From NCBI GenBank assembly GCA_947259395.1, contig CAMYMN010000006.1, positions 54,081 to 118,080 of the forward strand: a stretch of 64,000 nt of DNA, read 5' to 3'. Below, piece after piece: positions 1 to 64,000 of this stretch. The notes beneath the pieces were generated by a model, which saw nothing but the letters and a program-made list of their open reading frames with translations, was not told the origin of the DNA and did not search any database. Both the position numbers and the translations under genes were made by a program. Each line of letters opens with the position of its first letter. Within the stretch, counting starts at the first letter, position 1. This stretch comes from an uncultured Gammaproteobacteria bacterium (GTDB lineage Bacteria > Pseudomonadota > Gammaproteobacteria > Arenicellales > JAANXG01).

Positions 1-112
1 CAGTGTTTATGCCGCTGTAGTGGCGGTACTTGTGCTGGCGCAGTTCCAGTGCTTGTGCTGGTGCCGTTGCAGTGCTTGTGCTGGTGCCGTTGCAGTGCTG
101 CGCGAAGTCGCA
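1..112. repeat. Dispersed low-complexity repeat, inverted copy of the 30.4 kb repeat
   Basis: Bases 1-53 are the exact reverse complement of 30440-30492. Bases 54-94 are built from alternating CTTGTGCTGGTGC and CGTTGCAGTG blocks, the complement of the blocks seen at 30.35-30.5 kb. Bases 95-112 hold the 18-mer GTGCTGCGCGAAGTCGCA, found again at 32849-32866 and with one mismatch at 30544-30561. The left edge of the window cuts the element, so its full length is unknown. No gene is visible in it. Confidence 0.85.
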
Positions 113-153
113 CCCATGAATAGTGGCGGGGCGACTTGTTGCAATATGATAGT

Positions 154-945
154 ATGGACTCAGCGATGACCGCCAAACACGAATTTAAACCCCAGGAGCC
201 GCTCGAGGTAACGGCGAAGCGTGCCGGTCGCAAAGGCATCTACATCCTGCCGAATCTTTTTACTACCGCTAGCTTGTTTGCGGGATTTTATGCCATCGTG
301 CAGGCCACTAAGGGTCAATTCGAGATCGCGGCAATTGCGATATTCATCGCCATGGTGATGGACGGCTTGGACGGCCGGGTGGCGCGACTTACCAGTACCA
401 GTAGCGATTTCGGTGTCGAATACGACAGCCTGGTGGATATGATTTCGTTCGGACTCACCCCGGCGCTGGTGATGTACGAATGGGCATTAATGCATACCGG
501 AAAGTTGGGTTGGCTGGTGGCCTTTTTGTATGTTGCCGCCACCGCATTACGACTGGCCCGTTTTAACGCCCAAAAAGTGAGCGACAAGCGCTATTTCCAG
601 GGTATGCCGAGTCCCGCCGCGGCGGCGCTGTTGGCTGCTTCTGTCTGGGTCATGGATACCTATGGATTACAGGGCAAGGGTGCGCAAGGGCTGGCCTTAG
701 TTTTGACATTCGCCGCCGCAGCGGCGATGGTCAGCAACATACGCTACCGAAGTTTCAAGGACCTTGATCTCAAAGGTAAGGTTCCTTTCGTTGCTTTGCT
801 GATAGTTGTTCTGGTTTTTGTGTTGATCGCCTTCGATCCACCGCGGGTGTTGTTCGTGCTCTTTTGTGGCTATTTCTTGTCCGGACCGGTAACCGGATTC
901 GTAATCAGGCTGCGCAGACGACGCGCCGCAACAAAGTCGTCGTAA
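154..945 (+). CDS. pssA: CDP-diacylglycerol--serine O-phosphatidyltransferase
   Basis: Transfers phosphatidyl from CDP-diacylglycerol to L-serine, giving phosphatidylserine, the precursor of phosphatidylethanolamine, in the inner membrane. The CDP-alcohol phosphotransferase signature is complete: DGRVAR, eight residues, G, three residues, D, three residues, D (about residues 72-95 from this start). Several hydrophobic segments follow and the C-terminus is Arg-rich, as expected of the integral-membrane (type II) enzyme. The reading frame is open back to TTG codons at 136 and 139; I prefer ATG 154 (or ATG 166), since the extra residues are not conserved-looking and no ribosome site decides it. 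leuA follows on the same strand, a common proteobacterial arrangement. Confidence 0.93.
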   Translation: MDSAMTAKHEFKPQEPLEVTAKRAGRKGIYILPNLFTTASLFAGFYAIVQATKGQFEIAAIAIFIAMVMDGLDGRVARLTSTSSDFGVEYDSLVDMISFGLTPALVMYEWALMHTGKLGWLVAFLYVAATALRLARFNAQKVSDKRYFQGMPSPAAAALLAASVWVMDTYGLQGKGAQGLALVLTFAAAAAMVSNIRYRSFKDLDLKGKVPFVALLIVVLVFVLIAFDPPRVLFVLFCGYFLSGPVTGFVIRLRRRRAATKSS

Positions 946-960
946 TCAGTGTTGTAACAC

Positions 961-990
961 TTGAATTTGTCAATACGACAAGGCTACACT
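961..990 (+). promoter_or_regulatory. Possible leuA promoter with an internal inverted repeat
   Basis: TTGAAT (961-966) and TACACT (985-990) resemble -35 and -10 boxes with an 18-base spacer. The spacer carries the perfect inverted repeat TTGTC-AATAC-GACAA (967-981), which could be an operator. A start just after 990 would leave the leader ORF at 997 with almost no untranslated leader, so this is tentative. Confidence 0.25.
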
Positions 991-996
991 TACGCC

Positions 997-1101
997 ATGA
1001 CATCAAGCTGCGACGTTGCCGTAACTGCAAACACCGGCCGAGACCCGGACGTGTGCAGGCACACGTATGTTCTGCCTCCGACCCTGCTGCTGCGCCTTTA
1101 G
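997..1101 (+). CDS. Putative Leu-rich leader peptide (leuL-like)
   Basis: A 34-codon ORF between pssA and leuA. Its C-terminus reads VLPPTLLLRL then stop, so five of the last nine residues are leucine, including three consecutive CTG codons. Leu-codon clusters at the end of a short ORF in front of leuA are the hallmark of transcription attenuation leaders. Around it are inverted repeats: ACGTGTGC/GCACACGT at 1049-1066, GCGCC-TTTA-GGCGC near 1092-1105 and TTTCGC/GCGAAA at 1141-1159. I see no clear T-run after any of them and no strong ribosome site, so an attenuator is inferred from the codon pattern, not proven. Confidence 0.4.
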   Translation: MTSSCDVAVTANTGRDPDVCRHTYVLPPTLLLRL

Positions 1102-1190
1102 GCGCACAAATATCATCCCTCAAAAACCGAATATTGATGGTTTCGCCTCAACAGCGAAACTGAAGCATGATTGATTCTCGGAGCAAGAGC

Positions 1191-2738
1191 ATGAAAGAGC
1201 AGCTAATAATATTTGACACGACTTTGCGAGATGGAGAGCAAAGTCCGGGGGCGTCGATGACCCAGGAAGAAAAAATCCGCATCGCGAAAATACTGGAAAA
1301 GATGCAGGTTAATGTCATCGAAGCAGGTTTTCCGGCCGCCAGTCAGGGAGACTTCGAAGCCGTGGCTGCAGTGGCGGAGCAGATCAATGATAGTACCGTG
1401 TGTGGCTTGGCCCGCGCCGTGGAACACGATATCGATCGTGCGGCCGCAGCGGTCAAACCGGCCACATCATCGCGCATTCATACCTTTATCGCGACGTCGC
1501 CGATACACATGCGCGAGAAACTACGTATGCAACCCGATGAAGTACTCGAACAGGCGGTGTGGGCGGTGAAATATGCTCGCCGGTTTACTGATGATGTCGA
1601 ATTTTCCCCCGAAGACGCCGGGCGTTCGGATTTGGATTTCCTGTGCCGTGTGGTAGAGGCAACCATTGCCGCCGGCGCGGGGACCATCAACATCCCGGAT
1701 ACCGTGGGTTACAACGTTCCTTCCCAATTCGGCCACGTCATCCAACAGCTAATCATCCGCGTGCCAAATTCGGATCAGGCGATCTTTTCGGTGCATTGTC
1801 ACAATGATTTAGGGCTGGCGGTTGCGAATTCTCTGGAAGCCGTGATGAATGGGGCGCGGCAGGTGGAGTGCACCGTGAACGGTTTGGGAGAACGCGCCGG
1901 TAATGCATCCCTCGAGGAGATTGTCATGGCGGTGCGTACGCGCCAAGACGTGTTTCCCTGCGATACCCGGTTGGATACCAAGCATATCGTACCGGCGAGC
2001 CGTCTAGTGTCCAACATTACCGGATTTCCAGTTCAGCCGAACAAAGCGGTGGTCGGTGCCAACGCCTTTGCTCATGAGTCGGGGATACATCAGGACGGGG
2101 TGATTAAAAAACGGGAAACTTATGAAATTATGCGCGCCGAGGATGTCGGGTGGGTGGCGAATAGAATGGTTCTAGGCAAACATTCTGGCCGTAATGCGTT
2201 CAAGACCCGGCTCAAGGAGTTGGGTGTAGACTTTAAAACTGAGGAAGAACTCAATTCTGCTTTCTCGCGGTTCAAATCACTCGCCGATAAGAAACACGAA
2301 ATCTTTGATGAAGATTTACAAGCTTTGGTAACCGAGGAAGGACTCGACCAGGAGGCGGAGCGCTTCAAGCTGATTACCTTACACGTATGTTCGCAAACCG
2401 GTGAAACGCCAAAGGCCACAGTCACCCTATCGGTGGATGGCACCGAAAGCACCTCGGCCGCCGATGGCAGCGGGCCGGTGGATGCGACCTTCAAGGCGAT
2501 GGAGAATATCGTGAAAAGTGGCGGTCAGTTGCAGCTTTATTCGGTAAGCAACATCACCAGCGGTACCGATGCGCAGGGTGAGGTCACAGTGCGGTTGGAA
2601 AAAGGCGGCCGTATTGTCAATGGACACGGTGCCGATACCGACATCGTTATCGCATCGGCAAAATCTTATATCATGGCACTGAACAAGCTGATGACGCAGA
2701 CCGTTCGACAGCACCCACAACACAGCCAACCAATTTAG
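1191..2738 (+). CDS. leuA: 2-isopropylmalate synthase
   Basis: Condenses acetyl-CoA with 2-oxoisovalerate to 2-isopropylmalate, the committed step of leucine synthesis; cytoplasmic. The N-terminal TIM barrel has [12 protein letters not shown], the metal-binding HCHNDLGLA and the NGLGERAGN motif. The C-terminal part (about residue 390 on) is the leucine-sensing LeuA dimer domain, so feedback inhibition is likely. From this start the protein is 515 residues, normal for bacterial LeuA. The frame is open to 1167, but ATG 1191 is preceded by GGAGC at good spacing and begins right before the conserved barrel, so I chose it. The upstream Leu-rich mini-ORF may add attenuation control. Confidence 0.96.
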
Positions 2739-2792
2739 GATAACTGATCACACGGTCTTGCTTTAGCTGACCACAGCACTATTTTGTAGACT

Positions 2793-3491
2793 ATGGATCG
2801 TTTGAGCCCGCGTCAAAAGCACTGTCTCACGGTCATGGATATCCAGATCTGGGAAGCGCGCACCAGCACTCATCGTGAACCACGCACGCCAGCGCTGAGC
2901 GATAATGGTCAATCTCTGGCCTCAATGCCCGCCCATGAGGAGTGGCTAGCCCTTCAGCACCAAGTTACACAGTGTGTTCGCTGTGAGCTTCACGTGACGC
3001 GCACGCAAACAGTGTTCGGTATGGGCAATGAATCCGCGGACTGGATGTTTGTCGGCGAAGCGCCGGGGGCTGAAGAAGATCGGCAGGGGTTACCGTTTGT
3101 TGGTCGGGCCGGACAATTATTGACGGCGATGATCACCGCGTTGGGAATGCGCCGTGACCAGGTCTACATAGCGAATGTGCTCAAATGTCGGCCGCCTAAT
3201 AACCGGGATCCGATGGGAGCCGAGGTCCGAAAATGTGAATCATATCTTCATCAACAGGTGGCACATGTTCAACCGAAGATCATCGTTGCGTTGGGGCGAT
3301 TCGCGGCGCAATCGTTGGTAAAAACAACCCGTCCAATCGGCAAACTGCGGAACCACGTATACACGTTCGAGGACTCCGGTATTCCGTTAGTCGTAACCTA
3401 CCATCCTGCATATCTATTGCGTAATCCCCTCGATAAGAGAAAGGTTTGGCAAGATCTGTGTCTCGCGAAGAGGGTGCTGGAGGCGGCATGA
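2793..3491 (+). CDS. Family-4 uracil-DNA glycosylase (Fe-S type)
   Basis: Removes uracil arising by cytosine deamination or misincorporation, the first step of base excision repair. Motif A is GEAPGAEED and motif B is HPAYLLR, both typical of family 4 (UDGa/UDGb-like) enzymes. Four cysteines suited to a [4Fe-4S] cluster are present: CVRC near the start of the domain, then the cysteines in LKCRPP and RKCESY. The first 45 or so residues are not conserved-looking, and internal ATGs at 2835 and 2928 are possible alternative starts. The stop overlaps the rimI start (ATGA), indicating translational coupling. Confidence 0.9.
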
Positions 3492-3958
3492 GCGCGCTAC
3501 CCACAGAAATTCGACCTTACTTTCGCACCATGCAACAACGAGACATTGACAAAGTGATCGACATCGAGCGTCGTGTGTATGAGTTCCCGTGGTCACTAGG
3601 TATATTTCAGGACTGTATAAGAATTGGTTACGTGTGTCGGGTATTCGAGAGTCAGTCCGATATCATTGGTTATGGCATCATGTCGGTGAGTTCGGGAGAA
3701 TGCCATATACTCAACGTCTGTGTGGCACCCGATTATCAGGGGCGAGGCCTCGGCAGGCTGATGGTAGATCGTCTTACCATGATCGCGAAACGTAACAAAG
3801 TTCGTATCGCGTTTCTGGAAGTGCGGCTATCTAACGAGAGGGCGTTCGAGTTGTATAGCGGCATGGGATTCAACGAGATAGGTCGCCGTGAGGACTACTA
3901 TCCGGCAACTGGCGGGGCTCGGGAGAGCGCGCTGGTGCTGGCAAAGATGTTGTCCTAA
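3488..3958 (+). CDS. rimI: Ribosomal protein S18 alanine N-acetyltransferase
   Basis: A GNAT-fold acetyltransferase of 156 residues. The acetyl-CoA pyrophosphate loop is visible as the QGRGLGRL segment and is followed by the NERAFELYSGMGF stretch typical of RimI. RimI acetylates the N-terminal Ala of ribosomal protein S18. ATG 3488 overlaps the stop of the upstream DNA glycosylase and has GGAGG directly upstream; the longer frame to 3446 would run inside that gene and lacks such a site. The two genes are probably co-transcribed. Confidence 0.88.
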   Translation: MSALPTEIRPYFRTMQQRDIDKVIDIERRVYEFPWSLGIFQDCIRIGYVCRVFESQSDIIGYGIMSVSSGECHILNVCVAPDYQGRGLGRLMVDRLTMIAKRNKVRIAFLEVRLSNERAFELYSGMGFNEIGRREDYYPATGGARESALVLAKMLS

Positions 3959-3995
3959 CAGTTTTCGCGTCAGTGTTGATGTGTCTACGGTGTCT

Positions 3996-5396
3996 CTAAT
4001 TTTGATATATCAGGATTTTTTGCCCAAGACGCAGTACGTCGTTGACATGGATGGCGTTCCATCTGGCCAGTTGTCTCACGTACACATCGTGGCGCTGAGC
4101 GATAGCCCATAGTGTATCCCCCGATCGTACCTGATAGACCATCGCGCCACCGCCAGCGGATCTGTTTACGGTGCTTCGACGGTTGGTCCGACCTGCCGCG
4201 GCATAACGCCGCTGTGAAACAGGTATCAATAGATCGCGTCCTTCGCGAATGTATGTGCCGCGCATTTTATTGGTAGTTTTGATAGCCCCAATGGTCACAC
4301 CGTAACGCCGGGCAATGGTGCTGAGTGTGTCACCACGCCGGATGCGGTGGCGTAGCCACCGCATCCGCTTTTCCGGGGCAAGAACTGCGATCTTGCTCTG
4401 CACGTGTTGATGATTTGTTACCGGGACCAATAAACTGTGCGGACCATGAGGATCGGTAGCCCAGCGCCGGAATGCTGGATTGAGCTTGCGCAATTCAGAA
4501 TGTGGTATACCGGCCAACTCGCTGATCACGGAGAGATCGACCTGCGACTTTGTGTCCACCTCGGCGAAAAACTTTTGATTTCCTATACGGTCGAGCCGAA
4601 GTCCATAACGAGCGGGATCCAGGACAATATTCTTTAAAGCGATAAGTTTTGGAACGTAACGCCGTGTTTCCGCTTTTAGTCGCAGGTTTGTGAAGCTGGA
4701 GTCGCGTCCACGCTTGCGATTGTAGGCAATCGCTTTGTGAACGCGTTTTTCGCCGGCGTTGTAAGCGGCAAGCGCGTGAAACCAATCGCCGTCGAATTCT
4801 TTGTTCAATTTCTCGAGATAGTTCAGTGCCGCCTGTGTCGCCCGCACTACATCACGACGTCCATCGTACCACCAGTTTTGTTTGAGACCGTAGTGCCGGC
4901 CGGTAGATGGAATGAATTGCCACAGGCCTGCGGCATGGGCGCGTGAATACGCCGTCGGCTTGAATGCGCTCTCGATACCTGGCAGCAGAGCGATCTCTGT
5001 AGGCATGCCCCGTTTTTCAACCTCTTCGACGATATAAAAAAGATAACGTCGAGCACGTTCGACAACACGCTGCATATAATCGGAACGAGTTTGATACCAG
5101 CGTTCGTAATATTTCACATATTGATTGTCGAGAGCCGGTAGGGAAAAGCCTGCGCGGATGCGATCCCACAGATCGTCATGAACCGGGGGCGCCGATTCGC
5201 CCATTCTTGTATGGGATACGCTTGCCTCGAGCCGGTTGGATTTAGTTGCGCGAGAAACGAGTGGTTGCGGATGTGTGACCGCCGTTCGGACCGGCTGTTC
5301 GGCTGGTTTTTCTGGCGTCAGCGGGTAGCCCGCGCACCCCCCAAGCAACACGCTCCACAGCACGAATCCCAGCGTTTTTCTTCTTATTTTGTGCAT
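3996..5396 (-). CDS. mltD: Membrane-bound lytic murein transglycosylase D
   Basis: Cleaves the MurNAc-GlcNAc glycosidic bond of peptidoglycan with 1,6-anhydro ring formation, acting from the outer membrane face in the periplasm. The N-terminus is a lipoprotein signal with lipobox LGGC. The SLT domain contains the catalytic Glu in the LPGIESAFKP stretch, then AAGLWQFIPSTGRHYGL and ALAAYNAGE. Two LysM peptidoglycan-binding repeats follow near the C-terminus (starting RRGDTLSTIA and RSGDTLWAIA). At 466 residues it matches the MltD family. In E. coli mltD sits beside gloB, yafS, rnhA and dnaQ; here it is divergent from the methyltransferase-rnhA-dnaQ genes and gloB is absent. Confidence 0.93.
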   Translation of the reverse strand: MHKIRRKTLGFVLWSVLLGGCAGYPLTPEKPAEQPVRTAVTHPQPLVSRATKSNRLEASVSHTRMGESAPPVHDDLWDRIRAGFSLPALDNQYVKYYERWYQTRSDYMQRVVERARRYLFYIVEEVEKRGMPTEIALLPGIESAFKPTAYSRAHAAGLWQFIPSTGRHYGLKQNWWYDGRRDVVRATQAALNYLEKLNKEFDGDWFHALAAYNAGEKRVHKAIAYNRKRGRDSSFTNLRLKAETRRYVPKLIALKNIVLDPARYGLRLDRIGNQKFFAEVDTKSQVDLSVISELAGIPHSELRKLNPAFRRWATDPHGPHSLLVPVTNHQHVQSKIAVLAPEKRMRWLRHRIRRGDTLSTIARRYGVTIGAIKTTNKMRGTYIREGRDLLIPVSQRRYAAAGRTNRRSTVNRSAGGGAMVYQVRSGDTLWAIAQRHDVYVRQLARWNAIHVNDVLRLGQKILIYQN

Positions 5397-5486
5397 ATGG
5401 GGCCTGGATGGTACGTTTCTCTGCCCGCCTAGTCAATTTCGGCATAACGCTTGTATCTGACGCCGTCGGTGTGTAAAAAACTGTCT

Positions 5487-6224
5487 ATGAAACCTGTACG
5501 CGGGGCACCGGCACGCTGGTACACGACCGACTTGGGTCAATCCTTGGTTGCGGCGGAACGTCAGCGTTTGACGCATCTACTACCCGGGCTTTACGGCCCC
5601 ATTGCACTCCAGGTGTCTCGCCATGGCTACCCGCAAATGCTAGACGCGAGTGAGGCCGTCTCGCATGTGTTTGTAAATGAGCGGTTTGACAATGTGAATG
5701 ATGAACTTGCGGTATCCGCAGATGCTGAGGCATTGCCATTCGATACGAAATCTATCGGCGTAGTCCTGTTGCCCCATGTCCTCGAATTCAGCGAGGACCC
5801 TCATCAAGTGCTGCGCGAGGTGAGTCGAGTCTTGGTACCGGAAGGACATTTAGTATTATTGGGCTTCAATCCGATGAGCATGTGGGGATTGCGAAACTTG
5901 GTGGCCGGCGGCGATGAATATCCTTGGAGCGGACGATATTATCGTTTGTCTCGGGTGAAGGATTGGCTGCAGCTGCTGGGTTTTGAGATGACCGTGGGGA
6001 CGATGGCGTATTATCGGCCTCCGGCTTCTTCTGAAAGGTTTAATAAGCGTTTTATGTTCCTTGACAGTGTAGGTGATCGTTGGTGGCCGTTAATGGCGGC
6101 GGTGTACATATTGATTGCGCGTAAACGTGAGATCGGGATGACGCCAATAACACCGAGCTGGAAGAAGAAGAAACAGTTAACCCCCGGCTTGGCGGAGCCG
6201 GTGACAAAAAACAGTGAAACGTGA
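5487..6224 (+). CDS. SAM-dependent methyltransferase, YafS-like
   Basis: A class I methyltransferase-type protein. The recognisable pieces are the [10 protein letters not shown] acidic loop, the [10 protein letters not shown] strand, the [19 protein letters not shown] helix-strand and [14 protein letters not shown], which match the YafS/SmtA-like group found next to rnhA in E. coli. The glycine-rich SAM loop is not well conserved, so activity is uncertain and the substrate unknown. ATG 5487 is preferred over the more upstream 5451. The stop overlaps the GTG start of rnhA, so the genes are translationally coupled. Confidence 0.75.
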
Positions 6225-6673
6225 CCCATGTAGAGATCTATACCGATGGCGCTTGTCGGGGGAATCCAGGCCCCGGAGGGTGGGCAGCAATTTTACGCAG
6301 TGGTGCGCACGAGAAAGAAATCAAAGGTGCGGTGCGTGAAACTACGAATAATCGCATGGAACTGATCGCTGCGATCAAGGCATTAGAGGCACTCAAAAGA
6401 AGTTGCCGCGTGACTTTGTTTACCGATTCCAGTTACGTGAAGAACGGGATCACCGAATGGTTACCGCAGTGGAAACGCCGGGGTTGGCGAACGGCGGGTA
6501 AAAAACCAGTGAAAAATATGGATCTGTGGCAGCGCCTGGATGAGTTGTCGGCTGAGCATGAGGTCAAGTGGCGTTGGGTCAAGGGTCATGCCGGGACCCC
6601 CGGGAACGAACGCGCCGATGAATTGGCCAATCTGGCAATCGACAACCTTTTGTTGACGAACAGACAATCATGA
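6221..6673 (+). CDS. rnhA: Ribonuclease HI
   Basis: Degrades the RNA strand of RNA:DNA hybrids, including R-loops and primers; cytoplasmic. The acidic active site is complete: Asp in [15 protein letters not shown], Glu in [10 protein letters not shown], Asp in [11 protein letters not shown] and the last Asp in NERADELAN. The basic handle ([17 protein letters not shown]) used in hybrid binding is present. Length is 150 residues, as usual. The start is GTG 6221, overlapping the stop of the methyltransferase, and the stop overlaps the dnaQ start (ATGA). Confidence 0.97.
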
Positions 6674-7395
6674 AAACCCGGCAGATCGTGTTGGATACGG
6701 AGACCACTGGTCTCGATCCCGACCTCGGGCACCGCATCATCGAAATCGGTTGCGTAGAACTTATTAACCGGCGACGCACCGACAACACTTTTCAGCAATA
6801 TATCAATCCGGAACGCGATGTAGATGAAGGCGCCCTCGAGGTGCATGGCATCAGCAACGATTTCTTGGCTGATAAACCCAAGTTCAAAGATATCGTCGAT
6901 GATTTTTTGAACTATGCCCGCAATGCCGAATTAATTATTCACAACGCAGCCTTTGATACCGCGTTTATAAACCGAGAACTTGATGCACTCGGTCGAGATT
7001 TAGGAGTCATTGAAGACTACTGCACGATATTGGATACCCTGGCGCTGGCTCGGCATACTCATCCTGGACAAAGAAACGATTTGGACGCTCTGTGCAAGCG
7101 TTATAGTGTTGATAACTTACAGCGCACTCAACACGGTGCGCTGTTGGATGCCGAGATTCTTGCGGATGTATATCTGTCCATGACCGGTGGCCAGACCGCT
7201 TTTTTGCTCGATGGTATGACATCGAGCACGCAAGACGCTACGGACGTCAATAAGAGCCGTGTCAAAACACAAAAATCATTACCGGTGATTACGCCCTCGG
7301 CCGAGGAGTCGGCGGCACACGCATTATGGATTAAACGTCTAGAGAAAGAGACTAACGCACCTTGCCTGTGGCGGCGTATCGAGGAGCAGTCGTAA
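6670..7395 (+). CDS. dnaQ: DNA polymerase III epsilon subunit (3'-5' proofreading exonuclease)
   Basis: Proofreading subunit of the replicative polymerase core. DEDDh exonuclease motifs are visible: Exo [10 protein letters not shown], Exo [12 protein letters not shown] and Exo [17 protein letters not shown] with its catalytic His and Asp. The C-terminal tail after about residue 185 probably contacts the alpha subunit. The 241-residue length is normal. It overlaps rnhA by four bases, preserving the methyltransferase-rnhA-dnaQ order known in gammaproteobacteria. Confidence 0.96.
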
Positions 7396-7483
7396 ACCTT
7401 ATATATTGCGGCTATACTGATTGAGTAGCTGCTGTCGGAGGAGTAGCCCTTTTGTTATTGACTGAATCAACGGGTGGATTCGG

Positions 7484-8542
7484 GTGAGCGCGATCGTCGC
7501 AAATCTGTTAGGTGCGGTATCGATGTCGGGGTGCAGTCTCGCCGGGAGGTCTCTGGCACATGGAAATTTTTCTGGCGTAAATCTTTCCGGTGTTCGTTTA
7601 TGTGGAGTGAGTTTTCGTGGCGCCGATTTATCGCGCACAGATTTGACCGAGGCTGATCTCTCGGGAGCGGATCTCTCGGGTGCTGATCTTTATCAAGCGA
7701 AACTGTGTGGGGCGCGACTGTTCGGGGCCGATCTTTCGAATGCTGACCTGACTTTGGCGGATCTTACCGGCGCTCATCTCGCCGGTGCGTCTTTAATCAG
7801 CACAACCTTGTCAGGGGCATGTTTACGCGGCGCGTCCATGTCCGGCGCAAATTTAAAATCCGCGAATCTGTATGAGGCCGACTTGCGGGGAGCTAATTTG
7901 GCGGGTGTGAATTTATCGCAATCGAATCTCGTGCTGGCAAGTTTATCTGGGGCTAATCTTTTCGCTGCAAAACTGAATGGAACCCAACTCAGTAGTGCAA
8001 AGCTGGACGGCGCCCAGTTGGATGGTGCGGATCTCACCGCGGCTCGGTTAAACAATGCCTATATGATGAAAACCAATCTATTCGGCGTGGCACTGCAGCA
8101 GGCCAGCTTGTCCCATGCGACACTGGAGGAAGTAAATCTCTCGGGAGCAGATCTCACCGGCGTTGACTTGGGTTGGGCGGACCTGAGCGGAGCGATCATG
8201 TCGCGTGCGGATCTTGGTTTCGCTGACCTTACCGGCGCTAACCTGACGGAAGCGGATATGTGGTCGGTGAAGATGCGGGGCTCGCGATATCCGGCCACCG
8301 ATCTTAGGGGCACCGATCTCCGCGGTACCGGCGTTTATCAAGCAACAGCCCTATCGCAATTTCCAGATATTGTGTACTCGGCGCGAACCCGTTGGGACCA
8401 ACCAGACCAGCCAATGCGAGTGAGCGTGCATGTGACAGATTTGAATTTATCTCCCCGGCCGCAGCCACCGCGCGCACCACGAAGTCAGTCTACTACATTA
8501 TTTTCGCGAGTGATGAGATTGCTCAATCGAGAAATCGTCTAA
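7484..8542 (+). CDS. Pentapeptide-repeat protein
   Basis: Almost the whole 352-residue protein is built of A(D/N)LXX pentapeptide repeats (for example ADLSGADLSGADLY and ANLAGVNLSQSNL), interrupted near the C-terminus by a TDLRGTDLRGTG stretch and a Pro/Arg-rich tail. This predicts a right-handed quadrilateral beta-helix. Some family members mimic DNA and protect gyrase (Qnr/MfpA), but most have no known role and nothing here singles out gyrase. Start GTG 7484 lacks a convincing ribosome site; ATG 7523 is an alternative. No signal peptide is evident. Confidence 0.85.
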   Translation: MSAIVANLLGAVSMSGCSLAGRSLAHGNFSGVNLSGVRLCGVSFRGADLSRTDLTEADLSGADLSGADLYQAKLCGARLFGADLSNADLTLADLTGAHLAGASLISTTLSGACLRGASMSGANLKSANLYEADLRGANLAGVNLSQSNLVLASLSGANLFAAKLNGTQLSSAKLDGAQLDGADLTAARLNNAYMMKTNLFGVALQQASLSHATLEEVNLSGADLTGVDLGWADLSGAIMSRADLGFADLTGANLTEADMWSVKMRGSRYPATDLRGTDLRGTGVYQATALSQFPDIVYSARTRWDQPDQPMRVSVHVTDLNLSPRPQPPRAPRSQSTTLFSRVMRLLNREIV

Positions 8543-8548
8543 TGGCCG

Positions 8549-9490
8549 CTAGTAAACCGCCTCGACGTTCAATCCTTTGTTCCTGAGCAGCGCAAGCATG
8601 CCGTCAACACCTGGCAAATGTAGGGCGCCAACTGCGATAAATGCATTACCTTCGCGTAATCGTGGGTAGATTCTCTCCGCCATTTTGATATTTCGCTCGA
8701 CAATAAGACGTTTTTTTATCCGTTGTGCCAGTGTTCCATTATCCGCGAGATAACGGTCGGTCACGGCAACCAGGGCGCTGAGATTCCGTTGTAAATACGC
8801 CTGTGTCAGCTCCTCGATAAGACTATGTAACTGCGCATATTGCGCAACGGTTTCTCTCACCAGACTCACCTGATCGGTGAGGCTTAGCTCATCGAAAACA
8901 GATATCTGCTCCTCTAAAGTCTCAATTCCGTGAATGGGTTTGTCCTGCCGCCGGGCGCGCTCGTGCAGCACACGATCGAGAAACATACCGGTGCTCGATC
9001 GCGGGGCGCTGAGTAGCACTGAGACTGCCCAGGGTTTGAATCTTGCCGCCAAGGGACCCGGAATACCGCGCTGTTCCAGCAATTCCTGCGCATCGGCGAA
9101 TAAATCTGATCCCAAAATGTCAGCCAGTGACTGTCCATCGCCGAGAATCATTTTCGTGGCCACGGCGGTCAGACTCGCGAGATCGAGTTTGGCCTCTAAG
9201 GTGAGGCTGTTACTGCGATGAAATGCGGCCGCGACGACCTCGGGCAGCTCGGTGACTCGCGGGTCATCCACATGCATTGTCCCAAAAAGATAGCTGGGTG
9301 GCGTGTTCACTCCGGATATTCTCCACAGTAGACCCTTGGTGAAAGGAGATTTTTGGCTATTGGGCGCATGAGTGGCCTTATAAGGATTGCCTGCGCCCAA
9401 TGTTGTACCAGTCGCGCTCGGTGTCTGCGCAACCGCGGCTTGTGTAAACAGCAACACACAAAGTATGGTGATAGTCGGCGCTCTGGTCAT
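8549..9490 (-). CDS. TraB/GumN family protein, exported
   Basis: A 313-residue protein with an N-terminal signal peptide (hydrophobic ITILCVLLFTQAAVAQ). The family landmarks are the YLFGTMHVDDPRV segment and, near the C-terminus, the GALHLPGVDGMLALL motif; conserved Glu/His positions in this family are thought to form a metal-protease-like site. Bacterial TraB/GumN proteins are mostly uncharacterised, with some linked to polysaccharide loci. It converges with the pentapeptide-repeat gene (six bases between stops) and is divergent from the kinase-like gene. Confidence 0.85.
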   Translation of the reverse strand: MTRAPTITILCVLLFTQAAVAQTPSATGTTLGAGNPYKATHAPNSQKSPFTKGLLWRISGVNTPPSYLFGTMHVDDPRVTELPEVVAAAFHRSNSLTLEAKLDLASLTAVATKMILGDGQSLADILGSDLFADAQELLEQRGIPGPLAARFKPWAVSVLLSAPRSSTGMFLDRVLHERARRQDKPIHGIETLEEQISVFDELSLTDQVSLVRETVAQYAQLHSLIEELTQAYLQRNLSALVAVTDRYLADNGTLAQRIKKRLIVERNIKMAERIYPRLREGNAFIAVGALHLPGVDGMLALLRNKGLNVEAVY

Positions 9491-9627
9491 GACTGCCTAT
9501 CCAATGTTAACGGGCCTTGACACACATATTGCCGTAGCGCGGCGCGCAGCCGCGTCGTCCAGCCGCCGTCGTATGGGGTCCTCAGGCGATATAGTGAGCC
9601 CATTCATCTTTGACTTTAGACGAATCG

Positions 9628-10380
9628 ATGCGCTGTGAAAAGAACAAGGGCTGGGCGGGCTATTGGCCGGATGACGCGCCGCCGGGCCTGAGGTCAATCG
9701 CGGAGCTGCTGACGATTGCCGGAAAACGCGGCGACGTCGTAAAGGATGATCATCGAAGCCTGGTCAAGGTGATTGTCAATGACGAACGCAGGATCGTCGC
9801 CAAGCAGCCACGGGACAAAAATCGTCGCCGGTGGATTAGGCTGCTATCCCTGGTTAGGGAGAGCGCGGTGACGCGTACGCTGCGTGGTTTGTCTGCCTTA
9901 CGACGTGCCGATGTAGCAACCGTTTCCCCGATTGCCGCAGTTGAAAACAGGCGCTGGGGCATGGTTTTGGATTCCTGGTTGTTTTATTTTTATCGCGACG
10001 GCCGGCCATGTAGCGAAGCGGAGTTTCCCATGCTCATTGAAGTGTTGCGAGCCGTGCACCGCGCCGGTTTCAGACACGGAGATCCGCATTTAGATAACTT
10101 TCTATTTGATGGAGAACAGGTTTTTGTAATTGACTTTAAAGCCAAACCGAGGCTCACCAGGGTTTCTGATTATCGTGATTTATTGTTGTTGGAACATAAG
10201 ATGAAGAGTCATTCGGACATTGTTGAAAGCCTCGATATCGACACCGCGTCACCGAGTTATTGGATTGCCAGGGCGTATCGCCGGTATTCGGCGGCCAGAA
10301 ATTGGGTCAAGTTGCGTTTGCGAACAGCTGGTGTATCGAAGTATCGGGGAAAGTATAAGGCTCAATCGAGTCAGAAGTAA
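9628..10380 (+). CDS. Lipopolysaccharide kinase (RfaY/Kdo kinase)-like protein
   Basis: Shows the minimal protein-kinase-like active site seen in LPS-core kinases: the catalytic loop FRHGDPHLDNFLF and the metal-binding VFVIDFKAK. The N-lobe has VVKDDHRSLVKV and an invariant-looking Lys in IVAKQPRD. These features suit WaaY/RfaY or KdkA-like enzymes that phosphorylate sugars of the LPS inner core on the cytoplasmic face, but no other LPS gene is nearby. ATG 9628 is preferred to TTG 9610. The C-terminus is very basic. Confidence 0.7.
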   Translation: MRCEKNKGWAGYWPDDAPPGLRSIAELLTIAGKRGDVVKDDHRSLVKVIVNDERRIVAKQPRDKNRRRWIRLLSLVRESAVTRTLRGLSALRRADVATVSPIAAVENRRWGMVLDSWLFYFYRDGRPCSEAEFPMLIEVLRAVHRAGFRHGDPHLDNFLFDGEQVFVIDFKAKPRLTRVSDYRDLLLLEHKMKSHSDIVESLDIDTASPSYWIARAYRRYSAARNWVKLRLRTAGVSKYRGKYKAQSSQK

Positions 10381-10467
10381 TCGATGATTAGTATCAGTGT
10401 AAAGACAGTGGGCGCCACGAGTGCCACACGCTTGTCGGCTGTCCTCGCGCCAAGGCCGGTGGACCCG

Positions 10468-12159
10468 TCACCACACGAACAAGGGAAGGAGCAGAAACAG
10501 ACCGAGTACGGCCACCACAAACAGTACCATGTACGAGGATTCGGGTGTCCTGGCTGCGACGCTGTGAGGCCCTGCGTAACGGGTGAGCAACGCCAGGAAT
10601 CCCTCGATGCGTAGTCTCCATCCCGCCTCGAACCGACGATACGTGGCGGTCATGAATTCCGTTACCCGTTCCGCCGCCCATGGTCCCATCTTGCGGTAGA
10701 ACCAGTCGCCATCCAGGGTGATGGTAAGAGACCGCTTCATCATCGGTAATAAGAGGAAGAAAGCGAGTCCCGAGAAAAGCAATAGCTGCAGCATGTTGAC
10801 GACGTGGGGCACGGTGTACGGCACGTATTCGACCGGGTTGGGAAGCAGGGCGTAGAGCGGTTCCGGCCAGATACCGAGCGCGATGCAGAGCGAGGCAAAG
10901 AAAATCATCGCTACCTGCATGTGCCAGGGTGGATCCGGGGGGCGGAGACCAGAGTCCTTTTGGAAAAACACAAACCAGGGAAATTTAATTCCCGCGTGAA
11001 GAAATACACCAGCTGAAGCGGCCATTAATAGAAACCAGACCATCATCAGATATTCGTCCGCCGCCGCCTGGCTGATCATCGATTTACTCACAAAGCCAGA
11101 AGTCCAGGGGAACGAGGAGATCGACAGGGCCCCGATCACCCCGCAAATCATGGTGACGGGCATACTCTGAAACAGGCCGCCCAAGTCCGTGCACTTGCGC
11201 TTACCGGTCTGGTAGAGCACCGATCCCGCCGACATTAGCAGGAGCGCCTTGTAGATGATATGGGTGAATGCATGTGACGCCGCGCCATTCAACGCCATTT
11301 CTGTGCCGATCCCAGCACCGGTCACCATAAACCCGACCTGGTTGACGATGCTATAGGCGAGGATGCGGCGCATGTCGTTCTCGAGCAATGCATAGATGAT
11401 CCCGTAAAAGATCATGAATAATCCTATGAAAATTAAGATCTCGGTCCCGGGAAAGGCGCGGATTAGTACGTACACCGCCGCCTTGGTGGTAAACGCGGAA
11501 AGAGTGACCATCCCGCTGTAGGATGCCTCGGGGTAGGCATCGGGGAGCCAGGCGGAAAGCGGCGGTGCGGCGGCATTGAGAAGCACACCGGCTAGGATCA
11601 GGCCGCCGCCGATGGTGCCGGCGTTCAGGCCTTCGATCGCTAGGGAGCCGGTGTTCACGATGTGCGCCACAATGCCCGCAAGTAGCAGTGAGCCACCGAA
11701 GATATGAACCATGAAGTAACGCATGCCAGCGCGTACCGCCCGTTCTTCGTTGGAGGAAATCAATACGGTGGTCGAGGCGATAGCCATCATTTCCCAGAAC
11801 ACAAACAGCGTGATGAGGTCTCCGGCCAGTGCAACACAGACTGCACTTCCGGCGTATATGGCCGCCGCGATCAACTCCAGGGTGCTTTTTTGACGCAATG
11901 AGAACAGTCCGCCCGCGACCGCCATGAGGGCGAAGATGATGCCGAACAACCGTCCGAGTGCGTCGCTTCTCACCGGCACGAGCTCATACTGGAATACCTG
12001 CAGGACAGGTGATGTGCCGTTGGGTAACGTCCACACGAGCCACAGTGTCAGGAGTGGTAACCCTATGAGCGGCAAGGCGTGAAAACGCCTAGGTACCGCC
12101 GGCAGTAGCAGGGCTCCGAGAATGAGCCACACGCCTGGAGGGATTAGGCTAATCGACAT
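10468..12159 (-). CDS. Mrp-type Na+/H+ antiporter subunit D-like (third NuoM/N-type subunit)
   Basis: A 563-residue polytopic membrane protein of the complex-I/Mrp proton-channel family. Expected elements are the FVFWEMMAIAS helix with its conserved Glu, a Lys-containing AFTTKAAVY helix, the LLENDMRRILAYSIVNQ loop and the THIIYKALLLM helix with a second Lys. The last 150 residues extend past the antiporter core with two further hydrophobic segments. It is the last gene of a minus-strand operon and overlaps the small gene before it by 11 bases. It is the third such large subunit here; canonical Mrp has two (MrpA, MrpD). Confidence 0.85.
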   Translation of the reverse strand: MSISLIPPGVWLILGALLLPAVPRRFHALPLIGLPLLTLWLVWTLPNGTSPVLQVFQYELVPVRSDALGRLFGIIFALMAVAGGLFSLRQKSTLELIAAAIYAGSAVCVALAGDLITLFVFWEMMAIASTTVLISSNEERAVRAGMRYFMVHIFGGSLLLAGIVAHIVNTGSLAIEGLNAGTIGGGLILAGVLLNAAAPPLSAWLPDAYPEASYSGMVTLSAFTTKAAVYVLIRAFPGTEILIFIGLFMIFYGIIYALLENDMRRILAYSIVNQVGFMVTGAGIGTEMALNGAASHAFTHIIYKALLLMSAGSVLYQTGKRKCTDLGGLFQSMPVTMICGVIGALSISSFPWTSGFVSKSMISQAAADEYLMMVWFLLMAASAGVFLHAGIKFPWFVFFQKDSGLRPPDPPWHMQVAMIFFASLCIALGIWPEPLYALLPNPVEYVPYTVPHVVNMLQLLLFSGLAFFLLLPMMKRSLTITLDGDWFYRKMGPWAAERVTEFMTATYRRFEAGWRLRIEGFLALLTRYAGPHSVAARTPESSYMVLFVVAVLGLFLLLPLFVW

Positions 12160-12409
12160 CTTCGTGATAATAGGTATCGGGCCGCTTCAGCCATATTCCG
12201 AGCAACTTGGCGACAATCACCATCGCCGCGCAGGTCCCTAGGCCATACCAGGCATAAAAACCAAAGGTTCCTTCCAGTCCAAAACTCGGATGCCCGTGGA
12301 CGAAGATGTCGGCCAGGACCAAGCCGGCGAGTACAATGGAGAACCAAACCCAGAGCAGGCGGATGGTCCTTTGCCGGACGAGCCAGTGTTTATTTTTCTG
12401 GGGCGCCAT
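12149..12409 (-). CDS. Small two-helix membrane protein of the Mrp-like operon
   Basis: 86 residues: a basic N-terminus (MAPQKNKHWLVRQRT), a hydrophobic helix (LLWVWFSIVLAGLVLADIFV), a His-containing loop (HGHPSFG) and a second helix (WYGLGTCAAMVIVAKLLG), ending in an acidic tail. It sits between two antiporter subunit genes and overlaps the next by 11 bases, so it probably belongs to the complex. I do not recognise a named family. The conserved-looking HGHP loop is near the likely membrane surface. Confidence 0.7.
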   Translation of the reverse strand: MAPQKNKHWLVRQRTIRLLWVWFSIVLAGLVLADIFVHGHPSFGLEGTFGFYAWYGLGTCAAMVIVAKLLGIWLKRPDTYYHEDVD

Positions 12410-12701
12410 AGCCGGAGTATAAACTGGGAATACGCATGACAGGGAGGTTGTGCCGCGCGCATCCGCCGCACGCGGCGTCGTCGCCTAAGGCGAGCACCCC
12501 CGCGGCACTGGCGCATTTCATTCTCGATGGGGCCTCGTGCTCGGCGCTGGCTTCGCGTATCGCCGTTGAGGACCCGCGATGCAAACCGCAACCACCCGGT
12601 GCGATCCATTCTTCGCCCAAGCTATTCGCAAAATGCGCGCCGTTCAGCCCAATCATGTTATACCGATCTGTTGCGGTGCTTGCGAATTCATTCTCAATCC
12701 T
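12410..12701. other. Unassigned gap inside the Mrp-like operon
   Basis: A 292-base stretch separating two same-strand antiporter genes, in an operon otherwise made of overlapping or touching genes. Several ORFs cross it in both directions, but none has a ribosome site or recognisable motifs. It may hold an internal promoter for the two downstream genes or the remains of an insertion or lost gene; I see no clear hairpin with a T-run. Confidence 0.5.
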
Positions 12702-14159
12702 TCAAAAAAGCAGTGCGGTAAGTCCATACAACATGCCTGGAAACAGAAACAGGACCACGCAACCCGCGGCGGTGAACATCAGCGCGAACACCATCGGCAG
12801 GGGGGCCTCCTTGATGCTTGTCGCCATTGGTTGACCGGACGTTTTACCAAAGAAACCATAGATGGGAATTGGAAGCAGATAGGCGATATTCAAAAGCGAA
12901 CTAATGAGCAACACGGACAGCATGATCCATTGACTTGCCTCCAAGGTTCCGATGGCGAGGTACCATTTGCTCCATAGGCCACCGAATGGCGGCAGTCCAA
13001 TGATACTCAGCGTGCCGACCAACATCGCCCCGTAAGTGAAGGGCATTACCCGTCCGAGACCGTTCATCTCGCTGATCTGCGTCTTGTGGGTTGCCACGTA
13101 AATTGCGCCCGCACAGAAAAACAGAGTGATCTTCCCAAACGCGTGTGTGGCGATGTGCATCGCCGCGCCGATCATAGCGGTCGTATTGACAAGCATCGCA
13201 CCGAGCGTGATGTAGGCAAGCTGACTGACAGTCGAATAGGCGAGCCTCGCCTTCAAATTGTCTTTCGTCATCGCGATCAATGAAGCGGCGAGTAAAGTGA
13301 ATGCTGCGATCCACATCATGAATGTCGATGCGTTGGTATCCTGCAAAAGCTCAATGCCGAAGATATAAATCGTCACCTTTACGACGGTGAAGACTCCCGC
13401 TTTGACCACCGCAACGGCGTGCAACAGCGCGCTGACCGGTGTGGGGGCGACCATTGCCGAAGGCAGCCAGCGGTGGAATGGCATCAGTGCGGCCTTGCCG
13501 ATGCCGAACAAATACAGCGCCAACAGCAACGGAAGTAGTCCGGGATCGACCCGGTCCCGCAAAATGCCGCCTTTGACGAAATCCAGTGTACCGGCCGCTT
13601 GCCAGGTCCACAGCATAGCGAGCAGCAGAAAACCGATCGAGGTGCTGATAAGCAGGACAAGATAGACCCGGGCGCCCTGTTTGGCCTCATCCGTACCCTT
13701 GTGAGCGACCAACGGATAGGTTGACAGCGTCAACACCTCGTAAAAGACGAACAGCGTGAACATATTGGCGGCGAAGGCCACGCCCATGGTTGCGGACAGT
13801 GCGATTGCGAAGCAGATGTAGTAGCGCGTTTGATGTGACTCGTGGTTGCCGCGCATGTAACCGATGGAGTAGACCGAAGTCACGATCCAAAGTCCCGATG
13901 CGATCAGCGCGAACAGCAATCCTAGCGGTTCCACCTCGAGGGCAAGCGATACACCGGGCATCACTTCGACCAGCCTCAACCCAGGGTGATGGCCCGCTGT
14001 GACCGCGGGAATCAGGCTGAGCACGAGCAGGAACAGAGTCGCGGCAAGTATCAACGTCACCGTCTCCCTGGGATTGGGGTACTGGTCCAACAGGCCGATC
14101 CCGATTGAGCCGAGAAACGGCACGATCACTGCGAGTACAGCTGTCAATTCCGGACTCAC
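12702..14159 (-). CDS. Mrp-type antiporter large subunit (NuoL/MrpA- or MrpD-like)
   Basis: A 485-residue polytopic protein of the proton-translocating antiporter family. It has the FTLFVFYEVLTLSTYPLV helix with the conserved Glu, a Lys in the FGIGKAALMPFHRWLP segment, the VSALLHAVAVVKAGVF helix with His and Lys typical of NuoL/MrpA, the KDNLKARLAYSTVSQL loop and HAFGKITLFF. The frame is open far upstream, but GTG 14159 forms a GTGA overlap with the stop of the preceding gene and begins the first hydrophobic helix, so I chose it. It likely supplies one of the ion channels of the complex. Confidence 0.87.
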   Translation of the reverse strand: MSPELTAVLAVIVPFLGSIGIGLLDQYPNPRETVTLILAATLFLLVLSLIPAVTAGHHPGLRLVEVMPGVSLALEVEPLGLLFALIASGLWIVTSVYSIGYMRGNHESHQTRYYICFAIALSATMGVAFAANMFTLFVFYEVLTLSTYPLVAHKGTDEAKQGARVYLVLLISTSIGFLLLAMLWTWQAAGTLDFVKGGILRDRVDPGLLPLLLALYLFGIGKAALMPFHRWLPSAMVAPTPVSALLHAVAVVKAGVFTVVKVTIYIFGIELLQDTNASTFMMWIAAFTLLAASLIAMTKDNLKARLAYSTVSQLAYITLGAMLVNTTAMIGAAMHIATHAFGKITLFFCAGAIYVATHKTQISEMNGLGRVMPFTYGAMLVGTLSIIGLPPFGGLWSKWYLAIGTLEASQWIMLSVLLISSLLNIAYLLPIPIYGFFGKTSGQPMATSIKEAPLPMVFALMFTAAGCVVLFLFPGMLYGLTALLF

Positions 14160-15637
14160 GATACGTTCCCCAGAAGCGCCTGCGCGGCCCGTTCGGCGAC
14201 GCCGACCGTCAGTGACGTGTCGACGCCGAAGTAAATATTGGCAGTAATCAATATCCAAGTCGGGATCAATAGAGTCGCAGGAGCCTCTTTGATTTCTGTC
14301 GATCGATCGCCGGGGGTGCCGAAATAGGCAATTTCGATAACCCGCCAGACGTAAACAAGCGCCAACAGCGAGCTGATTAGAACCAGCCCCGCTAGCCACC
14401 ACATCTGCTGCTCCAGGGCGGCGACGATCAGGTACCACTTACTGATGAAACCGACGGTCAGCGGTATGCCGACCAGGCTCAATCCGCCTAAAACGAAGGC
14501 GCCCATGGTCCACGGCATTGCGTAGCCGATACCGGCGAGATCGCCGCGTGTTACTGAGCCCACACGGAAGAATACGCAGCCCAGGGCGACAAACAATGCG
14601 GTTTTCATGAGAGCGTGATTGAATAGATGAAGGATTGCGGCGGTGACACCGGTTACTGATACCAGGCTCACGCCGAGCACCATATATCCTATCTGTGCGA
14701 TGCTTGAGTAGCCGAGCATGCGCTTGATGTCGGTTTGAAAAATCGCGACGGTTGAGGCCACAAAAATCCCTGCTAATGCCAGGGGCAGCAAAATCCGGTC
14801 GAGCTTCATTGTTTCGAACGAAAATTCAACGCCGAATATGGTGAAAAAGAATCGCAGCAACAGGTAGATTGCGACTTTTGTGGCGGTGCCGGCGAACAGT
14901 GCGCTGATCGCCGATGGGGCGTAGGCATATGCATTGGGTAACCAAAAATGCATGGGAAACATCGCAGCCTTCAATCCGATACCGGCGGTTAAAAACGCGA
15001 ACGCGATTTTAACGGTTCGCGTGTCTGAGACAGAGGGAATGCGCGCCGCAAGATCGGACATGTTCAGCGTTCCCGTCATCATGTACAGCAGTGCAATCCC
15101 GATAAGAATGAAAGTCGCGCCGATGGTCCCCATTACCAGATATCGAAACGCGGCGGTTAACGCACGCCGATCCCGGCTCAAGCTGATGAGCAAGTAGGAG
15201 GAAAGCGAAGAAATTTCTAGGAACACGAAGACGTTGAATACATCACCGGTGATCGCAATGCCGAGAAGTCCCGACAGACAGAGCATCCACCCCGTGTAGA
15301 CGAGGTAGACCTGTTTGTTGTGGACCTCATGCTCGATGCTGGCACGGGCGAACGATATGGTGATCGCGCTGATTCCCGAAATGATCAGCAAGACAAAGGC
15401 GTTGATTTCATCGATGCGGTATTCGATCCCCCAGGGCGCGGCCCATCCGCCCAATTCATAAGAGATCGGTCCGGTGGCTAAAACCTGATCCAACAATGCC
15501 AGGGAGATGAACAACGCCACCCAGCTCGCCGATGTCGCCAGCCCCCAACTCAAGCGTGAGTGGTGCAACAACAGGCACGTAGGGCCTGCCAGCAGTGGAA
15601 TGACAACCTGCAGAGCGGGGAGTTGTGTGCTGATCAC
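14156..15637 (-). CDS. mrpD: Mrp-type Na+/H+ antiporter subunit D
   Basis: A 493-residue membrane protein of the NuoM/N-MrpD family. It carries the FNVFVFLEISSLSSYLLI helix with conserved Glu, Lys in TAGIGLKAAMFPMHFWLP, a second Lys in FAGTATKVAIYLLL, the QTDIKRMLGYSSIAQIGYM loop and the HLFNHALMKTALF helix. It follows mrpC with a one-base overlap, the usual MrpC-MrpD order, so it is the best candidate for the true MrpD of the three large subunits in this operon. Confidence 0.9.
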   Translation of the reverse strand: MISTQLPALQVVIPLLAGPTCLLLHHSRLSWGLATSASWVALFISLALLDQVLATGPISYELGGWAAPWGIEYRIDEINAFVLLIISGISAITISFARASIEHEVHNKQVYLVYTGWMLCLSGLLGIAITGDVFNVFVFLEISSLSSYLLISLSRDRRALTAAFRYLVMGTIGATFILIGIALLYMMTGTLNMSDLAARIPSVSDTRTVKIAFAFLTAGIGLKAAMFPMHFWLPNAYAYAPSAISALFAGTATKVAIYLLLRFFFTIFGVEFSFETMKLDRILLPLALAGIFVASTVAIFQTDIKRMLGYSSIAQIGYMVLGVSLVSVTGVTAAILHLFNHALMKTALFVALGCVFFRVGSVTRGDLAGIGYAMPWTMGAFVLGGLSLVGIPLTVGFISKWYLIVAALEQQMWWLAGLVLISSLLALVYVWRVIEIAYFGTPGDRSTEIKEAPATLLIPTWILITANIYFGVDTSLTVGVAERAAQALLGNVS

Positions 15638-15990
15638 TAAGAGGCGTTGTCCTGTTCTTGTATTTCGTCTTCCTCAATGGAACCATAGGCGCCATGAATG
15701 CGAACCGCTAACGCCAATCCCAGCGCAGTGGTGGCGACGCCGACTACGATCGCAGTAAGAATCAATACATGGGGAAGCGGATTGCTGTACGACGTGACGC
15801 CCTCGACCAGTATCGGCGCCGTGCCGCCGTCCAGCTTACCGATAGAGATGTACAGGATAAATACCGAAGTTTGGAAGATATTCAATCCCACGATTTTCTT
15901 GATCAAATTTCCGCTGGCGATTACAACGTACAAGCCGATCATCATGAGAATGATGACCACCCAATAGTTATACAGACCAAATACCTGCAC
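15637..15990 (-). CDS. mrpC: Mrp antiporter subunit C
   Basis: 117 residues with three hydrophobic helices, homologous to NuoK. Family marks are the KKIVGLNIFQTSVFIL segment, the NPLPHVLILTAIVVGVATTALGLA region (split here: PLPHVLILTAIVVG, then ATTALGLALAVRI) and the acidic tail. MrpC/NuoK subunits help form the membrane ion path next to MrpD. It touches mrpD and lies four bases after the preceding gene. Confidence 0.93.
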   Translation of the reverse strand: MQVFGLYNYWVVIILMMIGLYVVIASGNLIKKIVGLNIFQTSVFILYISIGKLDGGTAPILVEGVTSYSNPLPHVLILTAIVVGVATTALGLALAVRIHGAYGSIEEDEIQEQDNAS

Positions 15991-15993
15991 GGT

Positions 15994-16944
15994 TTATTTC
16001 TCGCGCTGGTAACTCGCGTAGGCGTAGAACAGGCTGATCATAGATGCCGCGACCGTCACGCCGACGCCAAACTCCACCAGGAATATTCCCAGATGTTGGC
16101 CGTGCGTGGGTTCGTGGCCGAGGAGGTTGTAATCCAGGAAATTACTGCCCATCAATAAGCTCACGACGCCGACGCCGGCATAAATGAGTACGCCGATCGC
16201 CGCCAGGCTGCGAACAACGACGGGTGGCGCGACCGTGGTCACGCTTTCCATGCCGAACACGAGTCCGTAGAGAATGAAAGCGGAAGCAAAGATCACCCCG
16301 GCCTGAAAGCCACCGCCGGGACCGAAATCACCGTGAAATTGTACGTACAAGGCGAACACCAGGATCACTGGCAGCATGAGCTTTGCGGTGATGCGCAAGA
16401 TCAGATGGTGTTCCATGCCCCCAGTTTTCGGCCCAACCTTACCTTCAGGGACGATACCCAAGCGTCCAATGACGCCAACGGCGGCGGTAAATATGACCAC
16501 CGTTTCGCCCAGGGTGTCGTAGCCGCGATAACTCGCCAGCACCGACGTTACAACATTGGGAATGCCAATTTCCTGCATCGATTGTTGCAGGTAACGCGGC
16601 ACGACGTGTAAGTGGGCGGGTGCGTTGGGGTCGGCGTATAACGGCATATCGAGGGTGCCATAGATCAACGCTGCTCCGGTTATAACGACGACCGACAGTG
16701 CCATCCAATGTCGGGATCGAGGCACCGGGTGTTGTTTGTGGCTGGTCAGCGCCAACGCGCCCAACATCAAGATAATGGCAATACCTGCGCCCACCGCGGC
16801 TTCGGTGAACGCAACGTCGACTGCGTCCATGACTACGAACAGTGCCGCCGACAACAGACTGTAAATGCCAAACAGCATCACCGCGGCAAACAACTGATCC
16901 AGTCTCGCGACCGCAAGCGCGGTAGCCGTGAGCAAACTGAGCAA
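15994..16944 (-). CDS. Fused MrpA-C-terminal (DUF4040/MbhD-E-like) and MrpB subunit
   Basis: A 316-residue membrane protein combining pieces that are usually separate. Residues about 1-75 are the DUF4040-type segment (VMLFGIYSLLSAALFV, DVAFTEAAVGAGI) that forms the end of MrpA; a linker with two more helices follows. From about residue 170 it is MnhB/MrpB-like (MLPVILVFALYVQFHG, GPGGGFQAGVIFASAF). The listed start is TTG 16944, which truncates the first helix. The AGGAGG Shine-Dalgarno lies about 30 bases upstream, and the residues between them (IIALVIDIT) extend that helix, so a rare start codon such as ATC may be used. Confidence 0.85.
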   Translation of the reverse strand: MLSLLTATALAVARLDQLFAAVMLFGIYSLLSAALFVVMDAVDVAFTEAAVGAGIAIILMLGALALTSHKQHPVPRSRHWMALSVVVITGAALIYGTLDMPLYADPNAPAHLHVVPRYLQQSMQEIGIPNVVTSVLASYRGYDTLGETVVIFTAAVGVIGRLGIVPEGKVGPKTGGMEHHLILRITAKLMLPVILVFALYVQFHGDFGPGGGFQAGVIFASAFILYGLVFGMESVTTVAPPVVVRSLAAIGVLIYAGVGVVSLLMGSNFLDYNLLGHEPTHGQHLGIFLVEFGVGVTVAASMISLFYAYASYQREK

Positions 16945-16958
16945 GGTGATGTCGATTA

Positions 16959-17291
16959 CTAAGGCGATGATTCCTCCTGATCCTTTTTCTCGGAGGCCAA
17001 GGGTTTGAGCTTCCCGTGCAAGGCCGCCTTCGCGAGAGCATGGGTGGCGGCCGGCCCGGTGAATAACATGAACAAAAATATCATGATCAGTTTGGTGCTG
17101 GTTTGAGTGAACCCCGCTTGCAGCACCAGACCCAGAACGATCAGGCCGATACCGAGCGTGTCCGGCATACTGACCGCATGCAGCCGGGTGAAAAAATCAG
17201 GCAGTCTGAGTAGTCCGACACCGCCGGTAACGACGAAGAAGCTGCCAGTGAGTATCGTGATCCAGCTGAGGATGTCGGTGAGCAGTTGCAT
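16959..17291 (-). CDS. mrpG: Mrp antiporter subunit G
   Basis: 110 residues with three helices. The MrpG/MnhG signature is clear: SFFVVTGGVGLLRLPDFFTRLHAVSMPDTLG (seen as GGVGLLRLPDFFTRLHA and SMPDTLGIGL), then LIMIFLFMLFTGPAATHALAKAA. The tail is charged. MrpG is required for assembly of the antiporter complex. It lies three bases from mrpF and 14 bases before the fused subunit gene. Confidence 0.94.
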   Translation of the reverse strand: MQLLTDILSWITILTGSFFVVTGGVGLLRLPDFFTRLHAVSMPDTLGIGLIVLGLVLQAGFTQTSTKLIMIFLFMLFTGPAATHALAKAALHGKLKPLASEKKDQEESSP

Positions 17292-17294
17292 CGT

Positions 17295-17582
17295 CTACGA
17301 CTCGAACTCATCCGGGCTTCGTGCGCCTCCGAGATCCCCGTACTCGAAGAATTTCAGAACCGCGATGGTGCCGACGAAGTTGATGAGGGCGTAAACAAAA
17401 GCAATGTCCAGGAAATCCGGCCGTCCGGTCATGAATCCGAACACGGCGATGATTAAAACGGTTTTGGTGCCGAAGGAATTTACCGCTAGGATACGATCAT
17501 AGGTTGTTGGGCCGAGTATGCCGCGGCTTAACGTCAATGCCATGGTAAATAAAATTGCGCAGGCGGCTACCGCAAAGATCAT
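17295..17582 (-). CDS. mrpF: Mrp antiporter subunit F
   Basis: 95 residues with three hydrophobic helices; the hallmark segment is GPTTYDRILAVNSFGTKTVL, the conserved D-R-x-x-A-x-N motif of MrpF/MnhF, followed by GFMTGRPDFLDIAFVYALI. It overlaps mrpE by four bases. The subunit is small and essential for the hetero-oligomeric antiporter. Confidence 0.94.
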   Translation of the reverse strand: MIFAVAACAILFTMALTLSRGILGPTTYDRILAVNSFGTKTVLIIAVFGFMTGRPDFLDIAFVYALINFVGTIAVLKFFEYGDLGGARSPDEFES

Positions 17583-18055
17583 TCTGGTCTCCGGACGCCA
17601 CGCACACGGCGGGCCATCTCGCCCTGTTCCAACGCCATTGCGCCTTCCCGCGTCAGGGCGTGCACTGTGATGGTCGCGTCAGTGAGGTCAATGGACACGG
17701 TGCCTGGGGTCAATGTGATCGAGTTTGCGTAGATCACTTGCCGCAATTCATCGGCATCAGCGGGTACTTTAACTATCGTCGGACTGATTGGCAGTTTGGG
17801 ATGCCAAACGCGCCTTGCGACATCAATATTAGATTTGACGATCTCCCCGATCAGCCAAAACGTATACTGGATCCACCGTATAGGCCGAAGGTTTACCGGA
17901 TGGCCTTCGTGATCTACCACGTCCTGCCGTTTTGCGATCCACACCACGAATGCGCAAGACACTAGGCCCAGGACTAACAACAAGGTTTCGAAGTAGCCGG
18001 ACAATAACAGCCATACTGCGAACAAGAACAGGAACAAACTAATACTATGACGCAT
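17579..18055 (-). CDS. mrpE: Mrp antiporter subunit E
   Basis: 158 residues from ATG 18055; two N-terminal helices (SISLFLFLFAVWLLLSGY and LLLVLGLVSCAFVVWIA) and a soluble C-terminal part with the family pattern EIVKSNIDVARRVWHP, ANSITLTPGTVSIDL and HALTREGA. A longer frame reaches 18133, but the added residues are polar and unlike MrpE N-termini. It is the first gene of the minus-strand operon, divergent from the sensor operon starting at 18266; the shared upstream region holds a long perfect hairpin. Confidence 0.92.
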   Translation of the reverse strand: MRHSISLFLFLFAVWLLLSGYFETLLLVLGLVSCAFVVWIAKRQDVVDHEGHPVNLRPIRWIQYTFWLIGEIVKSNIDVARRVWHPKLPISPTIVKVPADADELRQVIYANSITLTPGTVSIDLTDATITVHALTREGAMALEQGEMARRVRGVRRPE

Positions 18056-18208
18056 CGGTGGATAGATTTGCTTTTTCGTTGTTGTCGAGCCCGTTTCGCT
18101 TCTTGATCGAGTGCCGGGTACGGTATACCGCATCTCGCAGGGCGGCGTCTACCAAGGAAAAACCGGCGCATCTGCTACCCTACGAGTGGCACGCTGCGGA
18201 CTATTGGT

Positions 18209-18263
18209 GCGATAGCGTAGCAAATCATGTTACTTTTCGTAACATGATTTGCTACGCTATCGC
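18209..18263. promoter_or_regulatory. 25-bp perfect inverted repeat with central TGTTAC-N5-GTAACA site
   Basis: Left arm 18209-18233 and right arm 18239-18263 are perfect reverse complements separated by TTTTC. The centre reads ATGTTAC-TTTTC-GTAACAT. The same core with a 5-base spacer occurs upstream of the symporter gene (22841-22857). It lies in the divergent region, ending two bases before the ATG at 18266, so a terminator role for an upstream + strand gene is unlikely. It may be an operator, an RNA hairpin masking translation of the sensor operon, or both. Confidence 0.75.
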
Positions 18264-18265
18264 TC

Positions 18266-18466
18266 ATGGTTAGGTCTCCAGACCCGATACGCCGTATTGA
18301 GTGGACGCTGCTCGTCACCGCTCTGGCATTGCTGTTGTTTGCCACCCCGATGATCTATTGGTGGGCGCAGGACGATAACCCGTGGTACCTGGTATACGTG
18401 TTGTGGCTGGTGATCATCGGGCTCACAGCCTGGCTGCAGATACGGCAGAAACGTCATGACCTTTAG
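18266..18466 (+). CDS. Small membrane protein preceding the sensor kinase
   Basis: 66 residues with two hydrophobic helices (WTLLVTALALLLFATPMIYW and WYLVYVLWLVIIGLTAWL) and a basic end. It overlaps the next gene by 11 bases. Small two-helix proteins often precede SSS-family transporters or SSS-linked histidine kinases and may be accessory subunits. I do not assign a family. The ATG begins just after the large palindrome, so its translation could be affected by that hairpin. Confidence 0.75.
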   Translation: MVRSPDPIRRIEWTLLVTALALLLFATPMIYWWAQDDNPWYLVYVLWLVIIGLTAWLQIRQKRHDL

Positions 18467-21425
18467 TCTGACCTATTTATTTGTTGCCATTGTCGTCTAT
18501 TTGTCGCTTTTGTTCTTGATCGCCTACGCGACTGAACACGGACGCATTCCAAGCCGCATTGTGCGCCATCCCGCTACCTACGTCTTATCGTTGGGCGTAT
18601 ACGCGACCTCGTGGAGCTACTACGGCAGTGTCGGATTTGCCCAGACTCAGGGCTACACGTTCTTGACGATATATCTTGGCGTGACGATCGCATTCGCGAT
18701 GACACCGATATTACTACAGCCGATCTTGCGGTTGGTGCGCGACTATCAGCTGACTTCGGCGGCGGACTTGTTTGCATTTCGGTATCGAAGCCAGATGGCT
18801 GGAATTCTTGTCACCCTGTTTATGATGGCGGGTACCTTGCCTTATCTGGCATTACAGATTCGTGCGGTCACGGAATCGATACACGTGTTGACCGAAGAGG
18901 CACCGCCGCGATTTATTGCGTTGGGTTTTTGCGTGACGCTGATATTGTTTGCCATACTCTTCGGAGCCCGACACATCTCTCCGCGGGAAAAACACGAAGG
19001 ATTGGTGGTCGCGATTGCCTTTGAGTCACTGATAAAGCTTGTTGCCGTGCTGATGGTGGGCACGTTCGCGGTGTTCGGTGTATTCGGCGGCTTTAGCGGC
19101 ATCGGCCAGTGGTTAGCGGAAAACCCGCAGGCATTGGAGGCGTTGTACCGGCCGGCACGCGAGGGGCCGTGGACGACGCTGATTTTCCTCGCATTTGCGG
19201 CGGCATTCCTGTTACCGCGTCAATTCCACATGACGTTTACCGAAAACCTCGATCCCCACAACCTGCAGATTGCCAGCTGGGCGTTCCCGTTGTTTCTGCT
19301 GCTTTTTAATCTCGCCATTCCTCCGATCTTGTGGGCGGGCGCTGCGCTGGGTTCGGCATCAAATCCCGAGTATTATGTTTTGGGGATTACATTGGGTGGC
19401 GGCTCGGAACTGCTGACGGTGGTCGCTTTTCTCGGCGGGGTCTCGGCCGCCAGTGCGATGATGATTGTCACCACGGTAGCGTTATCGGCGATGTGTTTGA
19501 ATCACATCGTGCTGCCGGCGAGTTATCCTGATCCCACAGTTAACCTTTACCGCTGGTTGCTGTGGGGACGGCGAGTCGTGATCGCGATGATTGTGTTGGC
19601 CGGTTATGGGTTCTATGTTGCGCTCGAACACAATCAAGGCCTGGTGCAATTGGGGTTGATCTCGTTCGTGGCCGTGGCCCAGTTTGTACCGGGTATTGTG
19701 GGCTTGCTTTATTGGCCGCGCGCCAATCGCTACGGATTTCTTGCCGGACTCATGGGTGGGGGGACGGTGTGGTTCGTAACCTTGGTCGTACCGTTGATGG
19801 AACAGGCCGGTCAACTCAATTTGAACTTTACGCTCTATCCATTGCTCGCTTACACGCAACAAGATAAATGGACGTTTGTGACCTTTTGGTCGCTGGCGTT
19901 GAATGGTTTTTTGTTCGTATCCGTATCGCTTTTTTCGCGGCAAACGCGAGATGAACGGGAGGCAGCACTCGCCTGCACCCGGCAGACCTTTGCTTTACCA
20001 CGCGGTGTGGTCACCGCTACGTCTCCGGCGCAATTTGTTGAGCGGTTGGCACAATCTTTAGGAACAGACATGGCCGAACGTGAGGTGCAACAGGCATTAC
20101 AAGATCTTGAGCTCGACAACGAGGAGGCCAATCCCTCTGAATTGTGGCGCTTACGCAATCAGATCGAAAGAAATCTATCGGGTCTCATGGGTCCCGAAAT
20201 GGCACGCGTGGTGGTCGAAGAAAAATTACAGCTGGATCCGGAAGCGCAGACGGTGTTTGCTGACAGTGTGCGCATGATGGAGCAGCGATTGGAGGCGTCA
20301 CGGACTCAGTTGCGGGGTATGGCCGCGGAAATGGATACCCTGCGGCGCTATCATCGGCAGGTATTGCAAGAGTTGCCCGTTGGTGTGTGCTCGGTAGGCC
20401 CGGACCGTGAGGTGGTGATTTGGAATCACGCGATGGTGAGCATGTCCGGTATCGACGCACGCAAGGTGGTCGGCACTCAAGTGACAAAATTGCCCGGGCC
20501 TTGGTGCGCACTATTTGACGAGTTTCTCGACACCGAGGCGCGCGAATCGATACAAAGACGTCATCTTACCGATCATAGCTCGCGTTGGTTCGGACTACAC
20601 AAGGCATCCCTGGAGGATGTAGTGAGCATGACTTCGATGGGCAGTCAATCGGCAGGAACCGTAATCTTAGTCGAGGACCTGACCGAAACCAAGTTGTTGG
20701 AGGCCAAGCTGGCGCACAGCGAACGGTTGGCCTCCGTTGGCCGGCTTGCCGCGGGGGTCGCGCATGAAATTGGTAATCCAATTACCGGCATTGCTTGTCT
20801 GGCGCAGAATATCGAGGCCGAAAGCAACGACAGTCAAGTGCGGCTGAGCATTCGCCAGATTCTGGATCAAACCAAAAGGATCAGTAATATTCTGCGTTCA
20901 TTGGTTAGTTTCAGTCATAGCGGTGCGCACAACGACGGTGATTTGGAGGTGTTTAACTTGTCTGAGTGCGTTGCGGAAGCGGTGGGTTTGGTAAAGCTGG
21001 GGGACGCGGAAAAGCGCATGGAATGCACCACGCATTGTGACCCTGACGTGGAAGTCTTTGGTGATCGGCAGCGCTTGTTGCAGGTCTTTGTCAATGTGTT
21101 GAGCAATGCATGTGACGCTTCGGGGCGTCAAGGTAAGGTCGAGATCGATACTCAGCTCGACCAAGACAATGTGGAGATCATGATTCGAGACGAAGGTGTG
21201 GGCATGACCGAAGCCGAGCTCAATAAGGTATTCGAGCCATTCTTCACCACCAAAGAGCCCGGCAAGGGCACCGGACTTGGGTTAGCCTTAGCCTATAACA
21301 TCATCCAGGATCATAGCGGACAAATCACCATCGAAAGCGCACCACAGGCGGGGACAACGGTGACCATTCGATTACCGCAACATGGTAACGAGATGCGCTC
21401 TGCGCATCGCGCGGCGGCATCATGA
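18456..21425 (+). CDS. Sodium:solute symporter-histidine kinase hybrid (CbrA-like)
   Basis: 989 residues. The first about 500 form a multi-helix SSS/PutP transporter-like domain ([41 protein letters not shown]). Then come a cytoplasmic coiled stretch, a PAS-like domain (about 650-760), a HisKA box with phospho-accepting His near 770 in [15 protein letters not shown], and an HATPase with N box VLSNACDAS and [11 protein letters not shown] / [15 protein letters not shown]. Such proteins sense a transported solute or the transport state and control carbon use. It overlaps the regulator gene by four bases, so the two form one sensor-regulator pair. Confidence 0.92.
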
Positions 21426-22786
21426 GTGAGATTCTGATTATCGATGATGAGGCCGTGATTCGCACCGAATTGACCCGGTTGCTCACACGTCACGGTTATC
21501 AGGTCACCAGTGCAGCTTCGGTGGTAGAGGCCGAGCAGGAGAATGATATCAGCGCCTTTGATTTGATCATTGCCGATCTGCGTCTGCCTGGAGAAACCGG
21601 TACAAGTGTGATTCCGAAGAGCAACGGCACGCCGGTATTGATCATGACCAGTTATGCGAGCGTTAAATCGGCGGTGGAGTCGATGCGCCTGGGGGCCGTG
21701 GATTACATCGCAAAACCATTTGATCACGAAGAGATGATCATGGTCGTTGACCGGATCCTCAAAGAGGCGCGGTTACAACGGCAGAATGCGGCGCTCAAAT
21801 CCGTGGTGCAACGTGAATATCCCGTCAAAGGTATGATCGGGACGTGTTCCGCCATGAAAGAGGTGTTCAGCCGCATTAGTAAGGTCGCGCCAACCGACGC
21901 GAACGTACTGATACTGGGAGAATCGGGTACCGGCAAGGAACTTGTGGCGCGTGCGATGCATGAACGCAGCCAACGCAGTGATGCGCCAATCGTAACCGTC
22001 AACTGTGCCGCAATTCCCGAGGAGTTGATGGAATCGGAGTTATTCGGTCATGAGAAAGGTGCATTCACCGGCGCTGTGGGAACCAGAGAAGGACTCGTGG
22101 AGGCGGCTGACGGGGGCACCTTGTTCCTGGATGAAGTCGCCGAACTGTCCCCGGGGGCGCAAGCCGGTCTGTTGCGTGTCCTCCAGGACGGCGAGATACG
22201 CCGCGTGGGTTCCAACAAAGTGCGGCGTGCGGATGTCCGGGTGCTGGCGGCGACACACCGCAACCTTGGAGACCGAGTCCAGCAGGGACGTTTTCGCGGA
22301 GACTTGTTCTTTCGCCTCAGAGTCATGGAGATCGAACTGCCGCCGCTGCGGGAGCGAGGGGAAGACATCATCGCGTTAGCCGAGTCGCTGTTGGAGCGCA
22401 CGTGTAAGCAGCTCAATCGGCCGGTAATGAGTTTTGGTGTCCAGACCCTGGAATTGATCCGTGAGTACCAATGGCCGGGCAACGTGCGTGAATTGGAGAA
22501 TGCCATCGAGCGTGCCGTGATCCTATCGGACCGTAACGAGATCGCTCCGGATTTGTTGGCGATCGACTGCGTCAGGGCCGTCGCCGCCGACGACCTGCAG
22601 TCAGCTCAGGAGGTATCCCTGGATGATTACTTCTGTAAGTTTGTCCGCGAGCACGAGCATCAATTGACCGAGACGGAATTGGCGAGGCGTTTAGGGATCA
22701 GTCGCAAGACGCTGTGGGAGCGGCGCCAACGGCTTGGCATTCCGCGCAAGCACCGCGCCAACCGTTCCGGGCACGGAGCGCGCTAA
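21422..22786 (+). CDS. Sigma-54-dependent response regulator (NtrC/CbrB-like)
   Basis: 454 residues: receiver domain with phospho-acceptor Asp 52 (IIADLRLPG) and Lys in DYIAKPF; AAA+ domain with Walker A GESGTGKE, the sigma-54 contact loop GAFTGA and Walker [13 protein letters not shown]; and a C-terminal Fis-type helix-turn-helix ([20 protein letters not shown]). It is thus a fully equipped activator of sigma-54 promoters, partnered with the symporter-kinase upstream. A sigma-54 promoter with upstream palindromes directly follows the gene, in front of the symporter, an obvious target. Confidence 0.95.
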
Positions 22787-22821
22787 CTCATTGTTGCAGC
22801 GCAATAAATTACGGTGCGCCC

Positions 22822-22857
22822 TGTTACGAAACAATACATTTGTTACGATGTGTAACA
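22822..22857. promoter_or_regulatory. Candidate enhancer site for the NtrC/CbrB-like regulator
   Basis: TGTTAC occurs at 22822-22827 and again at 22841-22846, the latter forming the palindrome TGTTAC-GATGT-GTAACA (22841-22857). The same half-sites with a 5-base spacer occur in the hairpin at 18227-18245. The palindrome lies about 90 bases upstream of a -24/-12 promoter, the usual distance for an upstream activating sequence. TGTTAC/GTAACA half-sites are, as I recall, those used by Pseudomonas CbrB, though with wider spacing. Confidence 0.6.
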
Positions 22858-22945
22858 AAACACCCTGCGTCACAAGCTCGAATGACGCACATATATCCGC
22901 GGTAATCCGTTGATGGTTAGATAGAAGGCCACTTTGGTCTCCATC

Positions 22946-22961
22946 AGGCACAATTATTGCA
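22946..22961 (+). promoter_or_regulatory. Sigma-54 promoter of the symporter gene
   Basis: AGGCAC-AATTA-TTGCA matches the TGGCAC-N5-TTGCA consensus in every key base except the first T, including the invariant GG and GC with correct spacing. It predicts transcription starting near 22973, leaving about 115 bases of leader before the symporter ATG at 23088. The rest of 22787-23087 holds the enhancer palindrome and no gene I can support. Confidence 0.75.
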
Positions 22962-23087
22962 TGTTAACGATGCCAGTGGTTCCCAGGAAATGGAGTGCGG
23001 TCACCGGAGCGAATGTAGACATGACGCATCACCAAACCACGACACCTTAAAAACCATTCAACCCAGACTAAAGGGGGAGCAGCAACA

Positions 23088-25046
23088 ATGGATGCCAAAA
23101 TCGTCTGGTTGTTCATCTTCGTTTTGCTGTATTGGGCATATTGCATCTTTTGGGGTATTAAGGGTGCTTTGTCCGCGAAGACAGCGAGCGATTACTTCAT
23201 CGCAGGCCGGCGCCTGTCGTTGTGGGTATTCGTGCTCGCGGCAACCGCAACATCATTTTCAGGCTGGACATTCATGGGTCACCCGGGCCTGTTGTATCGC
23301 GACGGGTTCCAGTACGCCTATGCATCGTTCTATGCCATTACTATCCCGTTTACCGGGGTGATGTTCCTGAAGCGCCAGTGGATGCTGGGCAAACGCTTCG
23401 GCTTCGTGACCCCGGGCGAGATGCTGTCGCACTATTTCAAGTCGGATATCATCCGCTTGCTGGTGGTGCTGGTGGCGTTGTGTTTCTCGGTGCCTTATCT
23501 TGGCTTGCAGTTACGCGCCTCCGGCTTCTTGTTTAACGTGTTGACCGATGGTCTGTTGGGCGTCGAGGTCGGTATGTGGCTGTTGTCCGCGGTGGTGTTC
23601 ATCTATGTGGCATCCGGCGGTCTGCGGGCGGTGGCGTACGTGGATACGGTGCAATGTGTCCTGTTGGCCGGTGGTATCGTGGCCCTTGGTATCATCGCGA
23701 TCAGCTTTGTTCCGGGTGGTTGGGAAGGCCTGAATAAGGGCATCGCCCAGCTGGCGTTGGATGATACCAAGAAGACGACGGACGGCTACAGCCACTACAT
23801 CGCCATTCCCGGCGTGATCCAGTTCGTCGCGGGGCTCGGGGTCGAGAACCCGGTCGGCGGCGCTTGGACCGGTATCATGATCCTCACCTACATGTTCGCG
23901 CTGATGGGTATTCACTCCGCGCCGGCGTTCACTATGTGGGCGTTTTCCAATACCGATCCGCGGCCGTTTGCACCGCAACAGGTGTGGGCATCCAGCTTCG
24001 GTATCGGCATCATCTTGTTTATTTTTACCGCCATGCAGGGGTTAGGCGGACACTTACTCGGTGCCGACACCACATTCGCGGCGGCCCATCCTGAGTTGGT
24101 CAACAACGTCATGGGTGAGGGGCTTCAGGGCAAGGACCTCATGGAGTCGGCGGGCAAGCAAGGCATGCTGGTACCCCAGCTCATCCGGCTGATGGCCGAA
24201 GGCGCCCCGTGGTTAGTGGGCCTGCTGTCGGTTTGTGCGCTGGCGGCGATGCAGTCCACCGGTGCCGCGTATATGTCCACCGCCGGCGGCATGTTGACCC
24301 GCGACCTGCTCAAGCACTTCATCATGCCGCAGGCGAGTCACGGCCAGCAGAAGTTCTTCGGCCGCGTCGGCGTGTTGGTGATCGTGCTTGCGGCATTGGT
24401 GGTGGCCACCACTGCAACCGACGCGCTGGTGTTGCTCGGCGGTCTGGCGGTAGCCTATGGCTTCCAGATGTGGCCGTCGTTGATGTCGGTGTGCTACTTC
24501 CCATGGTTTACCCGCGCCGGTATCACCGTCGGTTTAGCGGCGGGTCTCATCGCGGTAACCATCACCGAGAAGATCGGTGCGCAGTTCTTCCCGTGGGGCC
24601 GTTGGCCGTGGACCATCCACTCCGCGGGATGGGGCATCATCTTCAACCTGGGGCTGGCGATCATTATCTCGTCGTTCACCCAGAACAAGGCGGATTTTGA
24701 GCACAGGATGAAGTTCCACAACTTCCTGAGCGAGCACGCGAGTCTGCCCGAGTCCAAACGTGGACTGGTACCCATTGCGTGGATCATCGTACTGGTGTGG
24801 TTCTTCTTCGGCATCGGCCCGGGTGCAGTCATCGGCAATACCATTTTCGGTAATCCGAACGACTACGCCACCTGGACCTTCGGCATGCCGTCGATCTGGG
24901 CCTGGCAACTGCTGTGGTGGGCACTAGGTGTGTTCATGATGTGGTTCCTGGCGTATAAGATGGAGATGTCCACAGTCCCCGACAAAGAAATCGAGGTGCT
25001 GTACGAGGATATCGGCGACTACCACGAAGCCACCGAAGAAATCTAA
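23088..25046 (+). CDS. Sodium:solute symporter (SSS family)
   Basis: 652 residues with about 13-14 transmembrane helices. Conserved SSS features include ASDYFIAGRRLSLW after the first helix, ATATSFSGWTFMGHPG in helix 1', SVPYLGLQLRASGF and CALAAMQSTGAAYMSTAGG near the sodium-binding helix 8. The extended C-terminal portion after about residue 520 adds two helices. The substrate cannot be told from sequence; small carboxylates or amino acids are typical. GGGGGAG lies 10 bases before the ATG. It has a sigma-54 promoter and sits after the symporter-kinase/regulator pair, which probably controls it, and a strong terminator follows. Confidence 0.92.
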   Translation: MDAKIVWLFIFVLLYWAYCIFWGIKGALSAKTASDYFIAGRRLSLWVFVLAATATSFSGWTFMGHPGLLYRDGFQYAYASFYAITIPFTGVMFLKRQWMLGKRFGFVTPGEMLSHYFKSDIIRLLVVLVALCFSVPYLGLQLRASGFLFNVLTDGLLGVEVGMWLLSAVVFIYVASGGLRAVAYVDTVQCVLLAGGIVALGIIAISFVPGGWEGLNKGIAQLALDDTKKTTDGYSHYIAIPGVIQFVAGLGVENPVGGAWTGIMILTYMFALMGIHSAPAFTMWAFSNTDPRPFAPQQVWASSFGIGIILFIFTAMQGLGGHLLGADTTFAAAHPELVNNVMGEGLQGKDLMESAGKQGMLVPQLIRLMAEGAPWLVGLLSVCALAAMQSTGAAYMSTAGGMLTRDLLKHFIMPQASHGQQKFFGRVGVLVIVLAALVVATTATDALVLLGGLAVAYGFQMWPSLMSVCYFPWFTRAGITVGLAAGLIAVTITEKIGAQFFPWGRWPWTIHSAGWGIIFNLGLAIIISSFTQNKADFEHRMKFHNFLSEHASLPESKRGLVPIAWIIVLVWFFFGIGPGAVIGNTIFGNPNDYATWTFGMPSIWAWQLLWWALGVFMMWFLAYKMEMSTVPDKEIEVLYEDIGDYHEATEEI

Positions 25047-25071
25047 CTGCTTCGGTAATGCGAGACGTTAT

Positions 25072-25099
25072 GGGGGAGGGGTAACCCTCCCCCTTTTTT
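25072..25099 (+). terminator. Rho-independent terminator after the symporter gene
   Basis: Perfect 9-bp stem GGGGGAGGG / CCCTCCCCC with a GTAA loop, followed directly by TTTTTT. It lies 26 bases after the symporter stop codon. Confidence 0.95.
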
Positions 25100-25151
25100 G
25101 TTGGCTACGCGCGTTTTTATAGATCGGGCTTAACGGGCTACAATCGGCGTC

Positions 25152-25385
25152 ATGTTGATGTTCTGGTTCTGGGTATTGTTGTTGGCGGCCCTGTTGTTTT
25201 ATCCCGTTACGCAATTGGTTTGGATCATCAGTGTCCGCCGCATGCAGAGAAAATTGCAAAAAGAGCTGAACGAGCAGGAACTGGCGGCGGAAAAGCAACG
25301 CGCCCGCTTCATCTCAGTAATCATGTGTTTTTTCTTTTCGGTGTTGTACAACATCGCGCGATTGGGTTTTCCCACCGGTGGATGA
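25152..25385 (+). CDS. Small membrane protein, unknown function
   Basis: 77 residues: an N-terminal hydrophobic helix (FWFWVLLLAALLFYPVTQLVW has 21, core WVLLLAALLFYPV), a charged helical middle (MQRKLQKELNEQELAAEKQR) and a second hydrophobic stretch (FISVIMCFFFSVLYNIA). It overlaps the TPR-protein gene by eight bases, so the two are probably co-expressed. No family recognised. Confidence 0.6.
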   Translation: MLMFWFWVLLLAALLFYPVTQLVWIISVRRMQRKLQKELNEQELAAEKQRARFISVIMCFFFSVLYNIARLGFPTGG

Positions 25386-25956
25386 AACGCTATACCGATT
25401 TCTAAAGTACGTCGCGATTGCGATTGCCGCCATCGTAGTTGGCGTAATGATCTGGGATTCATTCCTGGTCGAAAAGACACCGGGAAACACCGCCTATCAG
25501 CAAGGCAACACGCTGTTCGAAGACGGTAACTATGATCAGGCACTGCGCCAATATGAAACCGCTTTAGCGCAACAACCCGAGGCGCCGCATTACGTTCGCG
25601 CCAAGGCGAGGACCTTGATGCAATTGGGCCGCAACGATGAGGCCCTGGCCTGGTTTGATCGCGCGGTGGTACTGCAACCGTATTTCGGGGGTGCTTACGC
25701 CAATCGCGGTATCCTGTACGATCGCATAGGCCGGTACGAGCTTGCGATCGTGGATTACGAGAAGGCGTTACAGCTCGATGATAAGGTCGCCGAGGGTCCA
25801 CATTGGCTGACCCGGTTCTTGCGCAATCAACCGGGAAAACCGCCGAACATCAAACAGCGCGCCGAGTACCTCAAGCAGGAATTAGCAAAACCCGCTGACC
25901 AGCGGCTGTTGCGGATTCCGGAGATCGACGCCAAACAAAGAACCTATAAGCAATGA
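25378..25956 (+). CDS. Membrane-anchored TPR protein
   Basis: 192 residues from GTG 25378. One N-terminal helix (YVAIAIAAIVVGVMIW) anchors a soluble domain with about three tetratricopeptide repeats (GNTLFEDGNYDQALRQYETA, ARTLMQLGRNDEALAWFDRA, NRGILYDRIGRYELAIVDYE), each ending in the usual alternating hydrophobic pattern. TPRs mediate protein-protein contact; the partner is unknown, and the overlapping small membrane protein is a candidate. Confidence 0.8.
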   Translation: MDETLYRFLKYVAIAIAAIVVGVMIWDSFLVEKTPGNTAYQQGNTLFEDGNYDQALRQYETALAQQPEAPHYVRAKARTLMQLGRNDEALAWFDRAVVLQPYFGGAYANRGILYDRIGRYELAIVDYEKALQLDDKVAEGPHWLTRFLRNQPGKPPNIKQRAEYLKQELAKPADQRLLRIPEIDAKQRTYKQ

Positions 25957-26023
25957 TACCGGCAGCGAACGCCCACAGCGCCGAACCGATGCCCCCATTT
26001 AGCGTGACGAGGTGTGTATTCCT

Positions 26024-26212
26024 ATGGGTGAACTAGACACGCTGAAGAGCCTTGTGTTGGTCGCGGTGACCGGATTCATCGCCTATCACGGCATCACATA
26101 TCGCGACGAGAATGGAGACAGCGACATCGGCCATCTTTTGTTCGGCTGCATCGCATTGATTTTTTGTATGCGTTTTTTTTTCGTCGATTTACTCAAAGTG
26201 TTCGGCGAGTAA
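26024..26212 (+). CDS. Small membrane protein, unknown function
   Basis: 62 residues from ATG 26024 (GTG 26012 is possible), with two hydrophobic helices (SLVLVAVTGFIAYHGI and LLFGCIALIFCMRFFFV) joined by an acidic loop (DENGDSD). A GAGG lies upstream at a somewhat long distance. No family recognised. Confidence 0.5.
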   Translation: MGELDTLKSLVLVAVTGFIAYHGITYRDENGDSDIGHLLFGCIALIFCMRFFFVDLLKVFGE

Positions 26213-26336
26213 AAATGTAGAAAAAATCAGGCCCGTGTCACATCGTGTGTTGATCGTATTCGTTATTCAAAAAATGGCAACTGTTCTTTTCGTTGCCCTG
26301 GTTAACGATGCGAGCCAACCCTGGCTGGTTATATTC

Positions 26337-26789
26337 TTAGTAACAAGGCGGGAAGTAACATTGGCGAAACACGGCCATTACTTCTTCCGGGACCGAGTAC
26401 ACCGACAGTGTAATGGCGATAAAAATCGCGATGAGCGCCGCCGTGTAGGCCTTGGCGAAGAATCTCATGCGGGCACTAGGCAGGCGCTGCCAGATGCCGA
26501 AGGTTCTTGGATCCAAACGTCCGTTTGCGTGTAACCGCAGGATCTTGCGTGCAAAGCTGCGCACCCAGCTGGGTATACGCTCGGCGAACATGTAGGCGGC
26601 GAAATATTTTTCTATTTGCTGCTCGCTCGCCTTGCGGCCGTGCCAATCGCGATAGGCAAGCTCGAAAAACTGAAATTCGGTGACCTCTAAGACCGATGAC
26701 GCGTCTAGAATAGCGACCACATCGGCATCGACGTGCCGATTGAAGTATTCGATTGCTCTTTTGGATTTGCCGGTGATCTTAGGTTTCAA
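26337..26789 (-). CDS. Hypothetical protein with C-terminal membrane helix
   Basis: 150 residues from a TTG start at 26789. The N-terminal two thirds are soluble and helical (EVTEFQFFELAYRDWHG, EQQIEKYFAAYMF), followed by a basic stretch and one hydrophobic helix (AYTAALIAIFIAITLSVY). The amino-acid pattern is protein-like and the opposite frame is not. I do not recognise the family. It is divergent from acs. Confidence 0.55.
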   Translation of the reverse strand: MKPKITGKSKRAIEYFNRHVDADVVAILDASSVLEVTEFQFFELAYRDWHGRKASEQQIEKYFAAYMFAERIPSWVRSFARKILRLHANGRLDPRTFGIWQRLPSARMRFFAKAYTAALIAIFIAITLSVYSVPEEVMAVFRQCYFPPCY

Positions 26790-27322
26790 TCCAGGGCTCT
26801 CCCGGGGCTAGAGATGGCAGTTCTCGTGCGCACAGCGGACAATTGCACGGTGCGAGCAGGTCAGTGACGCCGTGGTGCAACCGTCGCACCCGCTGCCGAC
26901 AGGGACCGATACAACGAGCCCGCCTTGGCGGCATCCCACCCGCGATAACGCGGTCATAGCATCTCCGTGTGGGGATAGTCTGCAATAATTATCCATCGAT
27001 CGGTGCCGCCGAATGACAAAATGCGGGTTTGAACCGAGTATACCTGCATGGGACCCTCAGAACGGATTCGGGTTCCGTTCCGCCGATTTTGCGCGATGTA
27101 CTGATTATCGCAGGCAAGATGTGGCGGTTGGGAATTGACAGCCAGCCGTCACCCCTTAAAATCAACGCCTTTGCGGCAATCTAGCGATGCCGGCTGCGTG
27201 TGTTGAGAGTGGCTCAGGGGTGAGCGCGGGGACTATTACGATTCCCGCCAACATAATAATCGGCGGTGCCTGGGTCCGGCCGCTTCGGGCACAGAACTAC
27301 CATTTCACCGAAGGAGAAAGTC
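26790..27322. promoter_or_regulatory. Intergenic region upstream of acs with a sigma-70-type promoter
   Basis: A 533-base region without a convincing gene. TTGACA (27135-27140) and TAAAAT (27157-27162) form a good sigma-70-type promoter with a 16-base spacer reading towards acs, giving a leader of about 150 bases. A short minus-strand ORF near 26779-26985 ends with a Cys-rich CNCPLCARELP stretch but lacks a start signal, so I do not call it. Confidence 0.55.
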
Positions 27323-29260
27323 ATGTCAGAAGATAAAGTGTATCCGGTTCCCTCGGGGGTAGCCAAACGCGCCTATATCGATGCGGCGAAATACAATGAA
27401 ATGTACAAGCGTTCGGTGGAAGATCCCGAGGGATTTTGGAGTGAGCAGGCGGAAGAATTCGTTGATTGGTTCAAGAAATGGGACCGAGTCATGGATTATG
27501 ACTTCCACAAAGCCCACATCCGGTGGTTCGACGGCGGCAAGTTGAATGTTTCTTATAATTGTCTGGACCGGCACTTGGAGACCCGCGGCGATCAAGTGGC
27601 GATTATTTGGGAAGGGGATGATCCCAGTGTCGATAAAAAGATCACCTATCGCGAGCTACACGAACAGGTTTGCAAATTCGGAAATGCATTAAAGAACTTG
27701 GGTGTAACCAAGGGTGACCGGGTATGTATCTATATGCCGATGATTCCCGAGGTGGCGGTGGCGATGTTGGCGTGTACCCGCATTGGCGCTATTCATTCCG
27801 TAGTATTTGGTGGTTTCTCTCCGGATTCGCTGCGTGACCGCATCAACGACTCGGAGTGCAAGGTGCTGATCACCGCAGATCAAGGTTTGCGAGGGAGTAA
27901 GCCGGTGCCGCTCAAGGCCAACGGCGACAAGGCGCTCGAGAATTCGCCGAGTATTGAAACGGTCGTCGTGGTAAGGCACGGAGGTATGGAGATTGAATGG
28001 CAAGAGGGCCGTGATGTCTGGTATCACGACATTTGCGACGCGGCGTCGGCGGATTGTCCAGCCGAGGAAATGGACGCCGAGGACCCACTATTTATTTTGT
28101 ACACCTCTGGTTCCACCGGCATGCCCAAGGGAGTATGTCATACCACAGGCGGTTACAACGTCTACACCGCAATCACCCACAAGTACGTTTTCGACTATCA
28201 CGAGGGTGATATCTACTGGTGTACGGCGGACGTGGGATGGGTAACAGGTCATTCGTATATTGTTTATGGCCCGTTGACGAATGGTGCGACGACGCTGATG
28301 TTCGAGGGAATCCCGACGTATCCCGATGCCGGCCGATTTTGGGACGTCGTCGATAAGCATCAGGTCAATATTTTCTACACCGCGCCCACCGCGATCCGTG
28401 CATTGATGGCGCAGGGCGATGATTTCGTGACCCGCGCTGGCCGTAAGAGCATCAGACTGCTGGGCACGGTGGGCGAACCGATCAATCCTGAGGCGTGGGA
28501 ATGGTATTACCGCGTTGTCGGCGAAGAACGATGTCCGATTGTCGATACTTGGTGGCAGACGGAGACCGGGGGTATTCTCATTACCCCGTTACCCGGGGCT
28601 ATTGCGCTCAAGCCTGGATCGGCGACCAAACCGTTCTTCGGCGTGACGCCGGCTCTGTTGGACGAACAGGGCAACATCCTGGAAGGTGCCAACTCCGGTA
28701 ACCTCGTGATTACGCGACCGTGGCCGGGAATGATGCGTACCGTGTACGGCGACCATCAGCGCTTTTTTGACACCTATTTCAAGATGTACCCGGGCTACTA
28801 CTTCACCGGTGACGGTTGCCGGCGGGACGAGGACGGGTACTATTGGATTACCGGCCGCGTCGACGATGTGATCAATGTCTCCGGTCACCGTATGGGCACC
28901 GCCGAGGTTGAGAGCGCATTGGTGTTGCATGATGCGGTGGCCGAGGCCGCGGTGGTGGGGTGTCCGCATGACATCAAAGGCCAAGGTATCTATGCCTATG
29001 TGACCCTCATGGTTGGTATTGAACCATCCGAGGAGCTGCGCAAGGAACTGGCGCAGCATGTGCGTACTGAAATTGGTCCGATTGCCACGCCGGACTTTAT
29101 TCAATGGGCGCCGGGTTTACCCAAGACACGGTCCGGTAAGATTATGCGACGTATACTGCGCAAGGTCGCTGAGAACGAAATTGGCAATCTAGGTGATACC
29201 AGTACCCTTGCCGATCCCTCGGTGGTCGACGATTTGATTGACAATCGTATGAACGCCTGA
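27323..29260 (+). CDS. acs: Acetyl-CoA synthetase (AMP-forming)
   Basis: Activates acetate to acetyl-CoA through acetyl-AMP; cytoplasmic. 645 residues, the standard Acs length. The P-loop-like [12 protein letters not shown], the acetate-pocket region [11 protein letters not shown], the hinge [17 protein letters not shown] and the C-terminal catalytic Lys in [14 protein letters not shown], the usual target of regulatory acetylation, are present. ATG 27323 has AGGAGA just upstream; the frame to 27266 lacks support. It lies near the symporter and sensor genes and just before the C1/C2-acid island, so acetate handling may link to both. Confidence 0.97.
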
Positions 29261-29287
29261 CGATCGGCGCTAACTTGTAGTTGAACG

Positions 29288-29307
29288 CCGGGGTGGCCCG
29301 GGGTTTT
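29288..29307 (+). terminator. Possible weak terminator after acs
   Basis: CCGGG-GTGG-CCCGG followed by GGTTTT, 28 bases after the acs stop and in front of the convergent MBL-fold gene. The stem is short and the T-run interrupted. Confidence 0.35.
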
Positions 29308-29340
29308 GTGGTGGTGCCTGTTTCGCCGATCAATTGCAGG

Positions 29341-30291
29341 CTACTGTCTGTTGCGTCTTTCCAGCCAGACATTCAAGCCTTGCGCGTTCAGTGCCGTGTC
29401 CATGGCAAGATGGCGCCGGATCTGATCATCGGTTAGCGATGATCCATGCTGCCTGGCTTCCTGGAAGAGGTAATTAGCGATCGAGTGAGTCAAGCGCGAT
29501 TCTCGGTGTGGGTGGTTTTCCAAGCCTAGTGCCAGGTCAACCATGGCGTGCAGACGCCGATGTAGACCGTCAATCAGTTTTGCGGTCGGCGTGATGCGTC
29601 CGAAGTGAGTAAGAAAGATTGCTTGCGGCTCGGTTTGCATCAATCGATCGATCGATCGATGCAGTGCGTCGGGCTCACATTGCACCGGGGACGTGGTCGG
29701 AAACAAAAACGGTCCGCGGTCGCAATCGAAAGCCCGGTAGGAAATACCCAAGGTGTCTCCGGCGAATATATTCCCATATTGCTCGTCGAGCATCGAAAAA
29801 TGATGCCGTGCATGTCCGGGTGTATCCAAAAACCGTAACCGGCGGCCGTAAAAATCCAACTCAAATCCGTCTTCAGCGACGATCACCCGGGATTCGTCGA
29901 CGGGAACAATCTCGCCATAGAGTTGCCGCGCTTTGTCCGCCCCATACACTTGAATAGTCCCGGCCATCAATTTGGTTGGGTCAATCATATGTCGTGCTCC
30001 AAGCGGATGGACCACCAGATTCGCGCGGGGAAACTCAAGCATCATGGCGCCGGCCCCGCCGGCATGATCGAGATGCACATGGGTGACAATCACATAGGCG
30101 ACCTGATTCGCCGAAATGTTTTTGGCTTGCATGACGTCGCGAATTACCGGCAATGAATGTGTCGTGCCGGTATCAACAAACGCAAAATGTCCACCTTGTT
30201 CAACGAGATGTATCGACGCTATTCCCGGTTCGATGAATTGGGCGTCAATCGTGGTGACGCCGTTATCGTAGTCAAAGAATGGCGTTGTCAT
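29341..30291 (-). CDS. MBL-fold metallo-hydrolase
   Basis: 316 residues. The metal-binding motif HVHLDH is at residues 71-76, followed by a downstream His in LDTPGHARHH, Asp in IFAGDTLG and a final His in FLTHFGR, so both metal sites of a glyoxalase-II-like enzyme appear complete. Substrate unknown; thioester hydrolases are common in this fold. ATG 30291 is preceded by GGGGG at good spacing. The frame stays open to 30573, but that extension is translated low-complexity repeat (VLVLVLVL-like) and is not credible protein. Confidence 0.85.
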   Translation of the reverse strand: MTTPFFDYDNGVTTIDAQFIEPGIASIHLVEQGGHFAFVDTGTTHSLPVIRDVMQAKNISANQVAYVIVTHVHLDHAGGAGAMMLEFPRANLVVHPLGARHMIDPTKLMAGTIQVYGADKARQLYGEIVPVDESRVIVAEDGFELDFYGRRLRFLDTPGHARHHFSMLDEQYGNIFAGDTLGISYRAFDCDRGPFLFPTTSPVQCEPDALHRSIDRLMQTEPQAIFLTHFGRITPTAKLIDGLHRRLHAMVDLALGLENHPHRESRLTHSIANYLFQEARQHGSSLTDDQIRRHLAMDTALNAQGLNVWLERRNRQ

Positions 30292-30355
30292 GTGACCCCC
30301 TGTTGTTATCGCCCCAGCGCGCCGTCGAGCCGCACGACCCTGCGAATTCGTGCAG

Positions 30356-30510
30356 TACTGCAACGGCACTGCAACGGCGCTGCAACGGCGCTGCAACGGC
30401 ACCAGCACAAGCACCAGCACAAGCACCAGCACAAGCACCAGCACTGGAACTGCGCCAGCACAAGTACCGCCACTACAGCGGCATAAACACTGCAACGGCA
30501 CCAGCACAAG
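30356..30510. repeat. Tandem low-complexity repeat (GCAACGGC and AGCACAAGCACC units)
   Basis: Begins with CTGCAACGGC-type units, then about four and a half copies of the 12-mer AGCACAAGCACC (about 30400-30444), then a non-repetitive part (TGGAACTGCGCCAGCAC) and further CAACGGCACCAGCACAAGC units. 30440-30492 recurs inverted at the window start. The units differ in length and have no unique spacers. Confidence 0.85.
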
Positions 30511-30535
30511 CACGAGTCCCTTCGCCCTCATCCGC

Positions 30536-30585
30536 AATCCCTTGTGCTGCGCTAAGTCGCAGTATTGCTGCAATCTGCGGGCTAA
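30536..30585. repeat. Dispersed repeat copy, upstream of fdhB
   Basis: Shares a CCCTTGTGCTGCGC, AAGTCGCAGTATTG and TGCGGGCTA framework with 32842-32889, which lies just before the fdhA start. The 18-mer inside it (30544-30561) also matches 95-112 with one mismatch. The two copies flank fdhB in the same orientation. Confidence 0.7.
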
Positions 30586-30860
30586 CGCCCAGGATTTTAG
30601 GCAGCGGACCTTTTTGTGGGACTATACAGCATGCTCCAGTGGCCGAAGAAAACGATGAGCTTGACCTGCCCGCACCATTGCACCAAGGCGCACCCGGTGC
30701 CACCGTTAGCGGAGCCGGGAGTCCCGTGACGTGGATGAACACAAGGATCCGCTGCGGCGGTGGGCTGCTACAGGTAGCGATGAACTGTGATGGCATGGTC
30801 GGCAACCCGCACAGTGGTTGGCCGACAGCTCGATGCCAGATCGAGACACTTGAACACACC

Positions 30861-30877
30861 GTGTATACTGTATACCA
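30861..30877. promoter_or_regulatory. Candidate GntR operator upstream of formate dehydrogenase
   Basis: GTGTATA-CTG-TATACCA. The right arm is identical to, and the left arm two bases different from, the TGGTATA-N3-TATACCA palindromes in front of tctC (39019-39035) and gntR (42287-42303). It lies 25 bases upstream of the fdhB start. Confidence 0.6.
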
Positions 30878-30901
30878 AAACGTGAGAGCTCCGGAGGATG
30901 T

Positions 30902-32614
30902 ATGGACACTGTGGATGGCAACAGAATCACCGTGAAACGTGGACATCCGGGTGCCAGGCGGGGTAAGGCAGGAACCGTTCCCAAGGGCCGGCAAGTCGAT
31001 CGCGACGCGCTGCACGCGATTCAGCAACTCCTTGGTGAGGGGCCCAGGCGGCGGGACCTGCTTATTGAACATCTCCACCTCATTCAGGATCGCTTCGGAC
31101 ATCTTGCTGCACCTCATCTAGCGGCGTTGGCGGCAGAGATGCGCTTGGCGCAGACCGAGGTATACGAGGTGGCGACCTTCTATGCACATTTTGATGTGGT
31201 CAAAGAAGGCGCGGCGCCGCCGCCGCCGTTAACCGTTCGCGTGTGTGACAGCATTGCTTGCGAGCTCGCAGGTTCGCAGTCGCTGTGGCGCGAATTAGCA
31301 GAGCGGACCGGTAAGCAGGTACATGTCGTGCGCGCGCCCTGCATGGGGCGTTGCGATACTGCACCGATCGCCGAGGTGGGTCATTACTTCGTAGACTACG
31401 CCAGCGTTGCGTCGGTGCTCGCGGCGATTCACGACGGTCGAACACAACCCCAATTGCCGGCCTACAAAAACTATGATCAGTACGTTCAGGAAGGGGGGTA
31501 TTCGCTGTTGCGGGAATGCCTGTCCGGTAAACGCGAACCAGACGAGGTGATCATCGCCTTGGAACAGGCCGACTTGCGCGGTTTGGGGGGGGCAGGATTT
31601 CCCACCGGCCGCAAGTGGCGCATCGTGCGCGGACAACCGGCGCCTCGGCTGCTGGCGGTAAATGCCGACGAGGGGGAACCAGGTACTTTTAAAGATCGGT
31701 ACTATCTCGAACATGACCCGCATCGTTTTATTGAAGGCATGTTGATTGCGATGTGGACGGTGGCCGCCGAGCAGTGTTATCTCTATCTGCGCGATGAATA
31801 CCCGGCGGTTCGCGAGATTCTGCGGAATGAACTGCCGCGGGTGGAAAGCGAAGGACTTGCCAACTGTGGTTCCGTGGCACTACGGCGTGGCGCCGGGGCC
31901 TACATCTGCGGCGAGGAATCCGCGATGATCGAATCCATCGAGGGTAAACGCGGTTTGCCGCGCAACCGACCTCCCTATGTGGCGGAAGTCGGCCTGTTTA
32001 ATCGTCCGACACTCGTAAACAATGTGGAGACCCTTTACTGGGTGCGTGATATCTTGGAGAAAGGACCCGCTTGGTTTGCCGGTGCGGGGCGGCATGGACG
32101 CAAAGGATGGCGCAGCTATTCAGTCTCGGGCCGGGTCAAAGAACCGGGTGTAAAGTTTGCACCGGCGGGTATCACCGTCAGGGAATTGATAGACGAATAC
32201 TGTGGCGGTATGCAGGCTGGTCAAACCTTCAAGGCCTATTTGCCCGGTGGGGCATCGGGCGGCATCCTGCCGGCGTCCAAGGGTGATGTGCCGTTGGACT
32301 TCGGCACTTTGGAACAGTACGGGTGCTTGATTGGTTCCGCCGCCATCGTTGTGTTTAGTGACCAGGACAATATGCGGGATGTGGCGTTGAATCTGATGCA
32401 TTTTTTTCGCGATGAAAGCTGCGGACAATGCACGCCCTGCAGGGTAGGGACGGAAAAAGCCGCGAAGTTGATGGCACAATCCGAGTGGGATCCGGCGCTG
32501 TTGTCCGCACTGAGTCAAACCATGGCGGACGCGTCGATCTGTGGCCTGGGCCAAGCGGCGGGAAACCCGATCCACTGCGTGCTCAAGTATTTCCCGGAGG
32601 ACCTCCATGGATAG
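30902..32614 (+). CDS. NAD-dependent formate dehydrogenase, fused gamma-beta (diaphorase) subunit
   Basis: 570 residues: a NuoE-like [2Fe-2S] domain (Cys in VCDSIACELAG and APCMGRC, about residues 25-160) fused to a NuoF-like domain with FMN/NADH sites (GLGGAGFPTGRKW, NADEGEPGTFKDRY, GAGAYICGEESAMIES) and a [4Fe-4S] motif CGQCTPCRVGT plus the later Cys in SICGLGQ. This fused arrangement is that of Methylobacterium Fdh1B. It passes electrons from the formate-oxidising subunit to NAD+. GGAGG precedes ATG 30902. fdhA follows after 265 bases, including a REP-like palindrome, an unusual gap for a two-subunit enzyme. Confidence 0.9.
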   Translation: MDTVDGNRITVKRGHPGARRGKAGTVPKGRQVDRDALHAIQQLLGEGPRRRDLLIEHLHLIQDRFGHLAAPHLAALAAEMRLAQTEVYEVATFYAHFDVVKEGAAPPPPLTVRVCDSIACELAGSQSLWRELAERTGKQVHVVRAPCMGRCDTAPIAEVGHYFVDYASVASVLAAIHDGRTQPQLPAYKNYDQYVQEGGYSLLRECLSGKREPDEVIIALEQADLRGLGGAGFPTGRKWRIVRGQPAPRLLAVNADEGEPGTFKDRYYLEHDPHRFIEGMLIAMWTVAAEQCYLYLRDEYPAVREILRNELPRVESEGLANCGSVALRRGAGAYICGEESAMIESIEGKRGLPRNRPPYVAEVGLFNRPTLVNNVETLYWVRDILEKGPAWFAGAGRHGRKGWRSYSVSGRVKEPGVKFAPAGITVRELIDEYCGGMQAGQTFKAYLPGGASGGILPASKGDVPLDFGTLEQYGCLIGSAAIVVFSDQDNMRDVALNLMHFFRDESCGQCTPCRVGTEKAAKLMAQSEWDPALLSALSQTMADASICGLGQAAGNPIHCVLKYFPEDLHG

Positions 32615-32770
32615 CCCGCATATTGCACCAAGGCGGCGAAAAGAAAAGTAAATAGCATGTTTGAAATAACAAATTCGATTACCGTTCGGCGCTACGTTTC
32701 GTGCCCGGAGTTGAGCCTATCCCGGCGCTGGCTCGGTCTAGAACGCCTGGACTTGCGCTTCACTCAACGG

Positions 32771-32812
32771 AAAAATGGGGGTCGGAGTCACAGACTCCGA
32801 CCCCTATTTTTT
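32771..32812. repeat. REP-like palindrome between fdhB and fdhA
   Basis: GGGGTCGGAGTC-ACA-GACTCCGACCCC: 12-bp perfect arms at 32778-32789 and 32793-32804, flanked by AAAAAT on the left and TATTTTTT on the right. The motif family (GGGTC-GAGTC palindrome with A/T flanks) is common in proteobacteria as a REP/MITE element associated with Y1 (RAYT) transposases. It could also act as a rho-independent terminator in the + direction, which would separate fdhB from fdhA expression. 32615-32879 has no gene. Confidence 0.8.
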
Positions 32813-32841
32813 ATCGCCCCATCGCGTCGCCATCATTCAGG

Positions 32842-32889
32842 ATCCCTTGTGCTGCGCGAAGTCGCAGTATTGGTGCCGTATGCGGGCTA
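32842..32889. repeat. Dispersed repeat copy overlapping the fdhA start
   Basis: Second copy of the element at 30536-30585, sharing CCCTTGTGCTGCGC, AAGTCGCAGTATTG and TGCGGGCTA. It includes the exact 18-mer of 95-112. It ends within the first codons of fdhA, so fdhA's ribosome-binding region lies inside the repeat. Confidence 0.7.
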
Positions 32890-35636
32890 GACCCATACAG
32901 TTCATGCTCGACGGCCGTGAGGTCGAAGCCATGCCTGACGAGACGATTTGGCAAGTGGCCAAACGCGGTGGCGTAGAAATTCCCCATCTGTGTTATGCGC
33001 CGGTACCTGGCTACCGCGCCGACGGCAATTGCCGGGCGTGCATGGTTGAAGTCGAAGGCGAGCGGGTGTTGGCGGCTTCCTGTTTGCGTAAACCGACCCC
33101 AGGGATGGTGGTGCACACCAACAACGCGCGCGCCAGCAACGCGCAGCGCATGGTGATGGAGCTGTTGCTGGCGGATCAACCGCGACGGGAAGTCGCTCAC
33201 GATAAAGATTCCCGGCTATGGCAATGGGCCGAGCGTCTCAACGTTGACAGCAGCCGGTTTCCGGTTCGGGTTGCGCCGACTGCAGACGTGAGCCACCCGG
33301 CGATGCACATTGCCTTAGACGCTTGTATACATTGCAATCTGTGCGTGCGTGCATGCCGCGAAGTGCAAGTCAATGACGTCATTGGCATGGCATACCGGGG
33401 GCATGGCGTAAAGATTGTTTTTGACCTTGATGATCCCATGGGGGAGAGCACCTGCGTGGGATGCGGAGAGTGCGTTCAGGCGTGCCCCACCGGGGCATTG
33501 ATGGAGGCAACCCTGGTTGATGCGAAAGGAATCGGCCGCACTGATTCGTTAACGGCGGTGGATAGCGTGTGTCCGTATTGTGGGGTTGGGTGTCAGATCA
33601 CTTACCAGATCAAGGACAATCAGATAGCGGCGGTCCAGGGTCGAGACGGCCCGGCAAACGAGAATCGTTTATGTATCAAAGGCCGCTTTGGTTTTGATTA
33701 CGTTCGACATCCGCATCGTCTCACAACACCGCTGATCCGCCGTGACGATGCGTCCAAATACGGTGATCTCGACCTCGATCCGGCGCATCCGTTGACCCAT
33801 TTTCGAGAAGCGAGTTGGGAGGAGGCGTTGGATGCAGCAGCCGGCGGTCTCAAGGCAATTCGCGATCGCGACGGTCGTCAGGCATTGGCTGGATTTGGAT
33901 CTGCAAAGTGCACGAATGAAGAGGCGTATCTTTTTCAAAAACTGGTGCGCACGGGATTCGGCACTAATAATGTCGATCACTGCACCCGGCTGTGTCACGC
34001 CTCCTCGGTGGCGGCGTTGCTCGAGGGTATCGGTTCCGGTGCGGTCACCGCGCCGTTTACCGCTGTCAAGGATGCTGACGTAATCATTGTGATTGGCGCC
34101 AACCCCACAGAAAATCATCCGGTTGCGGCGACTTATTTTAAGCAAGCAGCCAAGCGCAGTACCTTGATCGTGATGGACCCCAGGGGCCAGGCGCTGAAAC
34201 GCCATGCCCAGCACATGCTGCAATTCAGACCGGGGACCGATGTCGCGTTGCTAAATGCAATGCTCAACGTAATCATTGCCGAACAACTCTATGATCGGGA
34301 GTACCTCGAAGCGCACACTGAGGGCTTCGGCGCCTTGAAGCAACACGTCCAAGACTATACGCCTGAAGCGATGGCTTCCGTGTGTGGAATTGACGCCGAG
34401 ACTATTCGCACCGTGGCTCGTATCTATGCCCGGGCCGGCGCCGCGATCATTTTTTGGGGAATGGGCATCTCACAGCATATTCACGGTACCGACAATGCCC
34501 GTTGCTTGATCGCACTGGCACTGATCGCCGGGCAAGTGGGGCGGCCTGGGACCGGGCTTCACCCGCTCCGCGGTCAGAATAACGTTCAAGGTGCCTCTGA
34601 CGCCGGTCTGATACCAATGATGTATCCCGACTATCAGTCCGTCGAGGTAGCGGATGTCCGAGGCCGTTTTGAAGACGTCTGGGGTAGCGCGCTCGATCCG
34701 GACAAGGGTTTGACGGTAGTGGAGATCATGACCGCGATCCTTGCGGGGCAGATCAAGGGCATGTACATCATGGGTGAGAATCCGGCGATGTCCGATCCGG
34801 ACACACGACACGCGCGCGAGGCGCTTGCTAAGCTCGATCACCTCGTGGTGCAGGATCTGTTTCTGACCGAAACCGCGTTTTATGCCGATGTGATACTGCC
34901 CGCGTCCGCATGGCCGGAAAAAGAAGGCACCGTCACCAACACCAACCGTCAAGTTCAACTTGGAAGGCGCGCGTTGAACACGCCTGGAGACGCGCGGCAA
35001 GATTGGTGGATCATTCAGCAGATTGCAGGACGCATCGGTTGTGACTGGCACTATAGCCATCCCCGCGATGTGTTTGCCGAAATGAAGACGGTCATGCCAT
35101 CGTTAGATAACATTACCTGGACGCGGTTAGAGGCCGAGAACGCCGTCACCTATCCTTGCCGCGGGCCTGAGCTTGCGGGTGAAGATATCGTGTTCGGTGA
35201 GCGATTTCCGACCGCTAACGGCCGCGGTAAACTGGTCCCGGCAACATTAACCTCACCCGATGAGACAACCGACGAGGAGTACCCGATGATTTTGACGACC
35301 GGGCGACAACTCGAACACTGGCACACCGGTGCGATGACCCGCCGTGCCAGCGTCCTCGACGAGATCGAACCGGAAGCGGTGGCCAGTCTTTCACCCGGGG
35401 ATTTGCGGCGCCTTGATATCCATCCCGGCGCCAAGGTCAAAGTGACCACCCGGCGCGGCGTGATCGAGCTCAAGGCAAGGGCGGATTCAGCCATTCCGCA
35501 GGGTATGATTTTCATACCGTTTTGTTATGCGGAGGCGGCGGCAAATGTGTTGACCAACCCCGCGCTCGATCCCTACGGCAAGATTCCAGAATTTAAATAT
35601 TGCGCGGCGCGTGTCGAAACGGCCACTGCCGCGTGA
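32880..35636 (+). CDS. Formate dehydrogenase alpha subunit (molybdopterin, Cys type)
   Basis: 918 residues from ATG 32880. In order: [2Fe-2S] domain (HLCYAPVPGYRADGNCRAC), a His/Cys cluster, two [4Fe-4S] motifs (CIHCNLCVRACREVQ and CVGCGECVQACPTG), the CPYCGVGCQ cluster of the catalytic domain and the molybdopterin-guanine-dinucleotide domains. The active-site residue is Cys in DHCTRLCHASS, where selenocysteine stands in FdhF. It oxidises formate to CO2. The frame is open to 32775, but that extension reads through the palindrome and repeat. No fdsC/fdsD-type chaperone gene is present in the window. Confidence 0.93.
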   Translation: MRARPIQFMLDGREVEAMPDETIWQVAKRGGVEIPHLCYAPVPGYRADGNCRACMVEVEGERVLAASCLRKPTPGMVVHTNNARASNAQRMVMELLLADQPRREVAHDKDSRLWQWAERLNVDSSRFPVRVAPTADVSHPAMHIALDACIHCNLCVRACREVQVNDVIGMAYRGHGVKIVFDLDDPMGESTCVGCGECVQACPTGALMEATLVDAKGIGRTDSLTAVDSVCPYCGVGCQITYQIKDNQIAAVQGRDGPANENRLCIKGRFGFDYVRHPHRLTTPLIRRDDASKYGDLDLDPAHPLTHFREASWEEALDAAAGGLKAIRDRDGRQALAGFGSAKCTNEEAYLFQKLVRTGFGTNNVDHCTRLCHASSVAALLEGIGSGAVTAPFTAVKDADVIIVIGANPTENHPVAATYFKQAAKRSTLIVMDPRGQALKRHAQHMLQFRPGTDVALLNAMLNVIIAEQLYDREYLEAHTEGFGALKQHVQDYTPEAMASVCGIDAETIRTVARIYARAGAAIIFWGMGISQHIHGTDNARCLIALALIAGQVGRPGTGLHPLRGQNNVQGASDAGLIPMMYPDYQSVEVADVRGRFEDVWGSALDPDKGLTVVEIMTAILAGQIKGMYIMGENPAMSDPDTRHAREALAKLDHLVVQDLFLTETAFYADVILPASAWPEKEGTVTNTNRQVQLGRRALNTPGDARQDWWIIQQIAGRIGCDWHYSHPRDVFAEMKTVMPSLDNITWTRLEAENAVTYPCRGPELAGEDIVFGERFPTANGRGKLVPATLTSPDETTDEEYPMILTTGRQLEHWHTGAMTRRASVLDEIEPEAVASLSPGDLRRLDIHPGAKVKVTTRRGVIELKARADSAIPQGMIFIPFCYAEAAANVLTNPALDPYGKIPEFKYCAARVETATAA

Positions 35637-35646
35637 GGAAAAGCCA

Positions 35647-35751
35647 ATGGCTGAGGCAAAATCAAACACAACGGTGATGGCGACGGTAAGGGTTGGGCCG
35701 GTTAAAAACAGACTGATAGAGCCAAGCAGCGAGCTGCAAAATATAATATGA
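35647..35751 (+). CDS. Putative 34-residue small protein between fdhA and the MDR oxidoreductase
   Basis: ATG 35647 is preceded by GAGGA at good spacing, and the TGA stop overlaps the ATG of the next gene (ATGA), a strong sign of translation and coupling. The peptide begins MAEAKSNTTVMATVRVGPV and ends LQNII; no helix or metal motif stands out. It occupies the place where fdsD is often found in formate dehydrogenase operons but does not resemble FdsD. Confidence 0.5.
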   Translation: MAEAKSNTTVMATVRVGPVKNRLIEPSSELQNII

Positions 35752-36743
35752 AGGCGGTGCTACTCGAGGATTTCGGCGGTCCTGAGGTGCTTTACCTTGG
35801 CGAGGCGGCAACACCCGCGCCCCAGGCAGAGCAGGTGCTCATCAGGGTGATGGCAACTTCGATCAATCGACCGGATATCGTACAACGCCAAGGGAATTAC
35901 CCTGCGCCCCCGGGAGAATCAGAAATACTGGGACTCGAGGTCGCGGGTGTTGTGGAGGGGCTCGGTGACCACGTCAGCGCGTGGCAAGTGGGCGACCGAG
36001 TCATGGCCCTGGTGGGAGGGGGCGGGTACGCGGAGTTCGCGGTGGCCGATGCCGGCCACGTAATGCGCATCCCCGAATCAATGAGCTTCAATGAGGCAGC
36101 ATGTGTCTGTGAGACCTACATCACCGCTTATCTCAACGTATTTTTGATCGCAGGGCTGGAAGATGCCGCCACAGTGCTGCTTCATGGCGGGGGTGGCGGC
36201 GTCAACACAGCCGCCGTTCAGCTGTGTAAGGCGTTGACCCCGGCGGTCAAAGTCATGGTGACCGCCTCCCCGAACAAGATCGAGGGCGTAAAAAAACTCG
36301 GCGCTGATTTGGTTATTGACTACACTACACAGGATTTTGCTGACAAGGTCAGGGACTACACTAACAAACTGGGCGCTCAGGTAATATTGGATCACATCGG
36401 CGCTGCGTATCTTGGCGCCAACATGAAAGCCCTTGCTGTGGGTGGAACGCTGGTGATCATCGGGGTCATGGGCGGGGTCAAGGCAGAGTTGAACCTTGCC
36501 TTGATGATGGTGAAGCGACAACGGATAGTTGGATCGGTCCTACGATCACGGTCGGCGCAGGAGAAGGCGGCGATCATCGCTAAATTTTCGCACGCCGTTC
36601 TGCCGCGGATGGCGGACCGCACGATTGTACCGCTGATAGATAGGGTGTACGGTCTGAATGAAGTGGAAGCAGCGCATCGGACGATGGAGACGAGCACGCA
36701 TTTTGGAAAGCTGGTGTTATCGATTGCCGGGGTTACGGAGTAG
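35748..36743 (+). CDS. Zinc-independent MDR oxidoreductase (quinone oxidoreductase/PIG3-like)
   Basis: 331 residues of the medium-chain reductase family without zinc-binding Cys/His. Landmarks: NRPDIVQRQGNYP, LGLEVAGVVEGLG, GDRVMALVGGGGYAEF, the cofactor loop LLHGGGGGVNTAAVQL (an unusual run of five Gly) and GADLVIDYTTQDF. NADPH-dependent quinone or enone reduction is typical; the true substrate is unknown. It overlaps the 34-residue ORF and lies 23 bases before the CoA-ligase genes. Confidence 0.82.
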   Translation: MKAVLLEDFGGPEVLYLGEAATPAPQAEQVLIRVMATSINRPDIVQRQGNYPAPPGESEILGLEVAGVVEGLGDHVSAWQVGDRVMALVGGGGYAEFAVADAGHVMRIPESMSFNEAACVCETYITAYLNVFLIAGLEDAATVLLHGGGGGVNTAAVQLCKALTPAVKVMVTASPNKIEGVKKLGADLVIDYTTQDFADKVRDYTNKLGAQVILDHIGAAYLGANMKALAVGGTLVIIGVMGGVKAELNLALMMVKRQRIVGSVLRSRSAQEKAAIIAKFSHAVLPRMADRTIVPLIDRVYGLNEVEAAHRTMETSTHFGKLVLSIAGVTE

Positions 36744-36766
36744 CATCGAGCATCTAGGGGAGAGCC

Positions 36767-38014
36767 ATGCATATTCATGAATATCAAGCCAAACAGCTTT
36801 TTGCCGAACATGGCATACCCATACCGGAGGGTGGCGTTGCCTCCACTATTGACGAGGCCCTACAAATTGCCCGGGATATCGGGGGAGGTGCTTGGGTAGT
36901 CAAGGCACAAATTCACGCAGGCGGACGCCGCGCCGGTCATTTCGAAGACGCGCCCCAGGGGGAAGGTGGCGTTCGTATTGCGAGGTCTATCACCGATGTT
37001 GAAAAGGCTGCCAAACAAATGTTGGGTAATGCGCTTATCACCACGCAAACTAGGCCGTCGGGAAGCGCAGTGGAACGTGTGTACGTCGAACGCGCCTGCG
37101 ACGTGCAAAGTGAGCTCTACCTTGGCATGTTAGTTGACCGTCGCAGCAGTCGTGTGACCTTGGTCGCATCGGCAGCGGGGGGCGTCAATATCGAATCGAT
37201 CGCAGAAAAACATCCAGAGTCGATCATAAAATACGCCATCGACCCGCTCGAGGGGCTGGGAGAAGAAGCGGCCCGCAGCATGGCGTCTAAATTAGCTGTT
37301 GAAAAAGAACAGGCAAGTGTTACCACGCGTGTTATACAGACCATGTATGAAATGTTTGTCGAATTAGATGCGTCACTGATCGAAATAAATCCGTTGGCGA
37401 TTACCACTGCGGGCGAGGTGATCGCCTTAGATGCGACATTGACGTTCGATGACAACGCGTTATTCCGGCATCAAGACATCCTGGCGCTGCGTGATCAAGC
37501 CGAGTTGCACCTCGGAGAACTGGAAGCCGTGCAACATGGAATCAACTATGTCAAGTTGGACGGTAATATTGGTTGTTTGGCGAGTGGAGCCGGCACTGCG
37601 CTCGCGACTGTTGACGCGATCCATTTGCTTGGAGGTGAGCCTGCAAACTTTCTTGATGTGCCGCCGGTTGCCCAGGTGGGGCGGGTAAAGGAGGCGTTAA
37701 GACTGTTATTGTCAGATCCGGGCGTAGCAAGCATTTTAGTAAACGTATTTGGTGGTGGCATCATGCGTTGTGACACCATTGCTGATGCGATCATCATGGC
37801 GAATCGCGAGACGCCCCTTAAGGTGCCGTTGGTTGCCAGGCTTGCCGGGACGAATGCCACTTTTGCAATCCGCAGGCTCAAGGATGCAGGGCCGGACATT
37901 ATTTTTGCCACTGATCTAGCCGACGCTGCGGACAAAGCAGTCAAGGCTGCGAAACAAACCAAAGCAATACAACGCCGTTCCTGGTGGCAGCGGGTGAGAG
38001 GGGTGAGTGGTTAG
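36767..38014 (+). CDS. SucC/malate-CoA-ligase beta-like subunit, divergent
   Basis: 415 residues of the ATP-grasp CoA-ligase family (succinyl-CoA or malyl-CoA synthetase beta). It starts with MHIHEYQAKQLFAEHGIP, has the ELYLGMLVDR, DASLIEINPLAI and FDDNALFRH segments and the substrate-side VNVFGGGIMRCD. Two motifs deviate: the AGGRGKAGG-type nucleotide loop has an eight-residue insertion (GRRAGHFEDAPQGEGG, about 53-68), and the usual FLDVGGGA is FLDVPPVA (about 295-302). The substrate may therefore be unusual; malate, succinate or another dicarboxylate are options. A CitE/malyl-CoA-lyase homologue downstream would fit a malyl-CoA role. Confidence 0.8.
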   Translation: MHIHEYQAKQLFAEHGIPIPEGGVASTIDEALQIARDIGGGAWVVKAQIHAGGRRAGHFEDAPQGEGGVRIARSITDVEKAAKQMLGNALITTQTRPSGSAVERVYVERACDVQSELYLGMLVDRRSSRVTLVASAAGGVNIESIAEKHPESIIKYAIDPLEGLGEEAARSMASKLAVEKEQASVTTRVIQTMYEMFVELDASLIEINPLAITTAGEVIALDATLTFDDNALFRHQDILALRDQAELHLGELEAVQHGINYVKLDGNIGCLASGAGTALATVDAIHLLGGEPANFLDVPPVAQVGRVKEALRLLLSDPGVASILVNVFGGGIMRCDTIADAIIMANRETPLKVPLVARLAGTNATFAIRRLKDAGPDIIFATDLADAADKAVKAAKQTKAIQRRSWWQRVRGVSG

Positions 38015-38051
38015 AGATGATTGGACGAGGTGATTTTGAGGTGATAGCAAA

Positions 38052-38930
38052 ATGGCGGTGTTAGTTGACGCGAATACAAAGGTAATCTGCCAGGGTATAA
38101 CCGGACAGCAGGGTACTTTTTATACCGAACAGGCGCTCGCATCCGGTACCCAAATGGTTGGTGGCGTCAGGCCCGGAAAGGGCGGTTCCAGGCACCTGGG
38201 TTTGCCGGTCTTCGATGCCGTACAAGAGGCGGTCGATGCGACTGGCGCCGATGCCAGCGTAATATTTGTGCCTCCGGCCCATGCAGCGCATGCAATCCAT
38301 GAAGCAATTGAGGCCGGTGTACCGTTGATTGTATGCGTCACCGAACGTATACCGGTTTTGGATATCGTCGGCGTCAAGCGTGCCCTGGCATCAACCAACA
38401 CCCGGCTGCTCGGTCCGAATTGTCCGGGGATTATCACCCCCAATGAGTGCCGGATCGGCATTATGCCGCAAGAGATTTTCCGCCGTGGCAGGATCGGCAT
38501 TGTTTCCCGTACCGGTACGCTCACATACGAAGCGGTCGAACAAACAACCAGAGCCAATCTCGGCCAATCGACTTGTATTGGTATCGGTGCTGATCCGATA
38601 CAGGGCATGACATTCTGTGACTGTATGGCATTGTTCATGGATGATGATGAGACCGAGGGCGTGATTCTCATCGGTGAGATTGGGGGTGAGGCGGAGGAAG
38701 AAGCGGCTGATTACTTACAAGCCAATCCCAGTGATAAACCTGTTGTTGCCTATGTCGCCGGTCGATTTGCGCCACCGGGTCGGCGCATGGGTCATGCGGG
38801 GGCGATCATTCAGCACGGGACCGGCGGCGCGGAGGCCAAGATCGAAGCGTTGCGAGCTGCTGGGGTCCATATTGCCGAGTCACCGGTTACGATCGGCACC
38901 ACCATGGCGCAAATTCTGGTGCGTGGTTAG
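38052..38930 (+). CDS. SucD/malate-CoA-ligase alpha-like subunit
   Basis: 292 residues. CoA-binding domain at the N-terminus ([26 protein letters not shown]), then [22 protein letters not shown], and the phospho-His site at 248 in RMGHAGAII. All catalytic elements of the alpha subunit are intact, so the enzyme with the divergent beta subunit should still be active in nucleotide-linked CoA thioester formation. 38 bases after the beta gene. Confidence 0.85.
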
Positions 38931-39018
38931 AGCAACGAAGTTTGATTTATTGTGCGCGATATAATGAAATGAGTGCTGTGCGGTTAGTGACCGAACTTAT
39001 TGCTAGGCACGTTTGTCT

Positions 39019-39035
39019 TGGTATACGATATACCA
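39019..39035. promoter_or_regulatory. Candidate GntR operator upstream of tctC
   Basis: TGGTATA-CGA-TATACCA, perfect 7-base arms with a 3-base centre. The arms are identical to the site in front of gntR (42287-42303). It lies 118 bases before the tctC start. Confidence 0.75.
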
Positions 39036-39152
39036 TACGAAAGAAAAACGTTTCGTATTCCCCGCTGTTGCGGCCTGCGAAGGGCGCGGGGCACATATAA
39101 CCCGGATACGACATTGACTCGGGTTACCGACATCATCCTAAGGAGGAGAACA

Positions 39153-40130
39153 ATGAAAACACTGTGTAAAACAGCAGTCATGCCTGTTGTGGTAGCGGCG
39201 ATGGCTGCATTCGCTTTTTCGGGAGTCGCGTTAGCCGGCTGGGAGCCCAAGAAACCGGTTGATTTCGTCATTATGGCGGGGAAGGGCGGCGGTGCTGACA
39301 AGATGGCACGGTTGATGCAAAGCGTGATCGAAAAGCACAAGCTTGCTTCCAAGCCGTTTATTCCGATCAATAAACCCGGTGGTTCCGGCGCTGAGGCGCT
39401 GGTGCATCTGAAGCAGAAAGCCGGCGACGACCATACGATCATGGTCACGTTGAATAGCTTCTATACCACTCCGATGCGTCAGCCCGGTTTGGGGGTCGAC
39501 GTCATGACCTTCACACCGATCGGGCGCATGGCTGAGGATACGTTCTTGCTGTGGGTTCACAAAGACTCGGGCATCAAGAACGTCCAGGATTTTGTCAAGG
39601 CCGCCAAATCGGCCGGCAACAAATGGATTATGGCGGGCACCGGCAAGGGTCAAGAGGACCAGCTGCTTACCAATTTTCTCAACAAGGCCTATGGCCTGGA
39701 CATGAAATACGTACCGTTCAAGGGTGGCGGGCGCGTCGCGAAGGAACTGGCCGGGAAGCACGCCAATTCGACGGTCAACAATCCCTCGGAACAACTCGGT
39801 TTTTACGAAGCCGGGAATACGGTTCCGTTGGCGGCCTTTACCCCCGATCGATTACCGCTGTTCAAGGATGCACCGACCTTTCGCGAGTTGGGTAAGGATT
39901 TCGTATATTTCATGCAGCGCAGTGTGGTTGGTGCGCCGGGCATGAGTAAAGAGGCCGAAGACTACTACCGTGATGTTTTCAAGAAGGTATTCCAAACGGA
40001 GGAATGGCAAGGCTATATGAAGAAGAAGAGCCTGCAGGGTGAATTCTTGACCGGCGGTGACTTAAAGGCGTACTGGCAGCGAGAGAAAGACATTCACCAG
40101 AAGATGCTAAAGGATATCGGCGAGATCTAA
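39153..40130 (+). CDS. tctC: Tripartite tricarboxylate transporter substrate-binding protein
   Basis: 325 residues with a clear signal peptide (MPVVVAAMAAFAFSGVALA). The mature part has the TctC/Bug fold pattern: PVDFVIMAGKGGGADKMARL, NKPGGSGAEALVHLK, VKYVPF-like YVPFKGGGRVAKELAG, PLAAFTPDRLPLFKDAPTF. It binds an organic acid in the periplasm and delivers it to TctAB. AAGGAGG precedes the ATG at 39153; the longer frame lacks sense. Operon context suggests a C2 or C4 (di)carboxylate such as oxalate. Confidence 0.92.
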   Translation: MKTLCKTAVMPVVVAAMAAFAFSGVALAGWEPKKPVDFVIMAGKGGGADKMARLMQSVIEKHKLASKPFIPINKPGGSGAEALVHLKQKAGDDHTIMVTLNSFYTTPMRQPGLGVDVMTFTPIGRMAEDTFLLWVHKDSGIKNVQDFVKAAKSAGNKWIMAGTGKGQEDQLLTNFLNKAYGLDMKYVPFKGGGRVAKELAGKHANSTVNNPSEQLGFYEAGNTVPLAAFTPDRLPLFKDAPTFRELGKDFVYFMQRSVVGAPGMSKEAEDYYRDVFKKVFQTEEWQGYMKKKSLQGEFLTGGDLKAYWQREKDIHQKMLKDIGEI

Positions 40131-40170
40131 TCCCGAAGTTCTTGCTCGTCGATTAAGCAGGCCGAGCACC

Positions 40171-40668
40171 ATGCGTAAAGCCGAACTGGTGATGGCTGTG
40201 GTGATGGGATTGTTCTCGGCCTACTTGATGTGGAAAAGCGCGGAACTCCCCATCGGCTGGATACCCGAAGAGGGACCAGGCGGTGGGGCGTTTCCGTTTT
40301 GGTTGGCCGCCGGGATGCTGGTGTGTTGCATCTGGATCATTGTGCGCTGCTTGCGACGCACAAGCACGGTGGCGGTGTCCACCGACCAGTACATGGATGC
40401 TGCAACATTACGCATGTTTCTCCTGGTGGCGGGCTCGTTGACGGTGATGATTGGGTTGATCCACATAGTCGGGGTCTACGTCTCCACTCCCCTGTTCATG
40501 CTGTTCTACATGCGATACATGGGCGGTCATCACTGGTTGCCGACCGGCGTGATTGCCGTGGGCACGCCGGTCGTGGCATTTTTCTTCTTTGAGATTTCAT
40601 TGAAAATTACCCTCCCCAAAGGTTTCACCGAACCGCTTTTTTACCCCTTGTACGATATCTTTTTATAG
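40171..40668 (+). CDS. tctB: Tripartite tricarboxylate transporter small membrane subunit
   Basis: 165 residues with four hydrophobic helices, beginning LVMAVVMGLFSAYLMWKS, then the typical GPGGGAFPFWLAAGML (a TctB hallmark), a middle helix pair and a final YPLYDIF end. Partner of TctA. 40 bases after tctC. Confidence 0.9.
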   Translation: MRKAELVMAVVMGLFSAYLMWKSAELPIGWIPEEGPGGGAFPFWLAAGMLVCCIWIIVRCLRRTSTVAVSTDQYMDAATLRMFLLVAGSLTVMIGLIHIVGVYVSTPLFMLFYMRYMGGHHWLPTGVIAVGTPVVAFFFFEISLKITLPKGFTEPLFYPLYDIFL

Positions 40669-40677
40669 CGCCTCACC

Positions 40678-42189
40678 GTGGAAATACTCGATCACCTTAT
40701 CCAGGGATTCGCGATCGCATTCCAACCGCTCAACCTGGGTTTGGTAATTTTTGGTTGTGCTCTGGGCCTGTTTATCGGTGCCATGCCGGGTCTGGGTTCG
40801 GTAAACGGTGTGGCGATCCTGCTGCCGATGACATTTCTGGTCCCGCCTACCGGTGCGATCATTTTCTTGGCCGCGATCTACTATGGTGCCATGTACGGGG
40901 GCGCCATCAGCTCAATCATGCTTGGCATTCCCGGCGCCTCCACCGCGGTCGCAACCACGTTTGACGGCCGGCCGATGGCGATGCAGGGATTGGCCGACAA
41001 AGCACTGATTACTGCAGCGACGGCATCGTTTATCGGCGGCACGATTTCGGTGATTCTGTTTACCCTATTCGCGCCGCCATTGGCGGCAGTGGCCCTGGCA
41101 TTTGGCGCGGCGGAGGAATTCGCGCTGATGATGTTGGCCTTTGCCACGTTTATCGGTCTTGGTGGGGACGATATACCAAAGACCCTGTTCTCGATATTTA
41201 TCGGCTTGGTATTCAGTGCGGTGGGTCTCGATATCATCAGTGGCCAGCCGCGTTTGATCTTCGGGGACATTTCGGGATTCTTGCATGGCATCAATTTCCT
41301 GGTGTTGGCGATCGGCATTTATGGCATCGGCGAGATGTTGTGGACCATCGAGAGCAGTAAAGGAGATGTGCAAATTTCTCAAGCCACGGTGACGGTACGT
41401 CGGATCATCAACGATCTGCGCACCCTGAAAGACACCTTCAAGTCGATCGTTATGGGTTCTTTTCTTGGGTACTTTGTAGGTATTCTACCGGCGGCCGGTG
41501 CGACCCCAGGATCGCTGATGGCGTACGGCGTCGCCAAGACGATATCTAAAAATCCCGAATCCTTTGGTAAAGGCAATCCGGAAGGTGTCGCGGCACCCGA
41601 GTCTGCCAATAACGCGGCGAGTACCGGTTCCATGCTGCCGATGCTAACCTTGGGTATCCCGGGCTCTCCGACGACGGCCATCTTGTTGGGCGGCATGGTG
41701 ATCTGGGGACTCGAGCCAGGGCCCATGTTGTTTATCGAACACCAAGAATTCGTATGGGGCTTGATCGCCAGTCTGTACGCGGCCAATCTTTTTTCGCTAT
41801 TGATCAACGTCGCCTTTATTCCCGCTTTTATCTGGGTTCTGCGGCTGCCGTTTACCGTTCTGGCGCCGATCATCTTCGTGTTGTGCATTGTCGGCGGTTA
41901 TGCGCCCACTCAGGACATGCACGACGTATGGTTGATCCTGATTTTCGGTGTCGTTGGGTATCTGATGCGTAAGCTCGAGTACCCCTTGGCGCCGGCGGTA
42001 TTGGCGATCGTTCTAGGTCCGTTGGCGGAGACGTCAATGCGCCAGGCATTATTGATCTCTAACGGCAGCTTCATGATTTTTTTCGAGAGACCGATCTCCG
42101 GGCCGATCATGGCGGCGGCGATGGTGCTATTTCTGTTGCCGATATTTAAGCTGGTGAAAGACAAGTTTCGGTCGCGTGAGGCAACCTGA
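40678..42189 (+). CDS. tctA: Tripartite tricarboxylate transporter large permease
   Basis: 503 residues with about 12 helices, from GTG 40678. TctA landmarks: the GAMPGLGSVNGVAILLPMTF motif, YYGAMYGGAISSIMLGIPG, the second repeat GILPAAGATPGSLMAYG and PESANNAASTGSMLPMLTLG with GIPGSPTTAILLGG. Secondary-transport permease for an organic acid, driven by cation gradient. A GGCAAC/GTTGCC hairpin without T-run follows at 42196-42216. Confidence 0.93.
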   Translation: MEILDHLIQGFAIAFQPLNLGLVIFGCALGLFIGAMPGLGSVNGVAILLPMTFLVPPTGAIIFLAAIYYGAMYGGAISSIMLGIPGASTAVATTFDGRPMAMQGLADKALITAATASFIGGTISVILFTLFAPPLAAVALAFGAAEEFALMMLAFATFIGLGGDDIPKTLFSIFIGLVFSAVGLDIISGQPRLIFGDISGFLHGINFLVLAIGIYGIGEMLWTIESSKGDVQISQATVTVRRIINDLRTLKDTFKSIVMGSFLGYFVGILPAAGATPGSLMAYGVAKTISKNPESFGKGNPEGVAAPESANNAASTGSMLPMLTLGIPGSPTTAILLGGMVIWGLEPGPMLFIEHQEFVWGLIASLYAANLFSLLINVAFIPAFIWVLRLPFTVLAPIIFVLCIVGGYAPTQDMHDVWLILIFGVVGYLMRKLEYPLAPAVLAIVLGPLAETSMRQALLISNGSFMIFFERPISGPIMAAAMVLFLLPIFKLVKDKFRSREAT

Positions 42190-42286
42190 AGGGCAGGCAA
42201 CTGAACGGGGGTTGCCACGACCAAAAGGACTAATTCAGGGGAGCGGTTGAGGCGTGTGTTTTCAAGGGTTGTTGCGGCGAGACCAA

Positions 42287-42303
42287 TGGTATATTGTATA
42301 CCA
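42287..42303. promoter_or_regulatory. Candidate GntR operator upstream of gntR (autoregulation)
   Basis: TGGTATA-TTG-TATACCA, perfect 7-base arms and 3-base centre, 34 bases before the regulator ATG. The arms are identical to those of the site before tctC. Confidence 0.78.
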
Positions 42304-42337
42304 AATATGGAGCACAGACAGTGAGGACCCCCTGCAC

Positions 42338-43030
42338 ATGTCGAATCTCAAAATTCCCCTGCCGCCGGTGGATGTCCAGTTTGTCCTCAAGGACAAGGTC
42401 TATGAAGCGCTCAAAAAAGCGATTACTTCAATGGACATCTATTCCACAGCAGAACCGCCCAAGCTTGATGAACGCAAACTAGCGGAAGAGCTTGGCGTTA
42501 GTCGCACACCGGTCCGCGAAGCGATATCGCGTCTGGAGCAGGAGGGTCTCGTGCACACCATTCCACGCCGGGGCGCGTTCGTGTTGCGTAAATCCAAAAC
42601 AGAAATCCTGGAGATGATTTGCGTGTGGGCGGCCTTGGAAGGAATGGCGGCGCGCCTCGCTACAAAACATGCCACGGATAAGGAGTTGGCAAGTTTGCGG
42701 GAGTTATTCACGACGTTTGACCATTCTGATGCGACCGGGGCGCATATTGATGAGTATTCCGAGACCAATATCGAATTTCATCAGGCAATTATGAGGTTGA
42801 GCAAGTGCGAGTTGCTGATACAGATTGCGGAAGGTTTATTTATGCACATGCGATCGATACGCTCACAAACTATTAAAGAACGTAATCGTGCCTCCCAATC
42901 AATTATCGATCATATGCGTATGATCGAAGCTTTAGAGAACCGAAACACCGATTTAGCCGAGCAGTTGGTGCGTGAACATGCGTTGAATCTGGCAGAGCAC
43001 GTCAAGCAATACGCTGATTATCTGGAATGA
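42338..43030 (+). CDS. GntR-family transcriptional regulator (FadR/FCD type)
   Basis: 230 residues. N-terminal winged helix with KLAEELGVSRTPVREAISRL and GLVHTIPRRGAFV; C-terminal all-helical FCD ligand domain with metal/ligand residues typical of the family (Asp/His in EYSETNIEFHQAIM, IDHMRMIEAL). FCD regulators usually bind small carboxylates. The frame is open to 42254 across the operator, but ATG 42338 is the sensible start. Probable master regulator of the island, with matching operators before fdhB, tctC and itself. Confidence 0.92.
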   Translation: MSNLKIPLPPVDVQFVLKDKVYEALKKAITSMDIYSTAEPPKLDERKLAEELGVSRTPVREAISRLEQEGLVHTIPRRGAFVLRKSKTEILEMICVWAALEGMAARLATKHATDKELASLRELFTTFDHSDATGAHIDEYSETNIEFHQAIMRLSKCELLIQIAEGLFMHMRSIRSQTIKERNRASQSIIDHMRMIEALENRNTDLAEQLVREHALNLAEHVKQYADYLE

Positions 43031-43091
43031 TGGTTCAGTAACGCAAAAGGCTCAGGGCTGAATCGAAATTACTACCTCAGGAGACCGAATC

Positions 43092-44843
43092 ATGTCGACA
43101 CGAGCAAGAGACTTAAACGTTTCAGATACCGCTACCGACACCCTTGCCAAGAAGAGTCAGGCCGGTGATGTGATATCCGGCGGCCATCTGGTTGCCAAGG
43201 CGCTAAAAAACGAAGGCATCGATACCATATTCACACTTTGTGGCGGCCACATTATCGATATCTATGATGGTTGTGTCGATGAGGACATCCGCATTATCGA
43301 TGTGCGCCACGAGCAAACCGCGGCGCACGCCGCGGATGGCTACGCGCGGCAGACTGGAAGGCTCGGCTGTGTCGTGACCACCGCCGGTCCGGGTTGCACC
43401 AATGCCATCACCGGCATTGCCACCGCATTCCGATCGGAAAGCCCAGTGCTGCACATTGGTGGCCAAGGCGCGCTCACTCAACACAAGATGGGTTCACTAC
43501 AGGACCTGCCTCATGTAGACATCCTTTCGCCGATTACCAAGTTTGCAGCGAGCGTACGCTCCACTGAGCGTGTGGCGGATATGATTTCGATGGCGGCGCG
43601 TGAGTGTTTTGCCGGTGCGCCCGGGCCCTCGTATCTGGAAATCCCGCGGGACATACTCGACCGCGAAGTCGAGCTGGAGAAAGCGACGATCCCCAAGGCC
43701 GGTTCCTATCGCGCGTCTGCCAGATCTATCGGCGATCCGACCAATGTCGAAACCTTGGCGGAACTGCTCGTCAAATCCGAGCGACCCGCAATTCTGTTGG
43801 GCTCCCAGGTTTGGGCCAGCCGCGGTCACCAACAGGCGATCGACCTGGTACGCGCGCTGAACATCCCCGCCTACTTCAACGGCGCAGGTCGCGGCATCCT
43901 TCCTCCCGGTGATCCCCATCACTTTCACCGCACGCGGCGGGATGCGTTCAATAAAGCGGATGTGATTATCATCGTTGGTACCCCCTTTGATTTCCGCATG
44001 GGCTACGGCAAGCGGCTGCGGGCCGATGCCACGGTGGTACAGATCGATCTCGATTACCGAACTGTGGGTAAAAACCGCGACGTATCCTTGGGTCTGGTCG
44101 GTGATCCGGGGGCGATCCTGAAAGCGGTGCATGATGCTACGACAGCAGCGAGTGAGAATGGCGCGGCAAAACGCGCAGGCTGGCTCGAGGAACTCCGTGT
44201 TCTGGAGGCGCAGAAAACGGATAAATTAATGCCGCTGTTTAGATCGGATAACGATCCGATTCACCCCTACCGGGTCGCCTGGGAACTCAACGAATTCCTC
44301 ACCGAAGACACGATCTACATCGGTGACGGCGGGGATGTAGTGACGATAAGCGCCCAGGCGGTACAACCCCGGGCACCGGGAAACTGGATGGACCCCGGGG
44401 CATTGGGATCGCTCGGTGTCGGAACTGGGTTTGCAATGGCCTCGAAGCTCGTACACCCAAACAAAGAAGTGCTGTGCTACTACGGTGATGGGTCGTTCGG
44501 GATGACCGCATTTGACATGGAGACCGCCAACCGCTTCGGCGCCCCGTACATCGCAGTGATTGGCAACAACTCGGCCATGAATCAGATCCGTTATGGACAG
44601 ATTACTAAGTACGGAACAGAACGCGGCGATGTCGGTAATCTTCTCGGTGACGTCCCATTTTCAAAATTTGCCGAGATGCTCGGCGGTTATGGGGAAGAAG
44701 TCAAACAACCCGATGACATTGCCCCGGCGTTGCAGCGCGCGCGTGAGGCGGTACAAGGCACTGGGAAATCCGCGGTGATCAATATCTGGGTTGATCCTAA
44801 TGAATACGCGCCGGGTACCAAGGCACAGACCATGTATAAGTAA
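43092..44843 (+). CDS. ThDP-dependent decarboxylase/lyase, candidate oxalyl-CoA decarboxylase
   Basis: 583 residues of the acetolactate synthase/oxalyl-CoA decarboxylase/2-hydroxyacyl-CoA lyase superfamily. Catalytic Glu 74 (RHEQTAAHAADGYAR) and the ThDP motif from GDG (about 465) to NN (about 492) are intact. It lies 15 bases before a canonical formyl-CoA transferase, so oxalyl-CoA to formyl-CoA plus CO2 is the natural role. But where E. coli-type Oxc has a Tyr-Glu pair it has Leu-Gln (MGSLQDLPHVD, about 133-143), closer to 2-hydroxyacyl-CoA lyases (GAFQE) and acetolactate synthases. The C-terminus EYAPGTKAQTMYK also differs. A 2-hydroxyacyl-CoA lyase is the main alternative. Good ribosome site (CAGGAG). 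Confidence 0.75.
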   Translation: MSTRARDLNVSDTATDTLAKKSQAGDVISGGHLVAKALKNEGIDTIFTLCGGHIIDIYDGCVDEDIRIIDVRHEQTAAHAADGYARQTGRLGCVVTTAGPGCTNAITGIATAFRSESPVLHIGGQGALTQHKMGSLQDLPHVDILSPITKFAASVRSTERVADMISMAARECFAGAPGPSYLEIPRDILDREVELEKATIPKAGSYRASARSIGDPTNVETLAELLVKSERPAILLGSQVWASRGHQQAIDLVRALNIPAYFNGAGRGILPPGDPHHFHRTRRDAFNKADVIIIVGTPFDFRMGYGKRLRADATVVQIDLDYRTVGKNRDVSLGLVGDPGAILKAVHDATTAASENGAAKRAGWLEELRVLEAQKTDKLMPLFRSDNDPIHPYRVAWELNEFLTEDTIYIGDGGDVVTISAQAVQPRAPGNWMDPGALGSLGVGTGFAMASKLVHPNKEVLCYYGDGSFGMTAFDMETANRFGAPYIAVIGNNSAMNQIRYGQITKYGTERGDVGNLLGDVPFSKFAEMLGGYGEEVKQPDDIAPALQRAREAVQGTGKSAVINIWVDPNEYAPGTKAQTMYK

Positions 44844-44858
44844 CTTGAGGAGTCAATC

Positions 44859-46136
44859 GTGGAAAAAGCACTCTCTGGAATCCGGATACTGGATATGACC
44901 CATGTGCAGGCCGGCCCCACCTGCAGCCAACTCATGGCTTTTCTCGGTGCCGATGTCATCAAGCTCGAACCTCCGACCGGAGATGTCACGCGTAAGCAAT
45001 TACAAGATGTGCCCGATGCGGACAGTTTGTATTTCACGATGCTCAACTGCAACAAGCGCTCGATTACGGTTAACCTCAAAAACCCGATGGGTAAAGAGGT
45101 GTTCAGCGATTTGCTCAAGTCGTGTGATGTGGTGATGGAAAACTTCGGCCCTGGTGTGCTGGGTCGCCTTGGGTTTAGCTGGGAGCACGTGCACGAGCTC
45201 AATCCCAAGATCGTCATGGCGTCGATAAAGGGGTTCGGCAACGAGGGTCCGTACGCGAGTTTCAAGGCCTACGAGAATGTTGCGCAGGCGATGGGTGGAT
45301 CAATGGGCACTACCGGGGCGTTCGATGGTCCGCCGATGGCGACCGGCGCGCAGATCGGTGATTCGGGCACCGGTGTCCACCTGATGGCAGGGATCCTGGC
45401 GGCACTGATTCAGCGGGAGCGTACGGGCCAAGGTCAGTTCGTGGAATGCGCGATGATGGATTGCGTGATGAATCTGTGCCGGGTGAAGTTCCGCGATCAT
45501 CAACGCATCGAACGTGGCCCGATGCAGGAGTACTCGATCCAGGAATTCGAAGACTTCACACCGCGTGCCGGTAATGATTCTGGCGGTGGACAACTCGGAA
45601 ATGCGGTGCAGTGCAAACCTGGTGGCCCAAATGACTATTTGTACGTGGTCGTGCAGGAACATGTATGGAAGGATCTCGCCAAACGTGTCGGTGGTGATGG
45701 GCTTGCCCAGGATCCCCGTTTTATCGACATCAAGGTACGGCGTAAAAATCAAACCGATATGTGGCGCATCCTCGGAGAATTCGCGAGTAATCATAGCAAA
45801 TGGGAGCTGATGGAGATCCTCAACCAAATCAATGTGCCGTGCGGTCCGATCATGAGTACCAAGGACCTGACACATGACACCCACGTTGCGCTGCGTGAAA
45901 TGGTGGTCACGGTGCCGCACCCGGAGCGCGGAGATTTCCAAAATGTTGGATGCCCGATAAAGCTTTCGGATTCACCGGTGGAGGTGGAGCGGTCACCTTT
46001 GCTCGGCGAGCATACAAACATCATTCTGCGGGAAATTCTCGGTTATGACAGCGAACATATCGAGCACTTGCACGATTCAGGTGCCTTTACCAGGGAGCCG
46101 CCCAAGATCGAGGAATACCATGAATTACGTGCTTAA
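44859..46136 (+). CDS. frc: Formyl-CoA:oxalate CoA-transferase
   Basis: 425 residues, class III CoA transferase. Transfers CoA from formyl-CoA to oxalate, giving oxalyl-CoA and formate. It is very close to E. coli Frc (YfdW) over long stretches: THVQAGPTCSQLMAFLGADV with Gln 17, DVTRKQLQDVPDADSLYFTM, IKGFGNEGPY, KAYENVAQA, the catalytic Asp 168 in GAQIGDSGTGVH, and a glycine loop NDSGGGQLGN that gates the active site. This is the strongest marker of oxalate use in the CoA-dependent branch. GTG start with GAGGAG upstream; likely co-transcribed with the ThDP gene. Confidence 0.93.
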   Translation: MEKALSGIRILDMTHVQAGPTCSQLMAFLGADVIKLEPPTGDVTRKQLQDVPDADSLYFTMLNCNKRSITVNLKNPMGKEVFSDLLKSCDVVMENFGPGVLGRLGFSWEHVHELNPKIVMASIKGFGNEGPYASFKAYENVAQAMGGSMGTTGAFDGPPMATGAQIGDSGTGVHLMAGILAALIQRERTGQGQFVECAMMDCVMNLCRVKFRDHQRIERGPMQEYSIQEFEDFTPRAGNDSGGGQLGNAVQCKPGGPNDYLYVVVQEHVWKDLAKRVGGDGLAQDPRFIDIKVRRKNQTDMWRILGEFASNHSKWELMEILNQINVPCGPIMSTKDLTHDTHVALREMVVTVPHPERGDFQNVGCPIKLSDSPVEVERSPLLGEHTNIILREILGYDSEHIEHLHDSGAFTREPPKIEEYHELRA

Positions 46137-46220
46137 CCTGGGTACTGCCAAAGTTTCTCGAAACGTACGCGCGTTATTGATTGACTGTATTGGAAGCAAT
46201 AATGAAAAAGGAGAGCTAGC

Positions 46221-48353
46221 ATGACATACCGTCGCGAAGCCGTTAGTGCGGTGTTGGAGCAGGTTAAGAAGGAGGGACGTGATGCGCTTACCGCCCCGGA
46301 ATGTAAGCAGGTTTGCGATGCTTATGACGTACCGTTGCCTGAGGAGGGCGTGGCGAATTCGCCGGAGGAGGCGGTAACGATTGCCGAGAAGATTGGTTTT
46401 CCAGTGGTCATGAAGATTGTGGCACCGGACATACTGCACAAGACCGAGGCCGGTGGGGTGCTGGTGGGCATTGCCAATGCGGACCAGGTAAGGTCTGGCT
46501 ACGAGACGATTATCAATAACGCACGTGCGCATAGGTCAGACGCCTTGGTCACCGGCGTCCAGATCCAAAAGATGTTGACCGGCGAAGCCCAAGAGGTGAT
46601 CGTCGGCGCGGTGACCGATCAGAGCTTCGGTAAATTGGTCGCGTTCGGTCTTGGCGGGATCCTGGTGGAAGTCCTCAAGGATGTCAGCTTCCGTTTAGCG
46701 CCGACTTCACAGCAAGATGCGCGGTCGATGCTCGATAGCATCCAGGCGGCGGAGGTTTTAAAAGGCGTTCGCGGCGCGCAGCCGGCCGATCGTGAGGCGC
46801 TGGTCTCGATCATTGTGAATGTCTCTAATCTGGTGAACGATTTTCCCCAGATCCAAGAAGTGGATTTGAATCCGATCATGGCGCGGGCAGATGGTGCGAC
46901 GGCTGTGGATGCATTGATATCAGTCAATTTCGATCCACCGGAAGAGCTGTATCGGCCGAGCCGGGAAGAAATTGTCGCGGCCATGAACCCGATTATGAAT
47001 CCAAAGTCGGTAGCGGTGATCGGTGCTTCGGACGGCGAAGGGAAGATCGGTAACTCGGTGATGAAGAATCTCATCAACGGCGGTTACCCGGGCGAGATTT
47101 ACCCCATCAATCCAAAGGCCGATGAGATCCTGGGCAAGAAGGCATACAAAAGTGTTCTCGACATTCCTGGGGACGTGGACCTAGCGGTGTTTGCGGTGCC
47201 GGCAAAATTCTGTGCGTCAGCGATGGAAGAGGTCGGTCAAAAACGTATTCCCGGGGCGGTGATGATTCCGTCCGGTTTTGCCGAGGTTGGCGAGAAAGGG
47301 CTGCAAGATGAATTGTTGGCCGTCGCGCGCAAGCACAACGTGCGCATCATGGGCCCAAATATATATGGGTTTTATTACACACCCGCCAATCTGTGCGCAA
47401 CATTCTGCACACCCTACGACGTTAGGGGTAAGGTCGCGTTGTCTTCGCAAAGCGGTGGTGTCGGTATGTCGATTATTGGATTCAGCCGGTCCACCAAGAT
47501 GGGTGTATCGGCCATTGTCGGGCTGGGCAACAAGTCTGACCTGGACGAAGACGATCTGCTGACTTACTTCGAGCAAGATGACAACACGGAAGTAATGGCG
47601 ATGCACGCAGAAGATCTGAAAGATGGCCGCAGCTTTGCCGAAGTCGCCAAACGTGTGTCAAAGGAAAAACCGGTGGTGATGCTCAAAGCCGGCCGCACGC
47701 AACTGGGTGCGCGCGCTGCCGCGTCGCATACCGGCGCGCTGGCGGGTAACGACAAGATCTATGACGACGTGCTGCGCCAAAGTGGTGTAATCCGCGCCAA
47801 GAGCCTGAATGACCTGCTGCAGTTCGCGCGCGGCCTGCCGATATTACCTACCCCCAAAGGCGAGGATATCGTGATCATCACCGGCGCCGGCGGTTCTGGT
47901 GTGTTGTTATCGGACGCGTGCGTCGACAACGATTTGTCTTTGATGAAGTTTCCCGAAGATCTGGATGAGGCGTTTAAGCAATTTATTCCGCCGTTCGGTG
48001 CGTCTGGTAACCCGGTCGATATCACCGGCGGTGAGCCACCGATCACGTATGAAAACACAATACGACTTGGTTTGGAGGACGACCGGATTCACGCGCTTAT
48101 CCTGGGCTATTGGCATACGATTATCACGCCACCTATGGTATTTGCGGAGTTGACGGCCCGGGTGGTTGAAGAAGCACGTGGTAAGGGAATTCATAAACCC
48201 ATTGTCGCTTCCTTGGTGGGCGATGTGGAAGTCGAGCAGGCTTCGGAGTATTTGTACGAACGGGGCGTAGTGACCTACCCGTATACGACAGAGCTGCCGG
48301 TGGCGGTGTTGGGCGCGAAGTACCAGTGGGCAAGGGCGGCAGGGTTACTCTGA
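46221..48353 (+). CDS. ADP-forming acyl-CoA synthetase (fused beta-alpha)
   Basis: 710 residues. ATP-grasp (beta) domain first (about 1-235: FPVVMKIVAPDILHKTEAGG, EVIVGAVTDQSFGKLVAFG, EVDLNPIMA), then the CoA-binding/ligase alpha part (PKSVAVIGASDGEGKIGNSV, GPNIYGFYYTP, SSQSGGVGMSI) with the phospho-His in AASHTGALAGNDK. Reversibly couples acyl-CoA formation to ATP/ADP. In this island it could prime the cycle by making oxalyl-CoA or formyl-CoA, or run in reverse to gain ATP. AAAGGAGAG precedes the ATG. Confidence 0.87.
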   Translation: MTYRREAVSAVLEQVKKEGRDALTAPECKQVCDAYDVPLPEEGVANSPEEAVTIAEKIGFPVVMKIVAPDILHKTEAGGVLVGIANADQVRSGYETIINNARAHRSDALVTGVQIQKMLTGEAQEVIVGAVTDQSFGKLVAFGLGGILVEVLKDVSFRLAPTSQQDARSMLDSIQAAEVLKGVRGAQPADREALVSIIVNVSNLVNDFPQIQEVDLNPIMARADGATAVDALISVNFDPPEELYRPSREEIVAAMNPIMNPKSVAVIGASDGEGKIGNSVMKNLINGGYPGEIYPINPKADEILGKKAYKSVLDIPGDVDLAVFAVPAKFCASAMEEVGQKRIPGAVMIPSGFAEVGEKGLQDELLAVARKHNVRIMGPNIYGFYYTPANLCATFCTPYDVRGKVALSSQSGGVGMSIIGFSRSTKMGVSAIVGLGNKSDLDEDDLLTYFEQDDNTEVMAMHAEDLKDGRSFAEVAKRVSKEKPVVMLKAGRTQLGARAAASHTGALAGNDKIYDDVLRQSGVIRAKSLNDLLQFARGLPILPTPKGEDIVIITGAGGSGVLLSDACVDNDLSLMKFPEDLDEAFKQFIPPFGASGNPVDITGGEPPITYENTIRLGLEDDRIHALILGYWHTIITPPMVFAELTARVVEEARGKGIHKPIVASLVGDVEVEQASEYLYERGVVTYPYTTELPVAVLGAKYQWARAAGLL

Positions 48354-48403
48354 GTGCAGTTGTGTGCTGAACCCAACTGATCCACGCAGTTAATGGTGAT
48401 GAG

Positions 48404-49273
48404 ATGACGATAAAGACGATTTTGGTCCCCTTGGACGGCAGTAAGGCAAGCACTGACGCACTGAACACCGCATTCGTGGTGGCAGACCGGTTTGGAGCTC
48501 ATATCGACGCCTTGCATGTATTGCCCAAGCCCACCGACGTAGCGCCGTTTATGTTTGATCGCTTGTCGGCCAAGATGAAAGACACCTTCGAGGCGGAGAT
48601 CGTGGAAGACGCCCAGGAAAAGGCGGCGGCGATACGGACGGATTTTGAGGAGCTCTGTGAACACCACAACGTGTCAATCACGGATAAGCCCACCGTTAAA
48701 ACGGGTGTTACCGCTGCCTGGCGGGAGGCAGTTGGCCGCGCCAGTGAGGTGTTGGTACACCAAGCGCGCCTAGCGGACATGATCATAGTCGCCAGGCCGC
48801 GGCCGAGCCGGTCTCGGATTCGGCTGTCGCCGGCGGGTGACACACTACAGGCAGTGATGCTTGATTCCGGTCGCCCGATCATGTTGGTGCCGCCGAAGTG
48901 GAAGGCAAAACTGATTGACCACGCAGCGATCGGTTGGAATGACAGCCTGGAAGCATCGCGTGCACTGGCCATGATGATGTCGTGTCTACCGTTAATGAAG
49001 ACGGTTACGGTGGTGACGTCGAAAAAGCGAAAAGCGAGTGCATCGATGCTTGGTGAGTATCTCGCGTGGCACGGGATTGATGCCCAAATTGAGTGGCTGC
49101 AAAAGAAAGATATATCGGTTGAAGAGGCCATACTCAAAGCGTGCTCGAAAGTGGGGGCCGAATTATTGGTTGTGGGTGGGTTTAGCCACACCCGTGCCCG
49201 GGAGATGTTATTCGGTGGTGTTACTCGTTATCTGCTTGCTAACTCTAAGATAGTAACCGTGATGGTTCATTAA
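48404..49273 (+). CDS. Universal stress protein, two tandem UspA domains
   Basis: 289 residues. First domain begins KTILVPLDGSKASTDALNTA; the second has GWNDSLEASRALAMM and ends with the ATP-loop-like VVGGFSHTRAREMLFGGVTRYLLA. Such proteins bind ATP or act in stress; here it may be a regulator or accessory of the pathway. 50 bases after the CoA ligase gene, same strand. Confidence 0.88.
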   Translation: MTIKTILVPLDGSKASTDALNTAFVVADRFGAHIDALHVLPKPTDVAPFMFDRLSAKMKDTFEAEIVEDAQEKAAAIRTDFEELCEHHNVSITDKPTVKTGVTAAWREAVGRASEVLVHQARLADMIIVARPRPSRSRIRLSPAGDTLQAVMLDSGRPIMLVPPKWKAKLIDHAAIGWNDSLEASRALAMMMSCLPLMKTVTVVTSKKRKASASMLGEYLAWHGIDAQIEWLQKKDISVEEAILKACSKVGAELLVVGGFSHTRAREMLFGGVTRYLLANSKIVTVMVH

Positions 49274-49386
49274 GCGTATTGAAATAAGTGCATTCGGTTG
49301 ATGGGTACGTCGTTACTTGCGGTGTGAATTTTGACAGATCTTATTGAGGTTGTTTGTGGACTAGATCAGTTTTGACAGAGGTAAAC

Positions 49387-50274
49387 GTGACGATTCTCAG
49401 GAGTCTTCTTTTCATACCCGGGAACAAGTCCAATATGCTGGACAAGGCGATGGGATTCGACCCGGATGTGTATGTGCCCGACATGGAGGACTCGGTACCG
49501 GAATCAGAAAAGAAAAACGCCCGCAAGGTCATTGCATCGCACCTCAGAAAATTGAAAGCAGTTGGTCCACTGGTAATTCCGCGTGTCAATTCGTTGCAGT
49601 CAGGCTGGATAGAAGAAGATCTTTTGTCGGTGGTGGGACCGTTTATTGATGGTATCTCGATCGGTAAGATTCGAACTGCACAAGACATTCATGAAATCTC
49701 CGATCTGATCACAGAGCTGGAATCGAAGCAGCAGATGGCGGCAGGGGGGGTCAGATTGATTCCGTGGATCGAGACTGCGCAGGCCGTCGTGCACTGCCAT
49801 GAAATCTGTACCGCCAGCCCGCGTATCGTCGCAGTAGCCTTTGGCGCGGAAGATTTCACCCATGATATGGGTATTGAACGTTTGGGAGACGAGTCGGAGT
49901 CGGAACTGGCGTTCGCACGGAATACTTTGTGTATTACCGCGCGGGCTGCCGCTATTCTCGCGCTAGATACGCCTTATTTCAGGTTCAAAGACGAAGCAGG
50001 CCTAAAGCGAAATGTAGCCGCGGCGAAACGCTGTGGCTTCAAAGGCAAGTTCGCCATCCATCCGGCACAGGTCGCACCCATCAATCGGGCATTCTCACCA
50101 ACGAAGGCAGACGTCGAATACGCACGGCGCGTGGTGGCAGCGTTCGAAGAGGCCGAGCGTTCAGGCAGGGGCTCGACATCATTGGAGGGAAACGTCATTG
50201 ATGTCCCGGTGGCAAAGCGCGCCCGAGCGGTCCTCGAACTTGCCGGAACCATGTCGAAATCTAATGCGGGTTAG
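49387..50274 (+). CDS. CitE-like acyl-CoA lyase (malyl-/citramalyl-CoA lyase family)
   Basis: 295 residues of the HpcH/HpaI-CitE family: RSLLFIPGNKSNMLDKAMGF, VPDMEDSVPESEK, substrate Arg in VIPRVNS, Mg ligands Glu in IPWIETAQA and Asp in FGAEDFTHD, and KFAIHPAQVAPINRAFSP near the end. The family cleaves or forms C-C bonds in malyl-CoA, citramalyl-CoA or related thioesters. With the SucCD/MtkAB-like pair it could interconvert malate, acetyl-CoA and glyoxylate. GTG 49387 has AGAGG upstream; TTG 49354 is less likely. Confidence 0.85.
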   Translation: MTILRSLLFIPGNKSNMLDKAMGFDPDVYVPDMEDSVPESEKKNARKVIASHLRKLKAVGPLVIPRVNSLQSGWIEEDLLSVVGPFIDGISIGKIRTAQDIHEISDLITELESKQQMAAGGVRLIPWIETAQAVVHCHEICTASPRIVAVAFGAEDFTHDMGIERLGDESESELAFARNTLCITARAAAILALDTPYFRFKDEAGLKRNVAAAKRCGFKGKFAIHPAQVAPINRAFSPTKADVEYARRVVAAFEEAERSGRGSTSLEGNVIDVPVAKRARAVLELAGTMSKSNAG

Positions 50275-50435
50275 TCATGTCAATTCTACAACCATCGAGA
50301 ACCGAGTTTGGTGATCATTTAGGAGAGTGAGTGGTTTAGAAGATTTGGACAGCAGAACGGTGACGCAAACGTGGTGCGTTAAAACCCATCATACCATTGC
50401 GTCCCTAACAATAAGCGTAATAGCGGGAGGATAGA

Positions 50436-50744
50436 ATGACAACCATCGTAACTGACAATTGTAAACGCTGCCGTTTTACCGATTGTGTCACGGTATGCCC
50501 GGTTGCCTGTTTTCACGGCGATGATGAGATGCTCTATATCGACAATGAAGTATGTATCGATTGCGGTGCCTGCATCCCGTTGTGCCCAGTCGAGGCGATC
50601 TACGAAGATCCCATCCCAGAGGACAAAGAACAGTGGATTGAAATCAACGAGGAACGCGCGCCCGGTTTGCCGGTAATTCGCGACAAGCAAGATCCCTACC
50701 CGGGTGCGGAGGAGCGGAAGGAAGAACTGGGTTTTGCGGATTAG
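50436..50744 (+). CDS. 7Fe ferredoxin (FdxA-like)
   Basis: 102 residues. Cys pattern DNCKRCRFTDCVTVCPVACF and CIDCGACIPLCPVEAI corresponds to one [3Fe-4S] and one [4Fe-4S] cluster, with the acidic C-terminal tail of FdxA/Azotobacter FdI. It is 53 bases before the FprA-type reductase and upstream of the oxidoreductase genes, so it is the likely electron carrier between them. Good AGGA ribosome site. Confidence 0.92.
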   Translation: MTTIVTDNCKRCRFTDCVTVCPVACFHGDDEMLYIDNEVCIDCGACIPLCPVEAIYEDPIPEDKEQWIEINEERAPGLPVIRDKQDPYPGAEERKEELGFAD

Positions 50745-50797
50745 ACACGCCGTGAACTCGATACGGCCTACATGGTAACGACAAAGATAGAAACGAC

Positions 50798-52180
50798 ATG
50801 AGCAACCTTGGCACAGAACAAAATCCGCTATGCGCCGCGATTGTCGGTAGCGGGCCCAGTGGTTTCTATGCCACCGAAGCCTTGCTCAGGGCAGAACCCA
50901 TGGTCCTGGTAGATATGTACGAACGTCTTCCCTCGCCGTTCGGTCTGGTCCGCAGTGGTGTCGCACCGGATCATCCCAAACTCAAGCAAGCCATCAGTGT
51001 TTATGAACAGATCGCCGAGTCCCCCGAGTTCCGGTTTATGGGTAACGTTACGGTCGGACGTGACGTCAGCGTCGCCGAGTTGAAGGAGTGCTACCATGTG
51101 ATCGTGTTTACGTGCGGCGCGGAGACGGATCGGCAACTCGGGGTCCCCGGGGAGCATCTGGCCGGTAGCCACACCGCCACGGAGTTTGTCGGTTGGTACA
51201 ACGGTCATCCTGATTACCGTGACCTCACGTTCGACTTGTCTCATGAAACCGCGGTGGTCATCGGGCAGGGAAATGTCGCGATCGATGTGTGTCGGCTCCT
51301 TGCTAAGACGGTAGACGAACTCAAACATTCGGACATCGCGCAGCATGCCCTCGAGGTGTTGGCAAACAGCAGGGTTCGTGACATTTACATGATCGGCCGC
51401 CGGGGTGCCGCGCAAGCCAAATTCACCCATCAGGAGTTACGGGAACTCGGCGAACTAGCGGACTGCGAACCGGTCGTTGATCCTGACGACCTAGAATTGA
51501 ATCCAGCGAGTCGCGAAGAACTCGCCGACCGGCGTAACCGGGCCAATATCAAGAGCTACGAAGTGTTACAACAATTTGCTTCTCGACCGCCACCGACGCG
51601 GGGTCGACGCTGCCATCTTCACTTTCTCAAGAGCCCGGTAGAGTTTAAAGGCGGGGGAAGCCTTGAACGAGTGGTGTTAGTGAAAAATCGACTGGAAGGG
51701 GAACCGTCGCATCAGGTCGCATGTCCAACCGACGAGATGGAAGAGCTTGCATGCGGTGTGCTTTTTCGCAGTATCGGTTACCGGGGTGTTGCCATGCCGG
51801 GTGTACCTTTCGACGATCGTCGCGGCGTCTTTCCCAACCAGGATGGACGCATCGTAGATGGCAGTGGCGTAGTTCCCGGTATGTATGTTGCCGGCTGGAT
51901 CAAGCGTGGACCGACCGGGATCATCGGCACCAATCGGGCCGATAGTGTAGCCACGGTTCAATCATTGCTGGACGACTTACCAAAGCTGGACGCCAACAAG
52001 AAACCGGGTGCTGAACGACTGGAGCCGTTGTTGGCCGGCCGCGGTGTGCGTGTGGTGAGCTATGCGGATTGGCAGAAGATTGATGCTGCAGAAGTGCGAA
52101 GCGGTGAGGCGAGGGGTAAACCGCGGGAGAAGTTCACGCGGGTCGCGGAGATGTTGGCGGTACTTCCGGAGGCTGTCTAA
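50798..52180 (+). CDS. Ferredoxin-NADP reductase, FprA/adrenodoxin-reductase type
   Basis: 460 residues. FAD motif IVGSGPSGFYATEAL, then the hallmark LPSPFGLVRSGVAPDHPKLK (split: LPSPFGLVRSGVAPDH), NADPH-binding VIGQGNVAIDVCRLLAK, and MYVAGWIKRGPTGIIGTNR with NRADSVATV. It resembles M. tuberculosis FprA. It would transfer electrons from reduced ferredoxin to NADP+ (or the reverse). Position between the ferredoxin and the 2-oxoacid oxidoreductase suggests NADPH is a product of oxalate oxidation. Confidence 0.93.
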   Translation: MSNLGTEQNPLCAAIVGSGPSGFYATEALLRAEPMVLVDMYERLPSPFGLVRSGVAPDHPKLKQAISVYEQIAESPEFRFMGNVTVGRDVSVAELKECYHVIVFTCGAETDRQLGVPGEHLAGSHTATEFVGWYNGHPDYRDLTFDLSHETAVVIGQGNVAIDVCRLLAKTVDELKHSDIAQHALEVLANSRVRDIYMIGRRGAAQAKFTHQELRELGELADCEPVVDPDDLELNPASREELADRRNRANIKSYEVLQQFASRPPPTRGRRCHLHFLKSPVEFKGGGSLERVVLVKNRLEGEPSHQVACPTDEMEELACGVLFRSIGYRGVAMPGVPFDDRRGVFPNQDGRIVDGSGVVPGMYVAGWIKRGPTGIIGTNRADSVATVQSLLDDLPKLDANKKPGAERLEPLLAGRGVRVVSYADWQKIDAAEVRSGEARGKPREKFTRVAEMLAVLPEAV

Positions 52181-52485
52181 AGTGGCGCGAAACGAATCTT
52201 TGACTCGCCATCTCGCCTGGTGCCGGAAACATTATCGGAACAGGAAATATTGCAGTGCAATACGAAACGCAGTGTTTGATGTTGTTGTGTCGAGGGGTTA
52301 AGGACTGCGCTAATGGATAGGACGCGATTGGAAATGGACCGTATATACGGATCAAGCGATGTCCTAACCGTTGACGGGCGCGATGCCCCGTTCCGACGCG
52401 ACGCGAAGCGAAGTGGGCGAAACATATTCCGAGTTGTTATTCTGGGCTGTGCAGTGTTGCGGCCCGAACCACAGGAGTCATGCAT
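52181..52485. promoter_or_regulatory. Intergenic region before the oxidoreductase genes, with two palindromes
   Basis: 305 bases without a supported gene. It contains TATTGCA-G-TGCAATA (52248-52262) and CCGTATATACGG (52339-52350), both perfect. Neither matches the GntR arms exactly. Their place suggests a separately controlled promoter for the three oxidoreductase genes. The CAGGAG ribosome site at 52470-52475 sets the start at ATG 52486. Confidence 0.5.
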
Positions 52486-53616
52486 ATGAGCACCAGTTCT
52501 GTAGAGGTCGTATACCGTGGTATTTTCCAAAAGACGTTGGCGAAGAATGTCTGCCGCGGGATAGTTTTTGCTGCAAAAAAAGATGGGAGGATAGGTATCG
52601 CCTTCGGGCGTTACAGCGATTCGCCTGAGCGTAATGGCATCCCCGCCAAGCAGTTCGCTGTGGTGGCGGATACCGAGGAAGAGTTGGAGGAGCACCTCTC
52701 GAGGTACGAGCCCGATAATAACGATGTCACCATATGTGCCGACGACACCCTGTGCAAGGGTGTCGAGTCCTGGGCTTGGTACGGTCTGCAGCCGATCAAT
52801 AAGTTGCTGAAGCCAGACGGCACATTGTTGGTCACGTCGATGCGACCGGCGGACAGTTTAATCAGAGACATCCATCGCAAGGCGGTGCCCTATAATCTGG
52901 CCACTGTCAAAGGCACAGCCAGCTTTTCGGGGCTGTGGGTGTACAAGGACGATCACACCGATGTTCGGCTACTGGGGGCGCTGGCGAAAGTTGCGCCACA
53001 TGTTGTGAGCCTGGATGCCATCATTGAGGGCATCGGCGATTCCATGAAGCAGGCTTCCGTCAGGAAGGCCTACGACATGGTGGAGCCAGTACCGGTGGCG
53101 GTGGATCAGGGCAACGACGAGGTGCCCTATGAGTTTGATTTGCCGGGCTACACTACGATGGAAGAGTGCCTGGTGATTCGCGGCATGGACAAGCAGCAAG
53201 ACGTTCCCGGGCGCGACGGTGGCTATGTGCCGGCGCGCAATCCCACCTTTAAGAAGTACGCAACGCGCACCATGCGTCCGGTGATCAACTTCGAGACCTG
53301 CACCAAGTGCACCATCTGTTGGCTGCAATGTCCCGACACCTGCTTTGATGTCACCCCGGATGATTACTACGACGCCAACATGGAGGCTTGTTGTGGCTGT
53401 GGTGTGTGCGAGGCGGTGTGTCCGGTGGACCAGTGTATCACTATGATCAACGAGGAAGCGTTCACCGATAACGCCAGCCAATGGGAAATGTGGAGCAAGG
53501 ATAAGGAAAGCTATTCCAAGTGGTTGTCTGAAAAAATTTCTGAACAACCCGCCCGCTCCCACGGGTTTCATCACATAGGCCAATACGCCGAGGAGATCGC
53601 TCATGAATCCACCTAA
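52486..53616 (+). CDS. Oxalate oxidoreductase, fused gamma-delta subunit
   Basis: 376 residues. The first about 190 form the gamma domain of 2-oxoacid:ferredoxin oxidoreductases (VVYRGIFQKTLAKNVCRGIV, SMRPADSLIRDI, SLDAIIEG). The C-terminal part is the delta-type domain with two [4Fe-4S] motifs, CTKCTICWLQCPDTC and CCGCGVCEAVCPVDQC. A fused gamma-delta preceding alpha and beta is the gene order of the Moorella oxalate oxidoreductase. ATG 52486 is favoured over 52480 by ribosome-site spacing. It overlaps the alpha gene by 14 bases. Confidence 0.87.
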   Translation: MSTSSVEVVYRGIFQKTLAKNVCRGIVFAAKKDGRIGIAFGRYSDSPERNGIPAKQFAVVADTEEELEEHLSRYEPDNNDVTICADDTLCKGVESWAWYGLQPINKLLKPDGTLLVTSMRPADSLIRDIHRKAVPYNLATVKGTASFSGLWVYKDDHTDVRLLGALAKVAPHVVSLDAIIEGIGDSMKQASVRKAYDMVEPVPVAVDQGNDEVPYEFDLPGYTTMEECLVIRGMDKQQDVPGRDGGYVPARNPTFKKYATRTMRPVINFETCTKCTICWLQCPDTCFDVTPDDYYDANMEACCGCGVCEAVCPVDQCITMINEEAFTDNASQWEMWSKDKESYSKWLSEKISEQPARSHGFHHIGQYAEEIAHEST

Positions 53617-54859
53617 ATCAGCCACTGCGAAAAAAGTAGATGTCCAGGCTGCACGCGCGCCGCGTAGTGAATCGGAGGAGCTTATTAGCGGCAGCGAAGC
53701 GATCTCCCATGCAGTCAAACTTGCCGATGTCGATGTGATCACCGCCTATCCGATACGTCCCTACGATACGGTGATGCAGTATGTATCGCAGATGATAGCC
53801 AACGGAGAGTTCGACTGCGAGTACATCGTCGCCGAGAGCGAGCACTCGCAGTTTGAGATTGTCAAACACGCGTCGGCGGTCGGGGCCCGAGTATTTTGCG
53901 GTTCCAGCGGTGTCGGCTGGTTGTATGCCTTCGAGGCGTTGGCGGTCACCGCCGGGCTGCGCCTGCCGATGGTGGCGATGGTCGGCAACCGGGCGCTCGA
54001 CGATCCGGGTGCATTCGGCGTTGAGCACAACGATGCGCTGTCGGTACGAGACTTGGGCTGGATGCTCGCCTGGGTGGCGACCGCACAAGAGGCGTTGGAC
54101 ACTGCGCTGATCGCCTATCGTGTGGCCGAAGATTCGCGCGTCTTCCTGCCATGCGCAATCAGCTGTGACGGCGCCTTTCTCACGCACTCCCAGTCGATTG
54201 TCAAAGTGCCTAGCCAACAGATGGTCGACAATTTCCTGCCGCCCTACGATCGCGGCGACAAGCAATTGCATCCAGACAATCCAATCACCGTCGCCCCGCA
54301 GGCGAATGAGGATTGGGTAATGGAAATCCGCCGGCAGAATGACATGGCGGCGCGGCGTGCGCGAGAGGTGATCATCGAAGCCTACGACGACTTTAACAAT
54401 CAGTTCGGACGCGGCGGCGAGCCCTTCATCGAGCGCTATATGATGGAAGACGCCGAAGTTGCCTTGGTGGGAATGGGAACCCTGGCGATGCCGGTAAAAG
54501 TTGCCGTGCGCAAGATGCGGCAGGAGGGAAAGAAGGTCGGCTTCCTCCGCGTGAGGTGGTTTCGGCCGTTTCCCACCATCGAGTTGCAGGGGGCGCTGTC
54601 TGGCGTGCACGCAGTGGGCGTCATCGACCGTGATTACAGCTTCGGTTCCACCTTTCACAGCGGCGCACTGGCCAACGAATTGCGCTCTGCCCTCTATCCT
54701 TTGGCAAACCGGCCTAAAGTCGTTTCATTCATTGCCGGCTTGGGTGGACGCGAAGTGAGCACCGACAATGTCATCGATATAACCGGTAGAGTGTTCGCGG
54801 CCGCGAACGGTGGCGAAATTGATGATCAAGACACCTACTGGATCGGAGTGAGGGAGTAA
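53603..54859 (+). CDS. Oxalate oxidoreductase, alpha subunit
   Basis: 418 residues, ThDP-fold PYR-type domain I plus domain II. Pyruvate-type enzymes have YPITP; this has YPIRP with Arg 52. The substrate/switch loop reads NRALDDPGAFG with Arg 130, Asp 133 and Phe 138. These positions equal Arg31, Arg109, Asp112 and Phe117 of Moorella oxalate oxidoreductase (numbering as I recall it) with a constant offset of 21, reflecting a longer N-terminus here. The arginines neutralise the dicarboxylate. I therefore assign oxalate to CO2 oxidation, not pyruvate. Function is inferred from signature residues and neighbours. Confidence 0.87.
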   Translation: MNPPKSATAKKVDVQAARAPRSESEELISGSEAISHAVKLADVDVITAYPIRPYDTVMQYVSQMIANGEFDCEYIVAESEHSQFEIVKHASAVGARVFCGSSGVGWLYAFEALAVTAGLRLPMVAMVGNRALDDPGAFGVEHNDALSVRDLGWMLAWVATAQEALDTALIAYRVAEDSRVFLPCAISCDGAFLTHSQSIVKVPSQQMVDNFLPPYDRGDKQLHPDNPITVAPQANEDWVMEIRRQNDMAARRAREVIIEAYDDFNNQFGRGGEPFIERYMMEDAEVALVGMGTLAMPVKVAVRKMRQEGKKVGFLRVRWFRPFPTIELQGALSGVHAVGVIDRDYSFGSTFHSGALANELRSALYPLANRPKVVSFIAGLGGREVSTDNVIDITGRVFAAANGGEIDDQDTYWIGVRE

Positions 54860-54864
54860 CGATC

Positions 54865-55881
54865 ATGCAACAGATAAACATACACGCACTAAGCGACTAT
54901 CTCGAAACCCAGGTTCTTGAACCTTGGAAGGGTATTAAAAAAGTTGCGCACGACGAGTATTTCACATCGGGTCACCGCACCTGTCAGGGTTGTGAGTCGG
55001 CCTTAGTCATGCGTCTCATGATCAAGGCGGCGGGACCGCGTACGATTGTCCTCGGCGCCACGGGTTGTATGTATGTGGCCAACACCACGTATTATTCAAC
55101 TCCGTGGGTGGTGCCGTGGATGCACACGCAGCTTGGGTCCTCGGGATCTGCCGCCACCGGTACTGCAGCCGCTCTAACGGCGTTGATGCGCAAGGGCAAG
55201 ATGGAGAAAGAACCGATCAACGTGATTGCCTTTTGCGGCGATGGTGGCGGTGCCGACATGGGATTATCGGCCATTTCGGCGGCGCTCCAACACACGCAGT
55301 ACAACCTGTTGATCTTCCTGTATGACAACGAGTCCTACGCCAACACTGACATCCAGGTGTCTGGCTTATCGCCGTACGGTGCCAACTCTACGTTCAGCCC
55401 CCCGGGTAAGGTGCATCGGATCATGCACAAGCGGTGGAAAAAGAACACCGCCGCGATGCTGGCCGCGGGCCATCCCGACTGTAAATACGTCGCGACGGTC
55501 TCTGCCGGAAACGCGGTCGATACGATTAACAAAGTGCGCCGGGCATTGACCATCGGCGGCCCGACGTTCATCCATTCGCTCGATCCTTGCCCAAAAGGCT
55601 GGGACTACGATCCGAAGTATTCCCATGACCTCGGCGAACTCGCAGTAGAGACTGGTATTTGGCCGCTCTACGAGGTTGAAGAAGGCAAGCTCAAGATGTA
55701 TGGGAAGAGCAAGCATATTGCGAAACGCAGGGTGGAGCGTAAACCGGTCAGCGAGTACTTGCTGAGACAGGGACGTTTCGCGCATTTTACCAAAGAAGAT
55801 CTCGATTACTTTCAGGGAAAGATTGACGAGATGTGGGAGAAGTGGCTGCTTCCCGGGGTAATTCCGTTTACCGGGGAATAG
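54865..55881 (+). CDS. Oxalate oxidoreductase, beta subunit
   Basis: 338 residues; binds ThDP and the proximal [4Fe-4S] cluster. Candidate cluster ligands are Cys 40 and 43 (GHRTCQGCES), Cys 68 (GATGCMY) and Cys 242 (DPCPKGW). The ThDP motif is CGDGGGADMGLSA followed by LYDNESYANTDIQVSG. In pyruvate enzymes the corresponding text is closer to NTGGQ, so the pocket differs. The stop of alpha is five bases upstream. Together with the gamma-delta and alpha subunits it completes the enzyme, whose electrons would go to ferredoxin. Confidence 0.87.
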   Translation: MQQINIHALSDYLETQVLEPWKGIKKVAHDEYFTSGHRTCQGCESALVMRLMIKAAGPRTIVLGATGCMYVANTTYYSTPWVVPWMHTQLGSSGSAATGTAAALTALMRKGKMEKEPINVIAFCGDGGGADMGLSAISAALQHTQYNLLIFLYDNESYANTDIQVSGLSPYGANSTFSPPGKVHRIMHKRWKKNTAAMLAAGHPDCKYVATVSAGNAVDTINKVRRALTIGGPTFIHSLDPCPKGWDYDPKYSHDLGELAVETGIWPLYEVEEGKLKMYGKSKHIAKRRVERKPVSEYLLRQGRFAHFTKEDLDYFQGKIDEMWEKWLLPGVIPFTGE

Positions 55882-55888
55882 TGATTTT

Positions 55889-55963
55889 CGTTGGCGGCGT
55901 CGCCAACGGGATAGGGCAACAATTTTTACTGCGCCGCGACAACCTCGTTTGTGGCGGCGCAGT
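55889..55963. terminator. Two hairpins between convergent genes
   Basis: CGTTGGCG-GCGT-CGCCAACG (55889-55908), then ACTGCGCCGC / GCGGCGCAGT (55928-55937 and 55954-55963). The flanks are AATTTTT on the left and TCTTTG on the right, so T-runs are imperfect in both directions. Their place between convergent stops makes a bidirectional terminator likely. Confidence 0.55.
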
Positions 55964-55973
55964 TCTTTGCGGC

Positions 55974-58709
55974 CTAGTTACTCAACCGGCTCTCTTCTTT
56001 TACAATTTTCCAGCGCTCATCTTCCCATCGCAACACGAGGGTCTTGACTACCCGATCGCTGTACAGGTTTGAACGGTACGTTTGGTTAAAAGTGAGTTGT
56101 GCGCTCGAGGCACCAGTAGATTTCTTCTGAATATTATTGAGTTTTACATCAATGAATGCCGGCTTGAGAAGACTATTGCGGCGTTGATCACGCCACGCAG
56201 CACGATTAAGACCCTCAGGTGGTTGAAAATCACTGGAGTAATGAGCCAGATACGCTTCGAGGTCTTTGCGCTCCCAATCCTCGGTCCAGGCCTGCAGGAA
56301 GGGATCGATGGCGTCGAAATCGGACAAGGTGTTGAGGTGCGTGATGTTTGAGAGATTCGTGACGCTGGCGACTTGATCGGTTGTATTCGGTTCACTGGGT
56401 GCATCGGGGGTAGTGACACGGGACCGCGGCCGCGAGATTGTCCCTGACGCCCTATGCGTAAACTGTCTATCAGAACTGTCCGGTAAAGGTTTTATTTTCC
56501 ACGCACCGCCCGGTCCCGACTGTTTCCGGGGACTTGGTGGATGCGGAGCCGTTGCAGGCTCCCGCTCACCACGGGATCGTGCCCTCGCTACCTGCAGTTT
56601 GGGGAGCTCATCCGATGCTAGCGATGCTCTGTCCGCCTCGTCCACCGTTGCCGACTGCTTGAGCGCAGTCTCGACGTCCGTTGATGCTGACTTTTGGCTT
56701 AAGCGTAAATTCGCATCTGTATTTGCGGCCACCTCTTGCCTCAAGGCGGAGAGGCCGGCGCTCAGCTGGTTGCGGCTTGCTCTGGCAACTTGTTCCGCTT
56801 CATCCAGCGCCTCGAGCTTGTTGCGCACCTCGGAAAGCTCCGACATCAGCTTACGGCGATCCGTACCAGACTGCGCGTATAGCTGATGTTGCTTATCTAG
56901 TTCTTGCTCGATTTTTTTGACCATATTCGAGACAAGTTCTTGACTATCAGTTGGCGCAGACTGTAGCGATTTCGCGATTTCTGCGACTTCTTCACGTATC
57001 GAGGTGAGCTCTTGTCTAAGTTTTTCTTGTGACTGTGCCGTCTGGCCGAACGTGTTTTGCTGGACGTCGCTCAATACCTCTACCTGTGCATTAATAGATG
57101 CCAGTGCGGTTCGCATTGCCGCAATTTCAGAGCCGGATTTAGCAAAGGATTGAGTTTGTTCCGCGAGCTGCTGTCGCAGACTGAGGACCTCGGATTCTAG
57201 TTTCTTGCGATCTGCCTGTTCTGTTTTTATCACCTCGTCGGCGATAACCGCCTGGCTGCGGATGTTAGCGAGTCCGTCTATGAGCGCCTTGCGGGCCGCA
57301 TTGGACTGAGTGTTGGCTTGACGTTGGCTGTCGAGTTCCTCGCCCATCTTGGTCAATTCCGACGTAAGGTTTTGACCGCCAGTCTGCAACTCTTGCAGCG
57401 ATTGTTTTATTGACTCGAATTGTTGCCGTGCTACCGTTTGCTCCTCCTTGAACTGCTGCTGCGCGACAGTGATTTCATCCAGGCTCTTCTTGGTGGCGAG
57501 CTCCGCCGCCAGGGTCTCGCGGGCGGCTTTTGATTGGGCAAGCGCCTGGCCGTGGTTCTCGAGTTCCTCGCCCATCTTGGTCAATTCCGACGTAAGGTTT
57601 TGACCGCCAGTCTGCAACTCTTGCAGCGATTGTTTTATTGACTGAAGCTGTGTCTGAGTCGTCGTGTTTGTTTTGTTCAGTTGTTGCTGCGAATCGGTGG
57701 CTTCATCCAACAGTTCTTGTTGGGTGCTGTGTAATTCGCTCACTTGAGCGTGGATGGAAGCCATTTCAGACTGAATGGTCGTGATGTGCGACTCAGCGCG
57801 CTGCGCACCATCGCGTTGGGTTGACAACTCTTCACGCAGCTCGGCGAGCGTTGTATCCGGCATCTGTTGATTCGTGCGAATTACTTCCAGTGCCTCGGTC
57901 AGTGCCAGCACCTTATCTCGCAATCCGGAGAGTTCCGAGACCAGTGCGTGTCGCGCAATGTGTGCTTGGGCCGTCGCCTGTCGCTGGCTTTCAAGTTCAT
58001 CATTCAACTCGGCCAATTTGGATATCAGTTCCTGCTGGTTCATTTGTATTTCACCGACTGTGCCGGTCATCGGTTGAAGCGGTGAATCAGCTAACGAAGG
58101 CTGTTCCCGCGACTTTTTTCGGGTAGGCACGAACTCGGTAAGGCTCTGCGGTTCGTCTGACAAGCCACGAAAATCCCGGTCGAAGTCGATGGTGTCTTGC
58201 GCGGGAGGCGAGAGGTTGCCGGTGGGCGCAATCACCGCGTCATGCGCAGCAGGACCCGCTTGCGTGTCACGGGCGGTAAACAGTGCGGGGGGCACGGTGG
58301 GAAACCGTTGCTTGAGGCCTGCCATATAATCAGCATGTCCCGCACAATTGGGATTGTTTGCATCGTTGCAAGGCAACTCGAGCACCTCCCACGTGTCACC
58401 GCGCTTGCCAAGTAAGCCCGACACATCACCGTAGTGAATGTTGCCGTCGGCGGACTGCGCCAGGGCATGAACCCACGCCCACGTGGACCATACGTTCAAG
58501 CTGTGAACGACGAACACAACGTCGCGTCCGTGGCGCTGTTTGATCTCGTCACGCAGGGCATCGAGGATGGCCCTTCTATGCTGGCCGCCCAGCTCCGGCG
58601 CCGCCGTTGATGCCCCAGGCGGTGCCGCTTCCACTGCTGTTTCCAGGACAATAATCGGAACAAGTAAAGTAACAAGTATCAAAGACAAGTATCTGATTAT
58701 TATAGACAT
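55974..58709 (-). CDS. Exported long coiled-coil protein with C-terminal Cds6/NTF2-like domain
   Basis: 911 residues. A signal peptide (YLSLILVTLLVPIIVL) leads to a short N-terminal domain with paired Cys (ELPCNDANNPNCAG). Residues about 220-680 are Gln/Glu/Ser-rich coiled coil. A Pro/Ser/Arg-rich linker precedes a C-terminal domain (FLQAWTEDWERKDLEAYLAH, RSNLYSDRVVKTLVLRW, DERWKIVKEE) resembling the Cds6/SnoaL-like domain found with L,D-transpeptidases. Residues encoded by the 85-bp repeat (SIKQSLQELQTGGQNLT and following) occur twice, 76 residues apart. Probably periplasmic, perhaps binding the cell wall; function unknown. Confidence 0.75.
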   Translation of the reverse strand: MSIIIRYLSLILVTLLVPIIVLETAVEAAPPGASTAAPELGGQHRRAILDALRDEIKQRHGRDVVFVVHSLNVWSTWAWVHALAQSADGNIHYGDVSGLLGKRGDTWEVLELPCNDANNPNCAGHADYMAGLKQRFPTVPPALFTARDTQAGPAAHDAVIAPTGNLSPPAQDTIDFDRDFRGLSDEPQSLTEFVPTRKKSREQPSLADSPLQPMTGTVGEIQMNQQELISKLAELNDELESQRQATAQAHIARHALVSELSGLRDKVLALTEALEVIRTNQQMPDTTLAELREELSTQRDGAQRAESHITTIQSEMASIHAQVSELHSTQQELLDEATDSQQQLNKTNTTTQTQLQSIKQSLQELQTGGQNLTSELTKMGEELENHGQALAQSKAARETLAAELATKKSLDEITVAQQQFKEEQTVARQQFESIKQSLQELQTGGQNLTSELTKMGEELDSQRQANTQSNAARKALIDGLANIRSQAVIADEVIKTEQADRKKLESEVLSLRQQLAEQTQSFAKSGSEIAAMRTALASINAQVEVLSDVQQNTFGQTAQSQEKLRQELTSIREEVAEIAKSLQSAPTDSQELVSNMVKKIEQELDKQHQLYAQSGTDRRKLMSELSEVRNKLEALDEAEQVARASRNQLSAGLSALRQEVAANTDANLRLSQKSASTDVETALKQSATVDEADRASLASDELPKLQVARARSRGEREPATAPHPPSPRKQSGPGGAWKIKPLPDSSDRQFTHRASGTISRPRSRVTTPDAPSEPNTTDQVASVTNLSNITHLNTLSDFDAIDPFLQAWTEDWERKDLEAYLAHYSSDFQPPEGLNRAAWRDQRRNSLLKPAFIDVKLNNIQKKSTGASSAQLTFNQTYRSNLYSDRVVKTLVLRWEDERWKIVKEESRLSN
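57331..57415. repeat. 85-bp exact direct repeat, copy 1
   Basis: Identical over 85 bases to 57559-57643, period 228 bases (76 codons), inside the coiled-coil gene. Synonymous positions are also unchanged, so the duplication or conversion is recent. Confidence 0.95.
57559..57643. repeat. 85-bp exact direct repeat, copy 2
   Basis: Second copy of 57331-57415. The period is a multiple of three, so loss or gain of one unit by recombination would keep the reading frame. Confidence 0.95.
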
Positions 58710-58925
58710 TAATTTATCTATGCGATCGAATGTGTTCTTGTATCGGGGCTAGTCGTGCGTCGAAATAGTGCGCCCGTTGACGCAAGCCGGCAATTGATAA
58801 GCATACTTTGAGATTACCATTTTTTCCTCCTGATGGCCGCCGGCGCAGCCGCATAGTCATGGGGGGTGATGAACTTGGACATCGTCATATTGCATGTCCG
58901 AGCATCGGACTGCCCGGACGCCAGC

Positions 58926-60560
58926 TCATTTCTGGTGCGCGTTCACCCATTCCCGTGCCAGCCGTTGCGCTTCGCTAATTTGCCAGCTCGTCATTTTCGC
59001 CGCGATTCTCAACCGGTTTTCTTCGCCCTGTTGATGACCCTGAATCGCCGCCAAGTCGGACCACATGTGTGCCAAAACGTCATTGCGCGCTACCCCCTTG
59101 CCGTTGCCATACATCGCGCCCAGGTTGGACTGCGCGGCGGCGTATCCCTGGTCGGCGGCTTTCCGATACCAGTTCACCGCCTGATCATTATCCTCAGGCA
59201 CGCCTTTACCGCTTTCATACATCCAGCCAAGGTTAGACTGTGCAGCCGCGTCGCCTTGCTCGGCGGCCTTGCGATACCACTTGACGGCCTCCTTGTAATT
59301 CTGCGACACGCCTTGACCTTTGAAGTACATCCATCCTAAGTTTGACTGGGCACTTGCGTCGCCTTGCTCGGCCGCTTTCCGATACCACTGTGCTGCCGGT
59401 TTGGTACCCCGGGGTACCTCCTTTTTCTGTGACAATATCCAGGTCGTATCGGAACTCATGTCAGCGGTTGCCCGGTTGGTGGCGATTCGATACGACTCTA
59501 CTCCAGTTTCGCGGACCCTGGGTTCGCTCAGGCTTTCCTGGTACTGCAGGCCAGGGGATGTATTAGAGTTGTGTAGTTGCATCGGTGGTTGGAGTGATTC
59601 AAATAACGCGTTGTGTTTGTCTTCCACGTTCAACTTTTCAGGGTCATACAGACCTAAATCGTCTTGCTGTTTTTCTGGCTCATCTTCACTGCTGCCACGG
59701 AGCGATTGAGCAATTTCGTTTTTATCACCACGGCTTGCCAACATAGTTTTATCGAGTCGTTCGTTGTTATCAAGCTCCAAGGTGTTCTCCGCAAGGATCG
59801 ACTGATCTTTGATATAAACGTTATCAGTTTGTAATTTTTCTAACTGCTGCATCGCTGCCTTGTAACCGTGTCGATGGGCATTCGAAAACCACATATGTGC
59901 TTTTTCTTTGTCGTACCACGCCACTGATTTGGCCAGGTTATACATGTCTTCGGCATGTTGCTCGCCCTGACCCGCCTGCATTTTAGAAGTCACCCATTCT
60001 TCCAGAAGAGCCGCGCCTTTCGTGTTGAGCGTTAAATGGGTATATGGATGTGGTACCGGACTTTCTTTGTTTAAGTAAAGATACGCCAATTGTTGAACCG
60101 CATCTTCTTTTCCGGACTCGACTTGTTCTTGAATACGCTCGACGGCAGCATAAAATCGTTTTGTGTCCTGATATGTTGGAAAGCCTTCGACCAACAGTAT
60201 GCCGATCGCAATCGCAATAAACGCGATAAGAAAAACAGTATAAGGTTGTTTCCAAACACTTTCGGTATGGACCGCCCTTTTTGTTATTGTTTTGTTTACC
60301 GTCAACATGAACAAGGCGGGAAACGCCGCAATCAATCCGCTGATTAATAGCGCTTGATGTTGATGAAACAGGATAAGAATCCCAATCGGGAATGCCGCGA
60401 TGACATGAAGCGCTATGGTAAGGATCTTCCGCCGTGAATGTGGATCTTCGCCGTTGGGATTTTTGTCCGCTCTCGCGGGACCGGTGTCCACCGCGGGGAA
60501 TGGCGCGTGTGGATACTCCATCTTGCTTTCAACCAAAGTACCGCCAGGATCTTGCTTCAT
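58926..60560 (-). CDS. Membrane-anchored Sel1-repeat protein
   Basis: 544 residues from ATG 60560 (TTG 60569 possible). Three or four hydrophobic segments near the N-terminus (LTIALHVIAAFPIGILILFH, LLISGLIAAFPALFMLTV, VFLIAFIAIAIGILLVEG) are followed by a variable middle and a C-terminal run of Sel1 repeats (AAQWYRKAAEQGDASAQSNL, AVKWYRKAAEQGDAAAQSNL, AVNWYRKAADQGYAAAQSNL, then a final degenerate unit). The first three repeats are near identical, suggesting recent expansion. Sel1 proteins scaffold envelope or signalling complexes; partner unknown. Confidence 0.82.
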   Translation of the reverse strand: MKQDPGGTLVESKMEYPHAPFPAVDTGPARADKNPNGEDPHSRRKILTIALHVIAAFPIGILILFHQHQALLISGLIAAFPALFMLTVNKTITKRAVHTESVWKQPYTVFLIAFIAIAIGILLVEGFPTYQDTKRFYAAVERIQEQVESGKEDAVQQLAYLYLNKESPVPHPYTHLTLNTKGAALLEEWVTSKMQAGQGEQHAEDMYNLAKSVAWYDKEKAHMWFSNAHRHGYKAAMQQLEKLQTDNVYIKDQSILAENTLELDNNERLDKTMLASRGDKNEIAQSLRGSSEDEPEKQQDDLGLYDPEKLNVEDKHNALFESLQPPMQLHNSNTSPGLQYQESLSEPRVRETGVESYRIATNRATADMSSDTTWILSQKKEVPRGTKPAAQWYRKAAEQGDASAQSNLGWMYFKGQGVSQNYKEAVKWYRKAAEQGDAAAQSNLGWMYESGKGVPEDNDQAVNWYRKAADQGYAAAQSNLGAMYGNGKGVARNDVLAHMWSDLAAIQGHQQGEENRLRIAAKMTSWQISEAQRLAREWVNAHQK

Positions 60561-60906
60561 CTTTCGCAACCAATAATCTGCGTAAAAAACGCGGTTACAT
60601 CAATTAATCCCATTTGACTTCGTAAATAACTTTGGTGTGTGGCTGCCCCAGGTCGATCTGACAGTGGCAATTGTAATGTTTGGAGAAAAGTTGATTCATG
60701 TAGCCAAGCGCAATCTTAGGATAGCGTTGAATTATAACCGAGTACGAGCGAAATAGGCTTTAGATCTCAGTAGCGAGCTGGATAGTCAATGGAAACGGCT
60801 AGAAGATGCTCAGGTGCCGTTATCATACTTTTGATGATACATAGTGACTACACGGGGTCATTAAAACAAGCACAAACACTGCGTTGGGTGGAGGACAGCG
60901 CGCGGT
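60561..60906. other. Intergenic region, no gene seen
   Basis: 346 bases between two minus-strand genes. Only a short inverted repeat TATCAT/ATGATA (60821-60839) stands out. The region should contain the promoter of the Sel1 gene; no convincing box is visible. Confidence 0.5.
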
Positions 60907-61314
60907 TTAATCCGTGATTCCGACCAAGTTGTGCAAGCGTGCATCGTGGGTTTGGAAATGTCGACAAAACCAATCATATAAACGTTTGGTCATCGCTTCG
61001 TTATTGACTAGGGAATTGCCTTCCCAATCGCACATTATAGTTGTGATCTCATCGAGCAAGCATTGGTGATCCGCCTGATGTTCTTCGTATTGGTCATAGT
61101 GCCGTGATCGCATGATCGCTTCTTCATAGGCGAAGTGTTTAGTGACACGACCATATAAATCTGCGAATAGATTGACAACAACCGATTTCGTCTCGCCTAA
61201 TTCTAAATACCCATGAAGCATGTTGATGAGCTCAATTAACTCACGGTGTTCGGCGTCTATCTTGTCGACACCCACTAAAAACTCCGGATTCCATTCGATA
61301 AGCGACACAGCCAT
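60907..61314 (-). CDS. Bacteriohemerythrin
   Basis: 135 residues forming a four-helix bundle with a non-heme di-iron centre. Ligands are visible: His in KIDAEHRELIE, His and Glu in KHFAYEEAIM, His pair in YEEHQADHQCLL, His and Asp in RHFQTHDARL. These proteins bind oxygen reversibly and may store, deliver or sense it. Stand-alone gene, no fused signalling domain. An oxygen-handling protein may be relevant to an organism with an oxygen-sensitive ferredoxin oxidoreductase, but the genes are not linked. Confidence 0.93.
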   Translation of the reverse strand: MAVSLIEWNPEFLVGVDKIDAEHRELIELINMLHGYLELGETKSVVVNLFADLYGRVTKHFAYEEAIMRSRHYDQYEEHQADHQCLLDEITTIMCDWEGNSLVNNEAMTKRLYDWFCRHFQTHDARLHNLVGITD

Positions 61315-61738
61315 TCTCGCACGTTTTTGTATAGTATTTCAGTAGATCAAAATTCTCCATATTTCCAGGGAAATGCGATTGATATTTTGATTTTTAGAAT
61401 ATTTCTTACGTGTGGGCCGACCCTGCCGCCCAGTGGCTGTCGGGGACTGCTAAAACAACATGGTGGATCACAGGCAGCTGAAACATTACACATAGATGCC
61501 GTGCATACATGAGATCTTATTCTCCTTCGATGATTACAGCGATAAAACTTGTTTCCCGTTCGTCTAAGCGTTTGTAATTCCCACGCATCGGTAATCACCT
61601 TGCCGGTAGATTCCGTGTGTGAGTTAAAAGTGCTTCTTAATTCCCAAGACTGACAAGACGACCTATATAATAACCTCCTCAATAGGATTGCCGGCCAAAT
61701 GGGCTCCCGATTCATACTTCTCAGTTCCGCGAGGCGCC
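61315..61738. other. Intergenic region, no gene seen
   Basis: 424 bases between divergent genes (hemerythrin and efflux adaptor), expected to hold both promoters. Short ORFs in it lack motifs and ribosome sites. I see no strong palindrome. Confidence 0.5.
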
Positions 61739-62932
61739 ATGAACGAAACAACAACCACAACCAAGATCAAACGGTTCCCCCGAGGTCTAGTGATCACCGC
61801 GATTATCGCGGGCCTTTTAATGGCGGTCATTTGGTTTGCCACCCGGCCGGACCCAGTGAAGGTCGTGGTCCACGAAGTCGGCGTCGGCAGCGTCCAATCC
61901 AGCGTGTCCAATACCCGAGCCGGCACGCTTGAAGCTTGCCGGCGGGCGCGCATTTCGGCAACGATTGGCGGACAAGTGATTGCCGTCAGCGTCAAGGAAG
62001 GTGACCGGGTCCGTACCGGACAAGCACTATTAGAGTTATGGAACGAGGATGTCACCGCGGGCTTAGAACTCGCCAGGCAAGAATCCGTTGCCGCGAAGGC
62101 CAAAGCCGAAGATGCCTGTGTGCGTGCGGAAGACGCGGAACGGGAAGCGAAACGTGCAACGCAATTGCACAAGCGGGGTTTGACTTCCGACGAAAGCCGC
62201 GATCAGGCGGTCACCGAAGCCAAAGCGCGTAACGCAGCATGCCGGGCGGCACAGGCAAGCCTACAGGTCAGCGTAGCGCAAATCGCGGTGCGGCAGGCTG
62301 CCTTTGACAAGACCATCCTCAAGGCGCCGTTCGACGGAATCGTCGCCGACATCTTCCCTGAGGTTGGAGAGTACGTCACACCGTCTCCCCCGGGAATCAT
62401 CACCCCACCGGCGGTAGACCTGATTGATGATAGCTGTGCATATGTCACTGCACCCATTGATGAAGTCGATGCGGCGGCGATTCGTCCGGGGATGCCGGCT
62501 ATGATTACGCTCGATGCATTGCGGGACCGGCAGTTCAAGGGCACGGTGCGGCGCATTGCGCCGTATGTCGTCGACGTAACTAAACAAGCACGCACCGTCG
62601 ACGTGGAAGTGGTTTTCGATGACCCGGCGCAAGCGAAAACCCTGCTTACCGGTTACAGCGCGGACGTGGAGATTATTCTACAGGAACGCAAGGAAGTATT
62701 ACGGATCCCAACTGAAGCGGTATTGGAGGGAAACCGCGTATTAACGCTGGATACCGAGAATCAAGAACTCGTGGAACGCACATTCAAACCCGGCTTGTCT
62801 AATTGGCGTTATACGGAGGTCGACAACGCATCGAAATCGGAAATTAAAGCCGGCGACCTGTTGGTGATTTCCCTTGACCGCGAAGGCGTAGAGGCCGGCG
62901 CGAAAGCGATACGCGAGACACAAAACAAATGA
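61739..62932 (+). CDS. Efflux RND/MacA-like periplasmic adaptor subunit
   Basis: 397 residues. One N-terminal membrane helix (GLVITAIIAGLLMAVIWFA), lipoyl/barrel-sandwich halves (ARISATIGGQVIAVSVKEGD and FDKTILKAPFDGIVADIFPEVG region), an alpha-helical hairpin between them (ARQESVAAKAKAEDACVRAE) and beta-barrel C-terminal parts (PAMITLDALRDRQFKGTV, VLRIPTEAVLEG). Adaptor of a tripartite or ABC exporter; the following genes make it MacAB-like. Start ATG 61739 has GAGG upstream; the frame to 61688 is unsupported. Confidence 0.88.
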   Translation: MNETTTTTKIKRFPRGLVITAIIAGLLMAVIWFATRPDPVKVVVHEVGVGSVQSSVSNTRAGTLEACRRARISATIGGQVIAVSVKEGDRVRTGQALLELWNEDVTAGLELARQESVAAKAKAEDACVRAEDAEREAKRATQLHKRGLTSDESRDQAVTEAKARNAACRAAQASLQVSVAQIAVRQAAFDKTILKAPFDGIVADIFPEVGEYVTPSPPGIITPPAVDLIDDSCAYVTAPIDEVDAAAIRPGMPAMITLDALRDRQFKGTVRRIAPYVVDVTKQARTVDVEVVFDDPAQAKTLLTGYSADVEIILQERKEVLRIPTEAVLEGNRVLTLDTENQELVERTFKPGLSNWRYTEVDNASKSEIKAGDLLVISLDREGVEAGAKAIRETQNK

Positions 62933-63603
62933 TTCGTCTACAGGGCATCAGCCGCGAGTTTTTAGTTGGTGACCAGACGATTCAAGCAATACGGCATATC
63001 GACCTTTCCCTTGACGCTGGTGAATACGTGGCGATTATGGGTCCCTCCGGGTCGGGCAAATCCACGCTGTTAAATGTCATCGGCCTTTTGGACCGGCCTA
63101 CCGCCGGCACCTACTTATTTACGGAGCAAGATGTCACTCATCTCAGCGACAACGAAATTTCCCAGGTCCGGCAGTCCAAGATCGGTTTTGTGTTTCAGTT
63201 TTTTCATCTAGTACCTAGGCTCACGGCGGCGGACAACATTGCATTGCCGATGACGCTGGCGGGGATTCCTCCGGCTGTGCGGCGGGAGCGGGTAAGTGAG
63301 GTTTTGGAATCAATCGGTCTGTCGGACCGGGGGCATCATCGCCCGGACCAGTTATCCGGCGGTCAACGTCAGCGGGTAGCTATTGCCCGGGCGACGGTGA
63401 TGAATCCCTCGGTCATTTTGGCCGATGAGCCCACCGGCAATCTTGACAGCAAGTCGGGACAAGATGTGTTGCGCATTCTGGAGGGACTGAACGATCGCGG
63501 CATTATGCTGCTGGTCGTGACCCACGACCTGGAGATCGGTGCGCGCGCCCGCCGCCGGCTACGCATCGTGGACGGCGCTATCGAATCGGATTTAAAGCAA
63601 TAA
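62929..63603 (+). CDS. MacB-like ABC transporter ATP-binding protein
   Basis: 224 residues of the MacB/LolD/FtsE ATPase family. Walker A GPSGSGKST, Q loop FVFQFFHLVPRLTA, signature LSGGQRQRVAIARA, Walker B VILADEPTGNLDS and the switch His in VVTHD. Overlaps the adaptor gene by four bases (ATGA) and the permease start shares its stop (TAATG), so the three are one operon. Unlike E. coli MacB, ATPase and permease are separate proteins. Confidence 0.95.
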   Translation: MIRLQGISREFLVGDQTIQAIRHIDLSLDAGEYVAIMGPSGSGKSTLLNVIGLLDRPTAGTYLFTEQDVTHLSDNEISQVRQSKIGFVFQFFHLVPRLTAADNIALPMTLAGIPPAVRRERVSEVLESIGLSDRGHHRPDQLSGGQRQRVAIARATVMNPSVILADEPTGNLDSKSGQDVLRILEGLNDRGIMLLVVTHDLEIGARARRRLRIVDGAIESDLKQ

Positions 63604-64000
63604 TGACAATTAGAGACGTTATTGCTTTCACCATTCGATCGCTGCAAGGATTCCGGGTGCGCACCATCTTGATGTTGATGGCGATGGCGATCGGCGTGGC
63701 GGCAGTGGTGATGTTGACCGCTCTGGGAGATGGGGCACGACGATTCGTCGCCGAGCAATTCTCCGCCTTGGGTACGAACCTTTTGATCGTGTTGCCGGGG
63801 CGCTCGGAAACCACTGGGGGTCCACCGCCGCTTCTCGGAGAAACACCAAGGGATCTGACTCTGGATGACGCGTTGGAACTGAAGCGCATCCCTGGGGTAC
63901 GACGGGTAGCGCCTGTGTCGTTGGGAAACGCCGAAATTTCGGTCGGCGCTCGCAACCGCGAGGTGTTGATTGTCGGAACCAGCGGTGACTATCGGCGAAT
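63603..64000 (+). CDS. MacB-type ABC permease, N-terminal part (cut by window end)
   Basis: Begins MTIRDVIAFTIRSLQGFRVR, with the first membrane helix TILMLMAMAIGVAAVVMLTAL and the start of the periplasmic MacB_PCD domain (EQFSALGTNLLIVLPGR, LTLDDALELKRIPGVR). 132 codons are visible and the frame is open to the edge. Mechanotransmission permease partner of the ATPase just upstream; cargo unknown. Confidence 0.9.
   Translation, partial: MTIRDVIAFTIRSLQGFRVRTILMLMAMAIGVAAVVMLTALGDGARRFVAEQFSALGTNLLIVLPGRSETTGGPPPLLGETPRDLTLDDALELKRIPGVRRVAPVSLGNAEISVGARNREVLIVGTSGDYRR

Follow-up and report, generated by a model that had tools for sequence, protein, structure and literature searches.

The window (the whole stretch of 64,000 nucleotides of gammaproteobacterial DNA that was analysed) encodes a distinct-clade member of the oxalate oxidoreductase (OOR) family, most likely an oxalate:ferredoxin oxidoreductase coupled to NADPH. 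At a probability of about 0.7, this OOR-family 2-oxoacid:ferredoxin oxidoreductase would convert oxalate to two CO2 and pass the electrons via FdxA and FprA to NADP+, and is encoded by an optional cassette; the analysis establishes homology, tree position, residues, cassette and oxidase genes, and we infer its substrate, its electron path and its function in the presence of oxygen.

Subunits and relationship to Moorella OOR

Three intact plus-strand open reading frames, spanning window positions 52480-55881, encode the subunits:

52480..53616, plus strand: oorGD, fused gamma-delta subunit (378 aa; the delta chain of 5c4i is the top PDB match)
53603..54859, plus strand: oorA, alpha subunit (418 aa; POR_N and PFOR_II; motifs YPIRPY and NRALDDPGAFG)
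54865..55881, plus strand: oorB, beta subunit (338 aa; predicted TPP and [4Fe-4S] binding)

The oorGD start is at 52480, position 52486 being codon 3 and likewise an ATG. Moorella thermoacetica OOR (PDB 5c4i, 5exd, 5exe; EC 1.2.7.10) is likewise composed of fused gamma-delta, alpha and beta subunits, and the open reading frames bear out the Moorella order claimed in the sequence-only reading. In relatives (all of the best 80 have alpha) the subunit genes also adjoin each other, except at loci cut by contig ends. The gamma-delta subunit carries two [4Fe-4S] cysteine motifs (C274, C277, C280, C284 and C304, C307, C310, C314), all eight residues of which are common to Moorella OOR and invariant (8/8) in the 31 sequences aligned.

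For each subunit the top PDB sequence match is Moorella OOR 5c4i, at 335.7 bits for alpha (next, a PFOR at 233), 301.7 for beta (next 208.5) and 86.7 for gamma-delta (next 49.4), with identities to the Moorella enzyme of 43, 49 and 27%, respectively. The alpha and gamma-delta folds also resemble those of Moorella OOR, with Z scores of 38.8 for alpha to 5c4i versus 37.0 to Methanosarcina PFOR, and of 24.7 for gamma-delta to 5exe versus 19.9 to the next family, both from predicted models of middling quality (pLDDT 75 and 76). The AlphaFold alpha model is poorest in the key loop at residues 131-143 (pLDDT <50), a point that counts against the oxalate assignment. The NCBIfam OOR models NF045790, NF045791 and NF045792 are the top-scoring family for every subunit, despite scores that all lie under the equivalog cut-offs (delta 102 versus 230 bits, alpha 391 versus 500, beta 348 versus 590).

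The alpha phylogeny (IQ-TREE; 85 sequences, namely 44 window-type, Moorella, one Acidobacterial copy and 39 POR) splits the OOR group from the 39 POR sequences with support of 100/100 and unites the window-type sequences in one clade (100/100), the sister of which is Moorella plus the Acidobacterial copy. In the beta tree the OOR group stands apart from 37 POR rows (94/89) and the window-type clade again receives 100/100; POR sampling in the trees was mostly Pseudomonadota plus Methanosarcina 9bt4. The tree that had been proposed as a check therefore groups alpha with Moorella OOR and not among the pyruvate enzymes.

The four-subunit PFOR PorABCD (PDB 9bt4) belongs to the same superfamily and shares its TPP and [4Fe-4S] chemistry, but has YPI[T/S]P where window alpha has YPIRP, carries an NRAIGAPINIW-type loop, and occupies different branches in both trees. 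An ordinary 2-oxoacid:ferredoxin oxidoreductase for pyruvate or branched-chain substrates, located near frc by accident, is a highly improbable reading: the common superfamily and an alpha score of 358 bits against archaeal PorA, compared with 391 against the OOR model, would suit such an enzyme, but both trees and the R31 motif contradict it, and the window's own genome has separate PorA paralogues with YPITPQ. Identity as a PFOR was ruled out by the alpha and beta trees and the YPIRP motif.

Active-site residues and two OOR types

PMC5020499 gives Arg31 and Asp116 as residues of the bait-and-switch step of OOR and describes Arg31, not found in pyruvate enzymes, as suited to a second carboxylate; PMC12654022 lists Arg31, Asp116, Asn143-beta and Glu154-gamma. 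In the alignment, window alpha R52, R130, D133 and F138 correspond to Moorella R31, R109, D112 and F117 at an offset of 21 throughout, just as the sequence-only reading had it, and the replacement of YPITP by YPIRP is confirmed (R52 equals Moorella R31). All four residues are invariant in 81/81 aligned members (Moorella numbering), as is beta N143 wherever it is aligned (n = 77; Moorella numbering); YPIRPY, these alpha and beta residues and the eight gamma-delta cysteines are common to the window enzyme and Moorella OOR. Arginine at the YPI[T/S]P position is restricted to the OOR group, POR paralogues having Thr or Ser.

The two enzymes differ at Moorella D116, which is Ala in 81/81 members (window A137), and P113, which is Asp in 81/81 (window D134). 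Moorella gamma-delta Glu154 aligns, next to a gap, to window Asp157 (Asp in 28/31, Glu in 3/31). The earlier account of the active site was thus right in its four residues, all of which are kept, but cited Asp112 and overlooked Asp116, the switch residue of the literature. Because Asp116 is lacking, the window protein is assigned to a separate clade, sister to Moorella OOR, and is not classed as a Moorella-type OOR; that Asp113 stands in for Asp116 in this clade is a guess. The original identification as OOR stands as far as homology to OOR over PFOR is concerned (PDB matches, trees and folds), and is qualified by the separate clade, the scores below the NCBIfam OOR cut-offs and the missing Asp116.

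Among sequences from 199 Acidobacteriota, the OOR-type loop takes exactly two forms, NRALDDPGAFG, which is that of the window's clade, and DRTLDPPGDFG, which is found in Moorella and three Acidobacteria; there are therefore two OOR types. One Acidobacterial contig (L109) carries both types 5 kb apart, its Moorella-type alpha lying above the curated OOR cut-off (578 versus 500). The presence of both in one Acidobacterium could mean divided functions, a point against the oxalate assignment of the window's clade.

The cassette and neighbouring oxalate genes

In the window, oor is preceded by the following genes:

30902..35636, plus strand: NAD-type formate dehydrogenase, NuoE/F-like and catalytic subunits (assigned by sequence)
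39000..42189, plus strand: tctC-tctB-tctA tripartite tricarboxylate-type transporter, possible oxalate importer
42254..43030, plus strand: GntR/FCD-type regulator (assigned by sequence and conserved position)
43092..44843, plus strand: TPP enzyme of the 2-hydroxyacyl-CoA lyase/oxalyl-CoA decarboxylase family, presumed oxalyl-CoA decarboxylase partner of frc
44859..46136, plus strand: frc, formyl-CoA:oxalate CoA-transferase (TIGR03253)
46221..48353, plus strand: ADP-forming acyl-CoA synthetase
48404..49273, plus strand: universal stress protein
49354..50274, plus strand: HpcH/CitE-type lyase
50436..50744, plus strand: fdxA-type ferredoxin (FdxA_Protbact 108 bits, under the cut-off of 135; assigned also by cassette membership)
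50798..52180, plus strand: fprA/adrenodoxin-reductase-type NADPH-ferredoxin reductase (PDB 1lqt FprA, 394 bits)

The neighbouring frc had been called canonical, with which its TIGR03253 score (576 bits versus a cut-off of 504) agrees, and its GDSGTG motif places D168 at the position of the family's Asp169. The TPP enzyme scores 235 bits against the oxalyl-CoA decarboxylase model NF006721 (cut-off 557), which assigns it at the HACL/OXC family level only, and no canonical oxc above cut-off was found in the six genomes examined; the window's TPP enzyme may be a decarboxylase of oxalyl-CoA or else a 2-hydroxyacyl-CoA lyase. The formate dehydrogenase would oxidise formate arising from the frc route, and homologues lie near OOR at two other loci (L049 and L056). 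Among the best 80 relatives, tctC is near OOR in 17/80 and tctA in 16/80. The island resembles the CoA-dependent oxalate pathway found in aerobic oxalotrophs (frc-oxc and the oxalyl-CoA reductase route) in its frc, OXC-family enzyme and formate dehydrogenase. Unlike that pathway, the predicted OOR would oxidise free oxalate without CoA, conserving both electrons as ferredoxin/NADPH; unlike the Moorella enzyme, it lies within an oxalyl-CoA pathway island and has its own FdxA and FprA.

G001 and G004, both genomes from the window's genus, have the order tctCBA-gntR-oxc-frc-acs-usp-citE followed directly by a flanking gene that corresponds to window positions 55974-58709 (54% identity in L149). 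Between citE and this flanking gene, the window and G002 have exactly fdxA-fprA-oorGD-oorA-oorB, the five-gene unit being missing from G001 and G004 with synteny kept on both sides; G005 agrees with the pattern, but is split over contigs. The pair fdxA-fprA precedes oor in L040 and L043 and follows it in L052 and L053; in other proteobacterial families both genes flank oor, upstream or downstream. Since the five genes are present or absent as one, a path from OOR via ferredoxin and FprA to NADPH is suggested, with direction and partners inferred; FdxA is the probable electron acceptor of OOR. Contamination or a chimeric assembly was rejected, two further MAGs of the genus having the same genes and G002 the same order and flanks. 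The attribution to a gammaproteobacterium-like genome agrees with contigs that same-genus genomes have in common with GenBank 'uncultured Gammaproteobacteria' MAGs; a search of the window's own genome found no 16S gene.

In the mechanism proposed, oxalate would be held by alpha Arg52 (the OOR-specific arginine), alpha Arg130 and beta Asn160, and the TPP of alpha/beta would add to the bound oxalate, which would yield two CO2 without CoA. The two electrons would exit through the beta and gamma-delta [4Fe-4S] clusters to the co-encoded FdxA, from which FprA would hand them to NADP+. Within the genus, OOR is an optional module, the cassette being placed beside a CoA-dependent oxalate pathway comprising Tct uptake, frc, the OXC-like enzyme and formate dehydrogenase.

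Oxalate-specific neighbours (frc, oxalate/formate antiporter or oxalyl-CoA synthetase) were detected at 18/62 OOR loci versus 0/20 POR loci (Fisher p 0.004, an optimistic value since kinship is uncorrected). Acidobacteriota oor loci contain a GntR regulator, an oxalate/formate antiporter (480.7 bits versus a cut-off of 335), an AMP ligase (422 bits to oxalyl-CoA synthetase versus 254 for the top ligase of another kind), a PanE-family reductase, an aminotransferase and PPDK, and so share oxalyl-CoA synthetase and PanE-family reductase with the aerobic oxalotroph pathway; a PanE-family oxalyl-CoA reductase is known in Methylobacterium. As lineages differ in their oxalate genes, shared descent alone is an inadequate explanation. 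Chance placement beside frc was ruled out by the clean presence or absence of the five genes together with the different oxalate genes of other lineages.

At 24 Chloroflexota loci an FMN 2-hydroxyacid dehydrogenase is found in place of frc or the antiporter, and oxalate-specific neighbours are lacking at the majority of Chloroflexota loci, which counts against oxalate as substrate. It is conceivable, though unlikely, that this OOR-like enzyme really acts on a different small 2-oxoacid close to oxalate in metabolism, for instance glyoxylate or mesoxalate, the two arginines holding a carboxylate and D116A/P113D marking the change of substrate. The invariant, strictly bimodal loop changes, the retention of both OOR types in one genome and the Chloroflexota dehydrogenase would fit such a change, but Arg31, suited to a second carboxylate according to PMC5020499, is retained, and neighbours specific to oxalate itself occur in two independent lineages.

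Distribution in respiring hosts

Scanning GTDB genomes yielded 260 relatives; the description here covers the 80 best, which leaves the more distant members aside. These 80 comprise uncultured Gamma-, Alpha- and Betaproteobacteria at 80-96% identity and, at 66-74%, Chloroflexota including SAR202, Acidobacteriota, Rokubacteria, Armatimonadota, Myxococcota and Bipolaricaulota. Among 299 evenly drawn Pseudomonadota, the window's own genome was the sole carrier of an OOR-type alpha (by score), and the clade is therefore rare in that phylum; a plasmid search found no OOR-type match (<=36% identity among the best matches listed).

The window host has 3 heme-copper oxidase family genes, in keeping with the oxygen-respiring organism first envisaged, and such genes are present in 4/4 gammaproteobacterial OOR genomes and 25/26 other OOR hosts examined. 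The terminal oxidases contrast with the acetogen setting of Moorella OOR. They show a host able to respire, function of OOR under oxygen being a prediction. A possible but doubtful alternative retains oxalate as substrate but supposes other conditions, oxidation taking place only when oxygen is absent or scarce (with nitrate, for example) and the oxygen-respiring host being incidental. OFORs are commonly oxygen-sensitive and the window host has others, which is in line with anoxic use; the oxidase genes in 25/26 hosts speak against it, though they do not imply simultaneous use.

The statement that OOR is known from a strict anaerobe matches the literature consulted, which ascribes OOR to Moorella or to anaerobic bacteria, but undersells the range: members of the clade are widespread in bacteria that carry oxidases, and Moorella-type OOR with Asp116 occurs in Acidobacteriota too. 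A survey of oxalate degradation omitted OOR, citing lack of information, and no description of the window's OOR clade was found in the open-licence literature searched; its wide occurrence in respiring bacteria has apparently gone undescribed so far.

It may tentatively be proposed that the clade constitutes a second, mechanistically distinct aerobic class of OOR that dispenses with the Asp116 switch, perhaps using Asp113, feeds NADPH via FdxA/FprA in Proteobacteria under oxygen, and ends a glycolate route in SAR202. In these Chloroflexota, the clade may end the sequence glycolate to glyoxylate to oxalate to CO2 together with the adjacent FMN 2-hydroxyacid dehydrogenase. The natural D116A/P113D swap offers a direct test of the bait-and-switch model. 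Oxalate is a large carbon pool from plants, fungi and the sea, and surveys confined to frc/oxc overlook the OOR clade; if its members are real OORs, aerobic soil and marine bacteria of several phyla would have a CoA-free means of turning oxalate into reducing power.

Gene content around the oxalate genes

The island that carries the oxalate oxidoreductase (OOR) genes and the formyl-CoA:oxalate CoA-transferase gene frc also holds the following features, with one further gene flanking the fdxA-fprA-oorGD-oorA-oorB cassette.

36767-38930, malate/succinate-CoA ligase-like pair
43092-44843, TPP enzyme, adjoining frc
49354-50274, CitE-like lyase
55974-58709, reverse strand, coiled-coil-rich protein of 911 aa, flanking the cassette

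The best relatives of the TPP enzyme are 2-hydroxyacyl-CoA lyases (7pt3, 261 bits), true oxalyl-CoA decarboxylases being distant relatives only. A canonical oxalyl-CoA decarboxylase was found in none of the six related genomes examined for it, all of which contain frc. The ligase-like pair and the CitE-like lyase suggest that glyoxylate or malyl-CoA may connect with the oxalate genes. The position of the coiled-coil-rich protein is kept in congeners while its sequence evolves fast (54% and about 41% identity). Elsewhere in the window (30300-30570), a short-period repeat encoding low-complexity LVLVLV/AQAPAQAP stretches in ORFs on both strands lies close to the start of a metallo-beta-lactamase-fold-like gene.

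Related oxidoreductases in the same genome

In the genome to which the window belongs, the gamma domain of 2-oxoacid oxidoreductases (POR, PF01558) was matched six times (contigs C29, C70, C71, C32, and C42), once within a NifJ-length frame (1194 aa); the window's own gamma-delta is not one of these six.

OOR loci in Acidobacteria and Chloroflexota

Both OOR types, that of the window's clade and the Moorella type, occur on a single Acidobacterial contig, L109 (9977-11224 and 14917-16176), spaced ∼5 kb apart, in a cluster that also has oxalyl-CoA synthetase, a PanE-family reductase, and an oxalate/formate antiporter. At 24 Chloroflexota loci (within L058-L113), an FMN-dependent 2-hydroxyacid dehydrogenase is encoded directly downstream of oor, for example:

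L074, 6122-7264, FMN-dependent 2-hydroxyacid dehydrogenase

A route from glycolate via oxalate to CO2 is possible at these loci.
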